Assembly (NCBI RefSeq): GCF_004794515.1
Contig: NZ_SSDF01000082.1
Coordinates: 62,001-126,000 of the forward strand
Length of the DNA: 64,000 nt
Origin: Microbacterium sp. A20
GTDB lineage: Bacteria > Actinomycetota > Actinomycetes > Actinomycetales > Microbacteriaceae
Reading direction: 5' to 3'
Below, one piece after another: positions 1-64,000 of this stretch (position 1 is the first letter of the stretch; each line of letters begins with the position of its first letter). A program made the position numbers and the translations under genes. The notes below the pieces were generated by a model. The model was given only the letters and a program-made list of their open reading frames with translations, had not been told where the DNA came from and did not search any database.

Positions 1-1
1 C

Positions 2-958
2 GAACCCAAGTGGGACGGCTTCCGCGGCCTCATCGCGTGGGACGGCGAGACCGTGGAGATCGGCTCCCGGGGCGCGAAGCCGCTCACGCGGTACTTCCCC
101 GAGCTGGTCGAGGCGATCCCGGAACTGCTGCCGGGACCGTGCCTGCTCGACGGCGAGATCGTGGTCGCCACGGGACCGCTCGGCTCGCAGCGCCTGGACT
201 GGGAGGCCCTGAGCCAGCGCATCCATCCGGCGGCCTCGCGCGTCGCGAAGCTCGCCGTGGAGACACCGGCGACGTTCATCGCCTTCGATCTGCTCGCCGA
301 CGGCGACGAGGACCTGCTGACGCAGGCCTTCGAGACCCGTCGGGCCCGCCTCGAGACGCTCATGGAGGGCGTCGAGCACCCGCTGCACACCACCCGGACG
401 ACCCGGGACCGTGAAGCGGCCGTCCGCTGGCTCGCCGAGTTCGAAGGGGCGGGACTCGACGGCGTCGTCGCCAAGCCCCTCGACCAACCGTATGCGCCGG
501 GGAAACGGACGCTGTTCAAGATCAAGCACGCCCGCACGGCCGATGTCGTGGCGCTCGGCTACCGCATCCACAAGTCCGGCTCGGGCGTCGGGTCGCTCCT
601 GGTCGGCCTGTACGGCGACGACGGAGTGCTGCGACAGGTCGGCGGGGTCGCCGCCTGGAGCGATGTCCGGCGTCAGCAGCTCGTCGACGAGCTCGCTCCC
701 CTGATCGAGCGCGACGACAGCGGCGAAGCGGTCACCGCCGAGGGCGAGCGCTCCCGGTTCAGCGGCAGCAAGGACGTCTCGTTCGTGCGGCTGCGCCCCG
801 AGCGCGTGCTCGAGGTGCGCTACGACCAGCTCGAAGGCGCGCGCTTCCGCCACACGGTGCAGTTCGAGCGCTGGCGCCCCGACCGCGACGCCCGCTCCTG
901 CACCTACGACCAGCTCGACACGGTCGCGGGCTACGACCTCGCGGACGTGCTCCGCTGA
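2..958 (+). CDS. ATP-dependent DNA ligase, LigC-like (5' end outside window)
   Basis: Seals nicks in duplex DNA through an enzyme-AMP intermediate. The window opens just before the nucleotidyltransferase active site. Motif I reads KWDGFR, with the lysine that takes AMP at bases 8-10. Further motifs are LDGEIV, FDLLA, DGVVAK and TLFKIKH. An OB-fold domain follows, ending in RFRHTVQFERWRPDR and SCTYDQLD, which resembles mycobacterial LigC. The 318 residues seen lack only a short N-terminus, so the whole protein is probably about 340-360 aa and carries no polymerase or phosphoesterase domain. A stand-alone LigD-type polymerase is encoded convergently at 1542-2615; mycobacterial ligC and primC have a similar neighbourhood. 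Ligase identity is certain; the LigC subclass is inferred. Confidence 0.93.
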   Translation, partial: EPKWDGFRGLIAWDGETVEIGSRGAKPLTRYFPELVEAIPELLPGPCLLDGEIVVATGPLGSQRLDWEALSQRIHPAASRVAKLAVETPATFIAFDLLADGDEDLLTQAFETRRARLETLMEGVEHPLHTTRTTRDREAAVRWLAEFEGAGLDGVVAKPLDQPYAPGKRTLFKIKHARTADVVALGYRIHKSGSGVGSLLVGLYGDDGVLRQVGGVAAWSDVRRQQLVDELAPLIERDDSGEAVTAEGERSRFSGSKDVSFVRLRPERVLEVRYDQLEGARFRHTVQFERWRPDRDARSCTYDQLDTVAGYDLADVLR

Positions 959-1004
959 CGGGGTCGTCGGAGAAGCCCCCGACATATCTCGTGCCCTCCG
1001 TCGT

Positions 1005-1244
1005 TCACGGGAGCAGAGCGATCATCTGAGGCCTCGCCGGCATCGCGTGGATGACGAGTTCGTGACCGCTGTCGAACACGAGAACAACGGTTTCCAACAG
1101 ACGCCCTCGCGTATCGAATCCGAGTCGCAGCTGACGCGCAGGGCTGTCATCGTCCAGATCCTCTATCCACAGGGCCCAGGTTGCGGCCTGCACGATGTCG
1201 TCAGGCTCGACTCCGTGCTTGAGTGCGGCAGCATGGACTTTCAC
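1005..1244 (-). CDS. Putative type II toxin (BrnT-like small protein)
   Basis: A 79-aa protein whose ATG overlaps the stop of the upstream ribbon-helix-helix gene by four bases (ATGA), the usual antitoxin-toxin coupling. It contains KHGVEPDDI near the N-terminus, an acidic central turn, and strands ending in LVIHAMPARP. This weakly recalls BrnT/RelE-type ribonucleases, in which a KHGV segment is followed by a GRLL strand and an AR-containing C-terminus. Toxin activity is inferred from size, coupling and partner only, since no catalytic residue can be assigned with confidence. Classical brnTA has the toxin first; here the antitoxin is first. It could also be an uncharacterised DUF protein. Confidence 0.5.
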   Translation of the reverse strand: MKVHAAALKHGVEPDDIVQAATWALWIEDLDDDSPARQLRLGFDTRGRLLETVVLVFDSGHELVIHAMPARPQMIALLP

Positions 1245-1504
1245 GCGGCTGCAGCCGACAACGCCTCGCGGATTACCTCAGATCGAGTTTTTCCTTCGCG
1301 TTCCGCGCGGGCGTCGAGCGCGGCAATCTCATCGAGAGTAAGCCGCAGCGCCACGACTTGTGAGGGCATCGCCCCACGTCCCGGCCGCCCGCGACCACGC
1401 TTCTTGAGAACGTCAGCGTCGTATCCGGCTTCCGCTTCTGCAGACCATTCAGCGATCTGCTCCTCGGTGACCGGACTGCCGTCGATGGTTTCGCGAGAGA
1501 TCAT
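1241..1504 (-). CDS. Ribbon-helix-helix (CopG/Arc-type) antitoxin
   Basis: An 87-aa DNA-binding protein. The C-terminal half (about residues 45-87) has the RHH pattern: strand QVVALRLTLDE, helix IAALDARAEREGK, then TRSEVIREAL. The N-terminal half, with acidic EEQIAEWSAEAEAG and basic KKRGRGRPGRG stretches, would contact the toxin and DNA. It precedes and overlaps the putative toxin gene and probably represses the pair. The ATG at 1504 is supported by a -10-like GACAAT exactly six bases upstream, suggesting leaderless translation. The pair is wedged between two convergent DNA-repair genes, as expected of a mobile small module. Confidence 0.75.
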   Translation of the reverse strand: MISRETIDGSPVTEEQIAEWSAEAEAGYDADVLKKRGRGRPGRGAMPSQVVALRLTLDEIAALDARAEREGKTRSEVIREALSAAAA

Positions 1505-1510
1505 AGAAAT

Positions 1511-1516
1511 ATTGTC
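1511..1516 (-). promoter_or_regulatory. Candidate -10 box, leaderless start of the antitoxin gene
   Basis: GACAAT on the minus strand lies six bases before the ATG at 1504 in an AT-rich patch. The spacing matches the leaderless promoters seen elsewhere in this window. The -35 would fall inside the 3' end of the primase gene. Confidence 0.4.
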
Positions 1517-1541
1517 ATACGAAAATGCTCAGCCCGCAAGT

Positions 1542-2615
1542 TCAGTCCTTCTCGGCGGGAGTGCCGTCTTCGTCCCAGTTGGCGGCGACCTTCTTGCTCG
1601 GCTGCACCCGAGGGGGCTCCCCCGGCATCTTCGGGAATTCCGGCGGGAACGGCAGCTCCCCCAGCCCGTTCTCCTTGTCGCGCTCCCACCACTCCAGCAG
1701 CGTGTCGATGCGGCCGGAGGAAGCCTGCATCGTCGCCCAGGGATCGCCGACCTCCTCGAGGCGCTTCGGGATGCTGCGCACCGTGAACGTGCGCGGGTCC
1801 AGGCCGTCGAGCTCGTCCCACTCGACGGGAGTGGACACCGTCGCCCCCGGCAGCGCGCGCGGGCTGTAAGCACCGGCCATCGTGCGGTCGCGGTTGGCCT
1901 GGTTGAAGTCGACGAAGATCCGCTCCCCGCGCTCCTCCTTCCACCAGTTCGTGGTGACCTGTTCCGGCATCCGTCGCTCCAACTCGCGCCCGGCCGCGAT
2001 CACGCCATGCCGCACGTCCAGGAACTCGTGCGTCGGTTCGATCGGTGCGAAGACATGCAGGCCGCGGTTGCCGCTGGTCTTGGCGAACGCCTCCAGCCCG
2101 GCCTCGCGCAGCACCTCGCGCAGCGTGTGCGCGGCAGTCACGGCATCCGCGAAATCCGTGCCCGGCTGCGGGTCGAGGTCGATGCGCAGCTCGACGGGGT
2201 TGTCGGCGTCGGTGGCCAGAGAAGCCCAGGGGTGGAAGACGATCGTGTTCATCTGCACGGCCCAGACGATCGCGCTCGCCCTGTTCAGCACGATCTGCGG
2301 ATGCTGGCGTCCGCTGTTGTACGTGACGGTCACAGCGTCGACGAAGTCGGGTGTCCCCTTGGGCGGGTTCTTCGAGAAGAAGCCCTCCGCCCGCGGCCCC
2401 CCGGACGCGCCGACGCCGTCGCGGAAGCGCTCGAGCGACACCGGACGATTGCCGTTGGCCGCAAGGAAGGGTTCCGCGACGAGCTGCGCGTACTCGGCCA
2501 ACTCGGCCTTCGTGACGCCGAGGTCTGGCCAGACCACGCGGTTCGGACTCGACAGCGCGACCTCGCGTTCCCCATCGGAGTCGGCGACGGTCAGAGTCAC
2601 GCGTTCTGAGGCCAT
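1542..2615 (-). CDS. Stand-alone LigD-type polymerase/primase (Prim-PolC-like)
   Basis: A 357-aa archaeo-eukaryotic-primase-fold polymerase, used in NHEJ or short-gap repair to add one or a few (ribo)nucleotides. The metal-binding DLD sits in RIDLDPQPG, the third acidic residue in IFVDFNQANRD, and the phosphate-binding SGNRGLHVF lies between them. Length fits a free-standing PolDom; no ligase or phosphoesterase domain is fused. The tail is charged (KVAANWDEDGTPAEKD). The convergent neighbour is a LigC-like ligase. Mycobacterial Prim-PolC and LigC are adjacent and are reported to act together in gap-filling repair, so a partnership is likely here. The ATG at 2615 is preceded by TAGGGT-N6. A full-length LigD elsewhere in the genome cannot be excluded. 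Confidence 0.9.
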   Translation of the reverse strand: MASERVTLTVADSDGEREVALSSPNRVVWPDLGVTKAELAEYAQLVAEPFLAANGNRPVSLERFRDGVGASGGPRAEGFFSKNPPKGTPDFVDAVTVTYNSGRQHPQIVLNRASAIVWAVQMNTIVFHPWASLATDADNPVELRIDLDPQPGTDFADAVTAAHTLREVLREAGLEAFAKTSGNRGLHVFAPIEPTHEFLDVRHGVIAAGRELERRMPEQVTTNWWKEERGERIFVDFNQANRDRTMAGAYSPRALPGATVSTPVEWDELDGLDPRTFTVRSIPKRLEEVGDPWATMQASSGRIDTLLEWWERDKENGLGELPFPPEFPKMPGEPPRVQPSKKVAANWDEDGTPAEKD

Positions 2616-2621
2616 GCTCCG

Positions 2622-2627
2622 ACCCTA
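2622..2627 (-). promoter_or_regulatory. -10 box, leaderless start of the primase gene
   Basis: TAGGGT on the minus strand ends exactly six bases before the ATG at 2615, placing the expected transcription start on or next to the start codon. No Shine-Dalgarno fits between them. Confidence 0.6.
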
Positions 2628-2676
2628 GAGCGATGCTCCGACGGAAGGAACCCCCGCGCTTGCCCCGCGTGATCCG

Positions 2677-3834
2677 TCAGTCGCCGAGCGCGACGGCCAG
2701 CGCGAGCACCGGAGTGAGCGCATCCCGCTCGACGATGATCGACGGCCCCGCGGAGTCGACGATCACTCCGGCCATGTCCGAATGACTCGAGAGGACCTTC
2801 GCCAGCTGCTCCGGTTCGAACGGGAGCGGACGGTCGCCGCGGCCCAGCGCGATGACCTCGAGAGGGTGGGAGAAGAGCTGCAGGAAGCGGCGACCGTCGG
2901 TGGTCTGCGCCTCGGCGATGCCGGCCTGGCCGCTGCCGTCCCCTTCGTTCACGGCGACCCACATCCGCTTCACCGCGAGCGCTTCACCGACCTTGAGACC
3001 GGAGTCCTGTTCTCGGGGAGCGGCGAGGATGTTCTTGACCGTCATCTCGACGTCAGCCTGCTCGAGCGTCTTCTGCAGCAGGTCGGTCGGGAAGACCACG
3101 CGGTGCGGCGCGGAGGCATTGTCGACGATGAGACCCGCGAAGTCGCCGGAGACGACCTGCTGCAGCACCGAGGTCACCGGCTGAGCGACGGCGGAGGTCG
3201 CCGCGGGATCGGCCTCGAGCTGCACCGAGTCGCGCACCGCGCGCGCCGAGCTGAACGCGAGCATGAACTGCCGGTCGTCGTTGTCGCGCACGACAGCGAC
3301 AGACAGCGGCTTGCCCTCGCTGATCTGCGCACGCGCGTCGCCGTTCACACGGATGTAGAGGTGTCCCTGGAGCGCCTGGCGCATCACCCCGAGGAGCTGG
3401 TCGTTGGACGCACCCGCCTCGATCTCGGTGAGCGCCTCACGGAGCAGGACGTTGTCCTTCATCCCCGCGACGGTCTCGGTCTGCTCGGGCGGCAGCGGCG
3501 AGGCGAGCGGAAGGCGCCGTTCCTCGACAGCGGCGGGCCGAGCGGGGGCTGCAGGCTGCGCGGCCGGAGCGGACTGCGCCGGACGCGGAGCGGGTGATGC
3601 TGTCTCGGACGGCGCATCGGAGGTCGGCAGCGCCACCTCCGGCCCGGCCTCGGCGCCCACACCGCGGAACGCCTGCACCGAGATGCCGATCGAGGGTGCC
3701 TCGACGGGCTGCTCGACCTCGGTCGCGCCCTGATCGGTGTTCACGGCATCCGACCCGGCCACCGTCTCCTCCGTCTCAGCGGCGGGAGCGACGGCATCGT
3801 CTGCGGACTTCTTGCGGCGGGAGAAGAGGGCCAT
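2677..3834 (-). CDS. SseB-family protein
   Basis: A 385-aa cytoplasmic protein. Residues 1-110 are low complexity and rich in Pro, Ala, Glu and Ser after a basic MALFSRRKKS start. The rest is an SseB-type alpha/beta region, in which segments such as GKPLSVAVVRDNDDRQFMLA and DGRRFLQLFSHPLEVIALG mark repeated SseB-fold units. SseB-like domains are widespread in actinobacteria; their role is poorly defined, although the enterobacterial namesake is linked to rhodanese and serine metabolism. No signal peptide or catalytic motif is seen. A TAGGCT box eight bases before the ATG suggests its own near-leaderless promoter, separate from pcrA upstream. Confidence 0.8.
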   Translation of the reverse strand: MALFSRRKKSADDAVAPAAETEETVAGSDAVNTDQGATEVEQPVEAPSIGISVQAFRGVGAEAGPEVALPTSDAPSETASPAPRPAQSAPAAQPAAPARPAAVEERRLPLASPLPPEQTETVAGMKDNVLLREALTEIEAGASNDQLLGVMRQALQGHLYIRVNGDARAQISEGKPLSVAVVRDNDDRQFMLAFSSARAVRDSVQLEADPAATSAVAQPVTSVLQQVVSGDFAGLIVDNASAPHRVVFPTDLLQKTLEQADVEMTVKNILAAPREQDSGLKVGEALAVKRMWVAVNEGDGSGQAGIAEAQTTDGRRFLQLFSHPLEVIALGRGDRPLPFEPEQLAKVLSSHSDMAGVIVDSAGPSIIVERDALTPVLALAVALGD

Positions 3835-3842
3835 AATCAGCC

Positions 3843-3848
3843 AGCCTA
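3843..3848 (-). promoter_or_regulatory. Candidate -10 box for the SseB-like gene
   Basis: TAGGCT on the minus strand lies eight bases before the ATG at 3834, giving at most a one- to three-base leader. Confidence 0.45.
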
Positions 3849-3864
3849 ACCGGCATTCCCCTGT

Positions 3865-3888
3865 GCGCTCCGCCGTCGACGGAGGCGC
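3865..3888 (-). terminator. Possible terminator after pcrA
   Basis: An imperfect GC-rich inverted repeat centred on CCGTCGACGG, beginning eight bases downstream of the pcrA stop. There is no T-run, and it overlaps the upstream region of the SseB-like gene. Confidence 0.35.
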
Positions 3889-3896
3889 GGCGCCGG

Positions 3897-6371
3897 TCAG
3901 ATCTTCTCGATGGGCGCGACCTTGATGAGCAGCTTCTTCTGCCCCGCCGAGTCGAACCGCACGTGGGCGATGCGCTTCGCGCCCTCGCCGGTCACGGCAT
4001 CCACCCGCCCCTCGCCGAAGTCGACGTGACGGATGCGGTCGCCCGCGGTGAGCTCGAGGTCGCCGTTGTCGCGCATCTTGGCCGTGACCCGATTGGGGAA
4101 CTTGTCCATCGCGGTCGACAGCGGCTTCAGGGAGTCGCGACCGGGCAGCGCCTTGACGGCGAACCGGTCACCGGAGCCCGAACCGCCGAACCCGCCCTGG
4201 CGACGGGCGTTCAGAGCCCGCGACTGCATGCCCCCGCGGGAGTTCACGTCTCCCGGCGACTGCCGCCAGTCGATCAGGTTCGCCGGGATCTCCTGCAGGA
4301 AGCGACTGGGCATCGCCACGGTGACCTCGCCGAACTGCGCCCTCGTCATCGCTAGCGACAGGTGCAGCCGCTTGCGGGCCCGCGTGATGCCGACATAGAA
4401 GAGTCGCCGCTCTTCCTGCGGTCCGCCGGGCTCACCGGCCGAGATGCGGTGTGGGATGAGGTCTTCCTCGACACCCGTGACGAAGACGGCGTCGTATTCG
4501 AGGCCCTTCGCCGTGTGCATGGTCATGAGTGACACCGAGCCGGACTCGTCGTCGAGGTCGTCGGCGTCGGACACCAGCGCGACCTCGGTGAGGAAGTCGA
4601 CGATCGTGCCCTCGGGGTTGTTGCGGGCGAAGTCGCGGGCGACGGCCACGAACTCGTCGAGGTTCTCGACACGGGCCTCGTCCTGCGGGTCGCGGCTCGC
4701 GCGCAGCGCATCGAGGTAGCCGCTCTTGCCGAGCAGCACGCCCAGGCCGTCGGCCACGCTCGTGGGTGGCGGCACCTCGCCCGTGGCGGGGGTCAGGATC
4801 GCGGCGGCTTCGGTGAGCACGGCGTCGAGCTGCCCGATCGCCGCCTGGATCTTCGGTCCGACCCCGAGCTGACCAGGCATCGACAGCGCGTCGCGGAAGC
4901 TGATGCCGTGCTCTTCGGCGAAGCGGGCGATGGCCGTCTCGGTCACATCTCCGATGCCCCGCCGCGGCTTGTTCAGGATGCGTCGCACGGACATCTCGTC
5001 GGCCGGGTTCGCGACCGCGACGAGGTAGGCGAGCGCGTCCTTGATCTCGGCGCGGTCGTAGAACTTCGTGCCGCCCATGATCTTGTAGGGCACGGCCGAG
5101 CGGATGAAGATCTCTTCCAGCGCACGGGACTGGGAGTTCGTGCGGTAGAACACGGCCATCTCGGAATAGGGCATGCCAGCGCGATGCAGCGCCTCGACCT
5201 CATCGGCGACGAACTGCGCCTCGTCGTGTTGCGAGTAGCCGGTGAAGCCGATGATGGCATCGCCGTCGCCCTTGTCGCTCCAGAGCTTCTTGTCCTTGCG
5301 GTCGAAGTTGTTGCCGATCACGGCGTTCGCCGCGGAGAGGATGTTCTGCGTCGAGCGGTAGTTCTGCTCGAGCAGCACCACGCGGGCGCCGGGGAAGTCG
5401 CGCTCGAACTCACTGATGTTGCGGATGTCTGCGCCGCGGAAGGCGTAGATCGACTGGTCGGAGTCGCCGACCACGGTGAGCGAGGCGCCGGGTTCGCCGG
5501 CATCCGCCGTGGGCTCGGGATCGGGCTCGAAGATCATCATGCCGTTCGAGGCATACGGGTCGGGAGCAGAGCCCGCGGCGCCGGAGACCGGGCGCGTGAG
5601 CTCGTGGATCAACGCGTACTGCGCGTGGTTGGTGTCCTGGTACTCATCGACCAGGATGTGCCGGAACCGGCGGCGGTAGGTGTCGGCGACCTGCGGAAAA
5701 GCCCGGAACAGGTAGACGGTCTGTCCGATGAGGTCGTCGAAGTCGAAGGCGTTGGCCTTCTGCAGCTGCCGCTGATAGTCGGCGAAGACCTCGACGAAGA
5801 CCCGCTCGGCCGGATCGCTCATGTTGGCCTGACGCGCATACGACTCGGCGTCGGACAGCTCGTTCTTCAGCTTGGAGATGCGCGACTGCACGGCTGCCGG
5901 GGTGAGGCCGTAGGCGTCGGCCTCGTGCTCCTTGACCAGGCGCTTCAGCAAGGCGCGCGAGTCGCCGGAGTCGTAGATCGTGAACGACTTCGTGTAGCCG
6001 AACTGCTGGGCCTCGCGGCGCAGGATGCGGACGCAGGCGGAGTGGAACGTCGAGATCCACATGCCGCGGGCGGCGTCGCCGATCAGCCCCTCGACGCGCT
6101 CTCGCATCTCGCCGGCCGCCTTGTTCGTGAAGGTGATCGCGAGGATCTGGCTCGGCCAGGCCTCGCGCCCGCGGAGCAGCGAGGCGATGCGGCGGGTGAG
6201 CACGCTCGTCTTGCCCGATCCGGCACCCGCGACGATGAGCAGCGCGGGGCCGCGGTAGGTGACGGCCTCGAGCTGCTGGGGGTTCAGGCCGGCGAGGAGG
6301 TCGTCCTGCCCCGGGGCCCCGGAGGAGCGGGGGCCGACGGATCCGGGGACGATGAGAGGAGCTTCGGTCAT
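3897..6371 (-). CDS. pcrA: ATP-dependent DNA helicase PcrA (UvrD/Rep family)
   Basis: An SF1A 3'-5' helicase for nucleotide-excision repair, replication restart and removal of recombinase filaments; 824 aa, normal for actinobacterial PcrA/UvrD1. Visible motifs in order: Q-motif LNPQQLEAV (29-37), Walker A AGAGSGKTS (48-56), Ia FTNKAAGEM, II VDEYQDTNHAQ, III GDSDQSIYAFRGAD, IV QNYRS, V TMHTAKGLEYD, VI VGITRARKRL. After a Gly/Ser-rich linker, the C-terminal tail AGDRIRHVDFGEGRV is the Tudor-like domain that docks PcrA on RNA polymerase. An acidic, proline-containing insert of about 40 residues before motif III (PDPYASNG...PDPEPTADAG) is a lineage-type loop. It is transcribed alone, with TAGACT nine bases before the ATG. 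Confidence 0.97.
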   Translation of the reverse strand: MTEAPLIVPGSVGPRSSGAPGQDDLLAGLNPQQLEAVTYRGPALLIVAGAGSGKTSVLTRRIASLLRGREAWPSQILAITFTNKAAGEMRERVEGLIGDAARGMWISTFHSACVRILRREAQQFGYTKSFTIYDSGDSRALLKRLVKEHEADAYGLTPAAVQSRISKLKNELSDAESYARQANMSDPAERVFVEVFADYQRQLQKANAFDFDDLIGQTVYLFRAFPQVADTYRRRFRHILVDEYQDTNHAQYALIHELTRPVSGAAGSAPDPYASNGMMIFEPDPEPTADAGEPGASLTVVGDSDQSIYAFRGADIRNISEFERDFPGARVVLLEQNYRSTQNILSAANAVIGNNFDRKDKKLWSDKGDGDAIIGFTGYSQHDEAQFVADEVEALHRAGMPYSEMAVFYRTNSQSRALEEIFIRSAVPYKIMGGTKFYDRAEIKDALAYLVAVANPADEMSVRRILNKPRRGIGDVTETAIARFAEEHGISFRDALSMPGQLGVGPKIQAAIGQLDAVLTEAAAILTPATGEVPPPTSVADGLGVLLGKSGYLDALRASRDPQDEARVENLDEFVAVARDFARNNPEGTIVDFLTEVALVSDADDLDDESGSVSLMTMHTAKGLEYDAVFVTGVEEDLIPHRISAGEPGGPQEERRLFYVGITRARKRLHLSLAMTRAQFGEVTVAMPSRFLQEIPANLIDWRQSPGDVNSRGGMQSRALNARRQGGFGGSGSGDRFAVKALPGRDSLKPLSTAMDKFPNRVTAKMRDNGDLELTAGDRIRHVDFGEGRVDAVTGEGAKRIAHVRFDSAGQKKLLIKVAPIEKI

Positions 6372-6380
6372 GGCCTTATG

Positions 6381-6386
6381 AGTCTA
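6381..6386 (-). promoter_or_regulatory. Candidate -10 box for pcrA
   Basis: TAGACT on the minus strand lies nine bases before the pcrA ATG (6371). A weak AAGG lies between them, so the leader would be only a few bases long. Confidence 0.45.
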
Positions 6387-6436
6387 GGCGTCGGCACCGA
6401 CACTGCGGCACGAGGATGCGGCGCCGGAGACCGCTG

Positions 6437-6472
6437 CGGACGGGTGCGCGGGTTCGACCGCGCACCCGTCCG
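6437..6472 (-). terminator. Terminator hairpin after the lamin-tail surface protein
   Basis: A perfect 15-bp stem (6437-6451 with 6458-6472) and six-base loop, beginning three bases after the stop codon of the surface-protein gene. There is no T-tail, as is common for actinobacterial terminators. Confidence 0.75.
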
Positions 6473-6475
6473 GCC

Positions 6476-9400
6476 TCAGGCGGTGCGTGTGCGGCGTCGG
6501 ACCGCCACGCCTCCCGCGACCAGGAGCATCAGCGCCAGCGCGATCGCCGCGACCGGGAACTCCGCACCGGTCGCCGCGAGCCCGCCCGCACCGTCGGCGA
6601 TGCGGATGTCGGCCCAGCCGAGCAGTGCGCCGTCGGCGTCGTACACCGCGATCCGATGCGCACCCAGTGCGGCATCCGTCGGCACCGTCACCGTGATCGC
6701 GCCCGCTGCAGACAGCGCGCCGGTCGCGAGCTGCACCGGGTCGGAGTACATCCACACCGCGATGTCCTCGCCTGCCGCGTCCGCTCCGACGGTGACCGTG
6801 ACCTTCTGACCGCGGGTGGCGACCGAGGGATCGACCGTCACGCCGTTGCGGTTGCCGTCGACCAGATCCGTACCGGGCAGCGGCGGGTTCTCGCCACCGG
6901 GGTTCTCGCCTCCGGGGTTCTCGCCTCCGGGGTTCTCGCCGTCGACGCCCGGAAGCGTTCCGGTGCGCAGCGCTTCGGACGCGAAGCCGTCGGCGAACCA
7001 CCACACCGGACGCTTGCCGTCGACCGACAGCGATGCCGGCGAGGTCGCGAAGCCCTCGTTGTTGATGTCGGGCATGCCGGCCGGACGGTCGTACTGGGCG
7101 ATGCCCGGCTTGGCAGTGCCGTTGAGGGTGATCTCGGCCGAACGGCCGTGGCAGCCGTCGTCACAGACGGCCCAGAGGGTGCCCCGCACGCTGTCGTAGT
7201 CGAGAGCCATCACACCCGCGAGTCCGGGGGCGATCTCCGACACGAGCGTCGCCGAGCCGTCACCGCCGAGCGCGAAGGCGTACACGTGACCGTTGTCCTC
7301 GACCGCGACCAGGAACAGTCCGCCACCGTGGCCGGCGTAGTCCGCGGGCTTGTAGGCCGCGCCGGTGTTGTCGTCGAAGAGCTTTCCGGCGAGCGCGGCA
7401 TCCGGCACCCACTGCACGGCCTCCATACCGAGGTTCGCACCGACGGACGGCAGCAGCGCGGTGAGGTCCCACTCCTGCTGGGCGACGAGGTCACCGTTCG
7501 AGGACTCGGGGTCGACCTTCAGGACGACGTTCTGGTTCACACCCTTGGCGCTGTTGTCTCGTTCGGACGCCACGTAGACGAAGCCGTCGCCGTCGACCGT
7601 GATGCCCTCGGTGTCCGGACCTGCGGCACCCGCATCCGCGGCATCCTTCTGGAAGCGCACGCGCTTGCCCGCATCCCAGCCGTCGATCTTCTCGACCGAG
7701 CCGTCGGCGTGCGCCTCGAGCTTCCAGATGCGGCCCTCACCGTTGTCCACGGCCCAGAGGAACGCGCCGTCCGCCGTCTCCTGCACATCCAGTCCCGAGC
7801 TGTCCTCGAGGAAGGTCGGGACGCTGTCGAGCACGCGGACTTCCGCCGAACCGGGCCACGGCGAGACCGCGACCTCGCCGGCGCAGACGTTCGCTGCGCC
7901 CTTCGTGGACTCGGTCGTGGCGGCGAAGGCCCCCGTCGTGTCCGGGCAGCGGCCCCAGGTGACGGCCGCGTGACCCTCGCCCCAGGTCGTCTCGTCGATG
8001 ACCAGCGCGCCGTCGAACAGGCGAACCGCGTCGCCGCCGCCCAGGCCGAAGCCGAGCTGCTCGCGCTCGATCACGAGGTACTCCCCCGCGCCGATGCTGG
8101 TGCCGGACGGGATCGAGTACGCGTGGGTGTCGTCGTCGTCCTTCACCACGATGCCCGAGACGTCGATGGCCGCGTCGGTCGGGTTCACGAGCTCCACCCA
8201 GTCGTCGGGCGACCCGCCGTCGGACTCGACCTCGTTGAGGCGCACCGGGTTGCCGCAGGCGTTGCGCAGCCCCTTGGTCGAGACCGCGACATCGGCGAAG
8301 TCGCCGGAGCCGTCGGCGCATCGCGCCAGGACGCCCGCGGCGTGCGCGGTGTACACGTGCTCGTCGACCGTGTTGCCGTTCGCATCGCGGATCGTCACGG
8401 TGTCGCCGTTGCCGAGACCGAAGACGAAGTTCGCGGGCTGGTCGAAGACGAAGTAGGCGCCCGGCTGCAGCGTCGTGCCGGCCGGCAGCGGTGTCGTCTC
8501 GGCCGCGTGACCGGTGGGGTCGCTGTCCATGACGGTCCAGCCGGAGAGGTCGACAGCGGTGCTGCCGGTGTTCGTGACCTCGACCCAGTCGGTGGTGTCG
8601 CCGTTCGACTCGATCTCGTTGATCACGACCTCGGGCATGATGCACGAGTTGGCTGCTCCGGGCGTCGAGTGGGCGAGCACGAACGCGCCGACGCCGTCCG
8701 GGCAGCGCGCAAGCGTGGCTGCGGCGAAGTCACCGTCGATCGCGGCATGCCCCTCCCACGGGAGGGTGTCGTCGATCTGCGCGCCGGCCACGTCGAAGAG
8801 GCGGATGCGGTCGGCGCTGCCGATGCCGATCGGGTCGCGGAACGCCGCCTCGGCGCCTCCGACGAGACCGATCGTGCCCTCGTCGACCACGAGGAACCCG
8901 CCCGCCTCGATCTTCGTGCCGGCCAGGAACTGCCAGCGGTGATCGTCGGAGTTGTCGCGGATCTCGTAACCCGAGATGTCGAGCGCCTCGGTACCGGAGT
9001 TGTAGAACTCGACCCAGTCGGCGGGCTGCGAGTCGACCTCGTTGATCACGATGGATCCCGATACGGGAGCGACCGAGCAGTCGTTGGCCGCACCAGGGGT
9101 CGCCGCCGTGGCATGCGCCCACTCGCCCGTGCCGTCGGCGCAGCGCGCCCACACCGACAGCGGCGCGGTGTTCTCGTATGCATAGGAGTCGGCCTCGGTG
9201 CCGCTCGGGTCGAAGAGCACGACCTCGTCACCCTTGCCGAGACCGAACGGGAAGTCGACGTCCTTCACGAGCACGAGGAACTCTCCGGGTGCCAGCGACG
9301 TGCCCGCGGGAGCCGCGCCGAAGCTGTCGCGCTTCTCGTCGGCGACCTTCCAGCCCGCGAGGTCGATCGTCTCGGTGCCGGCGTTGTAGATCTCGATCTG

Positions 9401-9589
9401 GTCGGCGAGGCCGGTCGCCGCGTCGTCGTAGACGATCTCGTTCAGCACGAGACTCGGGGCGGCCGCGACGGTCTCAGTCGGGCGGATGCCGGGATCGGCG
9501 CCGATGGCGGCGGTGGGAGTGGCGAGCAGGGCGGCGGCGCTCAGTGCGCACACCGCCGCGACCGCGGCTGCGGATTGCAGGCGGGGCAT
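6476..9589 (-). CDS. Sortase-anchored surface protein with four lamin-tail domains
   Basis: A 1037-aa exported protein of unknown activity. Residues 1-31 form a Sec signal peptide. Four lamin-tail (LTD) beta-sandwiches follow at about 46-172, 178-316, 319-445 and 448-569, each opening with a variant of VVINEI/VESDG and closing with CADG...STKGA...C. Residues about 585-880 resemble a beta-propeller (EGITVDGDGFVYVASERD, GVMALDYDSVRGTLWAVCDDGC). A linker of three PGGEN repeats and an Ig-like domain precede the anchor: LAATG at 1004-1008, a hydrophobic helix and RRRTRTA. LAxTG is the class E sortase motif of high-GC actinobacteria. The chosen ATG at 9589 has AGGAG nine bases upstream and begins the signal peptide; a reading-frame extension to 9664 has neither. 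It may bind extracellular DNA or phosphate compounds, but no catalytic motif is visible. Confidence 0.85.
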   Translation of the reverse strand: MPRLQSAAAVAAVCALSAAALLATPTAAIGADPGIRPTETVAAAPSLVLNEIVYDDAATGLADQIEIYNAGTETIDLAGWKVADEKRDSFGAAPAGTSLAPGEFLVLVKDVDFPFGLGKGDEVVLFDPSGTEADSYAYENTAPLSVWARCADGTGEWAHATAATPGAANDCSVAPVSGSIVINEVDSQPADWVEFYNSGTEALDISGYEIRDNSDDHRWQFLAGTKIEAGGFLVVDEGTIGLVGGAEAAFRDPIGIGSADRIRLFDVAGAQIDDTLPWEGHAAIDGDFAAATLARCPDGVGAFVLAHSTPGAANSCIMPEVVINEIESNGDTTDWVEVTNTGSTAVDLSGWTVMDSDPTGHAAETTPLPAGTTLQPGAYFVFDQPANFVFGLGNGDTVTIRDANGNTVDEHVYTAHAAGVLARCADGSGDFADVAVSTKGLRNACGNPVRLNEVESDGGSPDDWVELVNPTDAAIDVSGIVVKDDDDTHAYSIPSGTSIGAGEYLVIEREQLGFGLGGGDAVRLFDGALVIDETTWGEGHAAVTWGRCPDTTGAFAATTESTKGAANVCAGEVAVSPWPGSAEVRVLDSVPTFLEDSSGLDVQETADGAFLWAVDNGEGRIWKLEAHADGSVEKIDGWDAGKRVRFQKDAADAGAAGPDTEGITVDGDGFVYVASERDNSAKGVNQNVVLKVDPESSNGDLVAQQEWDLTALLPSVGANLGMEAVQWVPDAALAGKLFDDNTGAAYKPADYAGHGGGLFLVAVEDNGHVYAFALGGDGSATLVSEIAPGLAGVMALDYDSVRGTLWAVCDDGCHGRSAEITLNGTAKPGIAQYDRPAGMPDINNEGFATSPASLSVDGKRPVWWFADGFASEALRTGTLPGVDGENPGGENPGGENPGGENPPLPGTDLVDGNRNGVTVDPSVATRGQKVTVTVGADAAGEDIAVWMYSDPVQLATGALSAAGAITVTVPTDAALGAHRIAVYDADGALLGWADIRIADGAGGLAATGAEFPVAAIALALMLLVAGGVAVRRRTRTA

Positions 9590-9753
9590 GGAGGACTCCT
9601 GGTGGGCTTGGCCGGCGGGCCCACGCGGGCCGACCGGACTCAGTCGGGTACCAGCCCAGACCACCGATCCCGCGTGGCCGCCGGGAGTCCGCCCGGTGCA
9701 CGGAAGGTGAACGGGAGGTGGCGACTTCCGGGCGCCCCGTCACGCCTCGCCCG

Positions 9754-9812
9754 TTCCGGTCGCACTTTGTGCCGCCTGAACGGGATCAGAGCGGCAGAAA
9801 GTGCGACCGGAA
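9754..9812. repeat. Dispersed palindromic element, copy A
   Basis: Inverted repeat with 22-bp arms (9754-9775 and 9791-9812) matching at 21 of 22 positions, and a 15-base loop. The core GGTCGCACTTTnTGcCG is shared with the palindrome at 17212-17274. It sits 16 bases beyond the stop of the ABC permease gene and 160 bases upstream of the surface-protein gene. It may serve as a terminator for the permease, but sequence sharing between unrelated loci marks it as a repeat family. Confidence 0.8.
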
Positions 9813-9828
9813 CACTCCGGGGAACGGA

Positions 9829-10848
9829 TCAGGCGATGCGGGTTCCCGGCGGCAGGCGGCGCGCGGGCGTCCGCGTGCGCGCCCATGCCCCGGCGAACAG
9901 CGAGCCGGCGATGACGACCTGTACCCCGAGTCCGACGAACCAGCTGGGAACCGAGGACTCCATGGTCTCTTCCGGCGTACGGTAGCCGCCGTCCGGGTCG
10001 CACTCGTCCCAGCGCTGCTCGAGCGGCGACTGCTGCGCGCTGCGCACGCCGAGCTTGATCTGACCGAACAGATCGACGGGGTAGCCCTCCGGCGAGAACT
10101 CCGTGGGCGTGGCATCGGCGAGCACGACGAACGGGTTGGCCGACAGCGCCCACCAGACGTAGTCGAACCGCGGCACCTCGTAGGTGGTGCCGACCTCCCA
10201 CTCGTCGCAGATGGGGGCACCGTTCGCGTCGTAGGGGCGGGAGTACGTGGTCGCCTCGCTGCGCACGGCCATGCCGCCCAATCCGAAGGCGATGAGCGTG
10301 CCGAACACCAGGCCGGCGACCACGAGGTACGTCGCTGCGACCGAGAACAGCGGGCGGGCGATGAGTCCGCTCAGGCCGACACCGATCGCCGCGACCACGA
10401 TGATCTCGACGGCGAGCACGAGCAGCGAGACCAGCAGCACGAGCGCGTCCGCTCCCCCACCCACCAGCGACAGTGCGAGGAACGGCACAGCGACCAGGAG
10501 GAACGCTCCTCCGGTCGCGACGGCGGCGAGGAGCTTGCCGAGCATGATGTCACCGGTCGAAGCCGCTGTCACCTGGACCGCGGCCAGGGTCGCAGCATCG
10601 CGGTCGCCGTTGATCGCGTTGCCGCTGAGGGTCGGCGAGACCAGCACGACCAGCAGCAGCACGATGTTGACAACGATCGAGTAGACGCCGGCACCGACGA
10701 AGTCGCCCCAGGAGTACACCGCGAACGCGAGTGCGGTGACCCCGAGCAGGATGAGGGCGAACACGCCCAACAGGACGTACCAGCCGACGCTCCGCAGCCG
10801 CTGGGTCAATTCGAGTCGGGCGATGATCCCGATGTTCGCGAGGCTCAT
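9829..10848 (-). CDS. ABC transporter permease (ABC-2 type)
   Basis: A 339-aa polytopic membrane protein with about six hydrophobic helices. The first is at roughly 22-45; others include SIVVNIVLLLVVLVSPTLSG, ALVLLVSLLVLAVEIIVVAAI and a final helix near the C-terminus. A long extracellular stretch (about 215-300) rich in charged and aromatic residues precedes the last helix. The sequence GDRDAATLAAVQVTAASTGDIMLGKL is typical of ABC-2 permeases. Its ATG overlaps the stop of the ATPase gene (10845-10848), so the two form an exporter. Substrate is unknown. An uncharacterised lipid, antibiotic or peptide exporter is the usual role. Confidence 0.85.
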   Translation of the reverse strand: MSLANIGIIARLELTQRLRSVGWYVLLGVFALILLGVTALAFAVYSWGDFVGAGVYSIVVNIVLLLVVLVSPTLSGNAINGDRDAATLAAVQVTAASTGDIMLGKLLAAVATGGAFLLVAVPFLALSLVGGGADALVLLVSLLVLAVEIIVVAAIGVGLSGLIARPLFSVAATYLVVAGLVFGTLIAFGLGGMAVRSEATTYSRPYDANGAPICDEWEVGTTYEVPRFDYVWWALSANPFVVLADATPTEFSPEGYPVDLFGQIKLGVRSAQQSPLEQRWDECDPDGGYRTPEETMESSVPSWFVGLGVQVVIAGSLFAGAWARTRTPARRLPPGTRIA

Positions 10849-11891
10849 GCTCCCGCCTCCGTTCCGGTCGGTGCCGCGGGTGGCGCAGCCGGTGGCGCTG
10901 GTGGCGCGGCGGGAGAGGATGCCGCCGGCGGCGCCGGATGCTGCAGGCCGGAGGCGGTGGCCTGCGGCACCGGCGCCTGCGGCAGGTTGAGGAACGTGTG
11001 CTCCAGGTCGCTCTGCGCCGGGGCGAACTCCGCGACGGGCAGCCCCGCCTCGACGAGCCGGCGCAGCGACTGCGCCGCCGCGTCGTCACCGGCGAATCCG
11101 ACCAGGACTCCGCCACGGTCGGTGGCGACCGACTCGGGTGCGAGGCCGAGGTTCGACGCCACCTGCCACGTGTCGGCATTCAGGCGTTCCGGCGTCGCGC
11201 CCGCCAGCCGGACTCGCCAGGCGCGCACCGAGGCCTGCGCGGGCGCGGCATCCACCACGGCGCCGGCGACCAGGAAGACGGAGTCGTCGACGACCTCTTC
11301 GAGTTCGGAGAGGATGTGGCTCGAGATCAGGACCGTGCGGCCCTCAGCGGCTAGTCGGCGCAGCAGCACGCGGAGCTGGACCCGCGCCTCCGGGTCGAGG
11401 CCGGAGGCCGGCTCGTCGAGGAGCAGCACTTGCGGATCGTGCACGAGCGCGCGGGCGAGGCCGAGCTTCTGCTTCTGCCCGCGGGAGAGCACCTTGGCGG
11501 GAGAGTCCGCGAGCTCCGCGAGCCCGACGAGGGCGAGCAGATGCTGCGCCCGAGCGTCCGCATCCGGTTTCTCGATGCCGTACAGGCGGGCCGTCGTGAC
11601 GATGGTCTCCCTCGCGGTGAGCGAGGGCCAGGCGCCGAGCGCATCCGGCATCCAGCCGAGCAGACGCCGTGCGGCGAGCGGGTCGACCGACGGGTCGACG
11701 CCGGCGATGCTGATCGTCCCGGAATCGGGCGCGAGGAGGGAGGCGAGCATCAGGAGCAGGGTCGTCTTGCCCGCGCCGTTCGGCCCGACCAGTCCGGTCA
11801 CGCGGCCCGGCTCGGCTCGCAGGGTGGCCCCTCTCACCGCCTGCACCGTCCCGAACGCTCTACTGACGTCTTGCACCACGATTCCGGTCAT
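10845..11891 (-). CDS. ABC transporter ATP-binding protein (exporter type)
   Basis: A 348-aa ATPase that powers the permease encoded immediately downstream. Walker A GPNGAGKTTLL, signature LSRGQKQKLGLAR (Arg replaces the usual Gly in LSGGQ), Walker B VLLLDEPASGLDP and switch SSHILSELE are all present. The last 120 residues form a DrrA-like accessory domain ending in a Pro/Ala-rich tail (AAPPAPPAAPPAAPTG). The ATG at 11891 begins MTGIVVQDV and has CAGACT six bases upstream; the longer frame to 11960 is not supported. Confidence 0.9.
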   Translation of the reverse strand: MTGIVVQDVSRAFGTVQAVRGATLRAEPGRVTGLVGPNGAGKTTLLLMLASLLAPDSGTISIAGVDPSVDPLAARRLLGWMPDALGAWPSLTARETIVTTARLYGIEKPDADARAQHLLALVGLAELADSPAKVLSRGQKQKLGLARALVHDPQVLLLDEPASGLDPEARVQLRVLLRRLAAEGRTVLISSHILSELEEVVDDSVFLVAGAVVDAAPAQASVRAWRVRLAGATPERLNADTWQVASNLGLAPESVATDRGGVLVGFAGDDAAAQSLRRLVEAGLPVAEFAPAQSDLEHTFLNLPQAPVPQATASGLQHPAPPAASSPAAPPAPPAAPPAAPTGTEAGA

Positions 11892-11897
11892 GCGGTC

Positions 11898-11903
11898 AGT
11901 CTG
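11898..11903 (-). promoter_or_regulatory. Candidate -10 box, leaderless ABC exporter operon
   Basis: CAGACT on the minus strand is exactly six bases before the ATG at 11891, the same geometry as the stronger TANNNT boxes in this window. Confidence 0.4.
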
Positions 11904-11968
11904 GCATCGGGAACACCGGAGGCCGGGGACCTCGGGGCGGATGCTCAGACAGCGAGTCACGCGGGTGA

Positions 11969-11974
11969 CACAAT
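11969..11974 (+). promoter_or_regulatory. Candidate -10 box, leaderless yccF-like gene
   Basis: CACAAT ends six bases before the ATG at 11981; no Shine-Dalgarno is present in the intervening ctcccc. Confidence 0.4.
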
Positions 11975-11980
11975 CTCCCC

Positions 11981-12379
11981 ATGCGCACGATCCTCAACAT
12001 CATCTGGGTCATCCTGGCCGGATGGGCCCTGTTCCTCGGGTACGTCCTGGCCGGCATCCTGCTGTGCATCCCGATCATCACGATCCCCTGGGCGATCGCC
12101 TCGTTCCGCATCGCCGCCTACGCGATCTGGCCGTTCGGGCGCGAGGTCGTCAGCAAGCCGACGGCGGGCGTCGGCTCGTTCCTCGGCAACGTCCTCTGGG
12201 TGATCCTGGCCGGCTGGTGGCTCGCGATCGGGCACATCGTCTCCGGCATCCTGCTCTGCATCACGATCATCGGCATCCCCATGGGCATCGCCGACTTCAA
12301 GATGGTCCCGATCTCGCTCATGCCGCTCGGCAAGGAGATCGTCTCGACCCGCCGCGGCGCCTTCGACCGCACCCTCTGA
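11981..12379 (+). CDS. YccF-domain inner membrane protein
   Basis: A 132-aa membrane protein made of two copies of the YccF unit. Each has a hydrophobic hairpin (WVILAGWALFLGYVLAGILL and WVILAGWWLAIGHIVSGILL), then a short IPIITIPWAI or ITIIGIPMGI segment and a polar turn, with WPFGREVVSKP and MPLGKEIVSTR closing the repeats. Length matches the family. Function is not established; YccF proteins occur next to unrelated genes. It is divergent from the ABC exporter, with an 89-base gap that must hold both promoters. Confidence 0.9.
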   Translation: MRTILNIIWVILAGWALFLGYVLAGILLCIPIITIPWAIASFRIAAYAIWPFGREVVSKPTAGVGSFLGNVLWVILAGWWLAIGHIVSGILLCITIIGIPMGIADFKMVPISLMPLGKEIVSTRRGAFDRTL

Positions 12380-12392
12380 CCGGGAGCCTACC

Positions 12393-12398
12393 TACACT
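12393..12398 (+). promoter_or_regulatory. -10 box, leaderless hemerythrin gene
   Basis: TACACT lies six bases before the ATG at 12405, so transcription should begin at the start codon. Only 25 bases separate this gene from the yccF-like stop. Confidence 0.55.
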
Positions 12399-12404
12399 GG
12401 GGCG

Positions 12405-12866
12405 ATGGATGCCGCCCGCCTGATCGCCTGGGATCAGGAACTCCGCTCCGCCCACTCCCGCCTCCGTGCCGCACTCGCCGCGACCCGTGACGCGCTGGAC
12501 CGCGGTGACGCCGCCCCCGATGCGACCTCCGAACTCGTGCTCTACTGCATCGGCTTCTGCGCAGCGCTCGACGGTCACCACGGCGCCGAGGATCGCGCAC
12601 TGTTCCCGGCGCTGCGCGCGGAGCTCCCCGAGCTCGGCGGTGTCATCGACAAGCTGATGCAGGACCACTCGATGCTCGCGCACCTGCTCGGCTCGCTGCG
12701 CACCGCGGCCGAGCGCGGTGACGATGCGCCTACGATCGCCGGTCACCTCGATGGCATCGCCGCGATCATGGAGTCGCATTTCCGCTTCGAGGAGCGCGAG
12801 ATCCTCGAACCGCTGCGCGCGCTCGCACTCGACGACGATGTGAAGAGCGTGCTCGGTCCCCTCTGA
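12405..12866 (+). CDS. Hemerythrin-domain protein
   Basis: A 153-aa four-helix bundle expected to bind a non-haem di-iron centre and sense or buffer oxygen or nitrosative species. Candidate iron ligands are in DGHHGAEDRALFP (about 58-68), MQDHSMLAHLL (about 84-94) and MESHFRFEERE (about 122-132), in the spacing typical of HHE domains. No signal peptide. It is probably leaderless (TACACT-N6-ATG). A short 6-bp hairpin (12874-12890) sits between its stop and the convergent phosphodiesterase gene and may end both transcripts. Confidence 0.88.
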   Translation: MDAARLIAWDQELRSAHSRLRAALAATRDALDRGDAAPDATSELVLYCIGFCAALDGHHGAEDRALFPALRAELPELGGVIDKLMQDHSMLAHLLGSLRTAAERGDDAPTIAGHLDGIAAIMESHFRFEEREILEPLRALALDDDVKSVLGPL

Positions 12867-12892
12867 CCTCTGATGCGTGGCCCGCACGCACC

Positions 12893-13879
12893 TCAGCTGC
12901 GAAAGAACGCGACGCCCAGATCGGGGTGGTCGACGAAGACACCGTCGACGCCCTGACCCGCGATGACGCCCCACTCGGACTCGTAGTCCCCGAACTCGGA
13001 GCGTCCACCCGAACCCCGGAACTCCGGCGACAGGAACGCGTTCTCCGGCCGGCACGTCCAGGTGAAGACCTGCAGGCCGCGGGCATGCGCATCGGCGACG
13101 ATCGTGTTGCCTCGGGCGAGCAGCATCTTCTTGTTCACGCTGATGCCGTCGACGCGGCCGACCAACCCGTCGAGCCCCTGGGGCGTGACGGTCGCCTTGT
13201 ACGTGAGCGCCTGCTTGCCCTCGGCCACCAGCCGGTCGTAGGGGCGGCCCTTCGCCTCGATGAGGTAGATGTACGACGCGGAGACGCCGCGCTCTCGCAG
13301 CTGCCCGAGCACCGTCGACTCGAAGCACTCGATCACCAGCGGGAGTTCGCCGTCGGCCCACCCGGCATCTCGCAGCTCACGCTCGATCAGCGGAGCCAGG
13401 TCGAGGCCGATGCTGGCGAAGTAGGTGGCGTGCTTGACCTCGAGCACCACGCCGATCTCCCGACCGTGTTCGTTCGAGCCGTCGCGCACGATGTCGAGCA
13501 CGTCGCGGAGGCGGAGGATGGCCTGCGAGTCGTCGAAGCTCGCACTCGAGACCCGCACCTCGGGCAGCCGCTCGCGCCCGCGCAGGGTCGACAGCTCCGC
13601 CCACGTGAAGTCCTCGGTGAACCAGCCGGTCAGCGCCTGCCCGTCGACGCGCTTGGTCGTCTTGCGGTCGGCGAACTCCGGATGCAGGGCGACGTCGGTC
13701 GTGCCCGAGATCTCGTTCTCATGCCGCACGACGAGGACGCCGTCCTTGGTGGCGACGACGTCGGGTTCCACGGCATCCACGCCCATGGCGAGCGCCAGTT
13801 CGTAGGAGGAGCGGCTGTGCTCCGGGCGGTAGCCGGGCGCACCGCGGTGCCCGATGACGAGGGGTGATTTCCTGGGCAC
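12893..13879 (-). CDS. Glycerophosphodiester phosphodiesterase
   Basis: Hydrolyses glycerophosphodiesters to glycerol-3-phosphate and an alcohol. The 328-aa TIM-barrel protein shows GHRGAPGYRPEHS (catalytic His and Arg), VEPDVVATKDGVLVVRHE (metal ligands and second His), VVLEVKH and a closing VDGVFVDHPDLG. No signal peptide, so it is cytoplasmic. I place the start at the GTG at 13879: TACGCT lies exactly six bases upstream and the GDPD domain starts within ten residues. An ATG at 13969 would overlap the divergent gene and add a non-conserved leader. Confidence 0.93.
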   Translation of the reverse strand: MPRKSPLVIGHRGAPGYRPEHSRSSYELALAMGVDAVEPDVVATKDGVLVVRHENEISGTTDVALHPEFADRKTTKRVDGQALTGWFTEDFTWAELSTLRGRERLPEVRVSSASFDDSQAILRLRDVLDIVRDGSNEHGREIGVVLEVKHATYFASIGLDLAPLIERELRDAGWADGELPLVIECFESTVLGQLRERGVSASYIYLIEAKGRPYDRLVAEGKQALTYKATVTPQGLDGLVGRVDGISVNKKMLLARGNTIVADAHARGLQVFTWTCRPENAFLSPEFRGSGGRSEFGDYESEWGVIAGQGVDGVFVDHPDLGVAFFRS

Positions 13880-13885
13880 GCTCTC

Positions 13886-13891
13886 AGCGTA
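13886..13891 (-). promoter_or_regulatory. -10 box fixing the GTG start of the phosphodiesterase
   Basis: TACGCT on the minus strand, then six bases, then GTG at 13879. This favours the short protein over a 30-residue N-terminal extension. Confidence 0.55.
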
Positions 13892-13968
13892 GAACACGCC
13901 CGGAGCGGCACCACCCGAGTATCGTGGAGGAAAGAGACCTACAACCCCCTTTGGAGTGAGGCCCACCA

Positions 13969-14895
13969 ATGAGCAACTTCGCTTTCAACAACCCTGCTTT
14001 CCAGCAGCAGGACCCGCGCAATGTCGCGACATACCCGGGCGGACCGCAGGCTGCTCAGGGCGCGCAGAACGCCTCGCTCCAGCACGGGGCGATGGATGCC
14101 GCGGCCAACGCACAGCTCGAGGGCATGTACGCGGCCCCGCCGGCAGGCGCCATCGAGACCGACCGGATGTCCGTCGAGGACACCGTCTGGAAGACCGCCG
14201 GCCTGTTCGCCATCCTTCTCGTCACCGCGGCGATCGGCTGGGTGTGGACGCTCGGCGGCATCGACGCTCCTCCGTACAACCCGCAGAACCCGGCGCCCGT
14301 CAACATGCTGCCGTGGATCATCGGCGCGCTCGGCGGCTTCGTGCTCGCGATGGTCATCACCTTCACCTCGCGCAAGAAGGTGCGCCCCGCGCTCATCTTC
14401 GGCTACGCCGCGCTCGAGGGCCTCTTCATCGGTGGCATCTCCGCGTTCTTCGAGGTCATCTACCCCGGCATCGTCTTCCAGGCGACCCTCGCGACCGTCT
14501 CGGTCGTCGGTGTGACCCTGGCGCTCTTCGCGAACGGCAAGATCCGCGCGTCGAAGAAGGCGACCAAGATCTTCATGATCGCGATGATCGGCTACCTCGT
14601 CTTCTCGCTGCTGAACCTCGTCCTCATGTGGACCGGCGTGCTGCCCGAGGGCCAGGAGTTCGGCCTCCTCAGCGCCAACATCATGGGCATCCCGCTCGGC
14701 GTCATCATCGGCGTCCTCGTCGTGATCATGGCCGCATACTCCCTGGTGCTCGACTTCGACCAGATCCAGCAGGGTGTCCGCAACGGCGCTCCGCGCCAGT
14801 ACGGCTGGCTCGGCGCCTTCGGCATCATGGTGACGGTCGTGTGGCTCTACGTCGAGATCCTGCGCATCATCGCGATCGTACGCGGCAACAACTGA
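13969..14895 (+). CDS. Bax inhibitor-1/YccA-family membrane protein
   Basis: A 308-aa protein with a polar, Ala/Gln-rich cytoplasmic N-terminus (1-70) and seven hydrophobic helices between about 78 and 306. Family-like segments include LIFGYAALEGLFIGGIS, SLLNLVLMW and VLDFDQIQQGV followed by WLGAFGIMVTVVWLYVEILR. The acidic DFDQIQ is the region that in BI-1 homologues (bacterial YetJ) is tied to pH-sensitive calcium leak. The start ATG follows a GGAGTGAGG Shine-Dalgarno. It is monocistronic, ending in a clear terminator. Confidence 0.92.
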   Translation: MSNFAFNNPAFQQQDPRNVATYPGGPQAAQGAQNASLQHGAMDAAANAQLEGMYAAPPAGAIETDRMSVEDTVWKTAGLFAILLVTAAIGWVWTLGGIDAPPYNPQNPAPVNMLPWIIGALGGFVLAMVITFTSRKKVRPALIFGYAALEGLFIGGISAFFEVIYPGIVFQATLATVSVVGVTLALFANGKIRASKKATKIFMIAMIGYLVFSLLNLVLMWTGVLPEGQEFGLLSANIMGIPLGVIIGVLVVIMAAYSLVLDFDQIQQGVRNGAPRQYGWLGAFGIMVTVVWLYVEILRIIAIVRGNN

Positions 14896-14914
14896 CGCGA
14901 ATCGCCCCTCGAGA

Positions 14915-14945
14915 GGCCCGTCTCCCCCGTGGAGGCGGGCCTTTT
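14915..14945 (+). terminator. Rho-independent terminator of the Bax-inhibitor gene
   Basis: A 10-bp stem (14915-14924 with 14932-14941, one mismatch), seven-base loop and TTTT tail, 19 bases after the stop. Confidence 0.85.
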
Positions 14946-15056
14946 GGCATACCCGGGGAGGTGAGCGCAAGGGGTTGTCGCGCGGCCTCGAAGACCGGCA
15001 GTGTTGTCATCACGAAGCCCCGGCACCCCGGGGCTCCCGACACATAGGAGCTGACC

Positions 15057-15329
15057 ATGAGTTTTCTCGGCTTTCTTCTCCTCGGCCTCATCGCCGGGGC
15101 CATCGCCAAGCTGATCCTGCCCGGCAAGCAGGGTGGCGGGTGGTTCATCACCCTCCTTCTCGGTGTCGTCGGCGCCCTGCTCGGCGGCTGGCTCGGCAGC
15201 CTGATCCTCAACCGGCCCCTGACCGAATTCTGGGACCTGGGCACCTGGCTCCTCGCCATCGCCGGCTCGATCGTCGTGCTGCTGATCTACGGCCTGATCG
15301 CCGGTCGTGGCCAGAAGGTCAACGACTGA
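15057..15329 (+). CDS. GlsB/YeaQ/YmgE-family (transglycosylase-associated) membrane protein
   Basis: A 90-aa protein with three predicted helices: FLGFLLLGLIAGAIAKLIL, then after GKQGGGWF the glycine-rich LLLGVVGALLGGWLGSLIL, and a last LLAIAGSIVVLLIYGLIAG. The GKQGGG turn and Gly-zipper helix are diagnostic of this stress-associated family. Its molecular role is unknown. Start chosen by AGGAG eight bases before the ATG. A bidirectional hairpin follows. Confidence 0.9.
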   Translation: MSFLGFLLLGLIAGAIAKLILPGKQGGGWFITLLLGVVGALLGGWLGSLILNRPLTEFWDLGTWLLAIAGSIVVLLIYGLIAGRGQKVND

Positions 15330-15347
15330 CACCACGCCTTCCCTACG

Positions 15348-15389
15348 CCCGTCCCCTTCGGCAGCCTCGCGCTTCCCGAAGGGGGCGGG
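15348..15389. terminator. Bidirectional terminator hairpin
   Basis: A 14-bp inverted repeat (15348-15361 with 15376-15389, one mismatch) lies between the convergent GlsB-like gene and ECF sigma gene, whose stop codon begins at the next base. On the plus strand it is followed by a TCATTTCT stretch. Confidence 0.75.
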
Positions 15390-16685
15390 TCATTTCTCTG
15401 CCCCGGCGGCCTTCCGCTCGAGCAGGGAACGCTCCCGATCATTGCCCGCGAGCCCCGCGGCGACGGCGAACTCGCTCCTCGCCTCCTCCTCGCGACCGAG
15501 CCGCCGCAGCAGCTCACCCCGGGTGGCGGGCAGCAGGTGGTAGCCGCGCAGCGCCCCCGAGCTCGACAGCTGATCGATGATCCGCAACGCGGATGCGGGG
15601 CCGGTGGCCATCGCCACGGCAGCGGCACGGTTGAGCTCCACGACCGGCGACGGCGAGATCCGTCCGAGCGCCTCGTAGAGCAGCACGATGCGGTCCCAGT
15701 CGGTGTCGTCGACGGATGCCGCCACCGCATGGCACTCCGCGATCGCGGCCTGCAGGCAGCACGAACCGCGACCTCGACCGAGCGCGTCGGCGGTCGCCAA
15801 CGCCGCGCGGCCGCGGGCGATGCGCCCGCGATCCCACCGTCCGCGGTCTTGATCGGCGAGCAGCACGGGGTCGCCGTTCCGATCCACCCGCGCGGCGAAC
15901 CGGGCCGCGGTGAGCTCCATCAGTGCGAGCAACCCGTGCACCTCCGGCTCGCGCGGCATCAGCGCCGCGAGCACCCGGCCGAGGCGAATGGCCTCGTCGC
16001 TCAGCTCGGGGCGCATCCACTCCGGCCCGCTGCTCGCCGCATGCGCCTCGTTGAAGATCAGGTACAGCACTCCCAGGATCGCGCCGAGACGAGCGGCGTG
16101 CTCCTCGCGAGGCGGCACCTCGAAGGGTGCGTTCGCCGCCGCGAGGGTCTTCTTCGCCCGTACGATCCGCTGCTGCACGGTCGCCGTCGGTACGAGGAAG
16201 GCGCGGGCGATCTCCTCGCTCGACAGGCCACCGACCACCCGGAGGGTCAGAGCGATCTGCGCCTCCTTCGACAGCACCGGGTGGCACGCGATGAAGATCA
16301 GGCGCAGCACGTCGTCATCGACGGCATCCGGGTCCCACAGCATGTCCGCAGACTCGGCTTGTTCGCGCTCCAGGTCGTGGGCGAGAGCGGCGACCCGGGC
16401 ATCCAGTCGCTCCGCGCGTCGCCATCCGTCGATCGCCTTGCGCTTCGCCACCGCCGTGAGCCAGGCCCCGGCGTTGCGCGGCACCCCCTCGACCGGCCAT
16501 TGCCGAAGCGCATCCACCAGTGCCTCCTGGGCGAGGTCCTCGGCGAGACCGAAGTCGCCGACCATGCGGGTCAGCGCGCCCACGATGCGGGCCGATTCGA
16601 TGCGCCACACCGCGGCGACCGCGCGCTCCGCCGACCCGTCATCGGGGGCGGAACGCACGGTCTCGCTGTGTGCGGAAGTGTCCAT
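15390..16685 (-). CDS. ECF42-type RNA polymerase sigma factor with C-terminal extension
   Basis: A 431-aa sigma factor. Region 2 is near the N-terminus (IVGALTRMVGDFGLAEDLAQEALVDALRQWP), region 4 contains LTLRVVGGLSSEEIARAFLVPTATVQQRIVRAKK, and a 200-residue helical, TPR-like extension (with FNEAHAASSGP and ALYEALGRISPSPVVELNRAAA-type segments) is typical of ECF42. In this group the extension takes the place of an anti-sigma factor. The start overlaps the stop of the YciI-like gene (TGATG at 16683-16687), which is the hallmark partner. The reading frame continues upstream to 17225 through the YciI gene but is not coding there. A TGTCGA-N17-CGAC motif upstream of the pair fits autoregulation. 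Confidence 0.92.
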   Translation of the reverse strand: MDTSAHSETVRSAPDDGSAERAVAAVWRIESARIVGALTRMVGDFGLAEDLAQEALVDALRQWPVEGVPRNAGAWLTAVAKRKAIDGWRRAERLDARVAALAHDLEREQAESADMLWDPDAVDDDVLRLIFIACHPVLSKEAQIALTLRVVGGLSSEEIARAFLVPTATVQQRIVRAKKTLAAANAPFEVPPREEHAARLGAILGVLYLIFNEAHAASSGPEWMRPELSDEAIRLGRVLAALMPREPEVHGLLALMELTAARFAARVDRNGDPVLLADQDRGRWDRGRIARGRAALATADALGRGRGSCCLQAAIAECHAVAASVDDTDWDRIVLLYEALGRISPSPVVELNRAAAVAMATGPASALRIIDQLSSSGALRGYHLLPATRGELLRRLGREEEARSEFAVAAGLAGNDRERSLLERKAAGAEK

Positions 16686-17110
16686 CACTGCTGTGCGCGC
16701 TGGGCCTGCTCCTCGCGCCAGCCGGCTTCCTTCTCGATCCACTCGTTGTCGGCCGGGAAGTCCTCGACACCGGTCACGCGACGCACCTCGAGGAAGGATC
16801 CGGGGCCGAGGGGGGCACGGCTCGCCCACTCGGCCGCCTCTTCGCGTGAGGAGACCTCGAGGATCCAGAAGCCGTTGAACAGCTCCTTCGTCTCGCCGTA
16901 GGGGCCGTCTGTGATGAGCGGCTTCTCGGCGCTGAAGTCGACGACGAAGCCCTCGGCCGCGTCGGTCAGGCCCTCGCCGGCGACCAGCACGCCGGCCTTG
17001 ATCATCGACTCGTTGTACTTCCCCATGGCCTCGATGACCTGCTCGAAGGGCATCTCCTTGTATGCCTCGACACCGCTGTCGTCTGCGCGCATGATGAGCA
17101 TGAACTTCAT
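16685..17110 (-). CDS. YciI-like (DGPF) protein
   Basis: A 141-aa ferredoxin-like-fold protein starting MKFMLIMRADDSG. It contains ITDGPYGETKELFNGFWILEVSSREEAAEWASRAP, the DGPF-type signature (here DGPY) of proteins co-encoded with ECF42 sigma factors. The start ATG at 17110 has AAGGAG six bases upstream; an in-frame ATG at 17152 lacks one. Its biochemical role is not known, although YciI relatives can have hydrolase-like active sites. It is likely translated together with the sigma factor and controlled by it. Confidence 0.9.
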   Translation of the reverse strand: MKFMLIMRADDSGVEAYKEMPFEQVIEAMGKYNESMIKAGVLVAGEGLTDAAEGFVVDFSAEKPLITDGPYGETKELFNGFWILEVSSREEAAEWASRAPLGPGSFLEVRRVTGVEDFPADNEWIEKEAGWREEQAQRAQQ

Positions 17111-17159
17111 GATGTTCTCCTTGTTCGAAGGGCCGTCTCTCGACCCTCTCACTACAGAC

Positions 17160-17186
17160 GTCGAACGGGAATGCCACAGATCGACA
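17160..17186 (-). promoter_or_regulatory. Candidate ECF42-type promoter (TGTCGA-N17-CGAC)
   Basis: On the minus strand TGTCGA (17181-17186) is followed after 17 bases by CGAC (17160-17163), 49 bases before the YciI start. ECF42 promoters are reported to have TGTCGA at -35 and CGAC or CGTC at -10, so the sigma factor probably drives its own operon. Confidence 0.65.
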
Positions 17187-17211
17187 TCGGCGAGAACTTT
17201 TTTCTGGACGC

Positions 17212-17274
17212 CGCTCCGGTCGCACTTTCTGTCGGTTTCAGCGCGGGGAAGCGACAGAAACTGCGACCGGAGCG
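17212..17274. repeat. Dispersed palindromic element, copy B
   Basis: Arms 17212-17234 and 17252-17274 match at 22 of 23 positions around a 17-base loop. The arm shares CTCCGGTCGCACTTTCTG-type sequence with copy A at 9754-9812. It lies between the YciI/sigma promoter and the 3' end of the glycosyltransferase gene. Confidence 0.8.
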
Positions 17275-17301
17275 GGAGCGCAGGTTACGGGAGCGGACGG
17301 C

Positions 17302-18705
17302 TCAGCGATGCGGAGGGGCGGAGGCCGCTTCAGCGATAACTGCCGTGAGGGCGTCGAGGGAGCGCTGCGGGCTCCACGCCGCGGCGACCGACGGCGCCTC
17401 TGCACTCAGAGACGCGAGTCGGTCGGGGTCGGTCAGGAGGGAACGGATCGCCGCGCCCAGCGCGTCGATGTCTCCGCTCGGCACCAGGACGCCACCGCCA
17501 TGCTGCAGCACGTCGCGGATGCCGTAGCGGGCGTCGTACGCCACCACGGGTGCGCCGTGCAGGAGCGCCTCGACGACGCCGAGCGGCTGCCCCTCGAAAG
17601 CGGTCGACGTGACGACGAGCGCGGCGCGGTCCAGGACCGTCGCAGGCGAATCGGTGTATCCGGCGAGCACGATGCGGTCCCCCGCGTCGAGCGCCTCGAT
17701 CAGGGCCTGCAGGCGTTCCTGCTCCGGACCGCCGCCCCAGATCTCCATCCGGGCACCGGGCACGTCGGCTGCCAAGAAGGCACGGATCGCATGATCGATG
17801 CGCTTGCCGGGCGCGAGGCGGCCCAGCACGACGACGAGACCGTGTTCACGAAGCTCGTCCCGCGGCTCCACGGGAGCGATCGGATTCGGCACCACCGCGT
17901 GCACCGTCGACTCCCCGAACCGGGCGACCACGTCATCCCGCTGCGTGGCGGTCGGCCAGATCACGGCGTCGAAGCGGTCGGCCAGGCGGAACCAGCGCGT
18001 CCAGAGCGTGTTCATGGACGCGTCCGGCGTGTAGGGCGCCTCGACGTGCATGGTGTGGATCGTGTGGATGACGCGCACCCGCGGATCCGCCCAGTCCGCG
18101 ATGAGTTCGCCCAGCTGACGGGACTCGCAGATCACGACGATGCGACGGTCGCCGAACGCGGCCGTCACGTGTTCCAGCCAGGCGCGGTAGAGGCCGCGGA
18201 AGCCGTGCAGCGCTCCGATGACCTCGCCGGACTCGTCGTACACGAGGACCGGCTCGTCGGTGAGGTGCCAGTCGGGGTTGCCCGGGATGACGGGCAGCGC
18301 CGCGAACGGGCGCCCTTCGGCATCGGTCAGTACGCGATACTCGACATCCGGGTCGGCGGTGACGGCAGCATCCGCCGCATCACGAAGCCAGTCGGCCGAT
18401 CCCCCGTCGGGCGCGACCGCTTCATCGAAGAGGTTGCGCATCCGCGACGTGTCCGCGAGCGCACCGTGCTCCGCGAACGTCATCCGGTGCGCGGCGTGAT
18501 CGGCCGCGGTTCCCGGATCGAACGTGAGCAGCTGCGGACCGGCACCGTCGGCGACGCCCGCTCCGGCAAGCTGACGGGCGCGCGCGAGCGTCGCGATCGT
18601 GTACCCGCCGTCGAGGCCCGGGATCAGCCGGCTGGACAGCACCAGGTACTCGGCGTCGGGAAGGCCCGGCGCCGCACCGGGGAGCAACGCGCTCCCTACT
18701 CCCAC
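17302..18705 (-). CDS. GT4-type glycosyltransferase, TagE-like
   Basis: A soluble retaining glycosyltransferase of 467 aa (GT-B fold). The C-terminal half has [32 protein letters not shown] and [21 protein letters not shown], the nucleotide-sugar site. The N-terminal half includes [14 protein letters not shown] and a beta-rich insert, resembling TagE and related enzymes that glucosylate poly(glycerol-phosphate). That acceptor is inferred, not shown. The start is uncertain. GTG at 18705 overlaps the guaA stop by ten bases, while TTG at 18687 has GGGAG five bases upstream; longer frames would run deep into guaA and are unlikely. The overlap suggests co-transcription with guaA. Confidence 0.8.
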
Positions 18706-20282
18706 TCGATGGTCCCCGGCGGCTTCGACGTGACGTCGAGCACGACGCGGTTCACGTCGCGCACACCGTTCGTGATGCGGTTGGAGATCTTCGACAGCAC
18801 GTCGTAGGGCAGACGCGTCCAGTCGGCGGTCATGGCATCTTCGCTCGACACCGGACGCAGCACGATCGGGTGACCATAGGTGCGGCCGTCGCCCTGCACG
18901 CCCACCGAGCGCACGTCGGCCAGCAGCACGACCGGGCACTGCCAGATCTCCTGGTCGAGCCCTGCCTTGGTCAGCTCTTCGCGGGCGATGGCGTCGGCCT
19001 CACGCAGAATCTCGAGACGGTCAGCGGTGACCTCACCGATGATCCGGATGCCAAGACCGGGCCCCGGAAACGGCTGGCGTCCGACGATCGCCTCGGGGAT
19101 GCCGAGCTCGCGACCGATCGCACGGACCTCGTCCTTGAAGAGGGCCCGCAGCGGCTCGATCAGCTCGAAGTCGAGGTCGTCGGGAAGACCGCCCACGTTG
19201 TGGTGCGACTTGATGTTCGCGGTGCCCGCACCGCCGCCGGACTCCACCACGTCGGGGTAGAGCGTTCCCTGCACGAGGAACTTGACGGGAGCGCCGCCCG
19301 AAGCCTTCGCCTCGGCGACGAGATCGAGCTGCACCTTCTCGAACGCGCGGATGAACTCGCGGCCGATGATCTTGCGCTTCTCCTCGGGGTCGGTCACACC
19401 CTGGAGGTGACCGAGGAAGGTGTCTGCCGCGTCGACGGTGATGAGACGCACGCCGGTGGACTCGACGTAGTCCTTCTCGACCTGCTCGCGCTCGCCCTTG
19501 CGGAGAAGGCCGTGGTCGACGAAGACCGCGGTGAGCTGGTCGCCGATGGCCTTGTGTACGAGGGCCGTGGAGACTGCGGAGTCGACCCCGCCCGAGAGCG
19601 CCGAGATGACGCGGGCGTCACCCACCTGCGCGCGGATGCGCTCGATCTGCTCGGCGATCACGTTGCCGCTGTTCCAGTCGGAGGCGAGACCCGCCCCCTT
19701 GTGCAGGAAGTTCTCGATCACGCGCTGGCCGTGGTCGGAGTGCTTGACCTCGGGGTGCCACTGCACGCCGTAGAACCCGCGCTCCTCATTCGCGAACGCC
19801 GCGACCTTGGTCGCATCCGTGGTCGCGAGCACGTCGAAGCCTTCGGGGGCCTTGGCGACCTGGTCGCCGTGGCTCATCCACACGTTCTGCTCCACCGGCT
19901 GACCGCCGAGCAGCGTGCCGCCGTCGCCGGAGATCGCGGCATCCGTCGCGCCGTACTCGCGCAGGCCGGTGTTCGCGACCTCGCCGCCCAGCGTCTGGGC
20001 CATGTACTGGAAGCCGTAGCAGATGCCGAGGGTCGGAACCCCGAGGTCGAAGACTGCCGGGTCGAGCTTCGGCGCGCCCTCCTCGTACACCGACGAGGGA
20101 CCGCCGGAGAGGATGATCGCGACCGGGTTCTTGGCGGCGATCTCTTCGGCCGTGGCCGTGTGCGGCACGATCTCGCTGTAGACGCCGGCCTCGCGCACAC
20201 GACGGGCGATCAGCTGCGCGTACTGCGCGCCGAAGTCGACGACGAGCGCAGGACGCTGCTGGGTCTCGGACTGTTCGGTCAA
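18696..20282 (-). CDS. guaA: GMP synthase (glutamine-hydrolysing)
   Basis: Converts XMP to GMP using glutamine ammonia and ATP. The class I glutamine amidotransferase domain is at 1-200, with catalytic Cys88 in GICYGFQYM and the His/Glu pair in QWHPEVKHS. The ATP pyrophosphatase domain carries [12 protein letters not shown], and the C-terminal dimerisation domain ends in PPGTIEWE. At 528 aa it is full length. Its ATG overlaps the DUF3817 stop by four bases. guaB (41249-42751) and guaB3 (26728-27849) lie in the same window but in separate operons. Confidence 0.98.
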
Positions 20283-20791
20283 CGGACACCTTCCGGGGCG
20301 GGGGTGGAGGCCTCGGCGGCCTCTCTGGTGGCGAGATAGGTCTTGACTTCACGGGCGACGACCGCCTCCATGAAGAACGACAGCAGCGGCACGACGCCGC
20401 CGAGCGCGAGCATGATGAACCGCGGGAAGCGCCAGCGCATCAGGCTCCACATGCGGAAGCACGCGAAGAGGTACACGACGTAGAACCAGCCGTGCGCCAC
20501 GAGGATGAACAGCGAGAGGTTGAACCCGTCGCCCAGCGAAGTCATCTCACAGGAGTTGGTCATCGGGGCGAAGAGCGACCACCACTGGCAGTCGGGCCCG
20601 GCGAGCACTCCGGCGAACCAGAGCGGCCCTCCGGAGCCTCCCATGAAGAGCTCGAGGTGGATCGGCGTGTACTTCAGCACCATCTCGGTCAGCAGCAGGA
20701 GCAGCATGACTCCTGTGATGATCGACGCGATCTGGTAGAACTTCAGCGCACCGCGGATCGCCGGAAAGCTGGCGACTTTCGGTTCGGGCAT
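20279..20791 (-). CDS. DUF3817 integral membrane protein
   Basis: A 170-aa protein with four hydrophobic helices: [20 protein letters not shown], the WFAGVL region, [20 protein letters not shown] and [21 protein letters not shown]. The helix with [10 protein letters not shown] is the core of DUF3817, whose function is unknown. The C-terminus is cytoplasmic and polar. It sits directly upstream of guaA with an ATGA overlap, an arrangement frequent in actinobacteria. TAGACT-N6-ATG marks it as the leaderless first gene of the guaA operon. Confidence 0.9.
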
Positions 20792-20797
20792 GCGTCC

Positions 20798-20803
20798 AGT
20801 CTA
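20798..20803 (-). promoter_or_regulatory. -10 box, leaderless start of the DUF3817-guaA operon
   Basis: TAGACT on the minus strand is exactly six bases before the ATG at 20791. Confidence 0.6.
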
Positions 20804-20862
20804 GCCGCCGGGAAATCATGCCGAATCCGGCCGCAGACGGTCGCGCTCCCCACCCGCGACGA

Positions 20863-20942
20863 CACAACTTCGGAGATCGGAAGCCACACGCCGATCCTCG
20901 GGCGTTCAGCCCGGCGTGTCTGCCTCGGACTCCGAAGTTGTG
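20863..20942. repeat. Long interrupted palindrome
   Basis: Perfect 13-bp outer arms (20863-20875, CACAACTTCGGAG, with 20930-20942), then a partly mismatched stretch, and a second 7-bp pairing (ACACGCC/GGCGTGT) nearer the centre. It differs in sequence from copies A and B but is similar in size and position, between gene ends. Confidence 0.65.
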
Positions 20943-20977
20943 CCGAGGAGCGGGGGCGGAGACGGCGGGCGCGACGA

Positions 20978-21005
20978 AGGCCGCCGGGATCACTCCCGAC
21001 GGCCT
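20978..21005 (-). terminator. Terminator of the nuclease/nucleotidase gene
   Basis: A 12-bp stem (20978-20989 with 20994-21005, one mismatch) and four-base loop, 45 bases after the stop at 21051. Confidence 0.65.
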
Positions 21006-21050
21006 CCGCCTGTGTCATCCGGCTATCGGATCAGAACCACTCGTCCCGGA

Positions 21051-24000
21051 TCAGAACCACCGCGTGAGCAGTTCCCAGAGCCAGTCGAGGATCGCGCCGA
21101 CGATTCCGCCGGCACGGTTGACCGTGACCGTCGCGGTCGCCGCATCCCCGTCGGCCTGCGACGCGGCGACGGTGTACTTGCCCGACGGCGCGCTCTTCGG
21201 CACGGTGACCTGGGTGCTGAACGTGCCGTCGGCACCCACCTGGACGGTGCCGACTGGGACCGGCTTGCCCTTCTTCGGACGCAGCTCGATGCTCACCGTC
21301 TCACCGGGCACATAGCCCTCGCCGGTGACCTTGAGGCCCTTGCCCGCGGTCACCTTCGACGAGCCGAGGGCGATCGTGCCGGCGAACTCCTCTTCACCGG
21401 CGATCGCGAACGGCACCTGCACGGTCGTCCCGGTTCCGGCGACGGCGACGGTGAGCGACTGCTCCCCGAAGACGCCGGAGGGCACCGTGAAGGTGAGGCT
21501 CGCGCGACCGCCCTCGTCGGTGGTGTCGACGACCGCCGGATCGACGGCTCCGGTGGCGAGCACGGTGTCGCCCAGCGAGAGCGTCACCTCGCCCGGCGCC
21601 GGCTCGCCCGCGCTGAAGGCCAGCGAGGAGAGCGACACCGTCACCTGGTCGCCGGCGCTGTATCCGTCGGCATCGGCGGGGCTGACCGCCACTCCGACCG
21701 CGCGCTGGGCGTAGTCGGGGCTCGCGGTCTTGTTGGCGTCGAACCAGTCGACCATGGACTGCAGATCGATCTTGCCGGTGTCGCGCTTGCCTGCGCCCTC
21801 CTTGAAGGTGAAGAAGTTGTCTCCACCCGCGGCGAGGAACGAGTTGGCGGCGACCGTGTAGTTCGCCGCCGGGTCCACCGGCGTGCCGTTGAGCGTGATC
21901 GACGTGATCCGTGCTCCCTGTGCCGCAGCGGGGTCGTAGGTGTAGACCAGACCCTCCGAGACTCCGAGTTTCAGGAACGGACGCGCCGAACCCGCCGGCT
22001 GCCACTGCTCCTCGAGCACGCCCTTGAGCTGCGCACCGGTGAGCGTCAGCGTCACCAGCGTGTTGGCGAACGGCTGTACCGTCGCCGCCTCGCGATAGGT
22101 GACGTTGCCTGCGGGATCGTTCGCGTTGGACGACGCGTAGGTGAGGTTCGCGCGGATGCCGCCGGGGTTCATGAGCGCCAGGTCGGCGCCCGTGGACCAC
22201 TGCTGCACGTCGGCGACGAAGTTGCCGATGGTGGACTCGCCACCGCGGTTCTCCGTCTTGCCGTCGCTCTGGCGCGCCCGGTTGAAGTCGGCCGTGATGT
22301 CACCGACCTTGATCGCGCCCAGGACGTCGGCCTCGGCCTTGGCCTTGTCGACGATCGCCTGCACCTCGGGAACCGCCGGATACAGCGGCTTGCCCGCCGC
22401 GGTGAGGGGCTTGATCTCGTTGGTGATCGAGATCAGGTCCTTCGTCTTCGGGTCGACCTTGATGTTCATCAGGCCCAGGTTTTCGCCGTACTGCCCTGCG
22501 GAGACGACCGGGCGGCCGTCGATCACATGGTTGTAGGCGAGGTGGGTGTGTGCGGACACGATCGCGTCCACGTCGTCGTCGACGCCGTAGACGATCTCGC
22601 CGAGCGGCGAATCCGGGGTGATGCTCGACAGCTCGACGCTGGAAGCGCCCTCGTGCACGAGCAGGATGACGACATCCGCCTCGCCGTTGGACTCGTCGCC
22701 GTCGCGCAGATCGTCGGCGACCGCGTTCACGGAGTCGGCGATGCTGCGGACCTCGAGGTCCTTGATGCCCTCGGGCGAGACGAGCGAGTCGAGGTCTTCG
22801 GTGACGGCACCGACGAAGCCGACCTTCACGCCGTCGAGCTCCTTCACCCAGGCCGGTGCGAGCGCGGGCTCGCCCGTCTCGGTCACGAAGACGTTCGAGG
22901 AGATGTACTCCCAGTCCGCGCGCTCCTGCACGCGATCGCGCAGGTCTTCCCAGCCCTGGTCGAACTCATGGTTTCCCGCGGCGCTGACATCGAGACCGGC
23001 CGCGTTCAGCGCGTCGATCGTCGGGTTGTCGTCGTTGATGAACGAGGTGAACGTCGATGCACCGATCAGGTCACCGGCACCGGCGAAGATCGTGTTCGGG
23101 TTCGCGTCGCGGAACTGCTTCACGGCTCCCGCCAGCACGGCGGCACCGGCGGCGGCGCCGTCGGCCTCGATCCGACCGTGGAAGTCGTTGACCGTGACGA
23201 CGTCGATGCTCACCGGCGGGATCTCCGAGGAGACGCCGACGATGATCGGGTCGTGGTCACTGGACCGGTACGGCGTTCCCGACTCGGTGGCGCCGTACGC
23301 GTAGCCGCGATCGCTCCACTCCGGCGAGTTGATGCCCCACACGCCTGCGCCCGTGATGGACGAGGTGAGCGACGGCGACGCGATCACGTGGTCGAGCGAA
23401 CCGAGCTCACCGTCGAACGTGTACGTGTACTGACCATCGGTCTTGTCGGCGACGAGGTCGCTCCACCCCTTCGAGGTGAACACGTCGATCGGGTCTTCCT
23501 TGCCATAGGCGTTGAAGTCGCCGATCAGCAGCATGTCGCTGCTGCCGGTGGTCTCCTCGAGCTCGGCGGTGAAGGCCAGGATCGCGTTCGCCTGCTTCAC
23601 GCGGTCGGCGTTGAAGAAGCCCTGTCCGTCTGCCGGCTCGGCACCTGCGCCCTCGGGCGGCGACTTCGACTTCAGGTGGTTCGCCACCACAGTGACGACG
23701 CGGCCGTCGATGTCGAACGCCTGCGCGATCGGCTCGCGCGCGTTGCCCCACACGGTCTCGTCGGTCACCGTGGCGCTGTCGCCCACGGTCTCGACGGCGT
23801 CCTTCTTGTAGATGATCGCGTTGGTGATGTAGTCGGTCGTCGCCGCGTCGTTCAGCGCGGCGGGCGTGGGCACGTAGTCCCACACCTCGCTGCCGGCGTC
23901 GGCGTTGAGTCCGGCGACCAGGTCCTTGAGGGCCGTGTCGACGGGCTTGCCCAGCTTGACCGAATTCTCGATCTCCATGAGGGAGACGATCTCGGCGTCG

Positions 24001-25673
24001 AGTCCGTTGATCGCCGCGACGATCTTGGACTTCTGGATCGCGAACTGCGCCGCGTTCGCGGCCCCGCGGGCGTTGGAGTTCTCGCTCTTCAGCGTCGTGA
24101 AGTAGTTGTAGACGTTGAAGGACGCGACCTGCACGTCGCCGCCCACCTCAGGCGCGGAGTCGGTGCGCGGGTTCGTCGCCTCGAACCCGACCTTGAGGTC
24201 GGCGGACGAGGAGTCGTCGATCGGCACGACCGGCTGCAGACGCCAGTCGTTGAAGCCCCACTGCAGCACGTAGCCGTTGTCGCCGAAGTCGACGGTGTCG
24301 CCGTTTCGGACCACCGTGTCCTTGGTGAAGTACGGCTGCTCTCCGGGGTGCCCGCTGTTGGACACCTGGATGGACCAGCCGTCGTCGAGAAGGATGCGGT
24401 TGGCGCGGTTGGCCGCGGCTATGGCCGCCGCCTCAGCGCCGGGACGCGTGGTCTCGGTGCTCTTCACGGCCAGATCGGCACCGGCATTCAGCCACAGTGT
24501 GCCGAAGTTGAACAGCTGGTGGCTGGAGGCGAGACGGTAGCTGCCCTCGGGAGCGACGTACATGTTCTCGTACTGCTCGCGGTCGGCACCCTGCACCGTG
24601 GCGGGCAGCGGCGTGACGGCGGGAACGCCGACGCCGGCGGTCAGCACCTCGATGTCGGCGGCTGCAGCGGGGTTCAGCTGCGTCTGCCCGAAGTACTCGC
24701 TCACGGAGCCGGTGACCGAGACGAGGTCTCCGATCTCGACGCTCGGAGCCAGTGCGTTCAAGAAGACGAACACGCCGTCCGAGGCGCCGGGAGTCGCGTC
24801 CGTCGCACCGCCGGAGCCCTGCGTCTGGATGACGATGCCCTTGTAGCCGCCGGTGCGGTAGTCGGCTGTGACGACGCCCTCGACCTGCACGGTCTTGCCG
24901 CTCAGCGGCGACACGTCGGTCGTGCCCTGCACCTCGGCGATCGTCGCCTCTGTCGGCTCGCCGCCGGGGTCGGTGCCCGGGTCGGTGTCGCCGGAGTTCT
25001 GCGGAGTGATCGTGGCCGAGAGCGTGAAGTCGGCGCTGTTGTCGTCGGTGTCCACACCGTCGGTGCGGTTCAGCGACTTCACGTCGGTGTTGCCGGCGGG
25101 CGGGGTCGCGGCCTTCGTCTCGAACGTGTTGGAGGTGCCGTAGCCCAGGACGTCGATCACACCGTCGACGCCCACGACCGAGCCGGGGGTGAGAGTCACC
25201 GCGGCCGTGCCCTGGACGAGCGCCAGCGTGCCGTTCGTGCCGCTCGGAGTCAGGGTGCTCGTGGCATCGGGAGCCGGCAGTTCCGCACCGTTCGCGCCGT
25301 TGCTGTTGCCCTGCACCAGGTAGTGGCCGCCGGCCGGGATCACGCCGGTGAGCGGGGCGACGCCATTGGAGGCGCCGGTGCCGGTCGCCGACCGGTACTG
25401 CAGCGACATGCCGTCGAGCGTGATCGCCGCCGAGGTCGGGTTGTACAGCTCGACGAACTTGTTCTTGAACGCCGCCCCTGCGCTGCCGCCGGAGAGATAC
25501 GCCTCGTTGATCACCACCCCCGTGCCCGTGGTGTCGGCTGTGGCGGGCACAGCGGCCAGCGAGCCGAGGCTCAGCGCGGCGACGCAGGTCACGGCGAGAG
25601 CGCCGATGCGCCCTTGACTTCTACGGTGCGAGACGGGAACCCTGCGGTTCTCGTCGTCTGAAGCGGACATCAT
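21051..25673 (-). CDS. Secreted multidomain nuclease / 5'-nucleotidase (NucH/ExeM + UshA-type)
   Basis: A 1540-aa exported enzyme that can plausibly degrade extracellular DNA and then dephosphorylate the nucleotides. After a signal peptide (to about 47) come a lamin-tail domain (about 50-200), an OB-fold (AEVQGTTDVSPLSGKTV), an endonuclease/exonuclease/phosphatase domain (VASFNVYNYF, SLMEIEN, LLIGDFNAYGKEDP, SSDHDPI), a metallophosphatase (VVTVNDFHGRIE, AGNHEFDQGWEDL, SAHTHLAYNH), a 5'-nucleotidase C-terminal domain, and two or three Ig-like beta domains. It ends with a short hydrophobic segment, WLWELLTRWF, and no LPXTG. The ATG at 25673 has GAGGAG nine bases upstream; an ATG at 25703 does not. 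Transcribed alone. Confidence 0.93.
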   Translation of the reverse strand: MMSASDDENRRVPVSHRRSQGRIGALAVTCVAALSLGSLAAVPATADTTGTGVVINEAYLSGGSAGAAFKNKFVELYNPTSAAITLDGMSLQYRSATGTGASNGVAPLTGVIPAGGHYLVQGNSNGANGAELPAPDATSTLTPSGTNGTLALVQGTAAVTLTPGSVVGVDGVIDVLGYGTSNTFETKAATPPAGNTDVKSLNRTDGVDTDDNSADFTLSATITPQNSGDTDPGTDPGGEPTEATIAEVQGTTDVSPLSGKTVQVEGVVTADYRTGGYKGIVIQTQGSGGATDATPGASDGVFVFLNALAPSVEIGDLVSVTGSVSEYFGQTQLNPAAAADIEVLTAGVGVPAVTPLPATVQGADREQYENMYVAPEGSYRLASSHQLFNFGTLWLNAGADLAVKSTETTRPGAEAAAIAAANRANRILLDDGWSIQVSNSGHPGEQPYFTKDTVVRNGDTVDFGDNGYVLQWGFNDWRLQPVVPIDDSSSADLKVGFEATNPRTDSAPEVGGDVQVASFNVYNYFTTLKSENSNARGAANAAQFAIQKSKIVAAINGLDAEIVSLMEIENSVKLGKPVDTALKDLVAGLNADAGSEVWDYVPTPAALNDAATTDYITNAIIYKKDAVETVGDSATVTDETVWGNAREPIAQAFDIDGRVVTVVANHLKSKSPPEGAGAEPADGQGFFNADRVKQANAILAFTAELEETTGSSDMLLIGDFNAYGKEDPIDVFTSKGWSDLVADKTDGQYTYTFDGELGSLDHVIASPSLTSSITGAGVWGINSPEWSDRGYAYGATESGTPYRSSDHDPIIVGVSSEIPPVSIDVVTVNDFHGRIEADGAAAGAAVLAGAVKQFRDANPNTIFAGAGDLIGASTFTSFINDDNPTIDALNAAGLDVSAAGNHEFDQGWEDLRDRVQERADWEYISSNVFVTETGEPALAPAWVKELDGVKVGFVGAVTEDLDSLVSPEGIKDLEVRSIADSVNAVADDLRDGDESNGEADVVILLVHEGASSVELSSITPDSPLGEIVYGVDDDVDAIVSAHTHLAYNHVIDGRPVVSAGQYGENLGLMNIKVDPKTKDLISITNEIKPLTAAGKPLYPAVPEVQAIVDKAKAEADVLGAIKVGDITADFNRARQSDGKTENRGGESTIGNFVADVQQWSTGADLALMNPGGIRANLTYASSNANDPAGNVTYREAATVQPFANTLVTLTLTGAQLKGVLEEQWQPAGSARPFLKLGVSEGLVYTYDPAAAQGARITSITLNGTPVDPAANYTVAANSFLAAGGDNFFTFKEGAGKRDTGKIDLQSMVDWFDANKTASPDYAQRAVGVAVSPADADGYSAGDQVTVSLSSLAFSAGEPAPGEVTLSLGDTVLATGAVDPAVVDTTDEGGRASLTFTVPSGVFGEQSLTVAVAGTGTTVQVPFAIAGEEEFAGTIALGSSKVTAGKGLKVTGEGYVPGETVSIELRPKKGKPVPVGTVQVGADGTFSTQVTVPKSAPSGKYTVAASQADGDAATATVTVNRAGGIVGAILDWLWELLTRWF

Positions 25674-25910
25674 CGGTGCTGTCTCCTCGGTCGGGTTCGA
25701 CACTTCTCAGGACTGTCACGGCGCACAGGGAGAACTCCCAGCGTGCTCACATGGTGCGAGCATACGTAGCGGTCCGGACATCCTCAACGGAGTTTTCCGA
25801 TTCGTCATCGAGCGCTCACCGGATGGCCTCGACGACCCCTGACGAAGGTCGCTATCGCGGAGAGACGGCACGCAATTGCGCATCGATTCGCGCGCGGATG
25901 CGCGCGATGA

Positions 25911-26711
25911 TCAGGGTGTCTTCGCCGCAGCCGCGTCTTCGAACTCCTCGACCTCGCGCTCCCAGGCATCCTTCGCCAGGCGGTACCAGAGGTAGAACGC
26001 GAAGCCCGCGAAGATCGCCCACTCCACCGCATAGAAGACGTTCAGCCAGTTCACCGGCGACATCTCATCGGGCGCCGGCGACGAGATGTCGATCAGGCCG
26101 GCGGTCGCCGTCGTCGAGGCCAGATAGGGGCGGTAGACGTCGAGCTGCTCGATGTCGTGCCAACGACTGAGGAGAGCAGCCGGCGACATCCGATCCAACC
26201 GCTCCGGATCGGAGTGCGGGGGAACCTTGGGGCCCTCGTCGGAGATGATGCGCCCCGAGATCTCGACCACCGACCCGTCGGCACCGGCCTCGAGTTCCTT
26301 CACTGCCGCATCCGCCGCCGCGCGATCCGGGGCCCAGCCGATCGCGACCGCGATCGATCTCCGTTCGTCGACGCGCAGCTGACCGGTGACCCAGTAGCCC
26401 TCGACGTCGTCGTTGAACCGGCTCGACACGACGATGAAGTCATCGGGGACCCAGGCCCCGGACGTCTCCACACGCTGTCCCACCAGCGGCTCGGGGAGGT
26501 ACTGCCCCGGCTCGAGAACCTCGGTGAGCTGCTGCACCTGCTCGGTCGCACCGGGCTCGGGCGGATCCGTCTCGATCGCCCGCTCGAGCTGCCACTGCCC
26601 GAGCCAGGCGAACACACCGGCGACGAGGAGGCACAGCAGCAGCATGCCGATCCAACGTCCCCGGAGCATGACCTCACGAAGGGTCGGGGGGAACAGTGCG
26701 GGCGTGGTCAC
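25911..26711 (-). CDS. SURF1-family cytochrome oxidase assembly protein
   Basis: A 266-aa membrane protein needed for haem insertion or assembly of aa3 cytochrome c oxidase in actinobacteria. It has one helix near each end (WIGMLLLCLLVAGVFAWLGQWQL at about 20-42 and NVFYAVEWAIFAGFAFYLWYR at about 224-245) and an extracytoplasmic SURF1 domain between, with GQRVETSGAWVPD, RSIAVAIGWAP and ISSPAPDEMSPVNWLNVFYA. The GQWQLER motif after the first helix is diagnostic. Starts at GTG 26711, 16 bases after the guaB3 stop, so probably co-transcribed with guaB3. No oxidase genes are nearby. Confidence 0.93.
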   Translation of the reverse strand: MTTPALFPPTLREVMLRGRWIGMLLLCLLVAGVFAWLGQWQLERAIETDPPEPGATEQVQQLTEVLEPGQYLPEPLVGQRVETSGAWVPDDFIVVSSRFNDDVEGYWVTGQLRVDERRSIAVAIGWAPDRAAADAAVKELEAGADGSVVEISGRIISDEGPKVPPHSDPERLDRMSPAALLSRWHDIEQLDVYRPYLASTTATAGLIDISSPAPDEMSPVNWLNVFYAVEWAIFAGFAFYLWYRLAKDAWEREVEEFEDAAAAKTP

Positions 26712-26727
26712 GGTGGTGCGCTGAACC

Positions 26728-27849
26728 TCAGGCCTCGTAGGGCGCGAGCACGACCTCGACCCGCTGGAACTCCTTGAGGTCGGAGTACCCGGTGGTCGCC
26801 ATCGACTTGCGCAGCGCGCCGATCAGGTTCGCGGTGCCGTCGGCGACCGGAGCGGGACCGTAGAGGATCTCCTCGAGCGTGCCGATCCCTCCGACCTCGA
26901 CCCGGCGGCCGCGCGGGAGCTTCGGGTGGTGGGCTTCCGGACCCCAGTGGAATCCGCGGCCGGGGGCGTCGGTGGCGCGAGCCAGCGCGACGCCGAGCAT
27001 GACCGCATCCGCACCCATGGCGAGCGCCTTGACGATGTCGCCGGAGGTGCCGACACCACCGTCGGCGATCACGTGCACGTAGCGGCCGCCGGACTCGTCG
27101 AGGTAGTCGCGTCGCGCGGCGGCGACGTCGGACACAGCGGTCGCCATGGGCGCGTGGATGCCGAGGGTCGCGCGCGTCGTGGACGCTGCTCCCCCGCCGA
27201 ATCCGACGAGCACTCCGGCTGCTCCTGTGCGCATGAGGTGCAGGGCCGCGGTGTAGGTGGCGGCCCCGCCGACGATGACCGGGACATCGAGGTCGTAGAT
27301 GAACTTCTTGAGGTTCAGGGGTTCGGCGACGCTCGACACGTGCTCGGCCGACACCGTGGTGCCGCGGATGACGAACAGGTCGACGCCGGCGCGGGCCACG
27401 GTGTCGTAGAACTCCTGGGTGCGCTGCGGCGTCAGTGAGCCCGCCACCGTGACGCCCGCCTCGCGGATCTCAGCGAGGCGGCTCGTGATGAGCTCGGGCT
27501 TGATCGGCTCGGCGTACAGCTCCTGCATGCGGACCGTGGCCGTGCCCTCGTCGAGGCCGGCGATCTCGGCGAGCAGCGGCTCCGGGTTCTCGTACCGCGT
27601 CCACAGTCCCTCGAGGTCGAGCACGCCCAGCCCGCCCAGCTGGCCCAGCATGATCGCCGTCTGCGGGCTGACGACCGAATCCATCGGCGCGCCGAGCACC
27701 GGGATGCCGAACCCGAAGGCGTCGATGGTCCAGGCGGTGGACACATCCTCCGGGTTGCGCGTGCGCCGGGAAGGCACCACCGCGATGTCATCGAACGTGT
27801 ACGCGCGACGTGCGCGCTTTCCTCGGCCGAGCTCGATCTCCATGGTCAC
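26728..27849 (-). CDS. guaB3: GuaB3-type IMP dehydrogenase-related protein
   Basis: A 373-aa TIM-barrel protein of the IMPDH/GMPR family without CBS domains. Signatures include [56 protein letters not shown] and the C-terminal GALRKSMATTGYSDLKEFQRVEV. The IMPDH active-site loop GSICTTR reads GGAASTTRAT here, so the catalytic cysteine is absent, as in mycobacterial GuaB3. Oxidation of IMP by the standard mechanism is therefore doubtful. The start codon is GTG at 27849, supported by TAGGCT-N6; an ATG two codons later is the alternative. A true guaB is present at 41249-42751. Confidence 0.93.
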   Translation of the reverse strand: MTMEIELGRGKRARRAYTFDDIAVVPSRRTRNPEDVSTAWTIDAFGFGIPVLGAPMDSVVSPQTAIMLGQLGGLGVLDLEGLWTRYENPEPLLAEIAGLDEGTATVRMQELYAEPIKPELITSRLAEIREAGVTVAGSLTPQRTQEFYDTVARAGVDLFVIRGTTVSAEHVSSVAEPLNLKKFIYDLDVPVIVGGAATYTAALHLMRTGAAGVLVGFGGGAASTTRATLGIHAPMATAVSDVAAARRDYLDESGGRYVHVIADGGVGTSGDIVKALAMGADAVMLGVALARATDAPGRGFHWGPEAHHPKLPRGRRVEVGGIGTLEEILYGPAPVADGTANLIGALRKSMATTGYSDLKEFQRVEVVLAPYEA

Positions 27850-27855
27850 CCGACC

Positions 27856-27861
27856 AGCCTA
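27856..27861 (-). promoter_or_regulatory. -10 box, leaderless GTG start of guaB3
   Basis: TAGGCT on the minus strand, six bases, then GTG at 27849. The spacing favours the GTG over the ATG at 27843. Confidence 0.6.
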
Positions 27862-27956
27862 CCCGGGCGCGGCCGTCGCCTCGGGCAGAGCTCGAGACGG
27901 TGCGGAGCGGCGAAGGTCCGCGACGGCATCGGGAAGCGGGCCTGCCGCCTTTCACC

Positions 27957-27984
27957 CCGATGAGGGGATGACGCCCCTCATCGG
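27957..27984 (+). promoter_or_regulatory. Palindromic candidate operator upstream of the SHOCT gene
   Basis: A perfect 11-bp inverted repeat, CCGATGAGGGG-N6-CCCCTCATCGG, centred about 75 bases before the ATG at 28046. No gene ends upstream on this strand, so it is not a terminator. It could be an operator or a 5'-UTR hairpin. Confidence 0.5.
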
Positions 27985-28045
27985 CTGGAGCGAGTCTGAG
28001 ACCGCGGGATCCGAGTGGGTCCCGTTCTCTATGAGAGGTGACTTC

Positions 28046-28435
28046 ATGACCCTTTGGGCCGGTTTCTGGGACATCGTCTGGTGGTTCCTGGCAGCGTTCG
28101 TCCTGTTCGCGTACCTGTTCGCGCTGTTCGCGATCATCACGGACCTGTTCCGCGATCACAAGCTGAACGGATGGGCGAAGGCGGCCTGGCTGATCTTCCT
28201 GGTCTTCGTTCCGTTCCTCACCGCCCTGATCTACCTGATCGCCCGTGGGGGCGGAATGGCGGAGCGCGGTGCTCGCGACACGCAGGCCACGCAAGCAGCC
28301 GCCGCCGACTACATCAGGTCGGTCGCCGGCAGCAGCCCGAGCGACGAGATCGCGAAGGCGAAGGCCCTCCTCGATGCCGGCACGATCAACGCTGCGGAGT
28401 ACGAGCAGATCAAGACGCGCGTACTCGCGGGCTGA
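28046..28435 (+). CDS. Small membrane protein with phospholipase-D-nuclease N-terminal-like and SHOCT domains
   Basis: A 129-aa protein. The first 70 residues hold two helices (WDIVWWFLAAFVLFAYLFAL and AAWLIFLVFVPFLTALIYLI) joined by DHKLNGWAKAAW, the pattern of the PLDc_N membrane domain. The last 30 (SPSDEIAKAKALLDAGTINAAEYEQIKTRVL) are a SHOCT motif, a short helix pair thought to mediate oligomerisation. The start ATG at 28046 follows GAGGTGA; upstream in-frame codons belong to an antisense shadow. Role unknown, possibly envelope stress. It is convergent with the LuxR-family gene. Confidence 0.85.
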   Translation: MTLWAGFWDIVWWFLAAFVLFAYLFALFAIITDLFRDHKLNGWAKAAWLIFLVFVPFLTALIYLIARGGGMAERGARDTQATQAAAADYIRSVAGSSPSDEIAKAKALLDAGTINAAEYEQIKTRVLAG

Positions 28436-28448
28436 CCGGATGCGAAGA

Positions 28449-28482
28449 AGGGGCTCGTGGTCTCACATGGCGGCGAGCCCCT
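28449..28482. terminator. Bidirectional terminator
   Basis: A 9-bp perfect stem (28449-28457 with 28474-28482) and 16-base loop between the convergent SHOCT and LuxR-family genes. Confidence 0.6.
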
Positions 28483-28497
28483 CCCCGATCGGTGAGA

Positions 28498-30957
28498 TCA
28501 GAGGAGACCCACGCGTCGAGCGGCCTCGACCGCCTCGGCGCGTCCGTTGACCTGCAGCTTGCTGTAGATGCTGCGCAGCTGGGACTTGACGGTATTGGCG
28601 CTGACGTACCGACGTCCTGCGATCTCGGCGATGCTCTGATACGCGGGAAGCTCACGCAGCAGCTCGTGTTCCCGCGTCGTGAGTTTGGCGATCTCGACGG
28701 GTGCGGTCTGCTCCGACATCGCCAGGTCCGGATGGGCGAGGATCGCCTCCGCCATCGGCCGCCAGGCTCCGAGTCGCTCGATGCGTGCGCGCAGCACGGC
28801 AGCCGGCTCCTGACCTTCCTGGAGGAACGGCCGCACCGCCCTCAGCGGGGCCGCACACATCAGCGCGTTCAGGATCGCCGCTGTCGCCGACGCGTCGCGA
28901 CGCTGCCGCTCCGCGTGCACGGCGAGGGCGACCCACGCGGAGGCGAGAGTCAGCGGAGCGGAGCGCGGGGCACCGTGTGCCAGCGCCTCCCGGAGGGCGT
29001 GATCGCCCTCCCGATTCGGATGACGGAGGAACGCGACGGTCGCCGTTTCGATGCTGTACTCGCCGAGGACGCGTCGGCTGCGCGCCAGCAGACGGTCGGC
29101 CAGGGGGCCGTCACCCTGACGGACTGCGGAGCCCATGGCGGGGATGACGGCGTAGGCGAGGCTGACGAGCGAGTCGGCGAGATCGTTCTCGATCAGAGCC
29201 GCAACGTGCGCGAGCGCGTCGGTGCCACCGCGGCGAGTGAGTTCGTCGAGCGCGAGGAGCGTCTGCGTCAGATGATCGACGCGCGCGCCGGCGCGCGGGC
29301 TCCAGCGTCGCAGCACGCTCACCGCGAGAGGATCGGCCCGATGGTACGCCTGCGTCGCCTGGAGGCACACGACCCGCGCTGCCACGTCGTCGCGTTCGTC
29401 GGCACCACTGAGCGGGTTTCGTTCGAGCTGAAGGAGGACGGGCTCCATCCCGATCCGACTCGGCGCCCGGGAGACGATCGACAGCGCACTCTCCAGGATC
29501 AGCATCCGCAGCCACCGCAGTTCCGAGGTGTCTGCGGTCGGCGAGCCGAGTTGCACGAGGGCCGCGCTCCTGTTCTCCTCCATCTCGCCGTCCCTCGCGC
29601 CCGCGGTCCACACCTGCGCGTACTCGAGCAGGAGCGCGGTTCCGCGCGAGACGCGTGCGGCGACGGGCAGCAGTGCCACGTCGCGGGTGCCATCCTGCCG
29701 TCGGTTCGCGTGCGCCCAGAGAGCGTCCACGATCTCGTCCACCACGCTCGGAGGCCTTCTCTGCGTGGCGCGACTGCGCACACGCAGCAGCTGCGCCGCG
29801 CCGCGGCGGTCGTCGAAGTACGGGACCGCGAGGAGGAGGCCCATATCCGCCTCCAGCCGCTCGCGATCCTTCTGCGCGACCGCGCGAACGGCGCGCATCA
29901 CGGAACCGGACTCGCCGCGGAAGATCAGCTCGTAGCCATGCTGATCGAGGAACGCAGCGAGAGCGGTCGAGTCGGAGGCCCGGACAGCCTGATCGAGGGC
30001 GCGGCGCAGGTCTCCTCTCGCCGAGAACCACTCGGCTGCCGCGGCATGAGCGCTGTTCGCTCGCGGGAGGTCACGGCGACGCTGCTCCGCTGCGAGGAAC
30101 GCCCAGAGGATCGGGTGGAAACGGAAGGAATCGTCCTTCGTGCGCACCACGAGCATGGTGATCCGCGCGAGCCGATCGAGCACACGACCGGCATCGGGGA
30201 TCCCCGTGACCTCGACCGCGAGAGCCGCCGACACCGTCCTCGCGACAGCCGACCAGAGCAGCACCTCTTCCTGCGCGGGCGTGAGCGGGGCCAGCACCTC
30301 GGCGACGAGGTAGTCCGCGACGGGGCGGCTGTCGCCGTCGAAGCGTTCCATCGCCGCACGGTCGCCGGTCTCCAGCAGCCGGCGCACGAGCACGAGCGCC
30401 GTCACCCATCCCCCGGTGCGTGCGAGGAGTCCCCGCAGCGTGTTCCCGGCCGGATCCATCGCGCCGGCGAACAGTGTGGCGGCCTCCTCGGCGGTGAACG
30501 CGAGATCTGCTCCGGATATCTCGCGCGTCCGCGCCCATCTCGCGGGCGACGCGGGAAGCGCGTCGAATCGTCCGGCCAGGACCACCCGAAGGCGGGCGTC
30601 GCCGCTGTCGATCGCCGACGCGATGGCGTCCACCACGCGCGCCGACCCGCGATCCAGCTGGTCGATGACGAGGTACACCCGGGGGTCCCCCGATTCCCTG
30701 CTCCGCGCGATGGCGTCGAGGGCCTGTTCCTCGACGCCGGCGTCCGCGATCCACACGGCGCCGTCGAGCGTCGCCGTCCACTGCTCGAGAAGAGCGGACT
30801 TGCCCGAGCCCGCAGGCGCCCAGATGCCCACGATGCGGAACCCCTGCTCGAGAGCGTCGAACATCTTCCGCAGTCGAGGCCGGTCGACCAGGCCGCTGCG
30901 ATGCACGAACGCAACCGCCTCCGACCCGCGTGAATGAGTGTCCCCGAGATCTGTCAT
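28498..30957 (-). CDS. LuxR-family transcriptional regulator with STAND ATPase (MalT/LAL type)
   Basis: An 819-aa signal-transducing ATPase regulator. Residues 20-330 form an AAA/NACHT-like module with Walker A APAGSGKSALL (47-57) and Walker B-like RVYLVIDQLDRG. The middle is a long helical repeat region. The C-terminal 65 residues are a LuxR helix-turn-helix (LTTREHELLRELPAYQSIAEIA, then VSANTVKSQLRSIYSKL). Such proteins need ATP and an inducer bound to the central repeats; the ligand is unknown. No paired sensor is encoded nearby. Start ATG at 30957 follows AAAGGTGA in an AT-rich leader. The adjacent convergent SHOCT gene and its palindrome could be a target, but that is a guess. Confidence 0.92.
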   Translation of the reverse strand: MTDLGDTHSRGSEAVAFVHRSGLVDRPRLRKMFDALEQGFRIVGIWAPAGSGKSALLEQWTATLDGAVWIADAGVEEQALDAIARSRESGDPRVYLVIDQLDRGSARVVDAIASAIDSGDARLRVVLAGRFDALPASPARWARTREISGADLAFTAEEAATLFAGAMDPAGNTLRGLLARTGGWVTALVLVRRLLETGDRAAMERFDGDSRPVADYLVAEVLAPLTPAQEEVLLWSAVARTVSAALAVEVTGIPDAGRVLDRLARITMLVVRTKDDSFRFHPILWAFLAAEQRRRDLPRANSAHAAAAEWFSARGDLRRALDQAVRASDSTALAAFLDQHGYELIFRGESGSVMRAVRAVAQKDRERLEADMGLLLAVPYFDDRRGAAQLLRVRSRATQRRPPSVVDEIVDALWAHANRRQDGTRDVALLPVAARVSRGTALLLEYAQVWTAGARDGEMEENRSAALVQLGSPTADTSELRWLRMLILESALSIVSRAPSRIGMEPVLLQLERNPLSGADERDDVAARVVCLQATQAYHRADPLAVSVLRRWSPRAGARVDHLTQTLLALDELTRRGGTDALAHVAALIENDLADSLVSLAYAVIPAMGSAVRQGDGPLADRLLARSRRVLGEYSIETATVAFLRHPNREGDHALREALAHGAPRSAPLTLASAWVALAVHAERQRRDASATAAILNALMCAAPLRAVRPFLQEGQEPAAVLRARIERLGAWRPMAEAILAHPDLAMSEQTAPVEIAKLTTREHELLRELPAYQSIAEIAGRRYVSANTVKSQLRSIYSKLQVNGRAEAVEAARRVGLL

Positions 30958-31010
30958 CTCGGTATTATTTCACCTTTTACAGGTGGGTCCGCGTCAGCGT
31001 GGTCCACCCC

Positions 31011-32699
31011 TCATCGAGCGCGAGCCACCCGCTTCTCGTCCCACACGGGCTCGTCCGATTCATAGACCTCGCCGTCGGCCCCGAAGACCAGGAAGCGATC
31101 GAACGACCGGGCGAACCACCGGTCGTGCGTCACAGCCAGCACGGTCCCCTCGAATCGCGCGAGCGCCTGCTCCAGCGCCTCCGCCGACTCCAGGTCGAGG
31201 TTGTCGGTCGGCTCGTCCAGCAACAGCAGCGTCGCCCCGGAGAGCTCGAGCAGCAGCACCTGGAACCGTGCCTGCTGCCCGCCCGACAGCGAGTCGAACG
31301 TCTGCTGCGCCTGCCGCACGAGTCCGTACCGGTCCAGCGCCGAACTCGCGGCGTCCCTCGGCATCCCGGCGCGGCGGTCGTCGCCCCGATGCAGGATCTC
31401 CAGGAGCGAGCGCCCGACGAACTCCGGATGCGCGTGCGTCTGCGCGAACAGACCGGGCACGACCCGTGCGCCGAGAGTCGCGGTGCCGGTGTGCTCGACC
31501 GCGCCCAGCTGCTCCCCGCTCGAGGTGACATGACCGAGAGTCGCATCGGGGTCGCTGCCGCCGCGGGCGAGTAACCGCAGGAAGTGCGACTTGCCCGACC
31601 CGTTGGATCCGAGCACCGCGACCCGGTCGCCGTACCAGACCTCCGCATCGAAGGGACGCATGAGCCCGGTCAGCTCGAGCCGCTGCGCGACCACGGCCCG
31701 CTTGCCGGTGCGTGCGCCGCGCAGACGCATGTCGAAGTCCTGTGCGGGCGGGCGCTCCTCGGGCGGACCCGCCTCCTCGAACTTGCGCAGGCGCGTCTGC
31801 GCCGCCTGATAGCGCGAGGCGAAGCCGTCGTTCGCCGAGGCCTTGACCTTGAGGTTCGCGACGAGCGTGCGCAGCTTCTCATGCTGTTCGTCCCAGCGCC
31901 GACGCAGCTCGTCGAGCCGATCCAGCCGGTCGCTCCTCGCCTGCTGATAGGTCGAGAAGCCACCGCCGTGCACCCATGCCGTGGCACCGGCGCCGCCCGG
32001 CTCCAGCGTGATCAGCCGGTCGACGGCGCGCGCGAGCAGCTCACGGTCGTGTGACACGAGCAGCACGGTCTTCGGCGTCTGGCGCAGCTGCTCCTCCAGC
32101 CACCGCTTCGTCGGCACATCGAGGTAGTTGTCCGGCTCGTCGAGCAGCAGCACCTCATCGGGTCCGCGCAGCAGGGCTTCGAGCGCGAGCCGCTTCTGCT
32201 CGCCGCCGGAGAGCGTGGTGAGCTCGCGATACCGCGCCCGCTCGAACGGGACGCCCAGCGCGGCCACCGTGCACTGATCCCAGACGGTCTCGTGCTCGTA
32301 GCCGCCGGCATCCGCGTACTCGGCGATCGCCGACGCGTACGCCATCTGCGTGTCATGCTCGTCGCGTTCGATCAGCGCGTTCTCCGCCGCCTCCAGGGCT
32401 TCGGCCGCCGCGCGGATGCGCCGGGGCGCGACCCGCACCAGCAGCTGGTGCACGGTCTCGCCCGCCTCGCCGTGTCCGACGAACTGGTCCATGACGCCGA
32501 GGCCGCCGTCGATCGTGACGACACCGTCATCGGCCGCCTGATCGCCGCGGATGATGCGCAGCAGCGTGGTCTTGCCCGCCCCGTTCGGGCCGATCAAGGC
32601 ACTGGTGGAGCCTGCGCCGACGCGGAAGGTCGCCTCGTCGAGAAGCGGTCTGCCGTCGGGGAGCGTCAGCGAGACACTGGAGACATCGATGTAGCCCAC
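31011..32699 (-). CDS. ABC-F family ATPase (translation factor / ribosome-protection type)
   Basis: A 562-aa soluble protein with two ATP-binding cassettes and no membrane domain. Cassette 1: Walker A GPNGAGKTTLL, signature LSGGEQKRLALE, Walker B VLLLDEPDNYLD. Cassette 2: GSNGSGKSHFL, LSGGQQARFQVLLLE, LLLLDEPTDNLD. The linker between them (about 240-300: ARSDRLDRLDELRRRWDEQHEKLRT) is the helical P-site-tRNA interaction motif region. ABC-F proteins act on ribosomes; some confer antibiotic resistance, others tune translation, and the sequence alone does not say which. Starts at GTG 32699. Monocistronic as far as can be seen. Confidence 0.92.
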   Translation of the reverse strand: MGYIDVSSVSLTLPDGRPLLDEATFRVGAGSTSALIGPNGAGKTTLLRIIRGDQAADDGVVTIDGGLGVMDQFVGHGEAGETVHQLLVRVAPRRIRAAAEALEAAENALIERDEHDTQMAYASAIAEYADAGGYEHETVWDQCTVAALGVPFERARYRELTTLSGGEQKRLALEALLRGPDEVLLLDEPDNYLDVPTKRWLEEQLRQTPKTVLLVSHDRELLARAVDRLITLEPGGAGATAWVHGGGFSTYQQARSDRLDRLDELRRRWDEQHEKLRTLVANLKVKASANDGFASRYQAAQTRLRKFEEAGPPEERPPAQDFDMRLRGARTGKRAVVAQRLELTGLMRPFDAEVWYGDRVAVLGSNGSGKSHFLRLLARGGSDPDATLGHVTSSGEQLGAVEHTGTATLGARVVPGLFAQTHAHPEFVGRSLLEILHRGDDRRAGMPRDAASSALDRYGLVRQAQQTFDSLSGGQQARFQVLLLELSGATLLLLDEPTDNLDLESAEALEQALARFEGTVLAVTHDRWFARSFDRFLVFGADGEVYESDEPVWDEKRVARAR

Positions 32700-32770
32700 G
32701 GTGCGTGGCCGTCCTTCCGCCCGCGCATGCCGAGCCGACCAGGCTATCAGGCATGGCCGCCGCCGTCAGG

Positions 32771-33136
32771 TCAACGCCGAAGCTGCTCGACGCGTTCGGA
32801 CTCCCCCCAGGCGCGATCCGCCGTGAGCGCGACCGCGTCGAGGCGGGCCGCCACCGCGAGGCACAGGCGATCGCCGAGCGAGAGTCCACTCCCGCGCTTC
32901 CACAGGCGGGCTGCCTCCTCGGCGTCACGGTGCGACACCGGCTCGACGCGCAGTCGATAGCTGAGCAGCAGTCCGGATGCCACGCCCCAGTCGGCACCGG
33001 AGGCCCGCACCTTCTGGGCGACCTCGGACCAGTTCGCCGCCCCGACCACCGCTTCGTCGAGAACCTCCTCGACGCGATCCGCTCCGGGTTCGCCCTGCAG
33101 GAATGCGAGGAGTGCGGACGCATCCAGAACGATCAC
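32771..33136 (-). CDS. vapC: VapC-type PIN-domain toxin
   Basis: A 121-aa PIN ribonuclease, expected to cut tRNA or rRNA. The four acidic positions are visible: Asp5 in MIVLDASALLAFL, Glu in ANWSEVAQKV, Asp in LSLGDRLCLA and Asp in ALTADRAW. The ATG overlaps the antitoxin stop by four bases (33133-33136). Length is typical. Its promoter is that of vapB. Confidence 0.92.
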   Translation of the reverse strand: MIVLDASALLAFLQGEPGADRVEEVLDEAVVGAANWSEVAQKVRASGADWGVASGLLLSYRLRVEPVSHRDAEEAARLWKRGSGLSLGDRLCLAVAARLDAVALTADRAWGESERVEQLRR

Positions 33137-33381
33137 GCAGCGGCGTCCTCGGAGTTCGCGGCCGCCCGGCGTTCGGCGAGGAGCGATTCCAGAGCGTCCT
33201 TGCCTTCGAGCTGCGACCTGACGAGCGCCTTCGCCTGCTCGCGCGTGACGAGGATGACCCCACCCGCCGTCTCGATCATCAGCAGCGGGACGCCCTGCTC
33301 CCAGTGCTGGCGGGTGCGGAGCTCCGCGGGGACGACCAGACGGCCGCGATCACCCATCGGTGCGACGAACGTGGTATCCAT
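33133..33381 (-). CDS. vapB: VapB-type antitoxin, AbrB/SpoVT fold
   Basis: An 82-aa protein. Residues 3-50 form a swapped-hairpin DNA-binding domain (MGDRGRLVVPAELRTRQHW, then GVPLLMIETAGGVILVTREQA), and the C-terminal helix ALESLLAERRAAANSEDAA should embrace the toxin. It is first in a two-gene operon. TACCGT-N6-ATG marks a leaderless start, so the promoter, the operator and the start codon are almost superposed. Confidence 0.9.
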   Translation of the reverse strand: MDTTFVAPMGDRGRLVVPAELRTRQHWEQGVPLLMIETAGGVILVTREQAKALVRSQLEGKDALESLLAERRAAANSEDAAA

Positions 33382-33387
33382 GCATCC

Positions 33388-33393
33388 ACGGTA
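33388..33393 (-). promoter_or_regulatory. -10 box, leaderless vapBC operon
   Basis: TACCGT on the minus strand is exactly six bases before the vapB ATG at 33381. Confidence 0.5.
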
Positions 33394-33418
33394 CCACCCG
33401 CGAGTAGGCGGTGGGAGG

Positions 33419-35224
33419 TCAGTCGGCGCGGCTCAGACTCGTCAGCACCTCGGTGCGGGGTGCGGACGGCAGGATGAAGCGGAACTCGGTGCCCACGCCC
33501 TCCTGGCTGGCCACATCCATGCTCCCGCCGTGCGCCAGGACGATCGCCCGCGTGATCGTGAGACCGAGCCCGACACCCGGCACGGCGTTGCGCGTGGCTG
33601 TCGATGCACGGAAGAAGCGGGTGAACAGCATCCCCTGCTCGTCTTCCGGGATCCCGACACCCGTGTCCTGCACGGCGAGCTCCACTCCCCCGTCGACCAC
33701 CCGGACGCGGGCACTGACGCGCCCGCCACGCGGGGTGAACTTGATGGCGTTGGAGAGCAGGTTGTCGAGCGCCTGACCGATCCGCCCGGAGTCGATCAGG
33801 AGGGGGATCGCGTCGGCCCCCACCTCGGCTTCGATCGAGATGCCCTCGCGCTGCGCGTGCGGTCCCGCGGAGACGACAGCCGATCGCACCAGTTCGACGA
33901 CATCCGCCTCTTCGCGCTCGAGCGGGAACCGCCCGGATTCGACCTGCGCGGTGAACAGCAGGTCGCCGACCAGGTTGAGCAGACGCTTCGCATTGCGCTC
34001 GATGATGCCGACGAACTCCTGCTGGTCCTCGGTCAGCGGCTGTCCGGGGTCGTTCTGCAGCAGATCGAGGAACCCGATGATCGCGCTCAGCGGCGTGCGG
34101 AGCTCGTGGGAGATCATCCCGACGAACTCGTCCTTCATGCGCGCGACCTCGACGGCCCTGGTCTCGTCGGTGAGGACGAACAGATACCCCTGCTGCGCGC
34201 CCGCGCCGTCTTTGTGCGGGGTGACGGTGACCCGAGCGGGAACCGTCGTGCCGCCCGCCGTCGTCACCTCGATGTCTCCGTCGACCGAAAGGCCGGCGTC
34301 GGCCTGGGCGAACAGCGCCTGGATTCCGGGCGAGAGATCCGCATAGCCGGGCAGAAGCTCGTGGTCCGAGCCGGGGCGGTCCGCATTGTCGGCCGCCAGC
34401 ATCGACAGGACCGCCGTGGAGAAGAAGCGGTCGATGCGCACGCCGTCGCGCGCTTCCTCCGCCGAGAGCCCCAGCAGGCGCTCGGCTCCGGGGTTCCACG
34501 CCGTGATCTTCCCGCTGCAGTCCGTCGCGATCACCGCCTGCGCCGTGATTGACGCCCACAGACTCTCGAAGGAGTCCAGCAGTTCCCGGTACTGACGCTC
34601 CTTGTCGCGCAACTGCACGATCATCGCCACGTTCTCCGACAGCGCCTTGGTGCGCTCGACGACGAGTTCCTCCGCCTGCTCCACGCGCATGCGCTGCTGG
34701 CGGGACAGCTCGTTGACGACCGCGGCGACCGCGGAGAACACCAGCGGCCCGACGACACCGCGCAACCACTCGACCGAGGTCGACGGCGGGTCGGCGAAGT
34801 ACGGCATGAGCAGTGCGATGGAGGTGAGTCCGCCGACGACGAAGACCCAGCGGATGCCCGGGGCAGCCGCGATCCAGACCACGGGGAGGATGACCAGCGA
34901 GCCGAAGATCGACGAGGCGCCACCGGTACCGGCACGGAACAGCCCGAACCCGATGATGTCGACCATGGGGATGAGCAGCACGACCCAGCCGTCGTAGACA
35001 TGGCGGGCGCTCAGCACCACGGCTTGCACGGTCGCTGCGAGGACCAGTCCGAGCCCCAGGAGGGCGACGCCGAGATGTGTGAACGGCAGGTCCGCGTTAC
35101 CCCACGACAGGAGCGCCGCGATGACGATGGCGGCGGCGGACGGCAGCTGCTTGACCAGAGGGCTCGGGTTGTCGAACATCCGGTACCACCGGCTCTCGGC
35201 CCGGTCGATGGCCGTCGCCCTCAC
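33419..35224 (-). CDS. Membrane PAS sensor histidine kinase (last gene of the seven-gene operon)
   Basis: A 601-aa sensor. Five to six hydrophobic helices lie between about 27 and 172, an integral sensor with no large extracellular loop. A coiled coil follows (about 172-212), then a PAS domain (about 220-350, VIATDCSGKITAWNPGAERLLGLSAEEA). The H-box FVGMISHELRTPLSAIIGF carries phospho-acceptor His373; N-box DNLLSNAIKF, G1 VQDTGVGIPEDE and G2 GVGLGLTI complete an intact HisKA-HATPase module. Start GTG at 35224 overlaps the stop of the single-domain response regulator (GTGA). Likely partners are that regulator and the receiver fused to the deacetylase encoded first in the operon. Confidence 0.93.
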   Translation of the reverse strand: MRATAIDRAESRWYRMFDNPSPLVKQLPSAAAIVIAALLSWGNADLPFTHLGVALLGLGLVLAATVQAVVLSARHVYDGWVVLLIPMVDIIGFGLFRAGTGGASSIFGSLVILPVVWIAAAPGIRWVFVVGGLTSIALLMPYFADPPSTSVEWLRGVVGPLVFSAVAAVVNELSRQQRMRVEQAEELVVERTKALSENVAMIVQLRDKERQYRELLDSFESLWASITAQAVIATDCSGKITAWNPGAERLLGLSAEEARDGVRIDRFFSTAVLSMLAADNADRPGSDHELLPGYADLSPGIQALFAQADAGLSVDGDIEVTTAGGTTVPARVTVTPHKDGAGAQQGYLFVLTDETRAVEVARMKDEFVGMISHELRTPLSAIIGFLDLLQNDPGQPLTEDQQEFVGIIERNAKRLLNLVGDLLFTAQVESGRFPLEREEADVVELVRSAVVSAGPHAQREGISIEAEVGADAIPLLIDSGRIGQALDNLLSNAIKFTPRGGRVSARVRVVDGGVELAVQDTGVGIPEDEQGMLFTRFFRASTATRNAVPGVGLGLTITRAIVLAHGGSMDVASQEGVGTEFRFILPSAPRTEVLTSLSRAD

Positions 35225-35568
35225 TTCTTCACCTGCTCCACGATCCGATGCAGATCCGCGCCCGTGATCGGCTTCGGCAGCGCGGCATCCGCCGGCGGGT
35301 AGTCGGCGGCATCGAGCACCGAGCTGATCACGAGGAAGCAGTCGGGGAACTGCTCCTGCACCAGGCGCGCGCACGCCTGCCCCGAGATCCCCGGAAGCAG
35401 CAGATCGAGTACGGCGACCGCGGGATCGATCTCCGGGAATGCCGCGATCGCCGACTCGGCGTCATGCGCGATGAAGACGTCGAAGCCCTCGCGCTCGAGA
35501 TAGCGGCGCAGGAGCGCAGCCTGATCGGGGGCGTCCTCGACGACGAGAGCCAACGGCCTCCCGGTCAT
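35221..35568 (-). CDS. Single-domain response regulator
   Basis: A 115-aa CheY-like receiver with no output domain: acidic pocket Glu11-Asp12, phospho-acceptor Asp55 in VAVLDLLLPG, Ser-Ser in place of the usual switch Thr (VISSVLD), and Lys in AALPKPITG. It may act as a phosphate shuttle or sink. Start ATG 35568 overlaps the 47-aa gene's stop (ATGA), and its stop overlaps the kinase GTG. Longer upstream frames run through the glycosyltransferase gene and are not used. Confidence 0.9.
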   Translation of the reverse strand: MTGRPLALVVEDAPDQAALLRRYLEREGFDVFIAHDAESAIAAFPEIDPAVAVLDLLLPGISGQACARLVQEQFPDCFLVISSVLDAADYPPADAALPKPITGADLHRIVEQVKK

Positions 35569-35708
35569 CGAAGGAACAGCTCTCGCACGACGACCACGAC
35601 GATGACGACAGCGAGCGCGAGGGCCGCCTGCGGGATCAGTCGTCGCTCGCGTCGGGCATCCGCGACGATCTCCTCCCGCTCGGCTTCGGGTGACGGTGCA
35701 GCGGTCAT
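35565..35708 (-). CDS. 47-aa single-pass membrane peptide
   Basis: A tiny gene locked between the glycosyltransferase and response-regulator genes by ATGA overlaps on both sides (35705-35708 and 35565-35568), which is strong support for its being real. Residues 1-25 are charged (SPEAEREEIVADARRERR) and 26-42 form one very hydrophobic helix (ALALAVVIVVVVV), ending RELFLR. No homologue is recognised. By position it may be an accessory or regulatory subunit of the membrane glycosyltransferase or the kinase. Confidence 0.75.
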   Translation of the reverse strand: MTAAPSPEAEREEIVADARRERRLIPQAALALAVVIVVVVVRELFLR

Positions 35709-37192
35709 GAGTCGACGCGTCCGATCTTCTCGGTCTTGATCCAGGAGGCGTCTGCGCGACGCCACTCTTTGATGTAGGAATCCACGGTGATGGCACACAG
35801 CAGGGAGCCGTAGCCGCAGACGTAGAGCAGAAGCCCTGCGAAGAACCGCCCGCCGGGGAGCGGCTCCACCGCGCGCGCCAGCCAGATCCCGAGCATCGAG
35901 ATCGGACCCCACAGGTAGAACACCACGGCCCAGAAGATGCGGGACTGATCCGTGAGGCCCAGCCCCACAGCGGCGAGGAGGGACTCGAAAGCCCAGGGGA
36001 ACAGGGCGATCGCCATCAGGATGAGCGCCCCCAGCCCCGGGAACATGATCGCCTCGCGCCAGGAGTGCCGGCCCGTCCGTGGATCGAGCTGCACCGAGTA
36101 CAGCATCGAGAACAGGTAGATGCAGGCCGCCGAGATCCACATGAAGCGGAAGACGAACTCCGCGATGTCGCTGTGCAGGAAGAGCAGGGCGAGCATTCCC
36201 GCCGCCGCCAGGAGCATGAACGCGGGGAGCAGCAGGATGGTGAACCAGGCCAGCCCGAACGAGAAGCTGCCCAGGTTGTGCTCCCGGCTCGGTCGGAACC
36301 ACAGCTTGCGGTAGATCGAGGTGAGCTGCACGTTGCCGCGGGCCCAGCGCAGTCTCTGCTTCCAGAGGCTGTCGATCGTCCGGGGCTCTTCGGCCAGCAC
36401 GACGGCGTGCGGCTCGAAGACCATCCGACGACCCTTGAGCTGACCCTCGAACGTCGTCATCGTGTCTTCGGCGAGAGTCCCCGTCGGGATGCGCCCGCCG
36501 ATCGCCTCCAGGTTCGCCCGCGAATGCAGCTGGGCGCCCCCGGCGAGACAGGCGATCGCGCCGCCCACGTTCTGCACACGGCGAGCGGACAGCTGGCCGA
36601 TCACGTACTCGATCGCGATGAAGCGGGTGAGGTAGTTCCGGTCACGGCTGCCCTCCGCGATATAGGCGGTGACGGCCCCGACCTTCTCGTCGGCGAGATG
36701 CCGGCTGAGTTTGCGCAGGGAGTCGCGCGCGAAGATGACGTCGGCATCCATGATGAGCACGGCTTCGGTCCAGGCATCGGCGAGCACCACGCCCAGGCCG
36801 TGGTTGAGCGTGTGAGCCTTGCCCTCGCCGCCCTTCTCCCGACGCAGGTGCACGACCCGTCCGGGGTGGGCATCGGCCTTCGCCGCGACGATGGCGGGGG
36901 TGTCGTCGGTGGACGCGTCGTCGACGACGAACACGCGCAGGCGCTCGGCGGGGTACTCCAACTGGAGCAGCCGCTCGATCGCCGGGCCGATGACCGCCCC
37001 CTCGTTCCACGCCGGGATGATGACGGCGACGTTCGGATGGTACGGCGCCGCCTTGCCGTAGTGGTTGCGGAAGGCGTGCACCGGAAGCATGAGGAACTGC
37101 AGCCCGGTGTTGATCACCGGCAGCGTGCCGACCAGGACGCACAGCAGGAGGATGACCACGAAGACGGTCTGCAGCCAGGTCAGGTCGGCCAT
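35705..37192 (-). CDS. Membrane family-2 glycosyltransferase, processive type
   Basis: A 495-aa inverting GT2 enzyme of the cellulose/hyaluronan/poly-GlcNAc synthase class. One helix is at about 9-28, then the GT-A domain with VVDDAST (89-95), DAD (149-151), ED (242-243) and QRLRW (279-283): the D, DxD, ED and QxxRW set of processive synthases. Five more helices lie between about 300 and 480, consistent with synthesis coupled to export. No PilZ domain. Acceptor and sugar are unknown. Start ATG 37192 overlaps the PHP gene's stop (TGATG). The N-terminal deacetylase gene of this operon recalls the synthase-plus-deacetylase pairing of poly-GlcNAc loci. Confidence 0.92.
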   Translation of the reverse strand: MADLTWLQTVFVVILLLCVLVGTLPVINTGLQFLMLPVHAFRNHYGKAAPYHPNVAVIIPAWNEGAVIGPAIERLLQLEYPAERLRVFVVDDASTDDTPAIVAAKADAHPGRVVHLRREKGGEGKAHTLNHGLGVVLADAWTEAVLIMDADVIFARDSLRKLSRHLADEKVGAVTAYIAEGSRDRNYLTRFIAIEYVIGQLSARRVQNVGGAIACLAGGAQLHSRANLEAIGGRIPTGTLAEDTMTTFEGQLKGRRMVFEPHAVVLAEEPRTIDSLWKQRLRWARGNVQLTSIYRKLWFRPSREHNLGSFSFGLAWFTILLLPAFMLLAAAGMLALLFLHSDIAEFVFRFMWISAACIYLFSMLYSVQLDPRTGRHSWREAIMFPGLGALILMAIALFPWAFESLLAAVGLGLTDQSRIFWAVVFYLWGPISMLGIWLARAVEPLPGGRFFAGLLLYVCGYGSLLCAITVDSYIKEWRRADASWIKTEKIGRVDS

Positions 37193-37905
37193 CAGGAGGC
37201 CTCCACCGCGTCGAGCAGGGGGATGACACGCGAGTATCGGCCGACCTCGGCGGCATCGTGGCTGTCGGTGGAGGCGACGATCGCTCCCCCGGCACGCAGA
37301 AGAGCCGACAGCGCGTCGGCGCCGGGGCACCCCCACTTCTCATTGACCTCGACCAGAGTGTCGGTCTCGGCCGCCGCGCGCGCCCACGCCTCCGTGCGCT
37401 CCCGCCCGAGATCGAGCTCGGACAGACCGATCTTGGGGAGGATCGAGAAGCAGTGCGCGAGCTGGTTGCCGGGATGCCGGCGCATCGTCGCGATGAGCGC
37501 GTCGACCAGCTCGTCCAGCACGTCGTCGGGGGCCCAGCCCGCGGCCATCCGTTCGCGCACGGCTGTGGGGCCGAGCGGGCCGTCGACGCCCGGGAACTGG
37601 TGATCGGCGATCAGGATCCGGTCGATGCCGTTCGGAAGAGCCGGGATGTCGAGCGACCCCGCGGCGTCGAGGATCTTGGCCTCCACGCCCGTGAGCACGG
37701 TCAGTCCCTCGGGCAGCCGCAGCCCGCGGACGGCAGCCACGTACTCCGGCACCCACGTGGTGCTCTGGCGCACATGATCGACGAGACGCAGTGTGGTCAG
37801 CCCGGCGGCCGCCGCCGCCTCGACGTTCTCGGCGAGGGTCGACACCGCATCGTCCGAGAAGGTCGAGTGCACGTGGAAGTCACCGCGCAGCACGGCGTGA
37901 CTCAC
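37192..37905 (-). CDS. PHP-domain metal-dependent phosphoesterase
   Basis: A 237-aa PHP enzyme. Metal-ligand motifs appear in order: HVHSTFSDDA, RLVDHV, GVEAKI, IADHQFPG, AHCFSIL, VEVNEKWG and STDSHDAAEVGR. It is shorter than DNA polymerase X and resembles histidinol-phosphatase-like PHP proteins, but histidine synthesis is not the context. It probably removes a phosphate from a sugar phosphate or other metabolite in the operon's pathway. Start GTG 37905 overlaps the ATP-grasp stop (GTGA), with GGAGGAG just upstream. Confidence 0.88.
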   Translation of the reverse strand: MSHAVLRGDFHVHSTFSDDAVSTLAENVEAAAAAGLTTLRLVDHVRQSTTWVPEYVAAVRGLRLPEGLTVLTGVEAKILDAAGSLDIPALPNGIDRILIADHQFPGVDGPLGPTAVRERMAAGWAPDDVLDELVDALIATMRRHPGNQLAHCFSILPKIGLSELDLGRERTEAWARAAAETDTLVEVNEKWGCPGADALSALLRAGGAIVASTDSHDAAEVGRYSRVIPLLDAVEAS

Positions 37906-38891
37906 AGCTCCTCCTGATGGCCCGCGTGGGCGGAGACCAGCACGTCGTCGACCTCGACGATCACATCCTCCAGGAAGCGCACCGACGCGACCTCGCGGAA
38001 CGGCACGCGCACCGGCAGCTCGCGTCCGAGGAACAGGTCGGCCACGAGTGACGGGATGTCGACACCGGCCGCGATCGTCAGCGGCAGTGCGCCGGGGAAG
38101 CGCGGGTTGACCTCGAGCAGCACGGCCCGGTCGGCGCGGTCCCGGCGCAGCTGCACGTTCGCGACTCCGACGAGTCCGATGGCGCGGGCGATCGCTGCCG
38201 CCGCGTCCTCGAGCTCCGGATTCTGCACGGTACGTCCGGCGATGGCGACCCCGGAATCGACCCGCGCGCGGGTGCGGGGCACCGCGGCGACCACGTGTCC
38301 CGCCGCATCCGCGATGACGTCGACCGAGTACTCCTCCCCCGGGAGGAAGTCCTGCACGATGAGACCCTCGTCCGTCGGGAGCGCCTCGAGTGCCGCCCGG
38401 TCGGGCACGAGGCGCACGCCGCGGCTGCCGGCGCCCTGACGCGGCTTGGCGAAGACCGGGAACTCCCAGTCGACCGCCTGAGCATCGGGGCCGGCGAGGA
38501 CCGTGCGCGGAGTGAGCCCGGTCGGCGCGCACCGTTCGGCGAGCGCGAGCTTGTCGAGAGCGGTGTTGAGCGTGTCTGCCGACGGGGCCGCGAGCACGGC
38601 GGGCGCGAGTTCCTCCCGCCGCTCGGCCAGGGCGATGAGCTCGACATCGACCGTCGAGATCACGAGGTCGAGCTGATCGGCCTCGACCAGCCGCGCGATC
38701 GCCGGCACGAAGTCGTCATCCCTTCCCGGCGGGACCAGGCGACGCTGCTCCGCCGGCACCAGGTAGATACCACTCGCCCAGCCGTCCATGTCGGCGGCGA
38801 ACACGGTCAGATCGGATCGGCGGAGGAGGGATCGGATCACGGCGACTCCGGCCGGTCCGCCTGCTCCGGTCACCAGCACACGCTTCGTCAT
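37902..38891 (-). CDS. ATP-grasp ligase (carbamoyl-phosphate-synthase-like)
   Basis: A 329-aa ATP-grasp enzyme expected to activate a carboxylate as acyl phosphate and join it to an amine or other nucleophile. The N-terminal nucleotide-fold domain reads RVLVTGAGGPAGVAVIRSLL, the phosphate loop is FAKPRQGAGSRGVRLV, and the Mg site is LLEVNPRFPG. Similar stand-alone proteins appear in surface-glycan and peptide-like biosynthetic loci. Substrates cannot be read from sequence. The ATG overlaps the preceding gene's stop (TGATG, 38889-38893). Confidence 0.9.
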   Translation of the reverse strand: MTKRVLVTGAGGPAGVAVIRSLLRRSDLTVFAADMDGWASGIYLVPAEQRRLVPPGRDDDFVPAIARLVEADQLDLVISTVDVELIALAERREELAPAVLAAPSADTLNTALDKLALAERCAPTGLTPRTVLAGPDAQAVDWEFPVFAKPRQGAGSRGVRLVPDRAALEALPTDEGLIVQDFLPGEEYSVDVIADAAGHVVAAVPRTRARVDSGVAIAGRTVQNPELEDAAAAIARAIGLVGVANVQLRRDRADRAVLLEVNPRFPGALPLTIAAGVDIPSLVADLFLGRELPVRVPFREVASVRFLEDVIVEVDDVLVSAHAGHQEEL

Positions 38892-39934
38892 CAGCTCTCC
38901 CGTCGGCTGAGTTCATGGGCGCCGATGAACTCGGCTGTCTCGCGCACCACTTCCAAGGGTTCGACGGCTGTTCCGCCCCCGAACCGCGACCAGTACCGCG
39001 CCGTCGCGGTGACGAACTCGGGCGCCAGATAGTCGCGGCTCGCCGTCTGCGAGCCGAAGCGCTCCAGCAGTCGGAGCTTGTCGTCGAGATACTGATCGAT
39101 CCGCACGAACCGGGTCGGACGGAAGTCGATCGTCGACGACGGGCTCTGGTAGCAGGCGACCGTTCCCACTCGGCGGGTCGCCACGATGGTGGCCTCGCTC
39201 ACTGCGCGGTGATCCTGGTGGCGGTCGTTGCTCGAGTGCGTGTAGACGATCGTCGGCTGGATCTCCTGCACGACCTCCTCGATGAGGCGCACCGTCGAGC
39301 CGCCGCCCGAGATCTCGGTGTCCACGAGATCCTTCAGGAACAGCCGGGCACCGAGCATCTCCGCCGCCGCCAGCGACTCGTCCTGCCGGCTTTCGGCATC
39401 GCCCCCGCGCGCTCCGCGGGAAAGGGTGAGGATCGTGATCTCGTCCTGCGCCCGGGAGTGCGCCGCGAGGAGTCCCCCGACCCCGATCTCGACGTCGTCG
39501 GGATGGGCGCCGATCGCGAGCACGCGCTCCTTCGGGCGTGCTTCCTCGCGGCGGCGGCGGCCTTCTTCGACCAGTCGCGTGACCGACTCGACGAGCTTGG
39601 CGTTGTCGAGAGGCTTGGTGAGGAACTCATCCGCCTGCGCGCGCAGCGCCGAGACCGCGTACTCCACCGACACATGGGCAGTCATCACCACGACGGGCAC
39701 GGTGGGAACCGTGCGACGGAGCTCGGCGAGAAGCTCGAGCCCGTTGAGTCCGGGCATCTCGATATCGGTCACGACGACGTCGGGCCGCACCTGCGCCACG
39801 CGTTCGACAGCGGCCCTCCCGTCCTCGGCGACGTCGACGATGCAGCCGGCCCGCCTCTCGAGCACGGTCTTCACGAGCAGGGCGACGTCCGAGTCGTCGT
39901 CGACGACGAGTACGCGAGGAGCATCCTCTGGCAT
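38891..39934 (-). CDS. Receiver domain fused to PIG-L/LmbE deacetylase
   Basis: A 347-aa two-domain protein. Residues 6-122 are a response-regulator receiver: DDD at 12-14, phospho-acceptor Asp57 in VVTDIEMPG, Thr85 and Lys107. A charged helical linker (EEGRRRREEARPKE, 123-137) leads to a PIG-L-type zinc amidohydrolase with AHPDD (143-147) and HQDH (239-242), the family's metal ligands. PIG-L enzymes deacetylate GlcNAc-containing substrates such as GlcNAc-inositol or GlcNAc-PI. A phosphorylation-gated deacetylase is the simplest reading. Start ATG 39934 follows AAGGAG; the longer frame to 40063 has no support. First gene of the seven-gene operon. Confidence 0.92.
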   Translation of the reverse strand: MPEDAPRVLVVDDDSDVALLVKTVLERRAGCIVDVAEDGRAAVERVAQVRPDVVVTDIEMPGLNGLELLAELRRTVPTVPVVVMTAHVSVEYAVSALRAQADEFLTKPLDNAKLVESVTRLVEEGRRRREEARPKERVLAIGAHPDDVEIGVGGLLAAHSRAQDEITILTLSRGARGGDAESRQDESLAAAEMLGARLFLKDLVDTEISGGGSTVRLIEEVVQEIQPTIVYTHSSNDRHQDHRAVSEATIVATRRVGTVACYQSPSSTIDFRPTRFVRIDQYLDDKLRLLERFGSQTASRDYLAPEFVTATARYWSRFGGGTAVEPLEVVRETAEFIGAHELSRRES

Positions 39935-40148
39935 AGGTGCGGCTCTCCTTGGGGAGGTTCCCTGACCGATGGGGATCGGTCGTGCGACCTCGGCGCCTTC
40001 ATCACCGGGGCCGCTGGGAAAGTCGAGCGGGGTATGTCGATTCTGGCATAGGCCCGCACGCACCGAGGGAGGCGCATCCGCATGCGTTCATGGACGAGAT
40101 CGATCCTCGACGCACCCGCCGATCGTGCCCCTCCTGCGTGGCGCTGTC
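39935..40148 (-). promoter_or_regulatory. Upstream region of the seven-gene operon
   Basis: The 214-base gap contains only the Shine-Dalgarno AAGGAG close to 39934 and no clear terminator for the DUF2277 gene that ends at 40149. The promoter of the operon must lie here, or the operon is read through from DUF2277. I cannot assign -35/-10 boxes with confidence. Confidence 0.4.
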
Positions 40149-40463
40149 TCAGGATCCGGCCGCCGCAGCGCGCTTCTCCTGCTGGAAGACGCGGATGGCC
40201 TCGTAACGGTCGGCCGAGCGGGCGCGGCGCTTGGCCGCCTCCTCGTCGCGGTTCTTCGGCGGCGCGGTCGTGACGAGCTCGTCGAGGAGGACTCTCGTCG
40301 CCTGCGCGATCTCGGCGACCGCACGGTCGAACACGGCGCGATTGGCACGCGACGGCGCGTTCGCTCCGGAGATCTTCCGCACGAACTGGAGGGCCGCGTC
40401 GTGGCACTCGTCATCGGTCGCGGCAGGCTCGAGGTTGTTCAGCGGGACGATGTTTCGGCACAT
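40149..40463 (-). CDS. DUF2277 family protein
   Basis: A 104-aa cytoplasmic protein beginning MCRNIVPLNNLEPAATDDECHDAALQFVRKISG, the exact opening style of DUF2277 (MCRNI...L.N..P.AT..E...AA.QFVRK.SG). The C-terminal half is basic and helical. Function is unknown. The first Cys and Asn are conserved in the family. TAGCGT-N6-ATG indicates a leaderless transcript. Confidence 0.9.
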   Translation of the reverse strand: MCRNIVPLNNLEPAATDDECHDAALQFVRKISGANAPSRANRAVFDRAVAEIAQATRVLLDELVTTAPPKNRDEEAAKRRARSADRYEAIRVFQQEKRAAAAGS

Positions 40464-40469
40464 ACCGGC

Positions 40470-40475
40470 ACGCTA
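40470..40475 (-). promoter_or_regulatory. -10 box, leaderless DUF2277 gene
   Basis: TAGCGT on the minus strand is six bases before the ATG at 40463. Confidence 0.5.
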
Positions 40476-40515
40476 CGCCGCGTCCCGGACAGACGGAAGA
40501 GGAGCAGGTCGCGGC

Positions 40516-40557
40516 ACCGGTACCGCAGCAGGGAGGGGATGGTGCGACCGGTACCGC
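40516..40557 (+). promoter_or_regulatory. Duplicated ACCGGTACCGC site upstream of the DUF4190 gene
   Basis: The 11-base sequence ACCGGTACCGC occurs at 40516-40526 and 40547-40557, 31 bases apart (three helical turns), in the intergenic region between the divergent DUF2277 and DUF4190 genes. It could be a pair of operator half-sites; there is no direct evidence of binding. Confidence 0.35.
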
Positions 40558-40623
40558 CCTCGCTACGCTCGGGGCAATCGGAACCGCAGCACGTTTCTCG
40601 TTCCCTCGTCGACAGGACAGAAC

Positions 40624-41178
40624 ATGACGAACCCTCCGTTCCCCGAACAGCCCAACCCCGATTCCTCGGTCCCCGAGACACCGCCGCCGCCACCAGCCGC
40701 GCCCGCGCCCGCGCCGACCGAACATGTTCCCTCGGCGCCCACGCCGGACTGGAACACCGCACCGGACGGAGTCCCGGGCGCCGGGGTCGGCTCCCCCGCA
40801 GACGACCACCCGGCCCCCGTAGGCGCGACGTACTCCGCTCCCCCTGCCGCCGACTATCCGGCGCCCGGCACCTCGGCCTACGCGCAACCCACCTCCGCGC
40901 CTCCGGGGCGGATCCTGTCGATCGTCGGGTTCGTGCTCGCGTTCGTGGTGGCACCGGTCGGACTGATCATCAGCATCGTCGCCGCCGTGAAGCTCGGCAA
41001 GACCGGTCAGCCGAAGGGCCTCGCCATCGCCGGCATCATCGTCGGCGCGCTCATCACGATCTTCTGGGTGATCCTCCTGATCGTGCTCTTCACCGCCTTC
41101 GCCGCGCTCATCGGCATGTGCGCGGACCTCGGGCCCGGAGTCTGGGAGGTCGACGGCATCACCTACCGATGCGGCTGA
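40624..41178 (+). CDS. DUF4190-type membrane protein with proline-rich N-terminus
   Basis: A 184-aa protein. Residues 1-97 are disordered and rich in Pro, Ala and Thr (PPPPPAAPAPAP). Then come two membrane helices, ILSIVGFVLAFVVAPVGLII and LAIAGIIVGALITIFWVILLI, around the typical loop AAVKLGKTGQPKGLAIAG of DUF4190. A short extracytoplasmic tail has two Cys residues (MCADL...ITYRCG) that could pair. The start ATG at 40624 has AGGA upstream; the open frame continues upstream to 40231 over the DUF2277 gene but is not used. Function unknown. Confidence 0.82.
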   Translation: MTNPPFPEQPNPDSSVPETPPPPPAAPAPAPTEHVPSAPTPDWNTAPDGVPGAGVGSPADDHPAPVGATYSAPPAADYPAPGTSAYAQPTSAPPGRILSIVGFVLAFVVAPVGLIISIVAAVKLGKTGQPKGLAIAGIIVGALITIFWVILLIVLFTAFAALIGMCADLGPGVWEVDGITYRCG

Positions 41179-41196
41179 CCTGCACCGACGACACAC

Positions 41197-41239
41197 AGCG
41201 AGAGGGGCCGGATGCCCACAGCATCCGGCCCCTCTCGCT
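41197..41239. terminator. Strong bidirectional terminator
   Basis: A perfect 19-bp stem (41197-41215 with 41221-41239) and five-base loop between the convergent DUF4190 gene and guaB. Confidence 0.85.
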
Positions 41240-41248
41240 GTCTGACGA

Positions 41249-42841
<1,593 letters not shown>

Positions 42842-43002
42842 CTAAGCGCGACGCGCCCGAGAACATTCCCGGAGCCGGCCGTTACCGGACCGTTGGACCC
42901 GACGGTAGGTGATTCGCAGATCGCACACTACGCTCAAATGCGTCGTCCATCCCTGCGGTTCATACCCGATGCCGCAGTGACAGCACTCACAGTGGAGGTT
43001 GC

Positions 43003-44355
43003 GTGGGACCCACAACAATCGCCGTGCAGCGAAGGCGCCCCTGGGCCGTCATCTGCCTCGGTATCCTCATGGCGCTCATGGCGTTCCTTTTCCTGCCCCC
43101 CTCATCGGCGTCGGCCGAGACGACGGACGACGGGCAGGAGGTCACGGACTTCTACTTCGCCGGTGTCGTCACCAACGCGGATGAACCGGTAGAAGGCGTC
43201 GTCATGTCCATCGAGGGCAACGGCTTCGAAGCCGAGACCGAGACCGACGCCGAAGGCAAATGGCGCCTCTATGTGCCGGAGATGGAGACGTACACCCTCA
43301 CGGTGGACGAATCCACGCTGCCGAAGGGTGTCATCGTCGACGCGACCCAGCTCCCCGAGGGCATCCAGCCCGTATCGGGGACCACCGCGTCGTTCGAGCT
43401 CGAATTCGGCCTCACGGGCACCAAGATCGTCAACTTCTTCCTCGGAGCGGGCGAGCGGGTCACCGTGTCGTTCCTCGATCAGCTCCTGTCACGCATCGTC
43501 GGCGGCTTGAACTTCGGGCTCCTCCTCGGACTCGCGTCGATGGGTGCCGCGCTCATCTACGGCACCACTCGCCTCTCCAACTTCGCCCACGGCGAGATGG
43601 TCACGTGGGGTGCCGTGGTCGCGCTGCTGTGCACGACCTTCTGGAACCTCCCCCTCTGGCTCGGCATCATCGCCGCCGTCATCGGCGGAGCCGCGCTCGG
43701 GTGGGCGCTGGATGCCGGGATCTGGAAGCCCCTGCGTCGAAAAGGTCTCGGTGTGGTCCAGCTCATGATCGTGAGCATCGGCCTCTCCCTCGCCCTCCGA
43801 TACGGCATGCAGTACTTCATCGGCGGCAACACCTATCAGCTGCCGGGCGCGAGCCCCGAGCCCATCCGCCTCGGACCCATCTCGCTGTCGTACATCGACA
43901 TGATCGCGATGGCGACCAGCATCATCGTGATCCTCGGTGTCGCGTTCTTCCTCACCAGGACCCGCACCGGAAAGGCGACCCGAGCGATCTCGGACAACCC
44001 GCAACTGGCCGCGGCATCCGGCATCGACGTCGACAAGGTCATCCGCACGGTGTGGATCCTCGCGGGGGCGCTCGCCGCGATCTCCGGCATCCTGTGGGCG
44101 TACTTCCGCCCCGGCGTGAAGTGGGACATGGGCATGCAGATGCTGCTGCTGATGTTCTGCGCGATCACGCTCGGCGGCCTCGGATCGGCGATCGGCGCCC
44201 TGATCGGCTCGATCATCGTCGGGCTCGCCGTCGAGGTGTCGACCCTGCTGGGCGTGCCGTCGGATCTCAAGTACGCCACGGCACTCGTCGCCCTGATCAT
44301 CATTCTGCTGGTGCGGCCGCAAGGCATCCTCGGACGCAAGGAAAGGTTGGGCTGA
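43003..44355 (+). CDS. livH: Branched-chain amino-acid ABC permease LivH with extra N-terminal extracytoplasmic domain
   Basis: A 450-aa membrane permease, about 150 residues longer than ordinary LivH. Residues 1-38 form a signal peptide (WAVICLGILMALMAFLFLPP, then SSASAETTDD). Residues 50-125 form a carboxypeptidase-regulatory/SdrB-like beta-sandwich (FAGVVTNADEPVEGVVMSIE, TETDAEGKWRLYVP, YTLTVDESTLPKGV). The permease core begins at about 165 (GGLNFGLLLGLASMGAALIYGTTRLSNFAHGEMV is split across this point). The GTG at 43003 has GGAGG upstream, and the extension is in continuous high-GC-codon frame, so it is real. First of livHMGF. The domain may help contact the binding protein. Confidence 0.92.
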   Translation: MGPTTIAVQRRRPWAVICLGILMALMAFLFLPPSSASAETTDDGQEVTDFYFAGVVTNADEPVEGVVMSIEGNGFEAETETDAEGKWRLYVPEMETYTLTVDESTLPKGVIVDATQLPEGIQPVSGTTASFELEFGLTGTKIVNFFLGAGERVTVSFLDQLLSRIVGGLNFGLLLGLASMGAALIYGTTRLSNFAHGEMVTWGAVVALLCTTFWNLPLWLGIIAAVIGGAALGWALDAGIWKPLRRKGLGVVQLMIVSIGLSLALRYGMQYFIGGNTYQLPGASPEPIRLGPISLSYIDMIAMATSIIVILGVAFFLTRTRTGKATRAISDNPQLAAASGIDVDKVIRTVWILAGALAAISGILWAYFRPGVKWDMGMQMLLLMFCAITLGGLGSAIGALIGSIIVGLAVEVSTLLGVPSDLKYATALVALIIILLVRPQGILGRKERLG

Positions 44356-44358
44356 CGC

Positions 44359-45336
44359 ATGGACTTCGGAAGCATCTTCGGCAACACCGCCTCCTATCTC
44401 TTCAGCCCGACGACGATCGCCTACGCCCTGGCGGCCACCGGCCTCGCCGTGCACTTCGGCTACACCGGCCTGCTCAACTTCGGTATGGCCGCATTCATGG
44501 CCATCGGCGGCTACGGCTACGCGATCTCGATCCTGACCTTCGGGTTCCCGTGGTGGGCCGGCGTCCTCGTCGGCATGCTGGGCGGAGCGGCATTCGCGCT
44601 CATCCTCGGTATCCCGACCCTGCGCCTGCGCGCCGACTATCTCGCCATCGCGACGATCGCCGCCGCCGAGGTGGTGCGGCTCATGTTCGTGACCGAGCTC
44701 TTCAAGGACTGGACGAACTCCGCCGGTGGACTCTCCGGGTACCACCAGAGCTTCCGTGACTCGAACCCGTTCCCGCCGGGAACCTACGGCTTCGGCCCGT
44801 GGACGTACAACGCCACTGACCTGTGGGTGCGCGTGGTCGGACTGATCGCGCTCGTCATCGCCGTGCTCGTGGTGTGGGCGCTCATGCGCAGCCCGTGGGG
44901 CCGCGTGCTCAAGGGCATCCGCGAAGACGAGGATGCGGTGCGCTCGCTCGGCAAGAACGTCTTCGCGTACAAGATGCAGGCACTCGTGGTCGGTGGTGTG
45001 ATCGGCGCCGTCGGCGGCATCGTCTTCATCCTGCCGTCGGCGGTGATCCCCGGCAGCTACTCCACGTCGCTGACGTTCTTCCTGTGGACGATCCTCCTGC
45101 TCGGCGGCGCGGCCACCGTGCTCGGACCGACGCTCGGCGCGGTGCTGTTCTGGGTGGTGTTCGCCTTCCTCGGCGCACTCCTCCCCGCGATGGCGAACGC
45201 CGGATACCTGCCGATGTCCGGCGCACAGGCCGACGTCGTGCGGTACATCGTGATCGGCATCGTGCTGATGCTGATCGTCATTTTCCGCCCGCAGGGCATC
45301 CTCGGAAACAAGAGGGAGATGACCTTTGTCAAGTAA
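44359..45336 (+). CDS. livM: Branched-chain amino-acid ABC permease LivM
   Basis: A 325-aa permease with eight to ten helices. Family segments include GYTGLLNFGMAAFMAIGGYGYA, LRLRADYLAIATIAAAEVVRL and the EAA-like loop SPWGRVLKGIREDEDAVRSLGKNVFAYKMQA that docks on the ATPases. The C-terminus reads IVIGIVLMLIVIFRPQGILG, matching LivH's end. It follows livH by three bases. It lacks the added domain found on LivH. Confidence 0.95.
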   Translation: MDFGSIFGNTASYLFSPTTIAYALAATGLAVHFGYTGLLNFGMAAFMAIGGYGYAISILTFGFPWWAGVLVGMLGGAAFALILGIPTLRLRADYLAIATIAAAEVVRLMFVTELFKDWTNSAGGLSGYHQSFRDSNPFPPGTYGFGPWTYNATDLWVRVVGLIALVIAVLVVWALMRSPWGRVLKGIREDEDAVRSLGKNVFAYKMQALVVGGVIGAVGGIVFILPSAVIPGSYSTSLTFFLWTILLLGGAATVLGPTLGAVLFWVVFAFLGALLPAMANAGYLPMSGAQADVVRYIVIGIVLMLIVIFRPQGILGNKREMTFVK

Positions 45337-46333
45337 TGACGACGCGGCTGTCACATCCGCGAAGAGCACGCCCCGCGCGAAGACCCAGGGGCTCGCCGCT
45401 GGACCCGCAGCGCCGGGCGTCAAGAAGGTCGACCCGATCCTCGTCGTCGATGCCGTCGAGCGCCGCTTCGGCGGTCTCACCGCGGTCGACGTCGATCACC
45501 TGGAGATCCCGCGCGGCGCGATCACCGCGCTGATCGGCCCGAACGGCGCCGGCAAGACGACCCTGTTCAACCTGCTGTGCGGCTTCGACAAGCCGAACAG
45601 CGGCACCTGGTCGTTCGACGGCACCAACCTGTCGGGCATCCCCTCGTTCAAGGTCGCGCGGATGGGACAGGTCCGCACCTTCCAGCTGACCAAGTCCCTG
45701 TCGCTGCTCACCGTGCTCGAGAACATGAAGCTCGGTGCGAAGGATCAGCGCGGCGAGGGCTTCTGGGCGGGGCTGTTCCCCTTCCTCTGGCGCAAGCAGG
45801 ATCAGGAGATCGAGGCGCGTGCGCACGAGCTGCTCACCCGCTTCAAACTCGACGCCAAGGAGCAGGACTTCGCCGCATCGCTCTCGGGCGGTCAGCGCAA
45901 GCTGCTCGAGATGGCCCGCGCCCTCATGAGCGACCCGACCCTGGTGATGCTCGACGAGCCCATGGCCGGCGTGAACCCCGCGCTCACGCAGTCGCTGCTG
46001 GAGCACATCCTCGACCTCAAGGACCTGGGGATGACGGTGCTGTTCGTCGAGCACGACATGCACATGGTCCGGCACATCGCCGACTGGGTGGTCGTGATGG
46101 CCGAGGGCCGCGTGGTGGCCGAGGGTCCGCCCGACCAGGTCATGGAGGATCCGGCCGTGGTCGACGCCTACCTGGGCGCGCACCAGGACGTCGATCTCGG
46201 GGCCGTCACCGGCCGCCTCCCCGTGATCTCGGAGGAGGACGCGATCCGCATCCGGGAGCAGATCGAGACCGAGGTCGAGGCTGAGGTCGAGGCTGAGGTC
46301 GAGGCCGAAGACGTCGAGGAGGAGAAGGCATGA
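45326..46333 (+). CDS. livG: Branched-chain amino-acid ABC ATPase LivG
   Basis: A 335-aa ATPase with Walker A GPNGAGKTTLF, signature LSGGQRKLLEMA and Walker B LVMLDEPMAGVNP. An N-terminal extension of about 35 residues precedes the cassette, and a C-terminal tail of about 40 residues, ending in an EVEA-repeat, is longer than usual. The start is TTG at 45326, overlapping livM by 11 bases and preceded by AGGGAG; no ATG or GTG fits. The stop overlaps livF by four bases. Confidence 0.92.
   Translation: MSSNDDAAVTSAKSTPRAKTQGLAAGPAAPGVKKVDPILVVDAVERRFGGLTAVDVDHLEIPRGAITALIGPNGAGKTTLFNLLCGFDKPNSGTWSFDGTNLSGIPSFKVARMGQVRTFQLTKSLSLLTVLENMKLGAKDQRGEGFWAGLFPFLWRKQDQEIEARAHELLTRFKLDAKEQDFAASLSGGQRKLLEMARALMSDPTLVMLDEPMAGVNPALTQSLLEHILDLKDLGMTVLFVEHDMHMVRHIADWVVVMAEGRVVAEGPPDQVMEDPAVVDAYLGAHQDVDLGAVTGRLPVISEEDAIRIREQIETEVEAEVEAEVEAEDVEEEKA
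46271..46306 (+). repeat. Three 12-bp tandem repeats inside livG
   Basis: GAGGTCGAGGCT occurs three times head to tail (46271-46282, 46283-46294, 46295-46306, the last with CC for CT), encoding EVEA units in the acidic tail of LivG. The array is in frame, so copy-number change would not break the gene. Confidence 0.8.
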
Positions 46334-47121
46334 CCGACGCATCCGCGCCCACTCCGGCGCCCGCACCCGCCGAGCGCAATGAGATCAAGAACGACGACGT
46401 CATCGTCGAGCTGACCGATGTGCATGCCGGGTACCTGCCCGGGGTGAACATCCTCAACGGCGCCAACCTCGTGGCCCACAAGGGCGAGCTGATCGGCATC
46501 ATCGGTCCGAACGGCGCCGGCAAGTCGACGCTGCTCAAGGCGATCTTCGGCATGGTCGAGATCCGCTCGGGCGACGTCACGGTGAAGGGCGAGAGCATCG
46601 TCGGGCTCAAGGCCGACAAGCTCGTGCGCCGTGGCGTGGCCTTCGTGCCGCAGACGAACAACGTGTTCCCGTCGCTCACGATCCAGGAGAACCTGGAGAT
46701 GGGGCTGTACCAGAACCCCAAGATCTTCGCCGAGCGCCTGGAGTTCGTCAGCAGCATCTTCGGCGAGCTGGGCAAGCGCCTCAAGCAGCGCGCAGGTTCA
46801 CTCTCGGGCGGCGAGCGGCAGATGGTCGCCATGTCGCGGGCGCTGATGATGGACCCATCTGTTCTACTGCTCGACGAGCCCTCCGCCGGCCTCTCCCCCG
46901 TGCGTCAGGATGATGCGTTCATCCGCGTCTCCGACATCAACAAGGCGGGCGTGACGACGATCATGGTCGAGCAGAACGCGCGGCGCTGCCTCCAGATCTG
47001 CGACCGCGGCTACGTGCTCGATCAGGGCAAGGACGCCTATGAGGGCTCGGGGCGTGAACTGCTGAACGACCCCAAGGTCATCGGTCTGTACCTCGGCACA
47101 CTCGGCACCGACGCCGCCTGA
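46330..47121 (+). CDS. livF: Branched-chain amino-acid ABC ATPase LivF
   Basis: A 263-aa second ATPase of the transporter: Walker A GPNGAGKSTLLKAIFG, FVPQTNNVFPSLTIQENLEMG, signature LSGGERQMVAMSRAL and Walker B VLLLDEPSAGLSP. A polar Pro/Ala leader of about 20 residues precedes the domain. The ATG overlaps the livG stop (ATGA). It ends at a perfect palindromic terminator. The binding protein is encoded on the opposite strand at 47544-48797. Confidence 0.95.
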   Translation: MTDASAPTPAPAPAERNEIKNDDVIVELTDVHAGYLPGVNILNGANLVAHKGELIGIIGPNGAGKSTLLKAIFGMVEIRSGDVTVKGESIVGLKADKLVRRGVAFVPQTNNVFPSLTIQENLEMGLYQNPKIFAERLEFVSSIFGELGKRLKQRAGSLSGGERQMVAMSRALMMDPSVLLLDEPSAGLSPVRQDDAFIRVSDINKAGVTTIMVEQNARRCLQICDRGYVLDQGKDAYEGSGRELLNDPKVIGLYLGTLGTDAA

Positions 47122-47130
47122 GCGCGTCAC

Positions 47131-47160
47131 ACGGGGGGATGCCGCGCGGCATCCCCCCGT
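47131..47160 (+). terminator. Terminator of livHMGF
   Basis: A perfect 30-base palindrome (15 + 15, with ACGGGGGGATGCCGC as its first arm) nine bases after the livF stop, followed by TCTGTGTGTGT. Confidence 0.85.
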
Positions 47161-47185
47161 TCTGTGTGTGTCCCCCGATGCGTGA

Positions 47186-47312
47186 GCATCCGTCGGGCGC
47201 CCTCGCGTGAGCATCCGTCGGGCGCCCTCGCGCGCATCCGTCGGGAGTTCGCGCATCCGTCGGGTACTCGCCCGGCGTTTCTCCCGACATCCGTACAAAC
47301 TCCCGACGGATG
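47186..47312. repeat. GCATCCGTCGGG direct repeats with an inverted copy
   Basis: GCATCCGTCGGG occurs at 47186-47197, 47211-47222, 47234-47245 and 47253-47264 (spacings 25, 23 and 19), with the first two embedded in a longer repeated unit GCGTGAGCATCCGTCGGGCG. An inverted copy, CCCGACGGATG, lies at 47302-47312, so the array can fold into alternative hairpins. Confidence 0.8.
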
Positions 47313-47356
47313 AACCGGGGACATGGACGGGGACGGGGAACCGGACGCGGGCGGGA

Positions 47357-47498
47357 CGGAACGAGCCGAGGACGAGCCGGGGACGAGGAATCGGCCGGGG
47401 ACCGGGACGGGACGAGCCGGGACGAGCCGGGGACGAGCCGGGACGAGCCGGGGACGAGCCGGGAACGAGCCGGGGACGAGCCGGGAACGAGCCGGGGA
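47357..47498. repeat. GC-rich minisatellite, about ten GACGAGCCGG units
   Basis: Ten copies of ACGAGCCGG or near variants, mostly 10 or 11 bases apart and alternating as a 21-base double unit between 47411 and 47498. The first two (about 47361 and 47372) are separated from the rest by a degenerate stretch. Frames crossing it encode only low-complexity peptides. It lies between the convergent ends of livF and the binding-protein gene. Confidence 0.85.
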
Positions 47499-47503
47499 CA
47501 CGA

Positions 47504-47532
47504 AGGCCCCGGATGCCGAGCATCCGGGGCCT
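47504..47532 (-). terminator. Terminator of the binding-protein gene
   Basis: A perfect 13-bp stem (47504-47516 with 47520-47532) and three-base loop, 11 bases after the stop at 47544. Confidence 0.8.
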
Positions 47533-47543
47533 CGTCTACGCGC

Positions 47544-48797
47544 TTACTTGAGGCGCGTCGTGGTGTTGTCGGCGCCGAACTCGTAGACGCCGATGGCGGC
47601 GCCCTTCGGGTCGTTGTTCTCGTCGAACGTGATCTCACCGGAGAGGCCGTCGTAGTCCGCCGTGCCGCCGCCGTTGATGATGTCGGCGCACTCGGCGTAC
47701 GTGGTGCACTTCTCGCCCTCGTCGCCGCCGCCGGACACGGTGGCCATCTGCTCGGCCATGTCAGCACCCTCGACGGAGCCGGCGGCCAGAGCCGACAGCG
47801 CCATGAGGATGACGGCGTCGTACGCCTCGGCCGAGTAGGTCACGGCGTCGATGGGGTCGTTGCCGTCGGCGGTCCAGACCTCGTTGAGCTGGTCGAGGAA
47901 GTCCTGCGGCAGCTCGGCGCCGGCGCGGGTACCCTTCGAGCCCTCGAGGTTGACCGAGACGTCAGTGCCCCAGTCCTTCAGGTTGCCGTCGACGAGGTAC
48001 AGCGAGCCCGTGTCGACGCCCGCGTTGCCGAGCAGCGGCGCGATGGTCGCGAACTGGTCGTACGAGACGACGGCGACCGCGTCGGGCTTGGCAGCCGCGA
48101 TCTCGGAGACCTGAGCGTTGAACTGGCCGTCGCCCTGGTTGAAGGATGCATCGGCGACGACCTCGCCACCGGTGCCCTCGAACGTCGACTTGATGGCTTC
48201 GAACAGGCCCGTGCCGTAGGGGTCGTTCTGGTAGATGATGCCGAGGGTCTTGTGACCGTCTTCGGCGATCTGGTTGCCGAGGACCTCACCCTGCAGGTTG
48301 TCGCTCGGTGCCGTGCGGAAGTACAGCGGGTTGATGCCCGAGAAGTCCGGCGAGGTGTTCGACGGCGAGACGGTGAGGATCCCCGCTCCGGCGTTGCCGT
48401 CGAGGATGAGCTTGGTGACGCTCGACGATGCGGCGCCGACCATCGCGGTGATGCCCTCGTTCTGGAGGTTGGTGATCGACGTCTCGTACGCCTTGTTGTC
48501 GAGGTCGCCCTCGTCGGCGGTGGTGAGGTCGATGGTCACACCGGCGTCGGCCTCGTTGATCTCGTTGACGGCCAGCTGGACGCCGGCCTCCATCGGTGCA
48601 CCGAGGAACGCGAGCGAACCGGTCGCGGGAAGCAGCGAGCCGAGCTTGAGCGTCAGATCGACGGCCGGCTTCTCACCGCCTTCGCTCGGCTCGGCGTTCG
48701 GCGTGCTGCTGCAGCCGGCGATGACGATGGCGGATGCGCTGATCAAAGCGATCCCGGCGAAGACCTTCGCGGTGCGCGAACCCTTCAATGCGTTCAT
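47544..48797 (-). CDS. Branched-chain amino-acid ABC substrate-binding lipoprotein
   Basis: A 417-aa Leu/Ile/Val-binding-type protein, the extracellular receptor for the LivHMGF transporter next door. The signal peptide ends in a lipobox, AIVIAGC, with Cys29 for lipidation. Mature motifs include LGSLLPATGSLAFLGAPMEAGVQLAVNEIN, the ligand-site region GAASSSVTKLI, and QNDPYGTGLFEAIKS. It is on the opposite strand, convergent with livHMGF, so it must have its own promoter and can be made in excess. The start ATG has AAGGGAG upstream. Actual ligand may be amino acids, urea or short-chain amides. Confidence 0.93.
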   Translation of the reverse strand: MNALKGSRTAKVFAGIALISASAIVIAGCSSTPNAEPSEGGEKPAVDLTLKLGSLLPATGSLAFLGAPMEAGVQLAVNEINEADAGVTIDLTTADEGDLDNKAYETSITNLQNEGITAMVGAASSSVTKLILDGNAGAGILTVSPSNTSPDFSGINPLYFRTAPSDNLQGEVLGNQIAEDGHKTLGIIYQNDPYGTGLFEAIKSTFEGTGGEVVADASFNQGDGQFNAQVSEIAAAKPDAVAVVSYDQFATIAPLLGNAGVDTGSLYLVDGNLKDWGTDVSVNLEGSKGTRAGAELPQDFLDQLNEVWTADGNDPIDAVTYSAEAYDAVILMALSALAAGSVEGADMAEQMATVSGGGDEGEKCTTYAECADIINGGGTADYDGLSGEITFDENNDPKGAAIGVYEFGADNTTTRLK

Positions 48798-48941
48798 GAT
48801 GCTCCCTTGCGTAACTGAACGTGGATTGTGACCACGGGCGGGTGCTCTAACACTAGGGCGTGGGGCCCGCGCACAGGGGGTGCAAGTATTTCGGTGCGTT
48901 AACGATCCGACACCGGGTTTCCGGGCCGGAGAACCGCGGGT

Positions 48942-49874
48942 TCACACCAGTTCGGGCTGCGCGATCCTGCGCCCTCGGCGGGCGGCGATCAGCAGGTCGA
49001 CGACGAAGACGCCGATCGCGATCCAGACGATGATGAACCCGGCCCAGCGCTCGGGCGGCATGGGCTCGTGCAGGACCGCGACACCGATCACGAACTGCAT
49101 CACCGGGGTGATGAACTGGATCATCCCGATCACCGTGAGGTTGATCCTCCGGGTGCCCGCCGCGAACAGCAGCAGAGGGACCGCCGTCGCGACGCCGGCG
49201 AATGCCAGCAGCACCGCGTGGGCCCATCCGTTCCCGCCCATCGTGAGGCCTGCGGGGGTCGAGGCGACCACGATGAGCTGCACGACGGCGATCGGGATCA
49301 GCCAGAACGACTCGAGGGTCAGACCGCTGACGGCGTCCACCGCCGGACCGATCTTCTTCTTGATGAGCCCATATACCCCGAACGACGCGGTCAGCGAGAG
49401 GGCGATCCACGGGAACGCGCGGTAGGCCACGATGATCACGACGACCGCGATCGCGGCGATGGCGATCGCGGCCCACTGCAGCTTCCGGATGCGTTCCTTC
49501 AACACGAAGACGCCCAGCAGCACCGTGGTGATCGGATTGATGAAGTAGCCCAGACTCGTCTCCACCACGTTGTCGCTGAGGGTTCCGATGAGGAACACCT
49601 GCCAGTTGACGTAGATCAGCAGACCGGCGAGCGCGGTCCACCCCAGCAGCTTCGGCTGCCGCAGGATCACACCGAACGGCGCCCAGCCGCGCGTGACCGT
49701 GAGCAGCAGGAGGCAGAAGACGAATGACAGCAGCACCCGCCACGCGACGACCTCCCACGGACCGGTCGGGACGAGGAGGAGGAAGTAGAGCGGGAGCACG
49801 CCCCAGAGGAGGTAGGCGGATCCGGCGTACGCGACTCCGGCGGTCTGAGTGGCGCGGGTCGTCTCGGGGGTCAC
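48942..49874 (-). CDS. rarD: RarD/EamA-family transporter
   Basis: A 310-aa ten-helix drug/metabolite-superfamily permease. It opens GVAYAGSAYLLWGVLPLYF, characteristic of RarD, followed by two EamA repeats (VETSLGYFINPITTVLLGVFVLKERI in the first; GMIQFITPVMQFVIGVAVLHEPM in the second). Substrate unknown. The start is GTG at 49874, supported by TAGGGT-N6. Confidence 0.93.
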   Translation of the reverse strand: MTPETTRATQTAGVAYAGSAYLLWGVLPLYFLLLVPTGPWEVVAWRVLLSFVFCLLLLTVTRGWAPFGVILRQPKLLGWTALAGLLIYVNWQVFLIGTLSDNVVETSLGYFINPITTVLLGVFVLKERIRKLQWAAIAIAAIAVVVIIVAYRAFPWIALSLTASFGVYGLIKKKIGPAVDAVSGLTLESFWLIPIAVVQLIVVASTPAGLTMGGNGWAHAVLLAFAGVATAVPLLLFAAGTRRINLTVIGMIQFITPVMQFVIGVAVLHEPMPPERWAGFIIVWIAIGVFVVDLLIAARRGRRIAQPELV

Positions 49875-49880
49875 CGCACA

Positions 49881-49886
49881 ACCCTA
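49881..49886 (-). promoter_or_regulatory. -10 box, leaderless GTG start of rarD
   Basis: TAGGGT on the minus strand is exactly six bases before GTG 49874. Confidence 0.6.
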
Positions 49887-49969
49887 TTCCCGCGGTGGAG
49901 GCGCGGAGTGCGCCGGTCGGCCGCCCCGCGGAGATCGGCAGGAATCGGATGCCCGATGGCGGGATGCAG

Positions 49970-50003
49970 AAGGGGCTCGGATGCACACGCATCCGAGCCC
50001 CTT
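49970..50003 (-). terminator. Terminator of groES
   Basis: A perfect 15-bp stem (49970-49984 with 49989-50003) and four-base loop, 50 bases beyond the groES stop. Confidence 0.8.
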
Positions 50004-50053
50004 TTGGGACCTGGCCCGCCCTCTTCGAGAGGGACGGAACCGGGTTCAGCAGA

Positions 50054-50350
50054 TCAGCGGACGACGACCGCCAGGACGTCGCGAGCGGACAGGACGAGGT
50101 ACTCGTCTGCGCCGAACTTCACCTCGGTGCCGCCGTACTTGCTGTACAGGACACGGTCGCCGACGGCGACGTCGATCGGAACGCGGTTGCCGTTGTCGTC
50201 GATGCGGCCGGGGCCGACAGCCACGACCTCGCCCTCCTGGGGCTTCTCCTTGGCGGTGTCGGGGATGACCAGGCCACTCGCGGTGGTCTGCTCGGCCTCG
50301 ACCTGCTGGATGACGATGCGGTCTTCGAGCGGCTTGATGGAAACCGACAC
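50054..50350 (-). CDS. groES: Co-chaperonin GroES
   Basis: A 98-aa GroES, the seven-subunit lid of the GroEL chamber. It starts [20 protein letters not shown], has the mobile loop [21 protein letters not shown], and ends [14 protein letters not shown]. The start is GTG at 50350 after AAGAGG. groEL does not follow; rarD does, behind a terminator, so groES is monocistronic here. Two CIRCE operators lie upstream, pointing to HrcA control. Confidence 0.97.
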
Positions 50351-50390
50351 GGTCTACCTCTTCTTTCTTGACACTGACACGAAAGACTTG

Positions 50391-50417
50391 TTCGCACTCT
50401 CAACCCGAGAGTGCTAA
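50391..50417 (-). promoter_or_regulatory. CIRCE operator 1 (HrcA site)
   Basis: On the minus strand TTAGCACTC-N9-GAGTGCGAA, one mismatch from the consensus TTAGCACTC-N9-GAGTGCTAA. It is 40 bases before the groES start and just downstream of the predicted -10. Confidence 0.92.
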
Positions 50418-50420
50418 TCC

Positions 50421-50450
50421 AGTCTATGCGCTGGGCTGGCACTCATGCAA
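50421..50450 (-). promoter_or_regulatory. Candidate groES promoter
   Basis: On the minus strand TTGCAT (50445-50450), 18 bases, TAGACT (50421-50426). The -35 lies inside CIRCE 2 and the start point falls at CIRCE 1, so HrcA would block both polymerase binding and escape. Confidence 0.55.
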
Positions 50451-50462
50451 TGCGAGTGCCAA
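50436..50462 (-). promoter_or_regulatory. CIRCE operator 2 (HrcA site)
   Basis: On the minus strand TTGGCACTC-N9-GAGTGCCAG, a close variant of the CIRCE consensus, 18 bases upstream of CIRCE 1. Confidence 0.9.
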
Positions 50463-50495
50463 CGCCCGCCGCGATTCACGGGCACGGGCGGGAAT

Positions 50496-50501
50496 TAGGC
50501 T
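50496..50501 (+). promoter_or_regulatory. -10 box, leaderless start of the THUMP-like methyltransferase
   Basis: TAGGCT ends six bases before GTG 50508. It lies 34 bases from CIRCE 2 on the divergent side. Confidence 0.55.
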
Positions 50502-50507
50502 GAGGGC

Positions 50508-51713
50508 GTGGAGATGTCCGAGCTGCGTGCCCTGCTGACCCCCGCCGGTCTCGAACTGCTCGATGCGGTCGGGGCCGTCGAGTCGACGGCCGACGTCGCG
50601 CGCGCCGTGTCGCGGCTGCGCGCCGCCGGTCACTCCCCCGAGCTGGTCTCGGCGGTCGTCGGCCAGGCGCACCTGCGATCCAAGGCGTCGGCGAAGTTCG
50701 GCCCCTTCGCCGCGCGGATGCTCTTCACCAGAGCCGGGCTCGAGCAGGCGACACGGCTCGGGGTGGCCGCACGACATGCACAGCGGATCCGCAGCGCGGG
50801 TTTCACGGCCGTGGCCGACCTCGGGTGCGGGATCGGCGGCGACGCGCTCGCGTTCGCCGGAGCCGGGCTCGATGTGCTCGCCGTCGATGCCGACGAGGTC
50901 ACCGCCGCCATCGCGGCCTACAACCTCGCGCCCTTCGGAGAGGGTGCGGTGGTGCGGCACAGCACGGCGGAGGACGCCTTCGACGACTCGGAGGCCGGGC
51001 GCGCGACCTGGATGGACCCCGCGCGGCGCACCTCCGGGCACAGCGAGACCCGTCGCGTGTCCGCCGACGACTACTCCCCCTCGCTGGACTGGGCGTTCGA
51101 CGTCGCCGCGCGCGTGCCGACGGGCATCAAGCTCGGCCCTGCGCACGACCGCGACGCGCTTCCCGCCGACGCCGAGGCGCAGTGGGTGAGCGCCGACGGC
51201 AGCGTCGTCGAGCTGGTCGTATGGAGCGGCGCCCTCGCCCGAGACGGCGTGCGGCGCTCAGCACTCGTGATCCGGGGCGACCGCTCGCACGAGATGACCG
51301 CACCGGCCGACGTCGCCGACGAACCGGTGCGCGAGCTCGGCGCCTTCCTGCATGAGCCCGACGGCGCCGTGATCCGTGCCCGCCTGATCGGCGATGTCGC
51401 CCGGAGCCTCAATGCCGGGATGCTCGACGAGCACATCGCCTACCTCACCTCGGATGCCGCCCTGACGAGCCCGTTCGTGCAGTCGTTCCGCGTGCGCGAG
51501 ACCCTGCCCGCCAACCCCAAGGCCATCAGCGCCGCTCTCAAGGCGCACGGCATCGGTCGCATCGAGATCAAGAAGCGCGGCGTCGACGTCGACCCTGCGA
51601 CGTTCCGGAAGAAGCTCGTGCTGCGCGGCGATAAGGAGGCCACGCTGATCCTCGCGCGCATCGGCGATCAGCGGCGGGCGATCCTCGCCGATCGGGTTCC
51701 TGCCGCAAGCTGA
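50508..51713 (+). CDS. Class I SAM-dependent methyltransferase with THUMP-like C-terminus
   Basis: A 401-aa protein. An N-terminal helical region is followed by a Rossmann methyltransferase domain with AVADLGCGIGGDALAFAG (motif I, about 104-121) and VLAVDADEVT (motif II), and an acidic-aromatic DPARR in place of the NPPY motif. The last 90 residues (PKAISAALKAHGIGRIEIKKRGVDVDPATFRKKLVLRG) are the THUMP-like tail seen in this actinobacterial family. An RNA substrate is likely but unproven. Start GTG 50508 is supported by TAGGCT-N6; an ATG at 50514 is the alternative. Confidence 0.85.
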   Translation: MEMSELRALLTPAGLELLDAVGAVESTADVARAVSRLRAAGHSPELVSAVVGQAHLRSKASAKFGPFAARMLFTRAGLEQATRLGVAARHAQRIRSAGFTAVADLGCGIGGDALAFAGAGLDVLAVDADEVTAAIAAYNLAPFGEGAVVRHSTAEDAFDDSEAGRATWMDPARRTSGHSETRRVSADDYSPSLDWAFDVAARVPTGIKLGPAHDRDALPADAEAQWVSADGSVVELVVWSGALARDGVRRSALVIRGDRSHEMTAPADVADEPVRELGAFLHEPDGAVIRARLIGDVARSLNAGMLDEHIAYLTSDAALTSPFVQSFRVRETLPANPKAISAALKAHGIGRIEIKKRGVDVDPATFRKKLVLRGDKEATLILARIGDQRRAILADRVPAAS

Positions 51714-51735
51714 CCGCCACCGCGCTCGGACGCGG

Positions 51736-52911
51736 TCAGCCGTCGTCGCCCGGGTCCGGGATCTCGATCTGCTCACCCGGCGACACCTGAATCATGTAGG
51801 GGTCGTCCACGGCCTCGAGCTCCTCGGCCTCGAGTTCCTCGGCCTCGACCGAGACCGTCAGATACGGCGTGTGCTGGCTCGTGAACCGCAGGTCGAGCGC
51901 TGTGACCGCTTCTGTGCCGCCCGTCGCCTGGTCGACCGATACGAGCTCCATGCCGAGCCCCTCCGCGACCGCGGTGTCGACACCCTTGCACACCACGGGA
52001 CCGGCGGCATCCACGATCAGGCATCGCTCCGTCACTCCCGCATCCGAGAGCCGATCCGCCAGCCACACCGGCGCGCTGCGGAACGTCCCGACGAGCGAGA
52101 GACCGAGTTCGAAGCCATCCGTGAACAGCGACTCGGCGCGGTCGCGCACCTCTTCGGGGAACTGGGCCGTGAGCGAATCCACCCCACCCCACCGCTGGAT
52201 GGCGACCAGCGGCTCCCCCGACGTCGACATCAGCATCGTGGCGTAGACGGTGTCGGAGGTTGCCACCTCGCCCGAAGCTTCGGAGGGCAGCGACAGAGCC
52301 GCCGACAGTCCGCGCTCCGTCTCCTCCACGGCGAGACAGTTCGTCTGCGACAACTCATCGACATCGAGGATCAGGCAGGCCACGGATCCGCCATCCTGCG
52401 TCGCGTACCAGACCAGTGCGCCGGCGTTCTGCGCGACCGCACGGAGGGAACCGGGGTCGAACGCCTCGGTCGCCAGCTCTCCGCGGCGCTGCTGCTGCTC
52501 CGGCGTCAGCGGGATGCTCGCGTCTCGCGGCGCGAAGAGCGCCCCGCCGATGCCGACCCCGATGGCGAGGACAGCGGCGGTCGCGGCGATCAGCGCCACG
52601 ATGGCCCGCCGGCGCGTGACGCCACGGGCCGGCGTCTCCTGCGTCTCCTGCGCATCCCGCGTGTGCGACCGCGTCTCCTGCGCATCCTGCGTCTGCGACT
52701 GCGCCTCCTCCGCCTCCTCCGCCTTCGCCTCCGGCACGCCGTGGGGCTGTCTCGGGTCGGGAGCGTCCGCCACATCCGCGGTCGGCTGCGCGGTGCCCCC
52801 GCCCTCGAGCGCGCGCAGGCGCTCGGATTCCGCCTCCGTCGGCTGTCCGCCTCGCCCATAGGCCTTCCGTTGCAGCGCCCGGAGCTCCGCGGTGTCAGTC
52901 GCCCCCGGCAC
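51736..52911 (-). CDS. Single-pass membrane protein, tandem paralogue 2
   Basis: A 391-aa protein I do not recognise. The N-terminus LRALQRKAYGRGGQPTEAESERLRALE closely matches that of the upstream gene. A cytoplasmic spacer contains a DAQET-type repeat (SQTQDAQETRSHTRDAQETQ). One helix follows (AIVALIAATAAVLAIGVGIGGALF, about 104-128), then an extracytoplasmic domain of about 240 residues with paired Cys residues (SVACLI/QTNCLAV and ERCLI/VVCKG) and internal duplication (CLILD, CLIVD). The tail is very acidic. Starts at GTG 52911, overlapping the upstream gene by 17 bases. Confidence 0.75.
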   Translation of the reverse strand: MPGATDTAELRALQRKAYGRGGQPTEAESERLRALEGGGTAQPTADVADAPDPRQPHGVPEAKAEEAEEAQSQTQDAQETRSHTRDAQETQETPARGVTRRRAIVALIAATAAVLAIGVGIGGALFAPRDASIPLTPEQQQRRGELATEAFDPGSLRAVAQNAGALVWYATQDGGSVACLILDVDELSQTNCLAVEETERGLSAALSLPSEASGEVATSDTVYATMLMSTSGEPLVAIQRWGGVDSLTAQFPEEVRDRAESLFTDGFELGLSLVGTFRSAPVWLADRLSDAGVTERCLIVDAAGPVVCKGVDTAVAEGLGMELVSVDQATGGTEAVTALDLRFTSQHTPYLTVSVEAEELEAEELEAVDDPYMIQVSPGEQIEIPDPGDDG

Positions 52912-54022
52912 CGGAGGTGCCTCCCTCCCGGGTGATCACCAGATACCCGGGCCCCTGATTCGACCTCATCTCGAAGTTCGTCACGCCACCCGTCTCGGCG
53001 TCGACGACGTTGAGCACGAGACTCGAGGCCTGCTCCTGCATGGTCTGCGGGTCGGCGCAGGCGACCGGAGCCTCATCGGTCGATCCGTCGTAGATGAGGC
53101 ACTGATTCTGCGACTCGATCTGCACCGCCGTCCAGATGGGCACGTCGCCGTCGTAGCCGACCACCCAGAGCGAACCGGCCTGGAACCCGTTCTCGGCGAG
53201 TCGAGCCGCTGTCTCCGATTCGGCCTCGTTCGCGTAGGTGATGCCGCTGTCGGTCGGGTCGAAATCGTAGGCGCTCACCGCGACTGCGGGTTCGCCCGAC
53301 GCGGTGAACAGCAGCTGCGCACTGACCTCTCGCTGCAGAGCTCCATCGCCCTTGACCGAGATCGAACCGTAGATCCCGGTCTCGGCGAGAACCTCGGTAC
53401 GGTCGCACGACGGAACCGTCGCCTCACCCGTGCCCAGGATCAGGCAGGTGCGCTCCTTCGCATCCTTCGTCGCCGTCCAGATGACCACGTCCTCTTGGAC
53501 GCCGAGCGCGCGGATCGAGCCGGGGTCGTACACACCGGCCGCGACGAGCTCGTTCTGCCATGTCTGCTGCTCGGCGGTCAGCTCCACCGCCGCGGCTCCG
53601 GACCGGCCGAACGCGAGCCAGCCGACACCCACCCCGATCGCGAGCACCACGACGGCTGCGAGGGCGACCGGCCGCCAGCGCGTGCGCAGCAGGGAGAACA
53701 GGGAGCGCCAGGACGACGATGCGGATGCGGTTGCATCGACCGCGTCATCGCTCGCTGCATCGGCGGACGCCGCCACAGCCGCATCCTCCGCCTCACCCTC
53801 GCCGACGGAGACATCGGCGTCGTCATCGGCCGGTGCCTCATCCGACTTGCGCTGGTCGGACACGGCGTGCTCGGCGTCCGGTCCGGCCCCGGCTGCCGGT
53901 GCGAGTCGACGGTCCTCCAGCTCCCGAAGACGTTCGGCTTCGGCCGCCGTCAGCGAGGAATCGCGCCCGTACGCCCGTGCCTGCAGGGAGCGCAGCTCCT
54001 CCGACTCCTCCGGCTCGAGCAT
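52895..54022 (-). CDS. Single-pass membrane protein, tandem paralogue 1
   Basis: A 375-aa protein without an assignable function. It shares the plan of its downstream neighbour: N-terminal LRSLQARAYGRDSSLTAAEAERLRELE, acidic spacer, one helix (VALAAVVVLAIGVGVGWLAFG, about 117-137), and an extracytoplasmic domain with four Cys residues arranged as two pairs (RTCLIL/VPSCDR and NQCLIY/VACADP). The shared segment AEQQTWQNELVAAGVYDPGSIRALG corresponds to PEQQQRRGELATEAFDPGSLRAVA in the neighbour, so one arose by duplication. Starts with ATG four bases after the DUF4190-like stop. Probably the tail of the tsaB-rimI-tsaD operon. Confidence 0.78.
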   Translation of the reverse strand: MLEPEESEELRSLQARAYGRDSSLTAAEAERLRELEDRRLAPAAGAGPDAEHAVSDQRKSDEAPADDDADVSVGEGEAEDAAVAASADAASDDAVDATASASSSWRSLFSLLRTRWRPVALAAVVVLAIGVGVGWLAFGRSGAAAVELTAEQQTWQNELVAAGVYDPGSIRALGVQEDVVIWTATKDAKERTCLILGTGEATVPSCDRTEVLAETGIYGSISVKGDGALQREVSAQLLFTASGEPAVAVSAYDFDPTDSGITYANEAESETAARLAENGFQAGSLWVVGYDGDVPIWTAVQIESQNQCLIYDGSTDEAPVACADPQTMQEQASSLVLNVVDAETGGVTNFEMRSNQGPGYLVITREGGTSGAGGD

Positions 54023-54026
54023 CCGC

Positions 54027-54515
54027 TCAGCCGAGCTTCTCGAACTGCATGCCGGCCCAGACCAACCAGCCCAGGCTGTACACCGTCGCGCAGAGCCCGA
54101 GCACGAGCGCCCACATCGCGATCGCGCGACTCTCGAGCGGACGACGCAGCGACATGATCGCCGCGATCACCGCCACAACTGCGACGGGGATCCCCCAGCC
54201 GACGAAGAACGACGCCCCGAGGGCGACGATCGCGGCGAGCAGTGCCCAGGGTGCGAGCCGGGTGTCGTCGACGGGGATGGCACCGGTCGTCGGCTCCCAC
54301 TCCGCCTCGCCCGGGGCATCGATATCGGGCCCGCTCACCACCACCGGCTCGATGCCGACGGGCCCGGTGGGGAGTTTCGTGTAGCCGTCGCGCCGGGCGC
54401 CCGGCAGCCGAGGCGCTGCTCCGGGATGCTGCTCGACCTCGTGACTGGCGCGTTCGACGCGCGCCCGCGGCGCCTGGGGAGTCTTCGCGTCGGGCGAGCC
54501 CGAGACATCGCTCAT
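54027..54515 (-). CDS. Small membrane protein, DUF4190-like
   Basis: A 162-aa protein. Residues 1-85 are polar and unstructured, and two or three helices lie at the C-terminus ([58 protein letters not shown]). The loop [19 protein letters not shown] resembles the DUF4190 turn. Start ATG 54515 overlaps the tsaD stop (ATGA); the longer frame into tsaD is not used. Function unknown. Confidence 0.75.
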
Positions 54516-55579
54516 GCGGGCACCGCCTCGGCGATCTGGATCTCGGTGACCGGGAGGGTCGAGTCCGCCCCGAACGCCAGTGTCGACGGTCGGCGGCCCG
54601 AAGAGATCAGCTCGGCGGCCAGCGCGGCGATCATCGCGCCGTTGTCGGTGCACAGCGACAACGGCGGGATCCTCACCGTGACACCCGCCTCGGCGGCACG
54701 TCGGAGCGCGACCTCACGCAGCCGACGGTTCGCGATCACCCCGCCGCCCAGGAGCAGGCGCGGCACCCCCAGATCGGCGCAGGCCGCGAGCGCCTTGGTC
54801 ACCAGCACGTCGACGACCGCCTCGCGGAAACTCGCGGCCACATCGGCCACCGGCACCTCGACCCCGTCGGCTTCGCAGCGCTCGACCCACCGCGCGACGG
54901 CGGTCTTCAGCCCCGAGAACGAGAAGTCGTACCGATGCTTCGCCAGATCCGATGCGCGGGAGAGACCCCGCGGGAACCGGATCGCATCCGGGTCTCCGTC
55001 GGCCGCCGCTCGGTCGATCTCCGGGCCGCCGGGGTACGGCAGCGACAGCAGGCGGGCGACCTTGTCGAAGGCTTCGCCAGCAGCGTCGTCCATCGTCTCC
55101 CCGAGCAGTTCGACGTCGGTGGTGAGGTCGCGGACGTGCAGCAGGGACGTGTGGCCGCCGGAGACCAGCAGCGCGATGGTCGGGTACTCGAGCGGCGCGG
55201 AATCGGCCGTGAGGATGTCGGCGGCGATGTGTCCCACGAGATGGTTGACGGCGTACAGCGGCTTGTCGATCGAGACGGCCAGGCCCTTCGCCGCTCCCAC
55301 TCCGACCATCAGGGCGCCGGCGAGACCGGGACCGCTCGTGACGGCGACGGCATCGAGGTCGTCGAGACGCACCCCCGCCTCGGCGAGCGCCGCATCGATC
55401 GCGGGCTGCAGTGCCTCGAGGTGGGCTCGAGCGGCGACTTCGGGCACGACGCCGCCGTAGCGGGCGTGCTCGTCCATGCTCGACGCGATGGTGTTCGAGA
55501 GCAGGGTGCGCCCGCGGACGATGCCGATGCCCGTCTCGTCGCAGCTCGTCTCGATGCCGAGGACCAGCGGCTCGCTCAT
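54512..55579 (-). CDS. tsaD: tRNA N6-threonylcarbamoyladenosine transferase TsaD
   Basis: Transfers threonylcarbamoyl from its adenylate onto A37 of ANN-decoding tRNAs, working with TsaB and TsaE. The 355-aa protein opens [17 protein letters not shown]. Metal ligands lie in the [12 protein letters not shown] segment and in CTDNGAMIA; the ASKHA phosphate loops include [12 protein letters not shown]-like [21 protein letters not shown] and [14 protein letters not shown]. The ATG overlaps the rimI stop by four bases. Confidence 0.97.
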
Positions 55580-56064
55580 GCCTTCGCCTCCTCGGAAGTG
55601 TCGTGCGACGCCGGGTGTCGGCGCAGTTCCAGACGCATCACGATCGCGTCCACGTCGTCCGGCTGATAGTAGCGGGGACGGCGGCCGATCTCTTCGAAGC
55701 CCTCCGCGAGGTACAGCCCCTCTGCGGCGGGGTTGTCGGCCCTGACCTCGAGGAACACCTCACGGGCGCCCCGCTCCGCTGCGGCGGCGAGGAGGGCACG
55801 CAGGAGCGCGCGGCCCCGGCCCTGCCCCCGGTGCTCGGCGAGGAGCGCGATGGTCTGGATGTCGGCGTCGGCACTGCCACGCAGGGCGCGCACTCCGCCG
55901 TAGCCGATGATCGCGTCGTCGTGCTCGTCGACCAGGTAGCGGCCGTGGACGCTCGCGAGTTCGGCGGCCATCGTCTCGCGGCTCCACGCGTCGGTCGGGA
56001 AGGACCGCTCCTCGATCGTCATGATCGCGTCGAGGTCGTCCACGGTGGCGTCGCGGAGGGTCAT
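55576..56064 (-). CDS. rimI: Ribosomal protein S18 alanine N-acetyltransferase RimI
   Basis: A 162-aa GNAT acetyltransferase that modifies the N-terminus of S18 and possibly other proteins. It has the acetyl-CoA loop [13 protein letters not shown], strand [17 protein letters not shown] and closing [12 protein letters not shown], the usual RimI C-terminus. It lies between tsaB and tsaD with four-base overlaps on both sides, the standard actinobacterial order. Confidence 0.95.
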
Positions 56065-56678
56065 GAGCCGACCTTCTTCGGCGCGCCGGGCACCGTCACG
56101 TCGGGGTGGCGCATGTACAGCGGCTCGTCGCCCGTGAGCACTCGGCCGGCGGCGAGGGCGCGTGCTCCGACGCGCGCCAGGTCCACCGCCGACAGCGTCG
56201 CGACGTCGACGCGGCGAACACCCTCGAGGTGGGCGTCGGCGTCCGCCGCCCGCACGAGGACGGTCTCGGCGACCACGTGCGGGATCCCATCGGCATCCAG
56301 CCCGTCGAAGACCGTGATCGCGACCTCGCGACGGCGGGCGTCGGTGACGATCGCGAACGGCTGTGTCTCGGTCTCGAGCGCGGTGAGCGCGGCAGCCAGG
56401 TGGCTGGGAACCGGGACGACCGGGATGTCGCGTCCGAGCGCGAAGGCGCGGGCCGCGGCGATGCCGATGCGGAGACCGGTGAAGGGGCCGGGGCCCATGC
56501 CCGCGACGACATGCGTCACCTCACCGGGACCGGCATCGGCGAGCGCCTCGACGAGCAGGTCGCCGATCACCTCGGCATGGCCCAGCGGGTCGACGGCTGC
56601 CGCCTCGGCGCGTCGCGCCCCGTCGGCATCGATGAGGGCCACAGCAGTACCCAGGGAGGTGTCGACGGCAAGGATCAC
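56061..56678 (-). CDS. tsaB: t6A-complex subunit TsaB
   Basis: The partner that stabilises TsaD for t6A37 synthesis. The 205-aa ASKHA-fold protein starts MILAVDTSLGTAVALID when read from the GTG at 56678, and contains VVAGMGPGPFTGLRIGIAAARAFA (Pro replaces the common Ser in GPGSFTGLR). TACCCT lies exactly six bases before this GTG. An ATG at 56699 adds seven residues and has no ribosome site. tsaE is not directly upstream, where fliW lies instead. Confidence 0.94.
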   Translation of the reverse strand: MILAVDTSLGTAVALIDADGARRAEAAAVDPLGHAEVIGDLLVEALADAGPGEVTHVVAGMGPGPFTGLRIGIAAARAFALGRDIPVVPVPSHLAAALTALETETQPFAIVTDARRREVAITVFDGLDADGIPHVVAETVLVRAADADAHLEGVRRVDVATLSAVDLARVGARALAAGRVLTGDEPLYMRHPDVTVPGAPKKVGS

Positions 56679-56684
56679 GTCTCC

Positions 56685-56690
56685 AGGGTA
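56685..56690 (-). promoter_or_regulatory. -10 box fixing the leaderless start of tsaB
   Basis: TACCCT on the minus strand, six bases, then GTG 56678. It gives the tsaB-rimI-tsaD operon its own promoter between fliW and tsaB. Confidence 0.5.
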
Positions 56691-56710
56691 GCCGTGCATG
56701 CGCTGTGAGA

Positions 56711-56724
56711 GCGGCCCGGGCCGC
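56711..56724 (-). terminator. Possible terminator after fliW
   Basis: A perfect 14-base palindrome, GCGGCCCGGGCCGC, 14 bases beyond the fliW stop. It is short for a terminator and lacks a T-run. Confidence 0.35.
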
Positions 56725-56738
56725 CCGCTGCCGCCGCC

Positions 56739-57110
56739 TCAGCCCAGCGGAGCGCGGAGCGGGTAGTCCTGATCCTCGAGGATCACCTGCGACGCGGCTC
56801 CTGTGCTGCGATTGACGATCACGGGAGCCATCAGGTTCACGCTCACGCCTTCTGCGGAGGGGTGGGCTACCACGAGGACCAGCGCATCATCGGCCGAGCC
56901 GAGCGCCAGGCTCTCGGCCTGCTCGTCGGAGAGGATCGGCGCGTACTCGCCGAGCACGGTCCGGGGGTCGACCAGGTACAGCCGCAGGTCCACGTCGTCC
57001 ACGGCCCGCATCGAGAACAGACCGTCAGCACCGTCGACCGGCGCGAGAGCGAAGTCGACGTGCGGAGCGAGCCCCGGAGGGGGCGTCAGGAAGCTGAGTG
57101 CGGCGGTCAT
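56739..57110 (-). CDS. fliW: Flagellar assembly factor FliW
   Basis: A 123-aa beta-barrel protein that binds flagellin and, in many bacteria, antagonises CsrA to couple flagellin synthesis to export. Family-like segments are LSFLTPPPGLAPHVDFALAPVDGADGLFSM, LYLVDP and SVNLMAPVIVNRSTGAASQVIL. The ATG overlaps the flgL stop (ATGA), so it ends the flgN-flgK-flgL-fliW unit. csrA, which often follows fliW, is absent from this window. Confidence 0.92.
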   Translation of the reverse strand: MTAALSFLTPPPGLAPHVDFALAPVDGADGLFSMRAVDDVDLRLYLVDPRTVLGEYAPILSDEQAESLALGSADDALVLVVAHPSAEGVSVNLMAPVIVNRSTGAASQVILEDQDYPLRAPLG

Positions 57111-57988
57111 CGCAGGAAGTCCATCAGCGAGGGCTGCAGCACGCGGGCGTTGACGGCGAGCGCGGAGCGGTACACGAGCTCCTGCGCCTGCAGACGCACC
57201 AGCACCTCGATCGAATCGACGTCCTCGACCGCCGTGCGGCGGGATTCGAGGGACACGGAATTCTGCACTGCCGCCTCCTTGGCGCGTTCGATCTGAGACT
57301 GGCGGGTTCCGACGGAACCCTGCACCCCGAGCATGGCCGTGCGTCGGTCGTCGATCTCCGCGAGGCGCGGACCGACGTTCGTTCCGGAGCGCAGGTCGGC
57401 GACGATCTTGTCGACCAGCGCGAACACCGAGTCGTCACCGGTGCCGAACACCGCGGCGCCGTCGGTGTCGACCCGGACGGATGCCGCGTCGGAGACGCGA
57501 CGGCTGACCTCGGACCCTGCCACGCCGCTGTACGAGTAGTCCGCGGCGAACGCCGCCGTGTCGGAGGTACCCGCGAACACCGAACGGCCGAGCAGCCGGG
57601 TGTTCGCCTGCGTGAGGAGCTCCTTGCGGATGCCCTCGAGCTCGACGGCCAGGGCCTCCTTGGCGGTCGCGTCCAGTGCACCGTCGTTCGCACCCTGGGA
57701 GGTGAGGTCGCGGACCCGGCTCAGCAGCGAGGTGCTCGCGGTGATCGCGACATCCGCCGCCGTGACCCACGCGAGCCCGTCGTCGATGTTGCGCGCGTAC
57801 TGGTCGTTGCGGCGCTGCTCGGCGTGCAGGGCGAGGGCGGCTGCCGCGGCTGCCGGGTCTTCGGACGGAGTGGCGAAGGCGCGCTGCGACGTCGCCTGCT
57901 CCTGCAGACGTGCCAGCTCCGTGAGGTTCGACTGCAGCTGGCGCATCGCCGTCTGCGTCATGGATGACGATGTCACTCGAGAGATCAC
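57107..57988 (-). CDS. flgL: Flagellar hook-filament junction protein FlgL
   Basis: A 293-aa second junction protein between hook and filament. Flagellin-like N-terminus (VTSSSMTQTAMRQLQSNLTELARLQEQATSQRAFATPSEDPAAAA) and C-terminal coiled region (SLESRRTAVEDVDSIEVLVRLQAQELVYRSALAVNARV) surround a short variable middle. Start GTG 57988 with AAAGGAG four bases upstream. It follows flgK by 12 bases. Confidence 0.94.
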   Translation of the reverse strand: MISRVTSSSMTQTAMRQLQSNLTELARLQEQATSQRAFATPSEDPAAAAAALALHAEQRRNDQYARNIDDGLAWVTAADVAITASTSLLSRVRDLTSQGANDGALDATAKEALAVELEGIRKELLTQANTRLLGRSVFAGTSDTAAFAADYSYSGVAGSEVSRRVSDAASVRVDTDGAAVFGTGDDSVFALVDKIVADLRSGTNVGPRLAEIDDRRTAMLGVQGSVGTRQSQIERAKEAAVQNSVSLESRRTAVEDVDSIEVLVRLQAQELVYRSALAVNARVLQPSLMDFLR

Positions 57989-58000
57989 GATGCTCCTTTA

Positions 58001-59410
58001 TCAGCGTCCGACGAGGCCCGTGCGGTTGATGAGGACGTCGAGCGCCTCATCCACCGCCGTCATCACGCGGGCTGCGGCCTGGTAAGCGGTCTGGTAGGTG
58101 AGCAGACTGATGGTCTCCTCGTCGCCGTCGACGGCGGCCACGGACTGCTGCGCCCCGACCGCGGCGACCGCCGCCGAATCGGAGACCTTCGCCCGCTGCA
58201 CGTCGGCGGCCGTCGCCACCCCGAAGCGCGTGACGTGATCGGACCAGAGCGCGTCGGGCGAGGTGGCGCTCCGCCCGATCTGCGAGATCAGATCGGCATT
58301 CGTCGCATCCAGCGCACCGGCGCCCGGTGCGGCGAGCGCCAGCTCAGACGGACTCGTCACGGCGACCCGCAGTCCGAGCGCGGCCGAACCGGTCGTCGGG
58401 AGGGTGAAGAAGTCTCCGCCCGGCTGGCCGGACGAGGTGACACCCGCGCGGTGCTGCGCGTTCAGCGCACCGGCCAGTGCCGTCGCCACCGCGTCGTAGG
58501 TCGAGGCGAGCTGAGCGAGCATCCCGCCGTCCGCTGCCGGTGCGAGCACGGCGAGCGAACCACCGAGCTCGCCGCCGTCGATCGAAGCCGGGAGGTCGGG
58601 GGCGGACTCCCACGAGACGGTGAAGCGCTGACCCGCGTCGATCGAGGCCGGACCGGTGAGCGCGAGGTGTCGGGAATCGGACCCCGAGACCAGCGCGTTG
58701 CCGCCGACGCGGAGGGTCATCGACCCGTCGCTCTCGATCGTGGCCGCCGCCCCGGACATCCGGGCGACGTTCTGCGCGAGGACGCTGCGCTGGTCCATGA
58801 GCTCGTTCGCCGAGCGGCCGGAGGCGAGGGCGTCGCGGATCTCGCCGTTGAGCACGGCGATCTGGTCCGCAGCCGCGTTCACCTGGGTCACGGTGCGCTC
58901 GGCCGTCGCGCGCGCATCGTTCCACTGCGAAGCCACGGTGCGGTAGCCGCCGGCGATGTGGGAGGCGAGCTCCTTCGCGGATTCGAGGATGGTGGACGCC
59001 GCCGCGCCGGAGTCCGGCGTGTTCGCGAGGTCCTGCCATCCGGACCAGAACTTCGACAGCCGGGCCGCCAGTCCCTTCTCGGTGGGCTCGGCGAGCGAAG
59101 CCTCGATCGTGGTCGCGGCCACCGCGCGCGTGGACCAGAAGCCCGATGCGGCGAGCGAGTCGCGGACACGAGCATCGAGCAGCGCATCACCGAGCCGGGC
59201 CACGCCGTCGATCGAGACGCCGTGCCCGGGGAGGGCGCCGACGCTGAATCGGCCCGACTGGGCGATGGCGGCGACCGCAGAGGTCTGCACCCGCTGACGG
59301 GTGTACCCCTCTGTCTTCTGGTTGGCGATGTTCTGCCCGACCACATCCATACCGCGTCGCGCGGCCGCGAGTCCGCTGGCTGCGGTGTTCAATCCACTGA
59401 AGGTCGACAT
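58001..59410 (-). CDS. flgK: Flagellar hook-associated protein FlgK
   Basis: A 469-aa first hook-filament junction protein. The N-terminal rod/hook signature is FSGLNTAASGLAAARRGMDVVGQNIANQKTEGYTRQRV, and the C-terminal coiled-coil is EETISLLTYQTAYQAAARVMTAVDEALDVLINRTG. The start ATG at 59410 has GGAAGGGGA upstream; the frame to 59473 lies inside flgN's 3' end and is not used. Second gene of the flgN operon. Confidence 0.96.
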   Translation of the reverse strand: MSTFSGLNTAASGLAAARRGMDVVGQNIANQKTEGYTRQRVQTSAVAAIAQSGRFSVGALPGHGVSIDGVARLGDALLDARVRDSLAASGFWSTRAVAATTIEASLAEPTEKGLAARLSKFWSGWQDLANTPDSGAAASTILESAKELASHIAGGYRTVASQWNDARATAERTVTQVNAAADQIAVLNGEIRDALASGRSANELMDQRSVLAQNVARMSGAAATIESDGSMTLRVGGNALVSGSDSRHLALTGPASIDAGQRFTVSWESAPDLPASIDGGELGGSLAVLAPAADGGMLAQLASTYDAVATALAGALNAQHRAGVTSSGQPGGDFFTLPTTGSAALGLRVAVTSPSELALAAPGAGALDATNADLISQIGRSATSPDALWSDHVTRFGVATAADVQRAKVSDSAAVAAVGAQQSVAAVDGDEETISLLTYQTAYQAAARVMTAVDEALDVLINRTGLVGR

Positions 59411-59423
59411 GATCCCCTTCCGG

Positions 59424-59906
59424 TCACATCTCGGTGTCGATGATGCGCGCTGCGTCGTCGCGTGCGCGGTCACCGTTCGTCGTGTATTCGCCCGTCTCGT
59501 GCCCCAGCGCGGCGAGCGTCTCCTGAGTGGCGCGGAGCACTCCGCTGAGCTGCTCCGTGTTGGCGTCGCGCAGCTGCTCGACCTCGGCGGCGAGTCTGGT
59601 CAGCGCCCGCATGTGGTCTGCGAACACCTCCTGCCAGGCTCCCTCCGGCGCATGCGCGACCAGTTCTCGGATCGTCGCGCCCTCTGGAGCCCCCCACTCT
59701 TCGGCGACCGCGGCGACCTCGACGGTGCGCGCGAGTCCTGCACCACGCAGGCGATCGAGAACCTGATCGATCTCGCGGGCGGCAAACTGGATCCACTGGG
59801 ATCGTCCGGCGGCGAGCAGCAGCTGCTGTTCGTCTAGTTTGAAGAGCAGCATCTCGAGCAGTTCACGCTCTCGCCACAGCTGTATCGATAGTTCGTTGGC
59901 TCCCAT
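59424..59906 (-). CDS. flgN: Flagellar export chaperone FlgN
   Basis: A 160-aa helical protein (coiled-coil-forming stretches at about 8-50 and 95-150) in the position of FlgN, the chaperone that protects FlgK and FlgL before export. ELSIQLWRERELLEMLLFKLDEQQLLL is the family-like opening. Start ATG 59906 follows AAAAGGGGA. A FliA-type promoter sits 52 bases upstream, making this a late flagellar operon. Confidence 0.85.
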   Translation of the reverse strand: MGANELSIQLWRERELLEMLLFKLDEQQLLLAAGRSQWIQFAAREIDQVLDRLRGAGLARTVEVAAVAEEWGAPEGATIRELVAHAPEGAWQEVFADHMRALTRLAAEVEQLRDANTEQLSGVLRATQETLAALGHETGEYTTNGDRARDDAARIIDTEM

Positions 59907-59957
59907 GATCCCCTTTTCCCCAGTGATCGCCACGCCTGTTAACGCGGCCAAAGGTCA

Positions 59958-59984
59958 CTATCGGCTGCCGCGCCCCTAAGGTTA
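59958..59984 (-). promoter_or_regulatory. FliA (sigma-28) promoter of flgN-flgK-flgL-fliW
   Basis: On the minus strand TAAC (59981-59984), 15 bases, GCCGATAG (59958-59965), against the consensus TAAA-N15-GCCGATAA. An identical pair precedes fliC. Confidence 0.88.
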
Positions 59985-60102
59985 CTATGTGGAACGGCGG
60001 TGGGTAGTTCTCCCCATGTACAGATCGCGACAAGTGTGATATGTGCATCTACTCATCTCCTTGGAGCTTCCGGAGTGAATCCAGAGAGGTGGATCATCCC
60101 CC

Positions 60103-60903
60103 ATGTCGTCGCGCGCTGAGCGCAATCTCCTCATCGAGAGCAACCTCCCCCTGGTCGGCTACCTCGCATCCGAAACGCACGCTCGAGCCACTCATATCCC
60201 CCGTGACGAGCTGGCGTCGGTCGGAGCGCTCGCGCTCGTGACCGCCGCCGACGCCTTCGACCCGGCTCTGGGCGTGCCCTTCGGCGCCTATGCACGCCGC
60301 CGCATCCTCGGTGCGTTCGCCGACGAGATGCGTTCCATGGACTGGGCATCCCGCGGCATCCGCAAGCGCATCAAAGAGACGGTCGCCGTCCGCGAAACCC
60401 TCACCGCCGGTCTCGGCAGGACGGCGACAGCCGCCGAGGTCGCCACGGCCATGGGTGTCGCGAAGGATGTCGTCCTCGAAGCCCTCGGCGATGCCGCCCG
60501 CACCGTCACCACACTGGAAGATCCCGCCGCACGCGATGTGGCGACCGAGGTCCTGCTGCCCGAGGAATCGGCGCTGGTCGGCGAACGGCGCGAGGTGCTG
60601 GAGCAGGCCGTAGCCGCGCTGCCCGAGCGCATGCGCCGGATCGTCCAGAGCGTCTACTTCGAAGAACGCCCCGTGAAGGAGATCGCCGAGGAGCTCGGCG
60701 TGACGCATTCCGCCGTATCGCAGCAGCGGTCGGAAGCCATCCGCCTGCTGCGCGACGCCCTGGACCGGTACTTCGCCGAGGGGGCAGCCCCCGCCACGAC
60801 CACACGGGTGTCGGCGAGCGCGCGCGATGCGTACTTCACGCGGATCGCCGACGCCGCCAGCGCGCGGATCGCCGGAGTCTTCCGCGAATCGGCTCCCGCC
60901 TGA
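60103..60903 (+). CDS. fliA: Flagellar sigma factor FliA (sigma-28/WhiG type)
   Basis: A 266-aa sigma factor with regions 2 (LLIESNLPLVGYLASETHARATHIPRDEL, then VPFGAYARRRILGAFADEMRSMDW), 3 (RKRIKETVAVRETLTAGLGR) and 4 (LPERMRRIVQSVYFEERPVKEIAEELGVTHSAVSQQRSEAIRLLR). Region 2.4 DEMRSMDWASRGIRK is characteristic of FliA/WhiG. About 30 extra residues lie at the C-terminus. The start ATG follows AGAGGTGG. It is divergent from the flgN operon, whose promoter it should recognise. No anti-sigma flgM is visible here. Confidence 0.93.
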   Translation: MSSRAERNLLIESNLPLVGYLASETHARATHIPRDELASVGALALVTAADAFDPALGVPFGAYARRRILGAFADEMRSMDWASRGIRKRIKETVAVRETLTAGLGRTATAAEVATAMGVAKDVVLEALGDAARTVTTLEDPAARDVATEVLLPEESALVGERREVLEQAVAALPERMRRIVQSVYFEERPVKEIAEELGVTHSAVSQQRSEAIRLLRDALDRYFAEGAAPATTTRVSASARDAYFTRIADAASARIAGVFRESAPA

Positions 60904-60954
60904 TCTCGAGGGACAACAACTGACTTTCCTCGACCCGGTGCGCTGAGTCTCGCC

Positions 60955-61878
60955 TCAACTCACGCCCGCGACGCCGTCGCGCAGCAGGGCGAAGAGGTCG
61001 CCGACCGGCCCGAGGTGTCCGAGCTTGTCGGGGTTCAACTGGTTTGCGAGGGAACGCACCGCGCCGTTGTCGACGTGCAGGGCGAGCACCGAGAGCAGAG
61101 CTCCATCACGACCACGGAAGAGCAGCGTCTGCTCGCCGTTCGCGATCGTCGGCTCGACCTGGACGCCGAGCGCCTCGCCGCGCCGCATGAGGCCGACGAG
61201 GAACCGGGCCACCGCCAGGTCGCCCGACACCGGCTGCTGGATCGCGGGCGCGTTGCCGCCGCCGTCGGCCGTCATCACCACGTCGGCGGCGAGGAGCCGC
61301 ATGACGCCGTCGACGTCGCCGCCGCGGAGCGCCCCGAGGAAATCGCTGGCGAGCCGAGCCGCATGCGAGGAATCCACGGGGAACCGTACGTCGCCCGCAG
61401 CCACTCGCTGCTTCGCTCGATGCATGATCTGGCGGCACGCCGCCGGGTCGCGATCGACCATCTCTGCGATCTCGCCGTAGTCGTAGCCCAGTGCCTCGTG
61501 CAGCACGAACACGGCACGCTCGACGGGACCGAGCCGCTCGAGCAACGTGAGCACGGCGAACGACAACGTCTCGTCGTGCTCGATGCGGTGCGCCGGGTCG
61601 GCGTCGTCGGCGAGCAACGGCTCCGGCAGCCAGGGGCCGACGTATGTCTCACGGGTATGACGCGCCGAGCGGAGCACGTCGATGGAGAGCCGGGTCGCGA
61701 CAGTGGACGCGAAGGCGTCGACGCGATCGATCGCGACGCCGCCCTGAACGCGCTCGTGCATGCGCAGGAGCCCGGTCTGCACGACATCCTCCGCCTCGCT
61801 CACGCTGCCGAGCATGCGGTACGCGATGGAGAACATGAGGGGGCGGAGCCGAGAGGCCTCGACGACGAGATCGACCAT
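60955..61878 (-). CDS. sigJ: ECF41-type sigma factor (SigJ)
   Basis: A 307-aa ECF sigma factor with a fused SnoaL-like C-terminal domain that regulates activity in place of an anti-sigma factor. Region 2: RLRPLMFSIAYRMLGSVSEAEDVVQ. Region 4: LGPVERAVFVLHEALGYDYGEIAEMVDRDPAACRQIMHRAKQ. The C-terminal ECF41 hallmarks DGGGNAPA and NPDKL are both present. The start is ATG 61878; a GTG two codons earlier (61884) is possible. A TGTCACA-N16-CGTC promoter faces the divergent epimerase gene, the expected ECF41 target. Confidence 0.93.
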   Translation of the reverse strand: MVDLVVEASRLRPLMFSIAYRMLGSVSEAEDVVQTGLLRMHERVQGGVAIDRVDAFASTVATRLSIDVLRSARHTRETYVGPWLPEPLLADDADPAHRIEHDETLSFAVLTLLERLGPVERAVFVLHEALGYDYGEIAEMVDRDPAACRQIMHRAKQRVAAGDVRFPVDSSHAARLASDFLGALRGGDVDGVMRLLAADVVMTADGGGNAPAIQQPVSGDLAVARFLVGLMRRGEALGVQVEPTIANGEQTLLFRGRDGALLSVLALHVDNGAVRSLANQLNPDKLGHLGPVGDLFALLRDGVAGVS

Positions 61879-61911
61879 CCGCACAGCTTTTCACACGACT
61901 TTCGCGTCGGC

Positions 61912-61938
61912 TGTCACACCACGGCATCGTCGTTCGTC
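61912..61938 (+). promoter_or_regulatory. ECF41 promoter of the epimerase gene
   Basis: TGTCACA (61912-61918), 16 bases, CGTC (61935-61938): an exact match to the ECF41 signature, 31 bases before the ATG at 61970. Confidence 0.88.
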
Positions 61939-61969
61939 GAAGGGGGTGAGGAGAGAGAAAGGACGCATC

Positions 61970-62944
61970 ATGAAGATCTTCATCGCAGGAGGTTCGGGAG
62001 CCGTCGGCTCGAGGCTGGTTCCGCTGCTGGTCGCGGCGGGACACGAGGTCACAGGGACGGCGCACAGCGAAGCGGGCGCGGCGCGGATCGCCGCGGCGGG
62101 CGGCCGCGGGGTGATCATGGACGGCACCGACCCTGCATCCATCCGCCGTGCGGTGCTCGACGCGAAGCCCGACGTGCTCGTGCACCAGCTCACCGCGCTG
62201 TCGGGCAGCTTCGACCTCAAGCGGCTGGACGAGACCTTCGCCGTCACCAACCGGCTGCGCACGCTCGGCACCGACGCGCTGATCGCGGCCGCGAAGGAGG
62301 CCGGGACCGGCCGCATCGTGGTGCAGGGCTACACCGGGTGGCCCAACGAACACACCGGGGCGGCCGTGAAGACCGAGGCCGACCCCCTCGACCCGAACCC
62401 GGTACCGACGGCGCGCAACACGCTCGCCGCGATCGCCCATGCCGAGCATGCCGCGGTGGAAGCGGGCGGGCTCGCGCTGCGGTTCGGCAACTTCTACGGG
62501 CCAGGGCAGTCGCTCGGCGAGGGCGGGGAGATGCTCATGTCGGTGCAGAAGGGCCAGGTGCCCATCGTCGGCTCGGGCGCCGGAGTCTGGTCGTTCTGCC
62601 ACATCGACGACGCCGTCGCGGCGACGGTGGCGGCGATCACGCAGGGTGACGCGGGCGTCTACAACATCGTCGACGACGAGCCCGCCCCGGTCGCCGAGTG
62701 GCTGCCCGTTCTCGCGAGCATCGTGGGCAGGAAGCGCCCGATGCGCGTGCCGGCCTGGCTCGCGCGTTTCCTCATCGGAGACTTCGGCGTCGCGTGGATG
62801 ACGACCGCCCGCGGCTCCTCCAACGCGAAAGCGAAAGCCGAACTCGGGTGGACGCCCCGGTACCCGAGCTGGCGGGAAGGGTTCCGCACCGGCCTCTCCG
62901 CCTCCAGCGCCGGGAGGTCGCAGAGCCTCGACCCGCTCGGCTAA
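61970..62944 (+). CDS. NAD(P)-dependent epimerase/dehydratase (ECF41 target)
   Basis: A 324-aa extended short-chain dehydrogenase. Nucleotide loop GGSGAVGSRL at the N-terminus (MKIFIAGGSGAVGSRLVPLL), later YTGWPNEHTG in place of the classical YxxxK, LRFGNFYGPGQ and HIDDAVAATVAAI. The altered catalytic tyrosine region suggests an atypical or redox-sensing member. ECF41 sigma factors are usually next to carboxymuconolactone decarboxylases, oxidoreductases or epimerases, and this is the epimerase type. The start ATG follows AAAGGA. Its stop codon TAA is part of the fliC promoter -35 element. Confidence 0.88.
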   Translation: MKIFIAGGSGAVGSRLVPLLVAAGHEVTGTAHSEAGAARIAAAGGRGVIMDGTDPASIRRAVLDAKPDVLVHQLTALSGSFDLKRLDETFAVTNRLRTLGTDALIAAAKEAGTGRIVVQGYTGWPNEHTGAAVKTEADPLDPNPVPTARNTLAAIAHAEHAAVEAGGLALRFGNFYGPGQSLGEGGEMLMSVQKGQVPIVGSGAGVWSFCHIDDAVAATVAAITQGDAGVYNIVDDEPAPVAEWLPVLASIVGRKRPMRVPAWLARFLIGDFGVAWMTTARGSSNAKAKAELGWTPRYPSWREGFRTGLSASSAGRSQSLDPLG

Positions 62945-62968
62945 CGCCCACGCTCCCTCCGCCGATAG
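62942..62968 (+). promoter_or_regulatory. FliA promoter of fliC, overlapping the epimerase stop codon
   Basis: TAAC (62942-62945), 15 bases, GCCGATAG (62961-62968), identical in both boxes to the flgN promoter. The first three bases are the epimerase stop codon. Confidence 0.88.
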
Positions 62969-63028
62969 GTGTGTGCGGGAGACCACGGATGGTCTCCCGC
63001 ACAACGAAATTCACGGAGGAGAACCCTT

Positions 63029-63859
63029 ATGGGTATGCAGATCAACACCAACGTGTCGGCGCTCAACGCCTACCGCAACCTGTCCAACACGCAGAACGAC
63101 CTGTCGAAGTCGCTCGAGAAGCTGTCGAGCGGCCTGCGGATCAACCGTGCAGCGGACGACGCCGCCGGCCTCGCGATCTCCGAGGGCCTGCGCTCGCAGG
63201 TCAACGGCCTGAACGTCGCGGCCCGCAACGCCCAGGACGGCATCTCGGTCATCCAGACCGCGGAAGGCGCCCTGACCGAGGTCCACTCGATCCTGCAGCG
63301 CGTGCGCGACCTGACCGCTCAGGGCGCGAACGACTCGAACAACGCGAAGTCGCGCGAGGCGATCCAGAAGGAGATCAACACCCTGGGTGACGAGCTCACC
63401 CGTGTCGCCGACAGCACGAACTTCAACGGCATCAAGCTGCTCTCGGGCGGCACGACGCTGACGTTCCAGGTCGGTGCGGGTGCGGTCGCCGCAGAGGACC
63501 AGATCTCGGTCGCCCTGACCGACTTCGACACCCTCGGTGCCGACATCAAGACGCTCGCGGCCACGATGACGGACGCAGCGACGTACGGCACCGCGCTCGC
63601 GGGCATCGACACGCAGATCCAGGCGGTCTCGACCGCACGTGCCGGCTACGGTGCGCTGCAGAACCGCTTCGAGTCGACCATCAACAGCCTCAACGTGTCG
63701 GCAGAGAACCTGTCCGCCGCCGAGAGCCGTATCCGCGACACCGACATGGCGTCCGAGATGGTCAAGTTCACCTCGGCGAACATCCTGTCGCAGGCGGGCA
63801 CGGCCATGCTGGCCCAGGCGAACCAGTCCAACCAGGGCGTTCTCCAGCTCCTGCGCTGA
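63029..63859 (+). CDS. fliC: Flagellin
   Basis: A 276-aa filament subunit with well-conserved ends: MGMQINTNVSALNAYRNLS and LSSGLRINRAADDAAGLAISEGLRSQ (D0/D1) and RIRDTDMASEMVKFTSANILSQAGTAMLAQANQSNQGVLQLL. The middle (about 155-205) is short, so the surface D2/D3 domains are minimal. The start ATG at 63029 has GGAGGAG eight bases upstream; the frame from 62969 is upstream of the Shine-Dalgarno and not used. Transcribed from the FliA promoter at 62942-62968. Confidence 0.98.
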   Translation: MGMQINTNVSALNAYRNLSNTQNDLSKSLEKLSSGLRINRAADDAAGLAISEGLRSQVNGLNVAARNAQDGISVIQTAEGALTEVHSILQRVRDLTAQGANDSNNAKSREAIQKEINTLGDELTRVADSTNFNGIKLLSGGTTLTFQVGAGAVAAEDQISVALTDFDTLGADIKTLAATMTDAATYGTALAGIDTQIQAVSTARAGYGALQNRFESTINSLNVSAENLSAAESRIRDTDMASEMVKFTSANILSQAGTAMLAQANQSNQGVLQLLR

Positions 63860-63869
63860 TCCACGCCAT

Positions 63870-63907
63870 AGGGTCCGGGCGGCGGCTGCGACCGTCGCCC
63901 GGACCCT
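63870..63907 (+). terminator. Hairpin between fliC and fliD
   Basis: A perfect 12-bp stem (63870-63881 with 63896-63907) and 14-base loop beginning 11 bases after the fliC stop. It probably limits read-through from flagellin into fliD. Confidence 0.65.
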
Positions 63908-63934
63908 GTCCGCTCCCGACCTGAAAAGGCGATC

Positions 63935-64000
63935 ATGTCTCTCTCGCTCGACGGCCTCGTCTCCGGCCTGAAGACCACGGAGGTCATCAAGGCCCTGATG
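63935..64000 (+). CDS. fliD: Flagellar cap protein FliD (N-terminal fragment, cut by window end)
   Basis: The first 22 codons read MSLSLDGLVSGLKTTEVIKA plus two more residues, which matches the start of FliD (SLDGLVSGLDT..I). FliD caps the growing filament and helps flagellin fold. The ATG follows AAAAGG. Position directly after fliC is the usual one. The rest lies outside the window. Confidence 0.85.
   Translation, partial: MSLSLDGLVSGLKTTEVIKALM

What the first reader, a model, noticed from the sequence alone, without database searches (positions are those of the whole stretch)
33419..39934. Seven-gene phosphorelay-glycan cluster with every start overlapping the previous stop
Receiver-PIG-L deacetylase, ATP-grasp ligase, PHP phosphoesterase, processive-type GT2 (DxD, ED, QxxRW), 47-aa membrane peptide, single-domain receiver and membrane PAS kinase are encoded without a single free base between genes. 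Enzymes for making and deacetylating a glycan are thus translationally coupled to their own signalling proteins. I know of no characterised system with this set. The known parallel is the synthase-plus-deacetylase logic of poly-GlcNAc loci; the product itself is unknown.
Basis: partly seen in the sequence, partly recalled or inferred. Interest (0 to 1): 0.75.

Follow-up and report, generated by a model that had tools for sequence, protein, structure and literature searches.

The report
Sensor-controlled sugar-polymer operon in actinobacteria
A compact seven-gene unit, kept together in many actinobacteria, seems to wire a membrane sensor straight into the enzymes that build and trim an unknown cell-surface sugar product, without passing through gene regulation.

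Summary
Seven minus-strand genes (39934-33419) overlap at all six junctions by 1 or 4 nt. Overlap is conserved: 324 of 359 cluster junctions in distinct loci, against 171 of 722 other pairs. Of the 80 best-matching named loci found with the PHP gene, 43 have exactly these seven genes in order, all 80 have ATP-grasp next to PHP and 77 have the kinase.

Best reading: a two-component system whose only enzyme effector is a receiver fused to a PIG-L deacetylase, feeding an ATP-grasp/PHP/membrane-GT2 glycan pathway. Receiver residues are intact in 109 of 111 loci with a linked kinase and in 4 of 15 without. PIG-L residues are intact in 53 of 53 tree rows with the other enzymes and in 7 of 19 without. 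Both trends rest on few independent events and are not significant after tree correction.

'Phosphorelay' is unsupported: no HPt in the cluster or the genome. 'Processive' is inferred; the product is unknown. My searches found no published description. New variant of a known kind.

The parts
38891..39934 (-). REC-PIG-L fusion (347 aa): N-terminal receiver (D13/D14, phosphoacceptor D57, T85, K107) and C-terminal PIG-L type domain (H144, D146, D147, R183, E186, H242); the only enzyme effector of the two-component system in the cluster
   Evidence: Pfam Response_reg 110 bits, PIG-L 87.5 bits; residues invariant in 31 sequences; model pLDDT 86, PIG-L part closest to BC1534/BshB, Z 26
37902..38891 (-). 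ATP-grasp ligase (329 aa), PRK12767/ATPgrasp_Ter type
   Evidence: PF15632 109 bits; PRK12767 model 148.6 bits, below its cut-off of 390; nearest solved chain 2pn1
37192..37905 (-). PHP-domain phosphoesterase or metallohydrolase (237 aa), GTG start
   Evidence: PF02811 38.3 bits; invariant H11, H13, D18, H44, E75, H102, H151, D214, H216 in 26 sequences (metal role recalled)
35705..37192 (-). membrane GT2 glycosyltransferase (495 aa), D91-D92, D149xD151, E242D243, Q279xxR282W283
   Evidence: PF13641 110.6 bits; PgaC model 121 bits, below cut-off; model pLDDT 85 fits PcManGT Z 30.9, hyaluronan synthase Z 24.8, BcsA Z 24.2; motifs invariant in 30 sequences
35565..35708 (-). 47-aa single-span membrane peptide (P47), likely partner of the GT2 or of the pathway
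   Evidence: one hydrophobic segment 21-47; no Pfam or NCBIfam hit; a small membrane ORF overlaps the GT2 stop in 90 of 90 distinct loci with linked GT2, but in 0 of 3 relocated GT2 genes
35221..35568 (-). single-domain receiver (115 aa), no output domain
   Evidence: Response_reg 46.7 bits
33419..35224 (-). membrane sensor histidine kinase (601 aa): multi-span sensor, PAS, HisKA (SHELRTP), HATPase; GTG start
   Evidence: HisKA 73.6 and HATPase_c 96.4 bits, PAS; hydrophobic segments between 44 and 146

Best explanation
The operon is a glycan pathway controlled by a two-component system at the protein level. A membrane kinase senses an unknown signal and phosphorylates the receiver of the REC-PIG-L fusion and the free receiver, which may act as phosphate sink or partner. 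Phosphorylation switches or positions the PIG-L domain, which de-N-acetylates an amino-sugar intermediate in the cytoplasm. The freed amine is then acylated by the ATP-grasp ligase, the PHP enzyme removes a phosphate or trims an intermediate, and the membrane GT2, with its small membrane peptide, builds and probably exports the glycan. No gene in the cluster has a DNA-binding domain, so control is enzymatic rather than transcriptional. Shown: gene set, overlaps, conservation, co-loss, residue conservation. Inferred: phosphotransfer, deacetylation, amine as ligase substrate, export, identity of the product.
For: Exact seven-gene order in 43 of 80 named loci, ATP-grasp next to PHP in 80, kinase in 77. 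In the family sample all 17 of 199 genomes with the ATP-grasp orthologue are among the 31 fusion carriers. No ATP-grasp or GT2 orthologue anywhere in the 14 other carriers. Three genomes whose operon lacks GT2 keep an orthologue elsewhere. Receiver residues are intact in 109 of 111 kinase-linked loci (the two others are cut or broken) but degenerate in L060, L101-L103 and L107, which have no linked kinase. PIG-L residues are intact in 53 of 53 enzyme-bearing tree rows against 7 of 19 without the enzymes. Overlaps and the GT2-peptide pair are conserved. GT2 fold is of the synthase type; PIG-L fold is like BshB and diacetylchitobiose deacetylase.
Against: No experiment. Few independent evolutionary events: for enzymes and PIG-L residues 5 independent pairs on supported branches, sign test p 0.25-1; for kinase and receiver 3 pairs, p 0.5-1 (none goes the wrong way). 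Four fusions without a linked kinase keep an intact receiver: L046 and L056, and L095 and L184, which lie near a contig end and may be cut. Seven rows without PHP and the full enzyme set keep intact PIG-L residues (L048, L050, L051, L092, L094, L097, L100), so PIG-L may have another substrate. The PIG-L fold list also holds a hydratase, GalB. The kinase family also occurs without PIG-L.
Confidence: 0.55

Rival explanations
1. The kinase, free receivers and REC-PIG-L form the old unit; the ATP-grasp/PHP/GT2/peptide block is a separate cassette that sits with it for dosage only. The receiver controls oligomer state or location of the fusion, not the pathway.
For: Form without the other enzymes in 14 of 31 carriers; kinase with receivers but no PIG-L in 7 of 10 fetched kinase loci; enzyme core without linked kinase in L101-L103 and L105.
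Against: Short forms lie among full forms on the tree (5 changes, at least 4 forced by well supported branches), which looks like repeated block loss; L062 looks like a remnant of such a loss; PIG-L residues vary where the enzymes are missing.
Confidence: 0.2
2. The product is a modified lipid-linked oligosaccharide or glycolipid: the GT2 adds one sugar to a lipid carrier and is not processive. (A variant of the best explanation, differing in the product.)
For: Closest solved fold is the mannosyltransferase PcManGT (Z 30.9, 340 aligned), above hyaluronan synthase (24.8) and BcsA (24.2). PIG-L enzymes mostly act on small or lipid-linked amino sugars (recalled).
Against: QxxRW motif present and invariant in 30 sequences; a small membrane partner is always encoded beside the linked GT2; in three relatives a predicted secreted protein follows the peptide.
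Confidence: 0.3
3. The cluster makes a small metabolite, such as a thiol of the mycothiol or bacillithiol type, or a nucleoside-like compound as proposed for Ter-linked ATP-grasp genes (proposal recalled).
For: PIG-L fold closest to BC1534/BshB; ATP-grasp matches ATPgrasp_Ter; this genome shows no other PIG-L match and no MshC above cut-off, so the mycothiol route appears absent.
Against: GT2 is a multi-span membrane enzyme of the synthase type, not a soluble GT4; the set is patchy within the genus (25 of 149), unlike a housekeeping thiol.
Confidence: 0.08
4. Ordinary dense packing: the overlaps and neighbourhood carry no functional meaning.
For: Overlaps are common in this window (10 of 32 other pairs).
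Against: 324 of 359 cluster junctions overlap against 171 of 722 others; gene order kept across families; 90 of 90 GT2-peptide overlaps against 8 of 956 in the control scan.
Confidence: 0.03

Closest known systems
CheB-type response regulators (receiver fused to an enzyme)
   Same: N-terminal receiver with intact phosphoacceptor fused to a catalytic domain; no DNA-binding output. A CheB structure is in the fold list (E 2.9e-9, rank 47), probably through its receiver
   Different: Output is a PIG-L type domain in a glycan operon, not a methylesterase; effect of phosphorylation untested
Receivers fused to metabolic enzymes, e.g. REC-BcsA-like glycosyltransferase of Methanobacteriaceae (PMC5847659, passages and section 14 read)
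   Same: Receiver directly attached to a glycan-related enzyme
   Different: There the receiver sits on the glycosyltransferase; here it sits on the PIG-L domain, the GT2 being separate
poly-GlcNAc loci pgaABCD / icaADBC (make-up recalled)
   Same: Membrane GT2 synthase, deacetylase and a small membrane protein in one operon
   Different: GT2 scores 121 bits against the PgaC cut-off of 422; deacetylase is PIG-L with no hydrophobic segment, not an extracytoplasmic CE4 enzyme; extra ATP-grasp, PHP and signalling genes
REC-phosphatase + STAS-like + RsbW-like + cellulose-synthase-like GT2 cassettes of the same bacterial family (L063-L065)
   Same: Receiver 53-59% identical to that of the fusion, also next to a GT2
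   Different: Output is a phosphatase-type domain with a likely partner switch, not PIG-L
Mycothiol and bacillithiol pathways (details recalled)
   Same: Order of chemistry: glycosyl transfer, PIG-L deacetylation, ligation to the amine
   Different: GT4 and other ligases there; membrane GT2 and ATP-grasp here; no signalling genes there

Membership tests
Response regulator with enzymatic output | Receiver domain with acidic pocket, phosphoacceptor Asp, Thr/Ser and Lys | tested here: met
   Response_reg 110 bits; D13, D14, D57, T85, K107 invariant in 31 sequences
Response regulator with enzymatic output | Fused catalytic domain, no DNA-binding domain | tested here: met
   PIG-L 87.5 bits, no DNA-binding model; PIG-L fold Z 26
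Response regulator with enzymatic output | Phosphorylation changes activity | not testable with these tools
   Only indirect: receiver residues follow kinase linkage
PIG-L family (PF02585) | Model score above gathering and metal-site residues | tested here: met
   87.5 against 28.2 bits; H144, D146, D147, H242 all present in 118 of 126 distinct loci
PIG-L family (PF02585) | De-N-acetylase activity | not testable with these tools
   Fold list also holds GalB, a hydratase
Phosphorelay | HPt domain or hybrid kinase between kinase and final receiver | tested here: not met
   Kinase carries HisKA, HATPase_c and PAS, no receiver; HPt family PF01627 has no match in the whole genome, while it matches 8 of 14 control genomes
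poly-GlcNAc (pga/ica) locus | PgaC/IcaA synthase above model cut-off | tested here: not met
   121.2 against 422.3 bits
poly-GlcNAc (pga/ica) locus | CE4 polysaccharide deacetylase PgaB/IcaB | tested here: not met
   Deacetylase gene matches PF02585; no polysaccharide-deacetylase model among the hits of the seven genes
Membrane GT2 synthase (HasA/BcsA/PgaC-like) | DD, DxD, ED, QxxRW motifs and C-terminal membrane spans | tested here: met
   Motifs invariant in 30 sequences; hydrophobic segments; fold Z about 20-31 to such enzymes
Membrane GT2 synthase (HasA/BcsA/PgaC-like) | Processive polymer synthesis | not testable with these tools
   Best fold match is a mannosyltransferase
ATPgrasp_Ter (PF15632) | Model above gathering score | tested here: met
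   109.1 against 29.1 bits
ATPgrasp_Ter (PF15632) | Tellurium-resistance (Ter) genes alongside | tested here: inconclusive
   None among the seven genes or eight flanking ORFs scanned; wider genome not searched

The most novel reading that the evidence does not exclude
A family of actinobacterial two-component systems without transcriptional output steers cell-surface glycans through interchangeable receiver-enzyme effectors. One effector is REC-PIG-L, which gates an ATP-grasp-dependent substitution of freed amines on a GT2-made polymer, an aminoacylated or amidated glycan of a new kind. The other is a REC-phosphatase acting by partner switch beside a cellulose-synthase-like GT2. The small membrane peptide is a new dedicated accessory of the GT2 pathway.
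Probability: 0.27. Interest if true: 0.78.

Novelty: new variant of a known kind. Interest (0 to 1): 0.58.

Why it matters
Bacterial glycan synthases are usually tuned by transcription or by second messengers such as cyclic di-GMP (general knowledge). Here a sensor kinase appears to act directly on a glycan-modifying enzyme, in a unit conserved over many genera of actinobacteria and without an assigned function in the papers searched. The operon gives a defined gene set for finding a new surface product. The natural variants (kinase lost, enzymes lost, GT2 moved) make the direction of control directly testable.

Tried and rejected
Rejected: chance packing; strain-specific assembly. Phosphorelay: no HPt in the genome. 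Mycothiol operon: no MshC above cut-off, best 264 against 485 bits; no other PIG-L match. Left open: glycolipid product, small metabolite.

Led nowhere: promoter and terminator scan of 33000-40500 gave no promoter-like site and one terminator-like site on the + strand, no more than the shuffles. The predicted secreted protein downstream in L101 and L103 matched no Pfam or NCBIfam model and, for L103, no PDB sequence; the L102 copy was not scanned. The conserved protein beside GT2 in L100 matched no Pfam model, no NCBIfam model above cut-off and no PDB sequence; that of L066 was scanned with NCBIfam alone. Their sugar-active role is only my reading. Ten literature searches in the held open-access library gave no description of this operon or of a REC-PIG-L protein; I judged this from the listings, and read passages of two papers only. 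Subscription papers are not held, so absence in print is not shown. Fold lists do not exclude unlisted families.

One search repeats these counts on 131 distinct loci, and its numbers are used here. The earlier ones were 116 of 118 and 4 of 15; 343 of 380 against 174 of 753; 97 of 97. One search also added a control for the GT2-peptide pair (32 of 956, 8 overlapping) and showed that the three relocated GT2 genes (L189-L191) have no such peptide.

Rows dropped: one search's all-loci tally left out L124, L142, L178 and L184 (cut or broken). The tree used 72 rows, with 24 of the 80 named loci; it is a quick tree with long branches (L107, L060, L104, L100). Searches left out seven divergent loci (L060, L066-L068, L105-L107) from the residue comparison. 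In one search, seven of nine non-carrier regions with the flanking gene were fetched; five were uninformative because that gene lies elsewhere there. The 80 loci are the best of 167 and over 30 of them are Microbacterium.
Full report
OBSERVATION. The seven genes are present on the minus strand between 39934 and 33419, with overlaps of 1, 4, 1, 4, 4 and 4 nt. Pfam confirms the domains above gathering scores: Response_reg plus PIG-L; ATPgrasp_Ter; PHP; Glyco_tranf_2_3; a second Response_reg; PAS, HisKA and HATPase_c. The 47-aa peptide has one hydrophobic segment and no family. NCBIfam places none of the three enzymes checked above a cut-off: best for GT2 is PgaC_IcaA at 121 bits (cut-off 422), for ATP-grasp PRK12767 at 149 (cut-off 390), for PHP PRK09248 at 54 (cut-off 264). 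The host is probably a Microbacterium of the M. oxydans group: the fusion is 99% identical to that of M. oxydans isolate Moxy_1 (inference).

CONSERVATION. In 199 genomes sampled from the family, 31 in 20 genera have a match spanning both domains of the fusion at E 1.2e-65 or better; two other genomes of the genus in that sample do not. In the genus, 25 of 149 do at E up to 1e-60. In the order, 24 of 297 match at E up to 1e-35; these include fusions in other families, and also PIG-L-only matches. In the phylum, 3 of 296 match: the window's own genome, one fusion outside the order and one PIG-L-only match. A scan of one genome per species with the PHP alignment gave 167 relatives, of which the best 80 were kept; all 80 titles name actinobacteria (Microbacterium, Leucobacter, Leifsonia, Agromyces, Salinibacterium, Sanguibacter, Cellulomonas and others). 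Of those 80 loci, which hold PHP by choice, 43 have exactly the seven genes in order, 80 have ATP-grasp next to PHP, 69 have GT2, 77 have the kinase and 79 have PIG-L or the fusion. In many loci a further stand-alone receiver of about 120-140 aa lies between the free receiver and the kinase; the window lacks it.

OVERLAPS. In 131 distinct loci, 324 of 359 cluster junctions overlap (315 by 4 or 1 nt), against 171 of 722 same-strand pairs outside the cluster (130 by 4 or 1 nt); in the window 10 of 32 other pairs overlap. All 90 distinct loci with a linked GT2 and room downstream have a small hydrophobic ORF starting 4 or 1 nt inside the GT2 stop; the same scan after 956 other genes finds 32, of which 8 overlap so; the three relocated GT2 genes have none. 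This supports translational coupling, which was not measured.

A DISCRETE UNIT THAT COMES AND GOES. In a relative without the cluster (L209), the DUF2277 gene that flanks the cluster in the window lies directly beside the ABC-F gene that flanks its other side; in L203 the site is also empty, and the ABC-F gene is missing too. In the family sample, all 17 genomes with the ATP-grasp orthologue are among the 31 fusion carriers and none is among the other 168 (Fisher p 1.6e-16, not corrected for kinship). The 14 fusion carriers without it have no ATP-grasp (E up to 1e-15) or GT2 (E up to 1e-25) orthologue in their assemblies, one of which is only 87% complete. Three genomes whose operon lacks GT2 keep an orthologue of 56-59% identity elsewhere, while a small membrane peptide stays in the operon. 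On the fusion tree the short form needs 5 changes, at least 4 forced by well supported branches, and lies among full forms: repeated loss of the enzyme block is the simplest reading. L062 looks like a remnant: its fusion ends just after the AHPDDV motif, and a weak peptide match, both receivers and the kinase remain.

TWO-WAY DEPENDENCE. Of 126 distinct loci with the PIG-L domain, 111 have a linked kinase and 109 of these keep the receiver residues; the two others, L124 and L142, are cut or broken. Fifteen have no linked kinase: four are intact (L046, L056, L095, L184; the last two lie near a contig end), five have a degenerate receiver-like part (L060, L101-L103, L107), and six have no receiver part to score (L066-L068, L105, L106, L178). 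Conversely, six PIG-L residues chosen before the count (H144, D146, D147, R183, E186, H242; roles recalled from the family) are intact in 53 of 53 tree rows that have ATP-grasp and PHP and in 7 of 19 that do not. R183, D205, T206, P265 and R300 are fixed or nearly so in 102 enzyme-bearing loci and variable in 17 others. So the receiver seems to need the kinase, and the PIG-L pocket seems to need the other enzymes. Against this: independent events are few (5 pairs and 3 pairs on supported branches); none is contrary, but sign-test p values are 0.25-1 and 0.5-1, and seven rows without the full enzyme set keep these PIG-L residues.

FOLDS. The fusion model (pLDDT 86, pTM 0.73) has a receiver and a PIG-L domain closest to BC1534 and BshB (Z 26.4 and 26.3, 204-205 aligned), with diacetylchitobiose deacetylases at Z about 24 and the hydratase GalB at Z 24.6. 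The relative placing of the two domains was not examined. The GT2 model (pLDDT 85) matches PcManGT (Z 30.9), hyaluronan synthase (24.8) and BcsA (24.2).

SIGNALLING MODULE WITH EXCHANGEABLE OUTPUT. The kinase's sensor part occurs in 53 of 199 family genomes, more than the fusion. In 7 of 10 fetched loci (L210-L215, L218) the kinase stands with one or two stand-alone receivers and no PIG-L. In genomes G042, G122 and G191 a receiver 53-59% identical to that of the fusion is joined to a phosphatase-like domain next to a cellulose-synthase-like GT2, a STAS-like and an RsbW-like protein (L063 checked with NCBIfam; STAS by eye). In L219 the same sensor is joined to SpoIIE beside an RsbW-like gene. 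This suggests one sensor type with different effectors, some of them near a glycosyltransferase. It is inference.

MECHANISM. I commit to kinase to REC-PIG-L control of a deacetylation step in a glycan pathway (confidence 0.55). The ATP-grasp acting on the freed amine is my extension, by analogy with PIG-L-then-ligase order in thiol pathways (recalled). 'Phosphorelay' should be dropped: the kinase is not hybrid and the genome has no HPt match (8 of 14 control genomes do). Whether the glycan is a polymer or lipid-linked is open. In L101-L103 a predicted secreted protein of about 500-600 aa follows the peptide in place of the kinase, which leans to an extracellular product.

NOVELTY. Receivers joined to metabolic enzymes are a known kind, including a receiver joined to a BcsA-like glycosyltransferase (PMC5847659, passages and section 14 read). 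PMC10384088 on Microbacterium biofilms (term search and passages only) has no occurrence of PIG-L, deacetylase, glycosyltransferase or response regulator in its main text. No paper in the listings I obtained describes a REC-PIG-L protein or this operon. I therefore file it as a new variant of a known kind.

Noticed in passing
32771-33381: PIN-domain toxin gene (Pfam) and a small antitoxin-like gene (by eye, no Pfam hit), overlapping each other, directly downstream of the kinase.
   Followed up: partly
L063 2931-6709; L064; L065: Cassette of cellulose-synthase-like GT2, STAS-like protein, RsbW-like kinase and a receiver-phosphatase whose receiver is 53-59% identical to that of the REC-PIG-L fusion.
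   Followed up: partly
L219 4982-6295: The kinase's membrane sensor domain joined directly to a SpoIIE phosphatase, next to an RsbW-like gene.
   Followed up: partly
L062 5289-8494: Apparent remnant of the operon: fusion cut just after the PIG-L AHPDDV motif, ATP-grasp, PHP and GT2 gone, signalling genes kept.
   Followed up: partly
L101 12090-13898; L102 5305-6807; L103 10101-11600: Predicted secreted protein of 500-602 aa after the small membrane peptide; L101 and L103 have no Pfam or NCBIfam match; may be sugar-active.
   Followed up: partly
L066 2918-7150; L100 8622-11966: Distant clusters of GT2 and ATP-grasp (with a PIG-L protein in L066) and a protein of 359-378 aa without a family match.
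   Followed up: partly
L192 (whole locus): The host genome holds a separate capsule-type polysaccharide cluster (by eye) with a second, distant ATP-grasp gene, about 84 kb from the operon on the same contig.
   Followed up: no
whole host genome (G000): One PIG-L match only and no MshC above cut-off: the mycothiol route appears to be absent in this actinobacterium.
   Followed up: partly
L189, L190, L191: GT2 orthologue moved away from the operon, each time beside a luciferase-like monooxygenase and an FMN-reductase-like gene (by eye), without the small peptide.
   Followed up: partly
43003-44355: LivH-type permease with an extra N-terminal carboxypeptidase-regulatory-like domain (below that model's cut-off).
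   Followed up: no
56739-63859: Flagellar genes (FlgL, FlgK, FliW and flagellin-like by eye).
   Followed up: no
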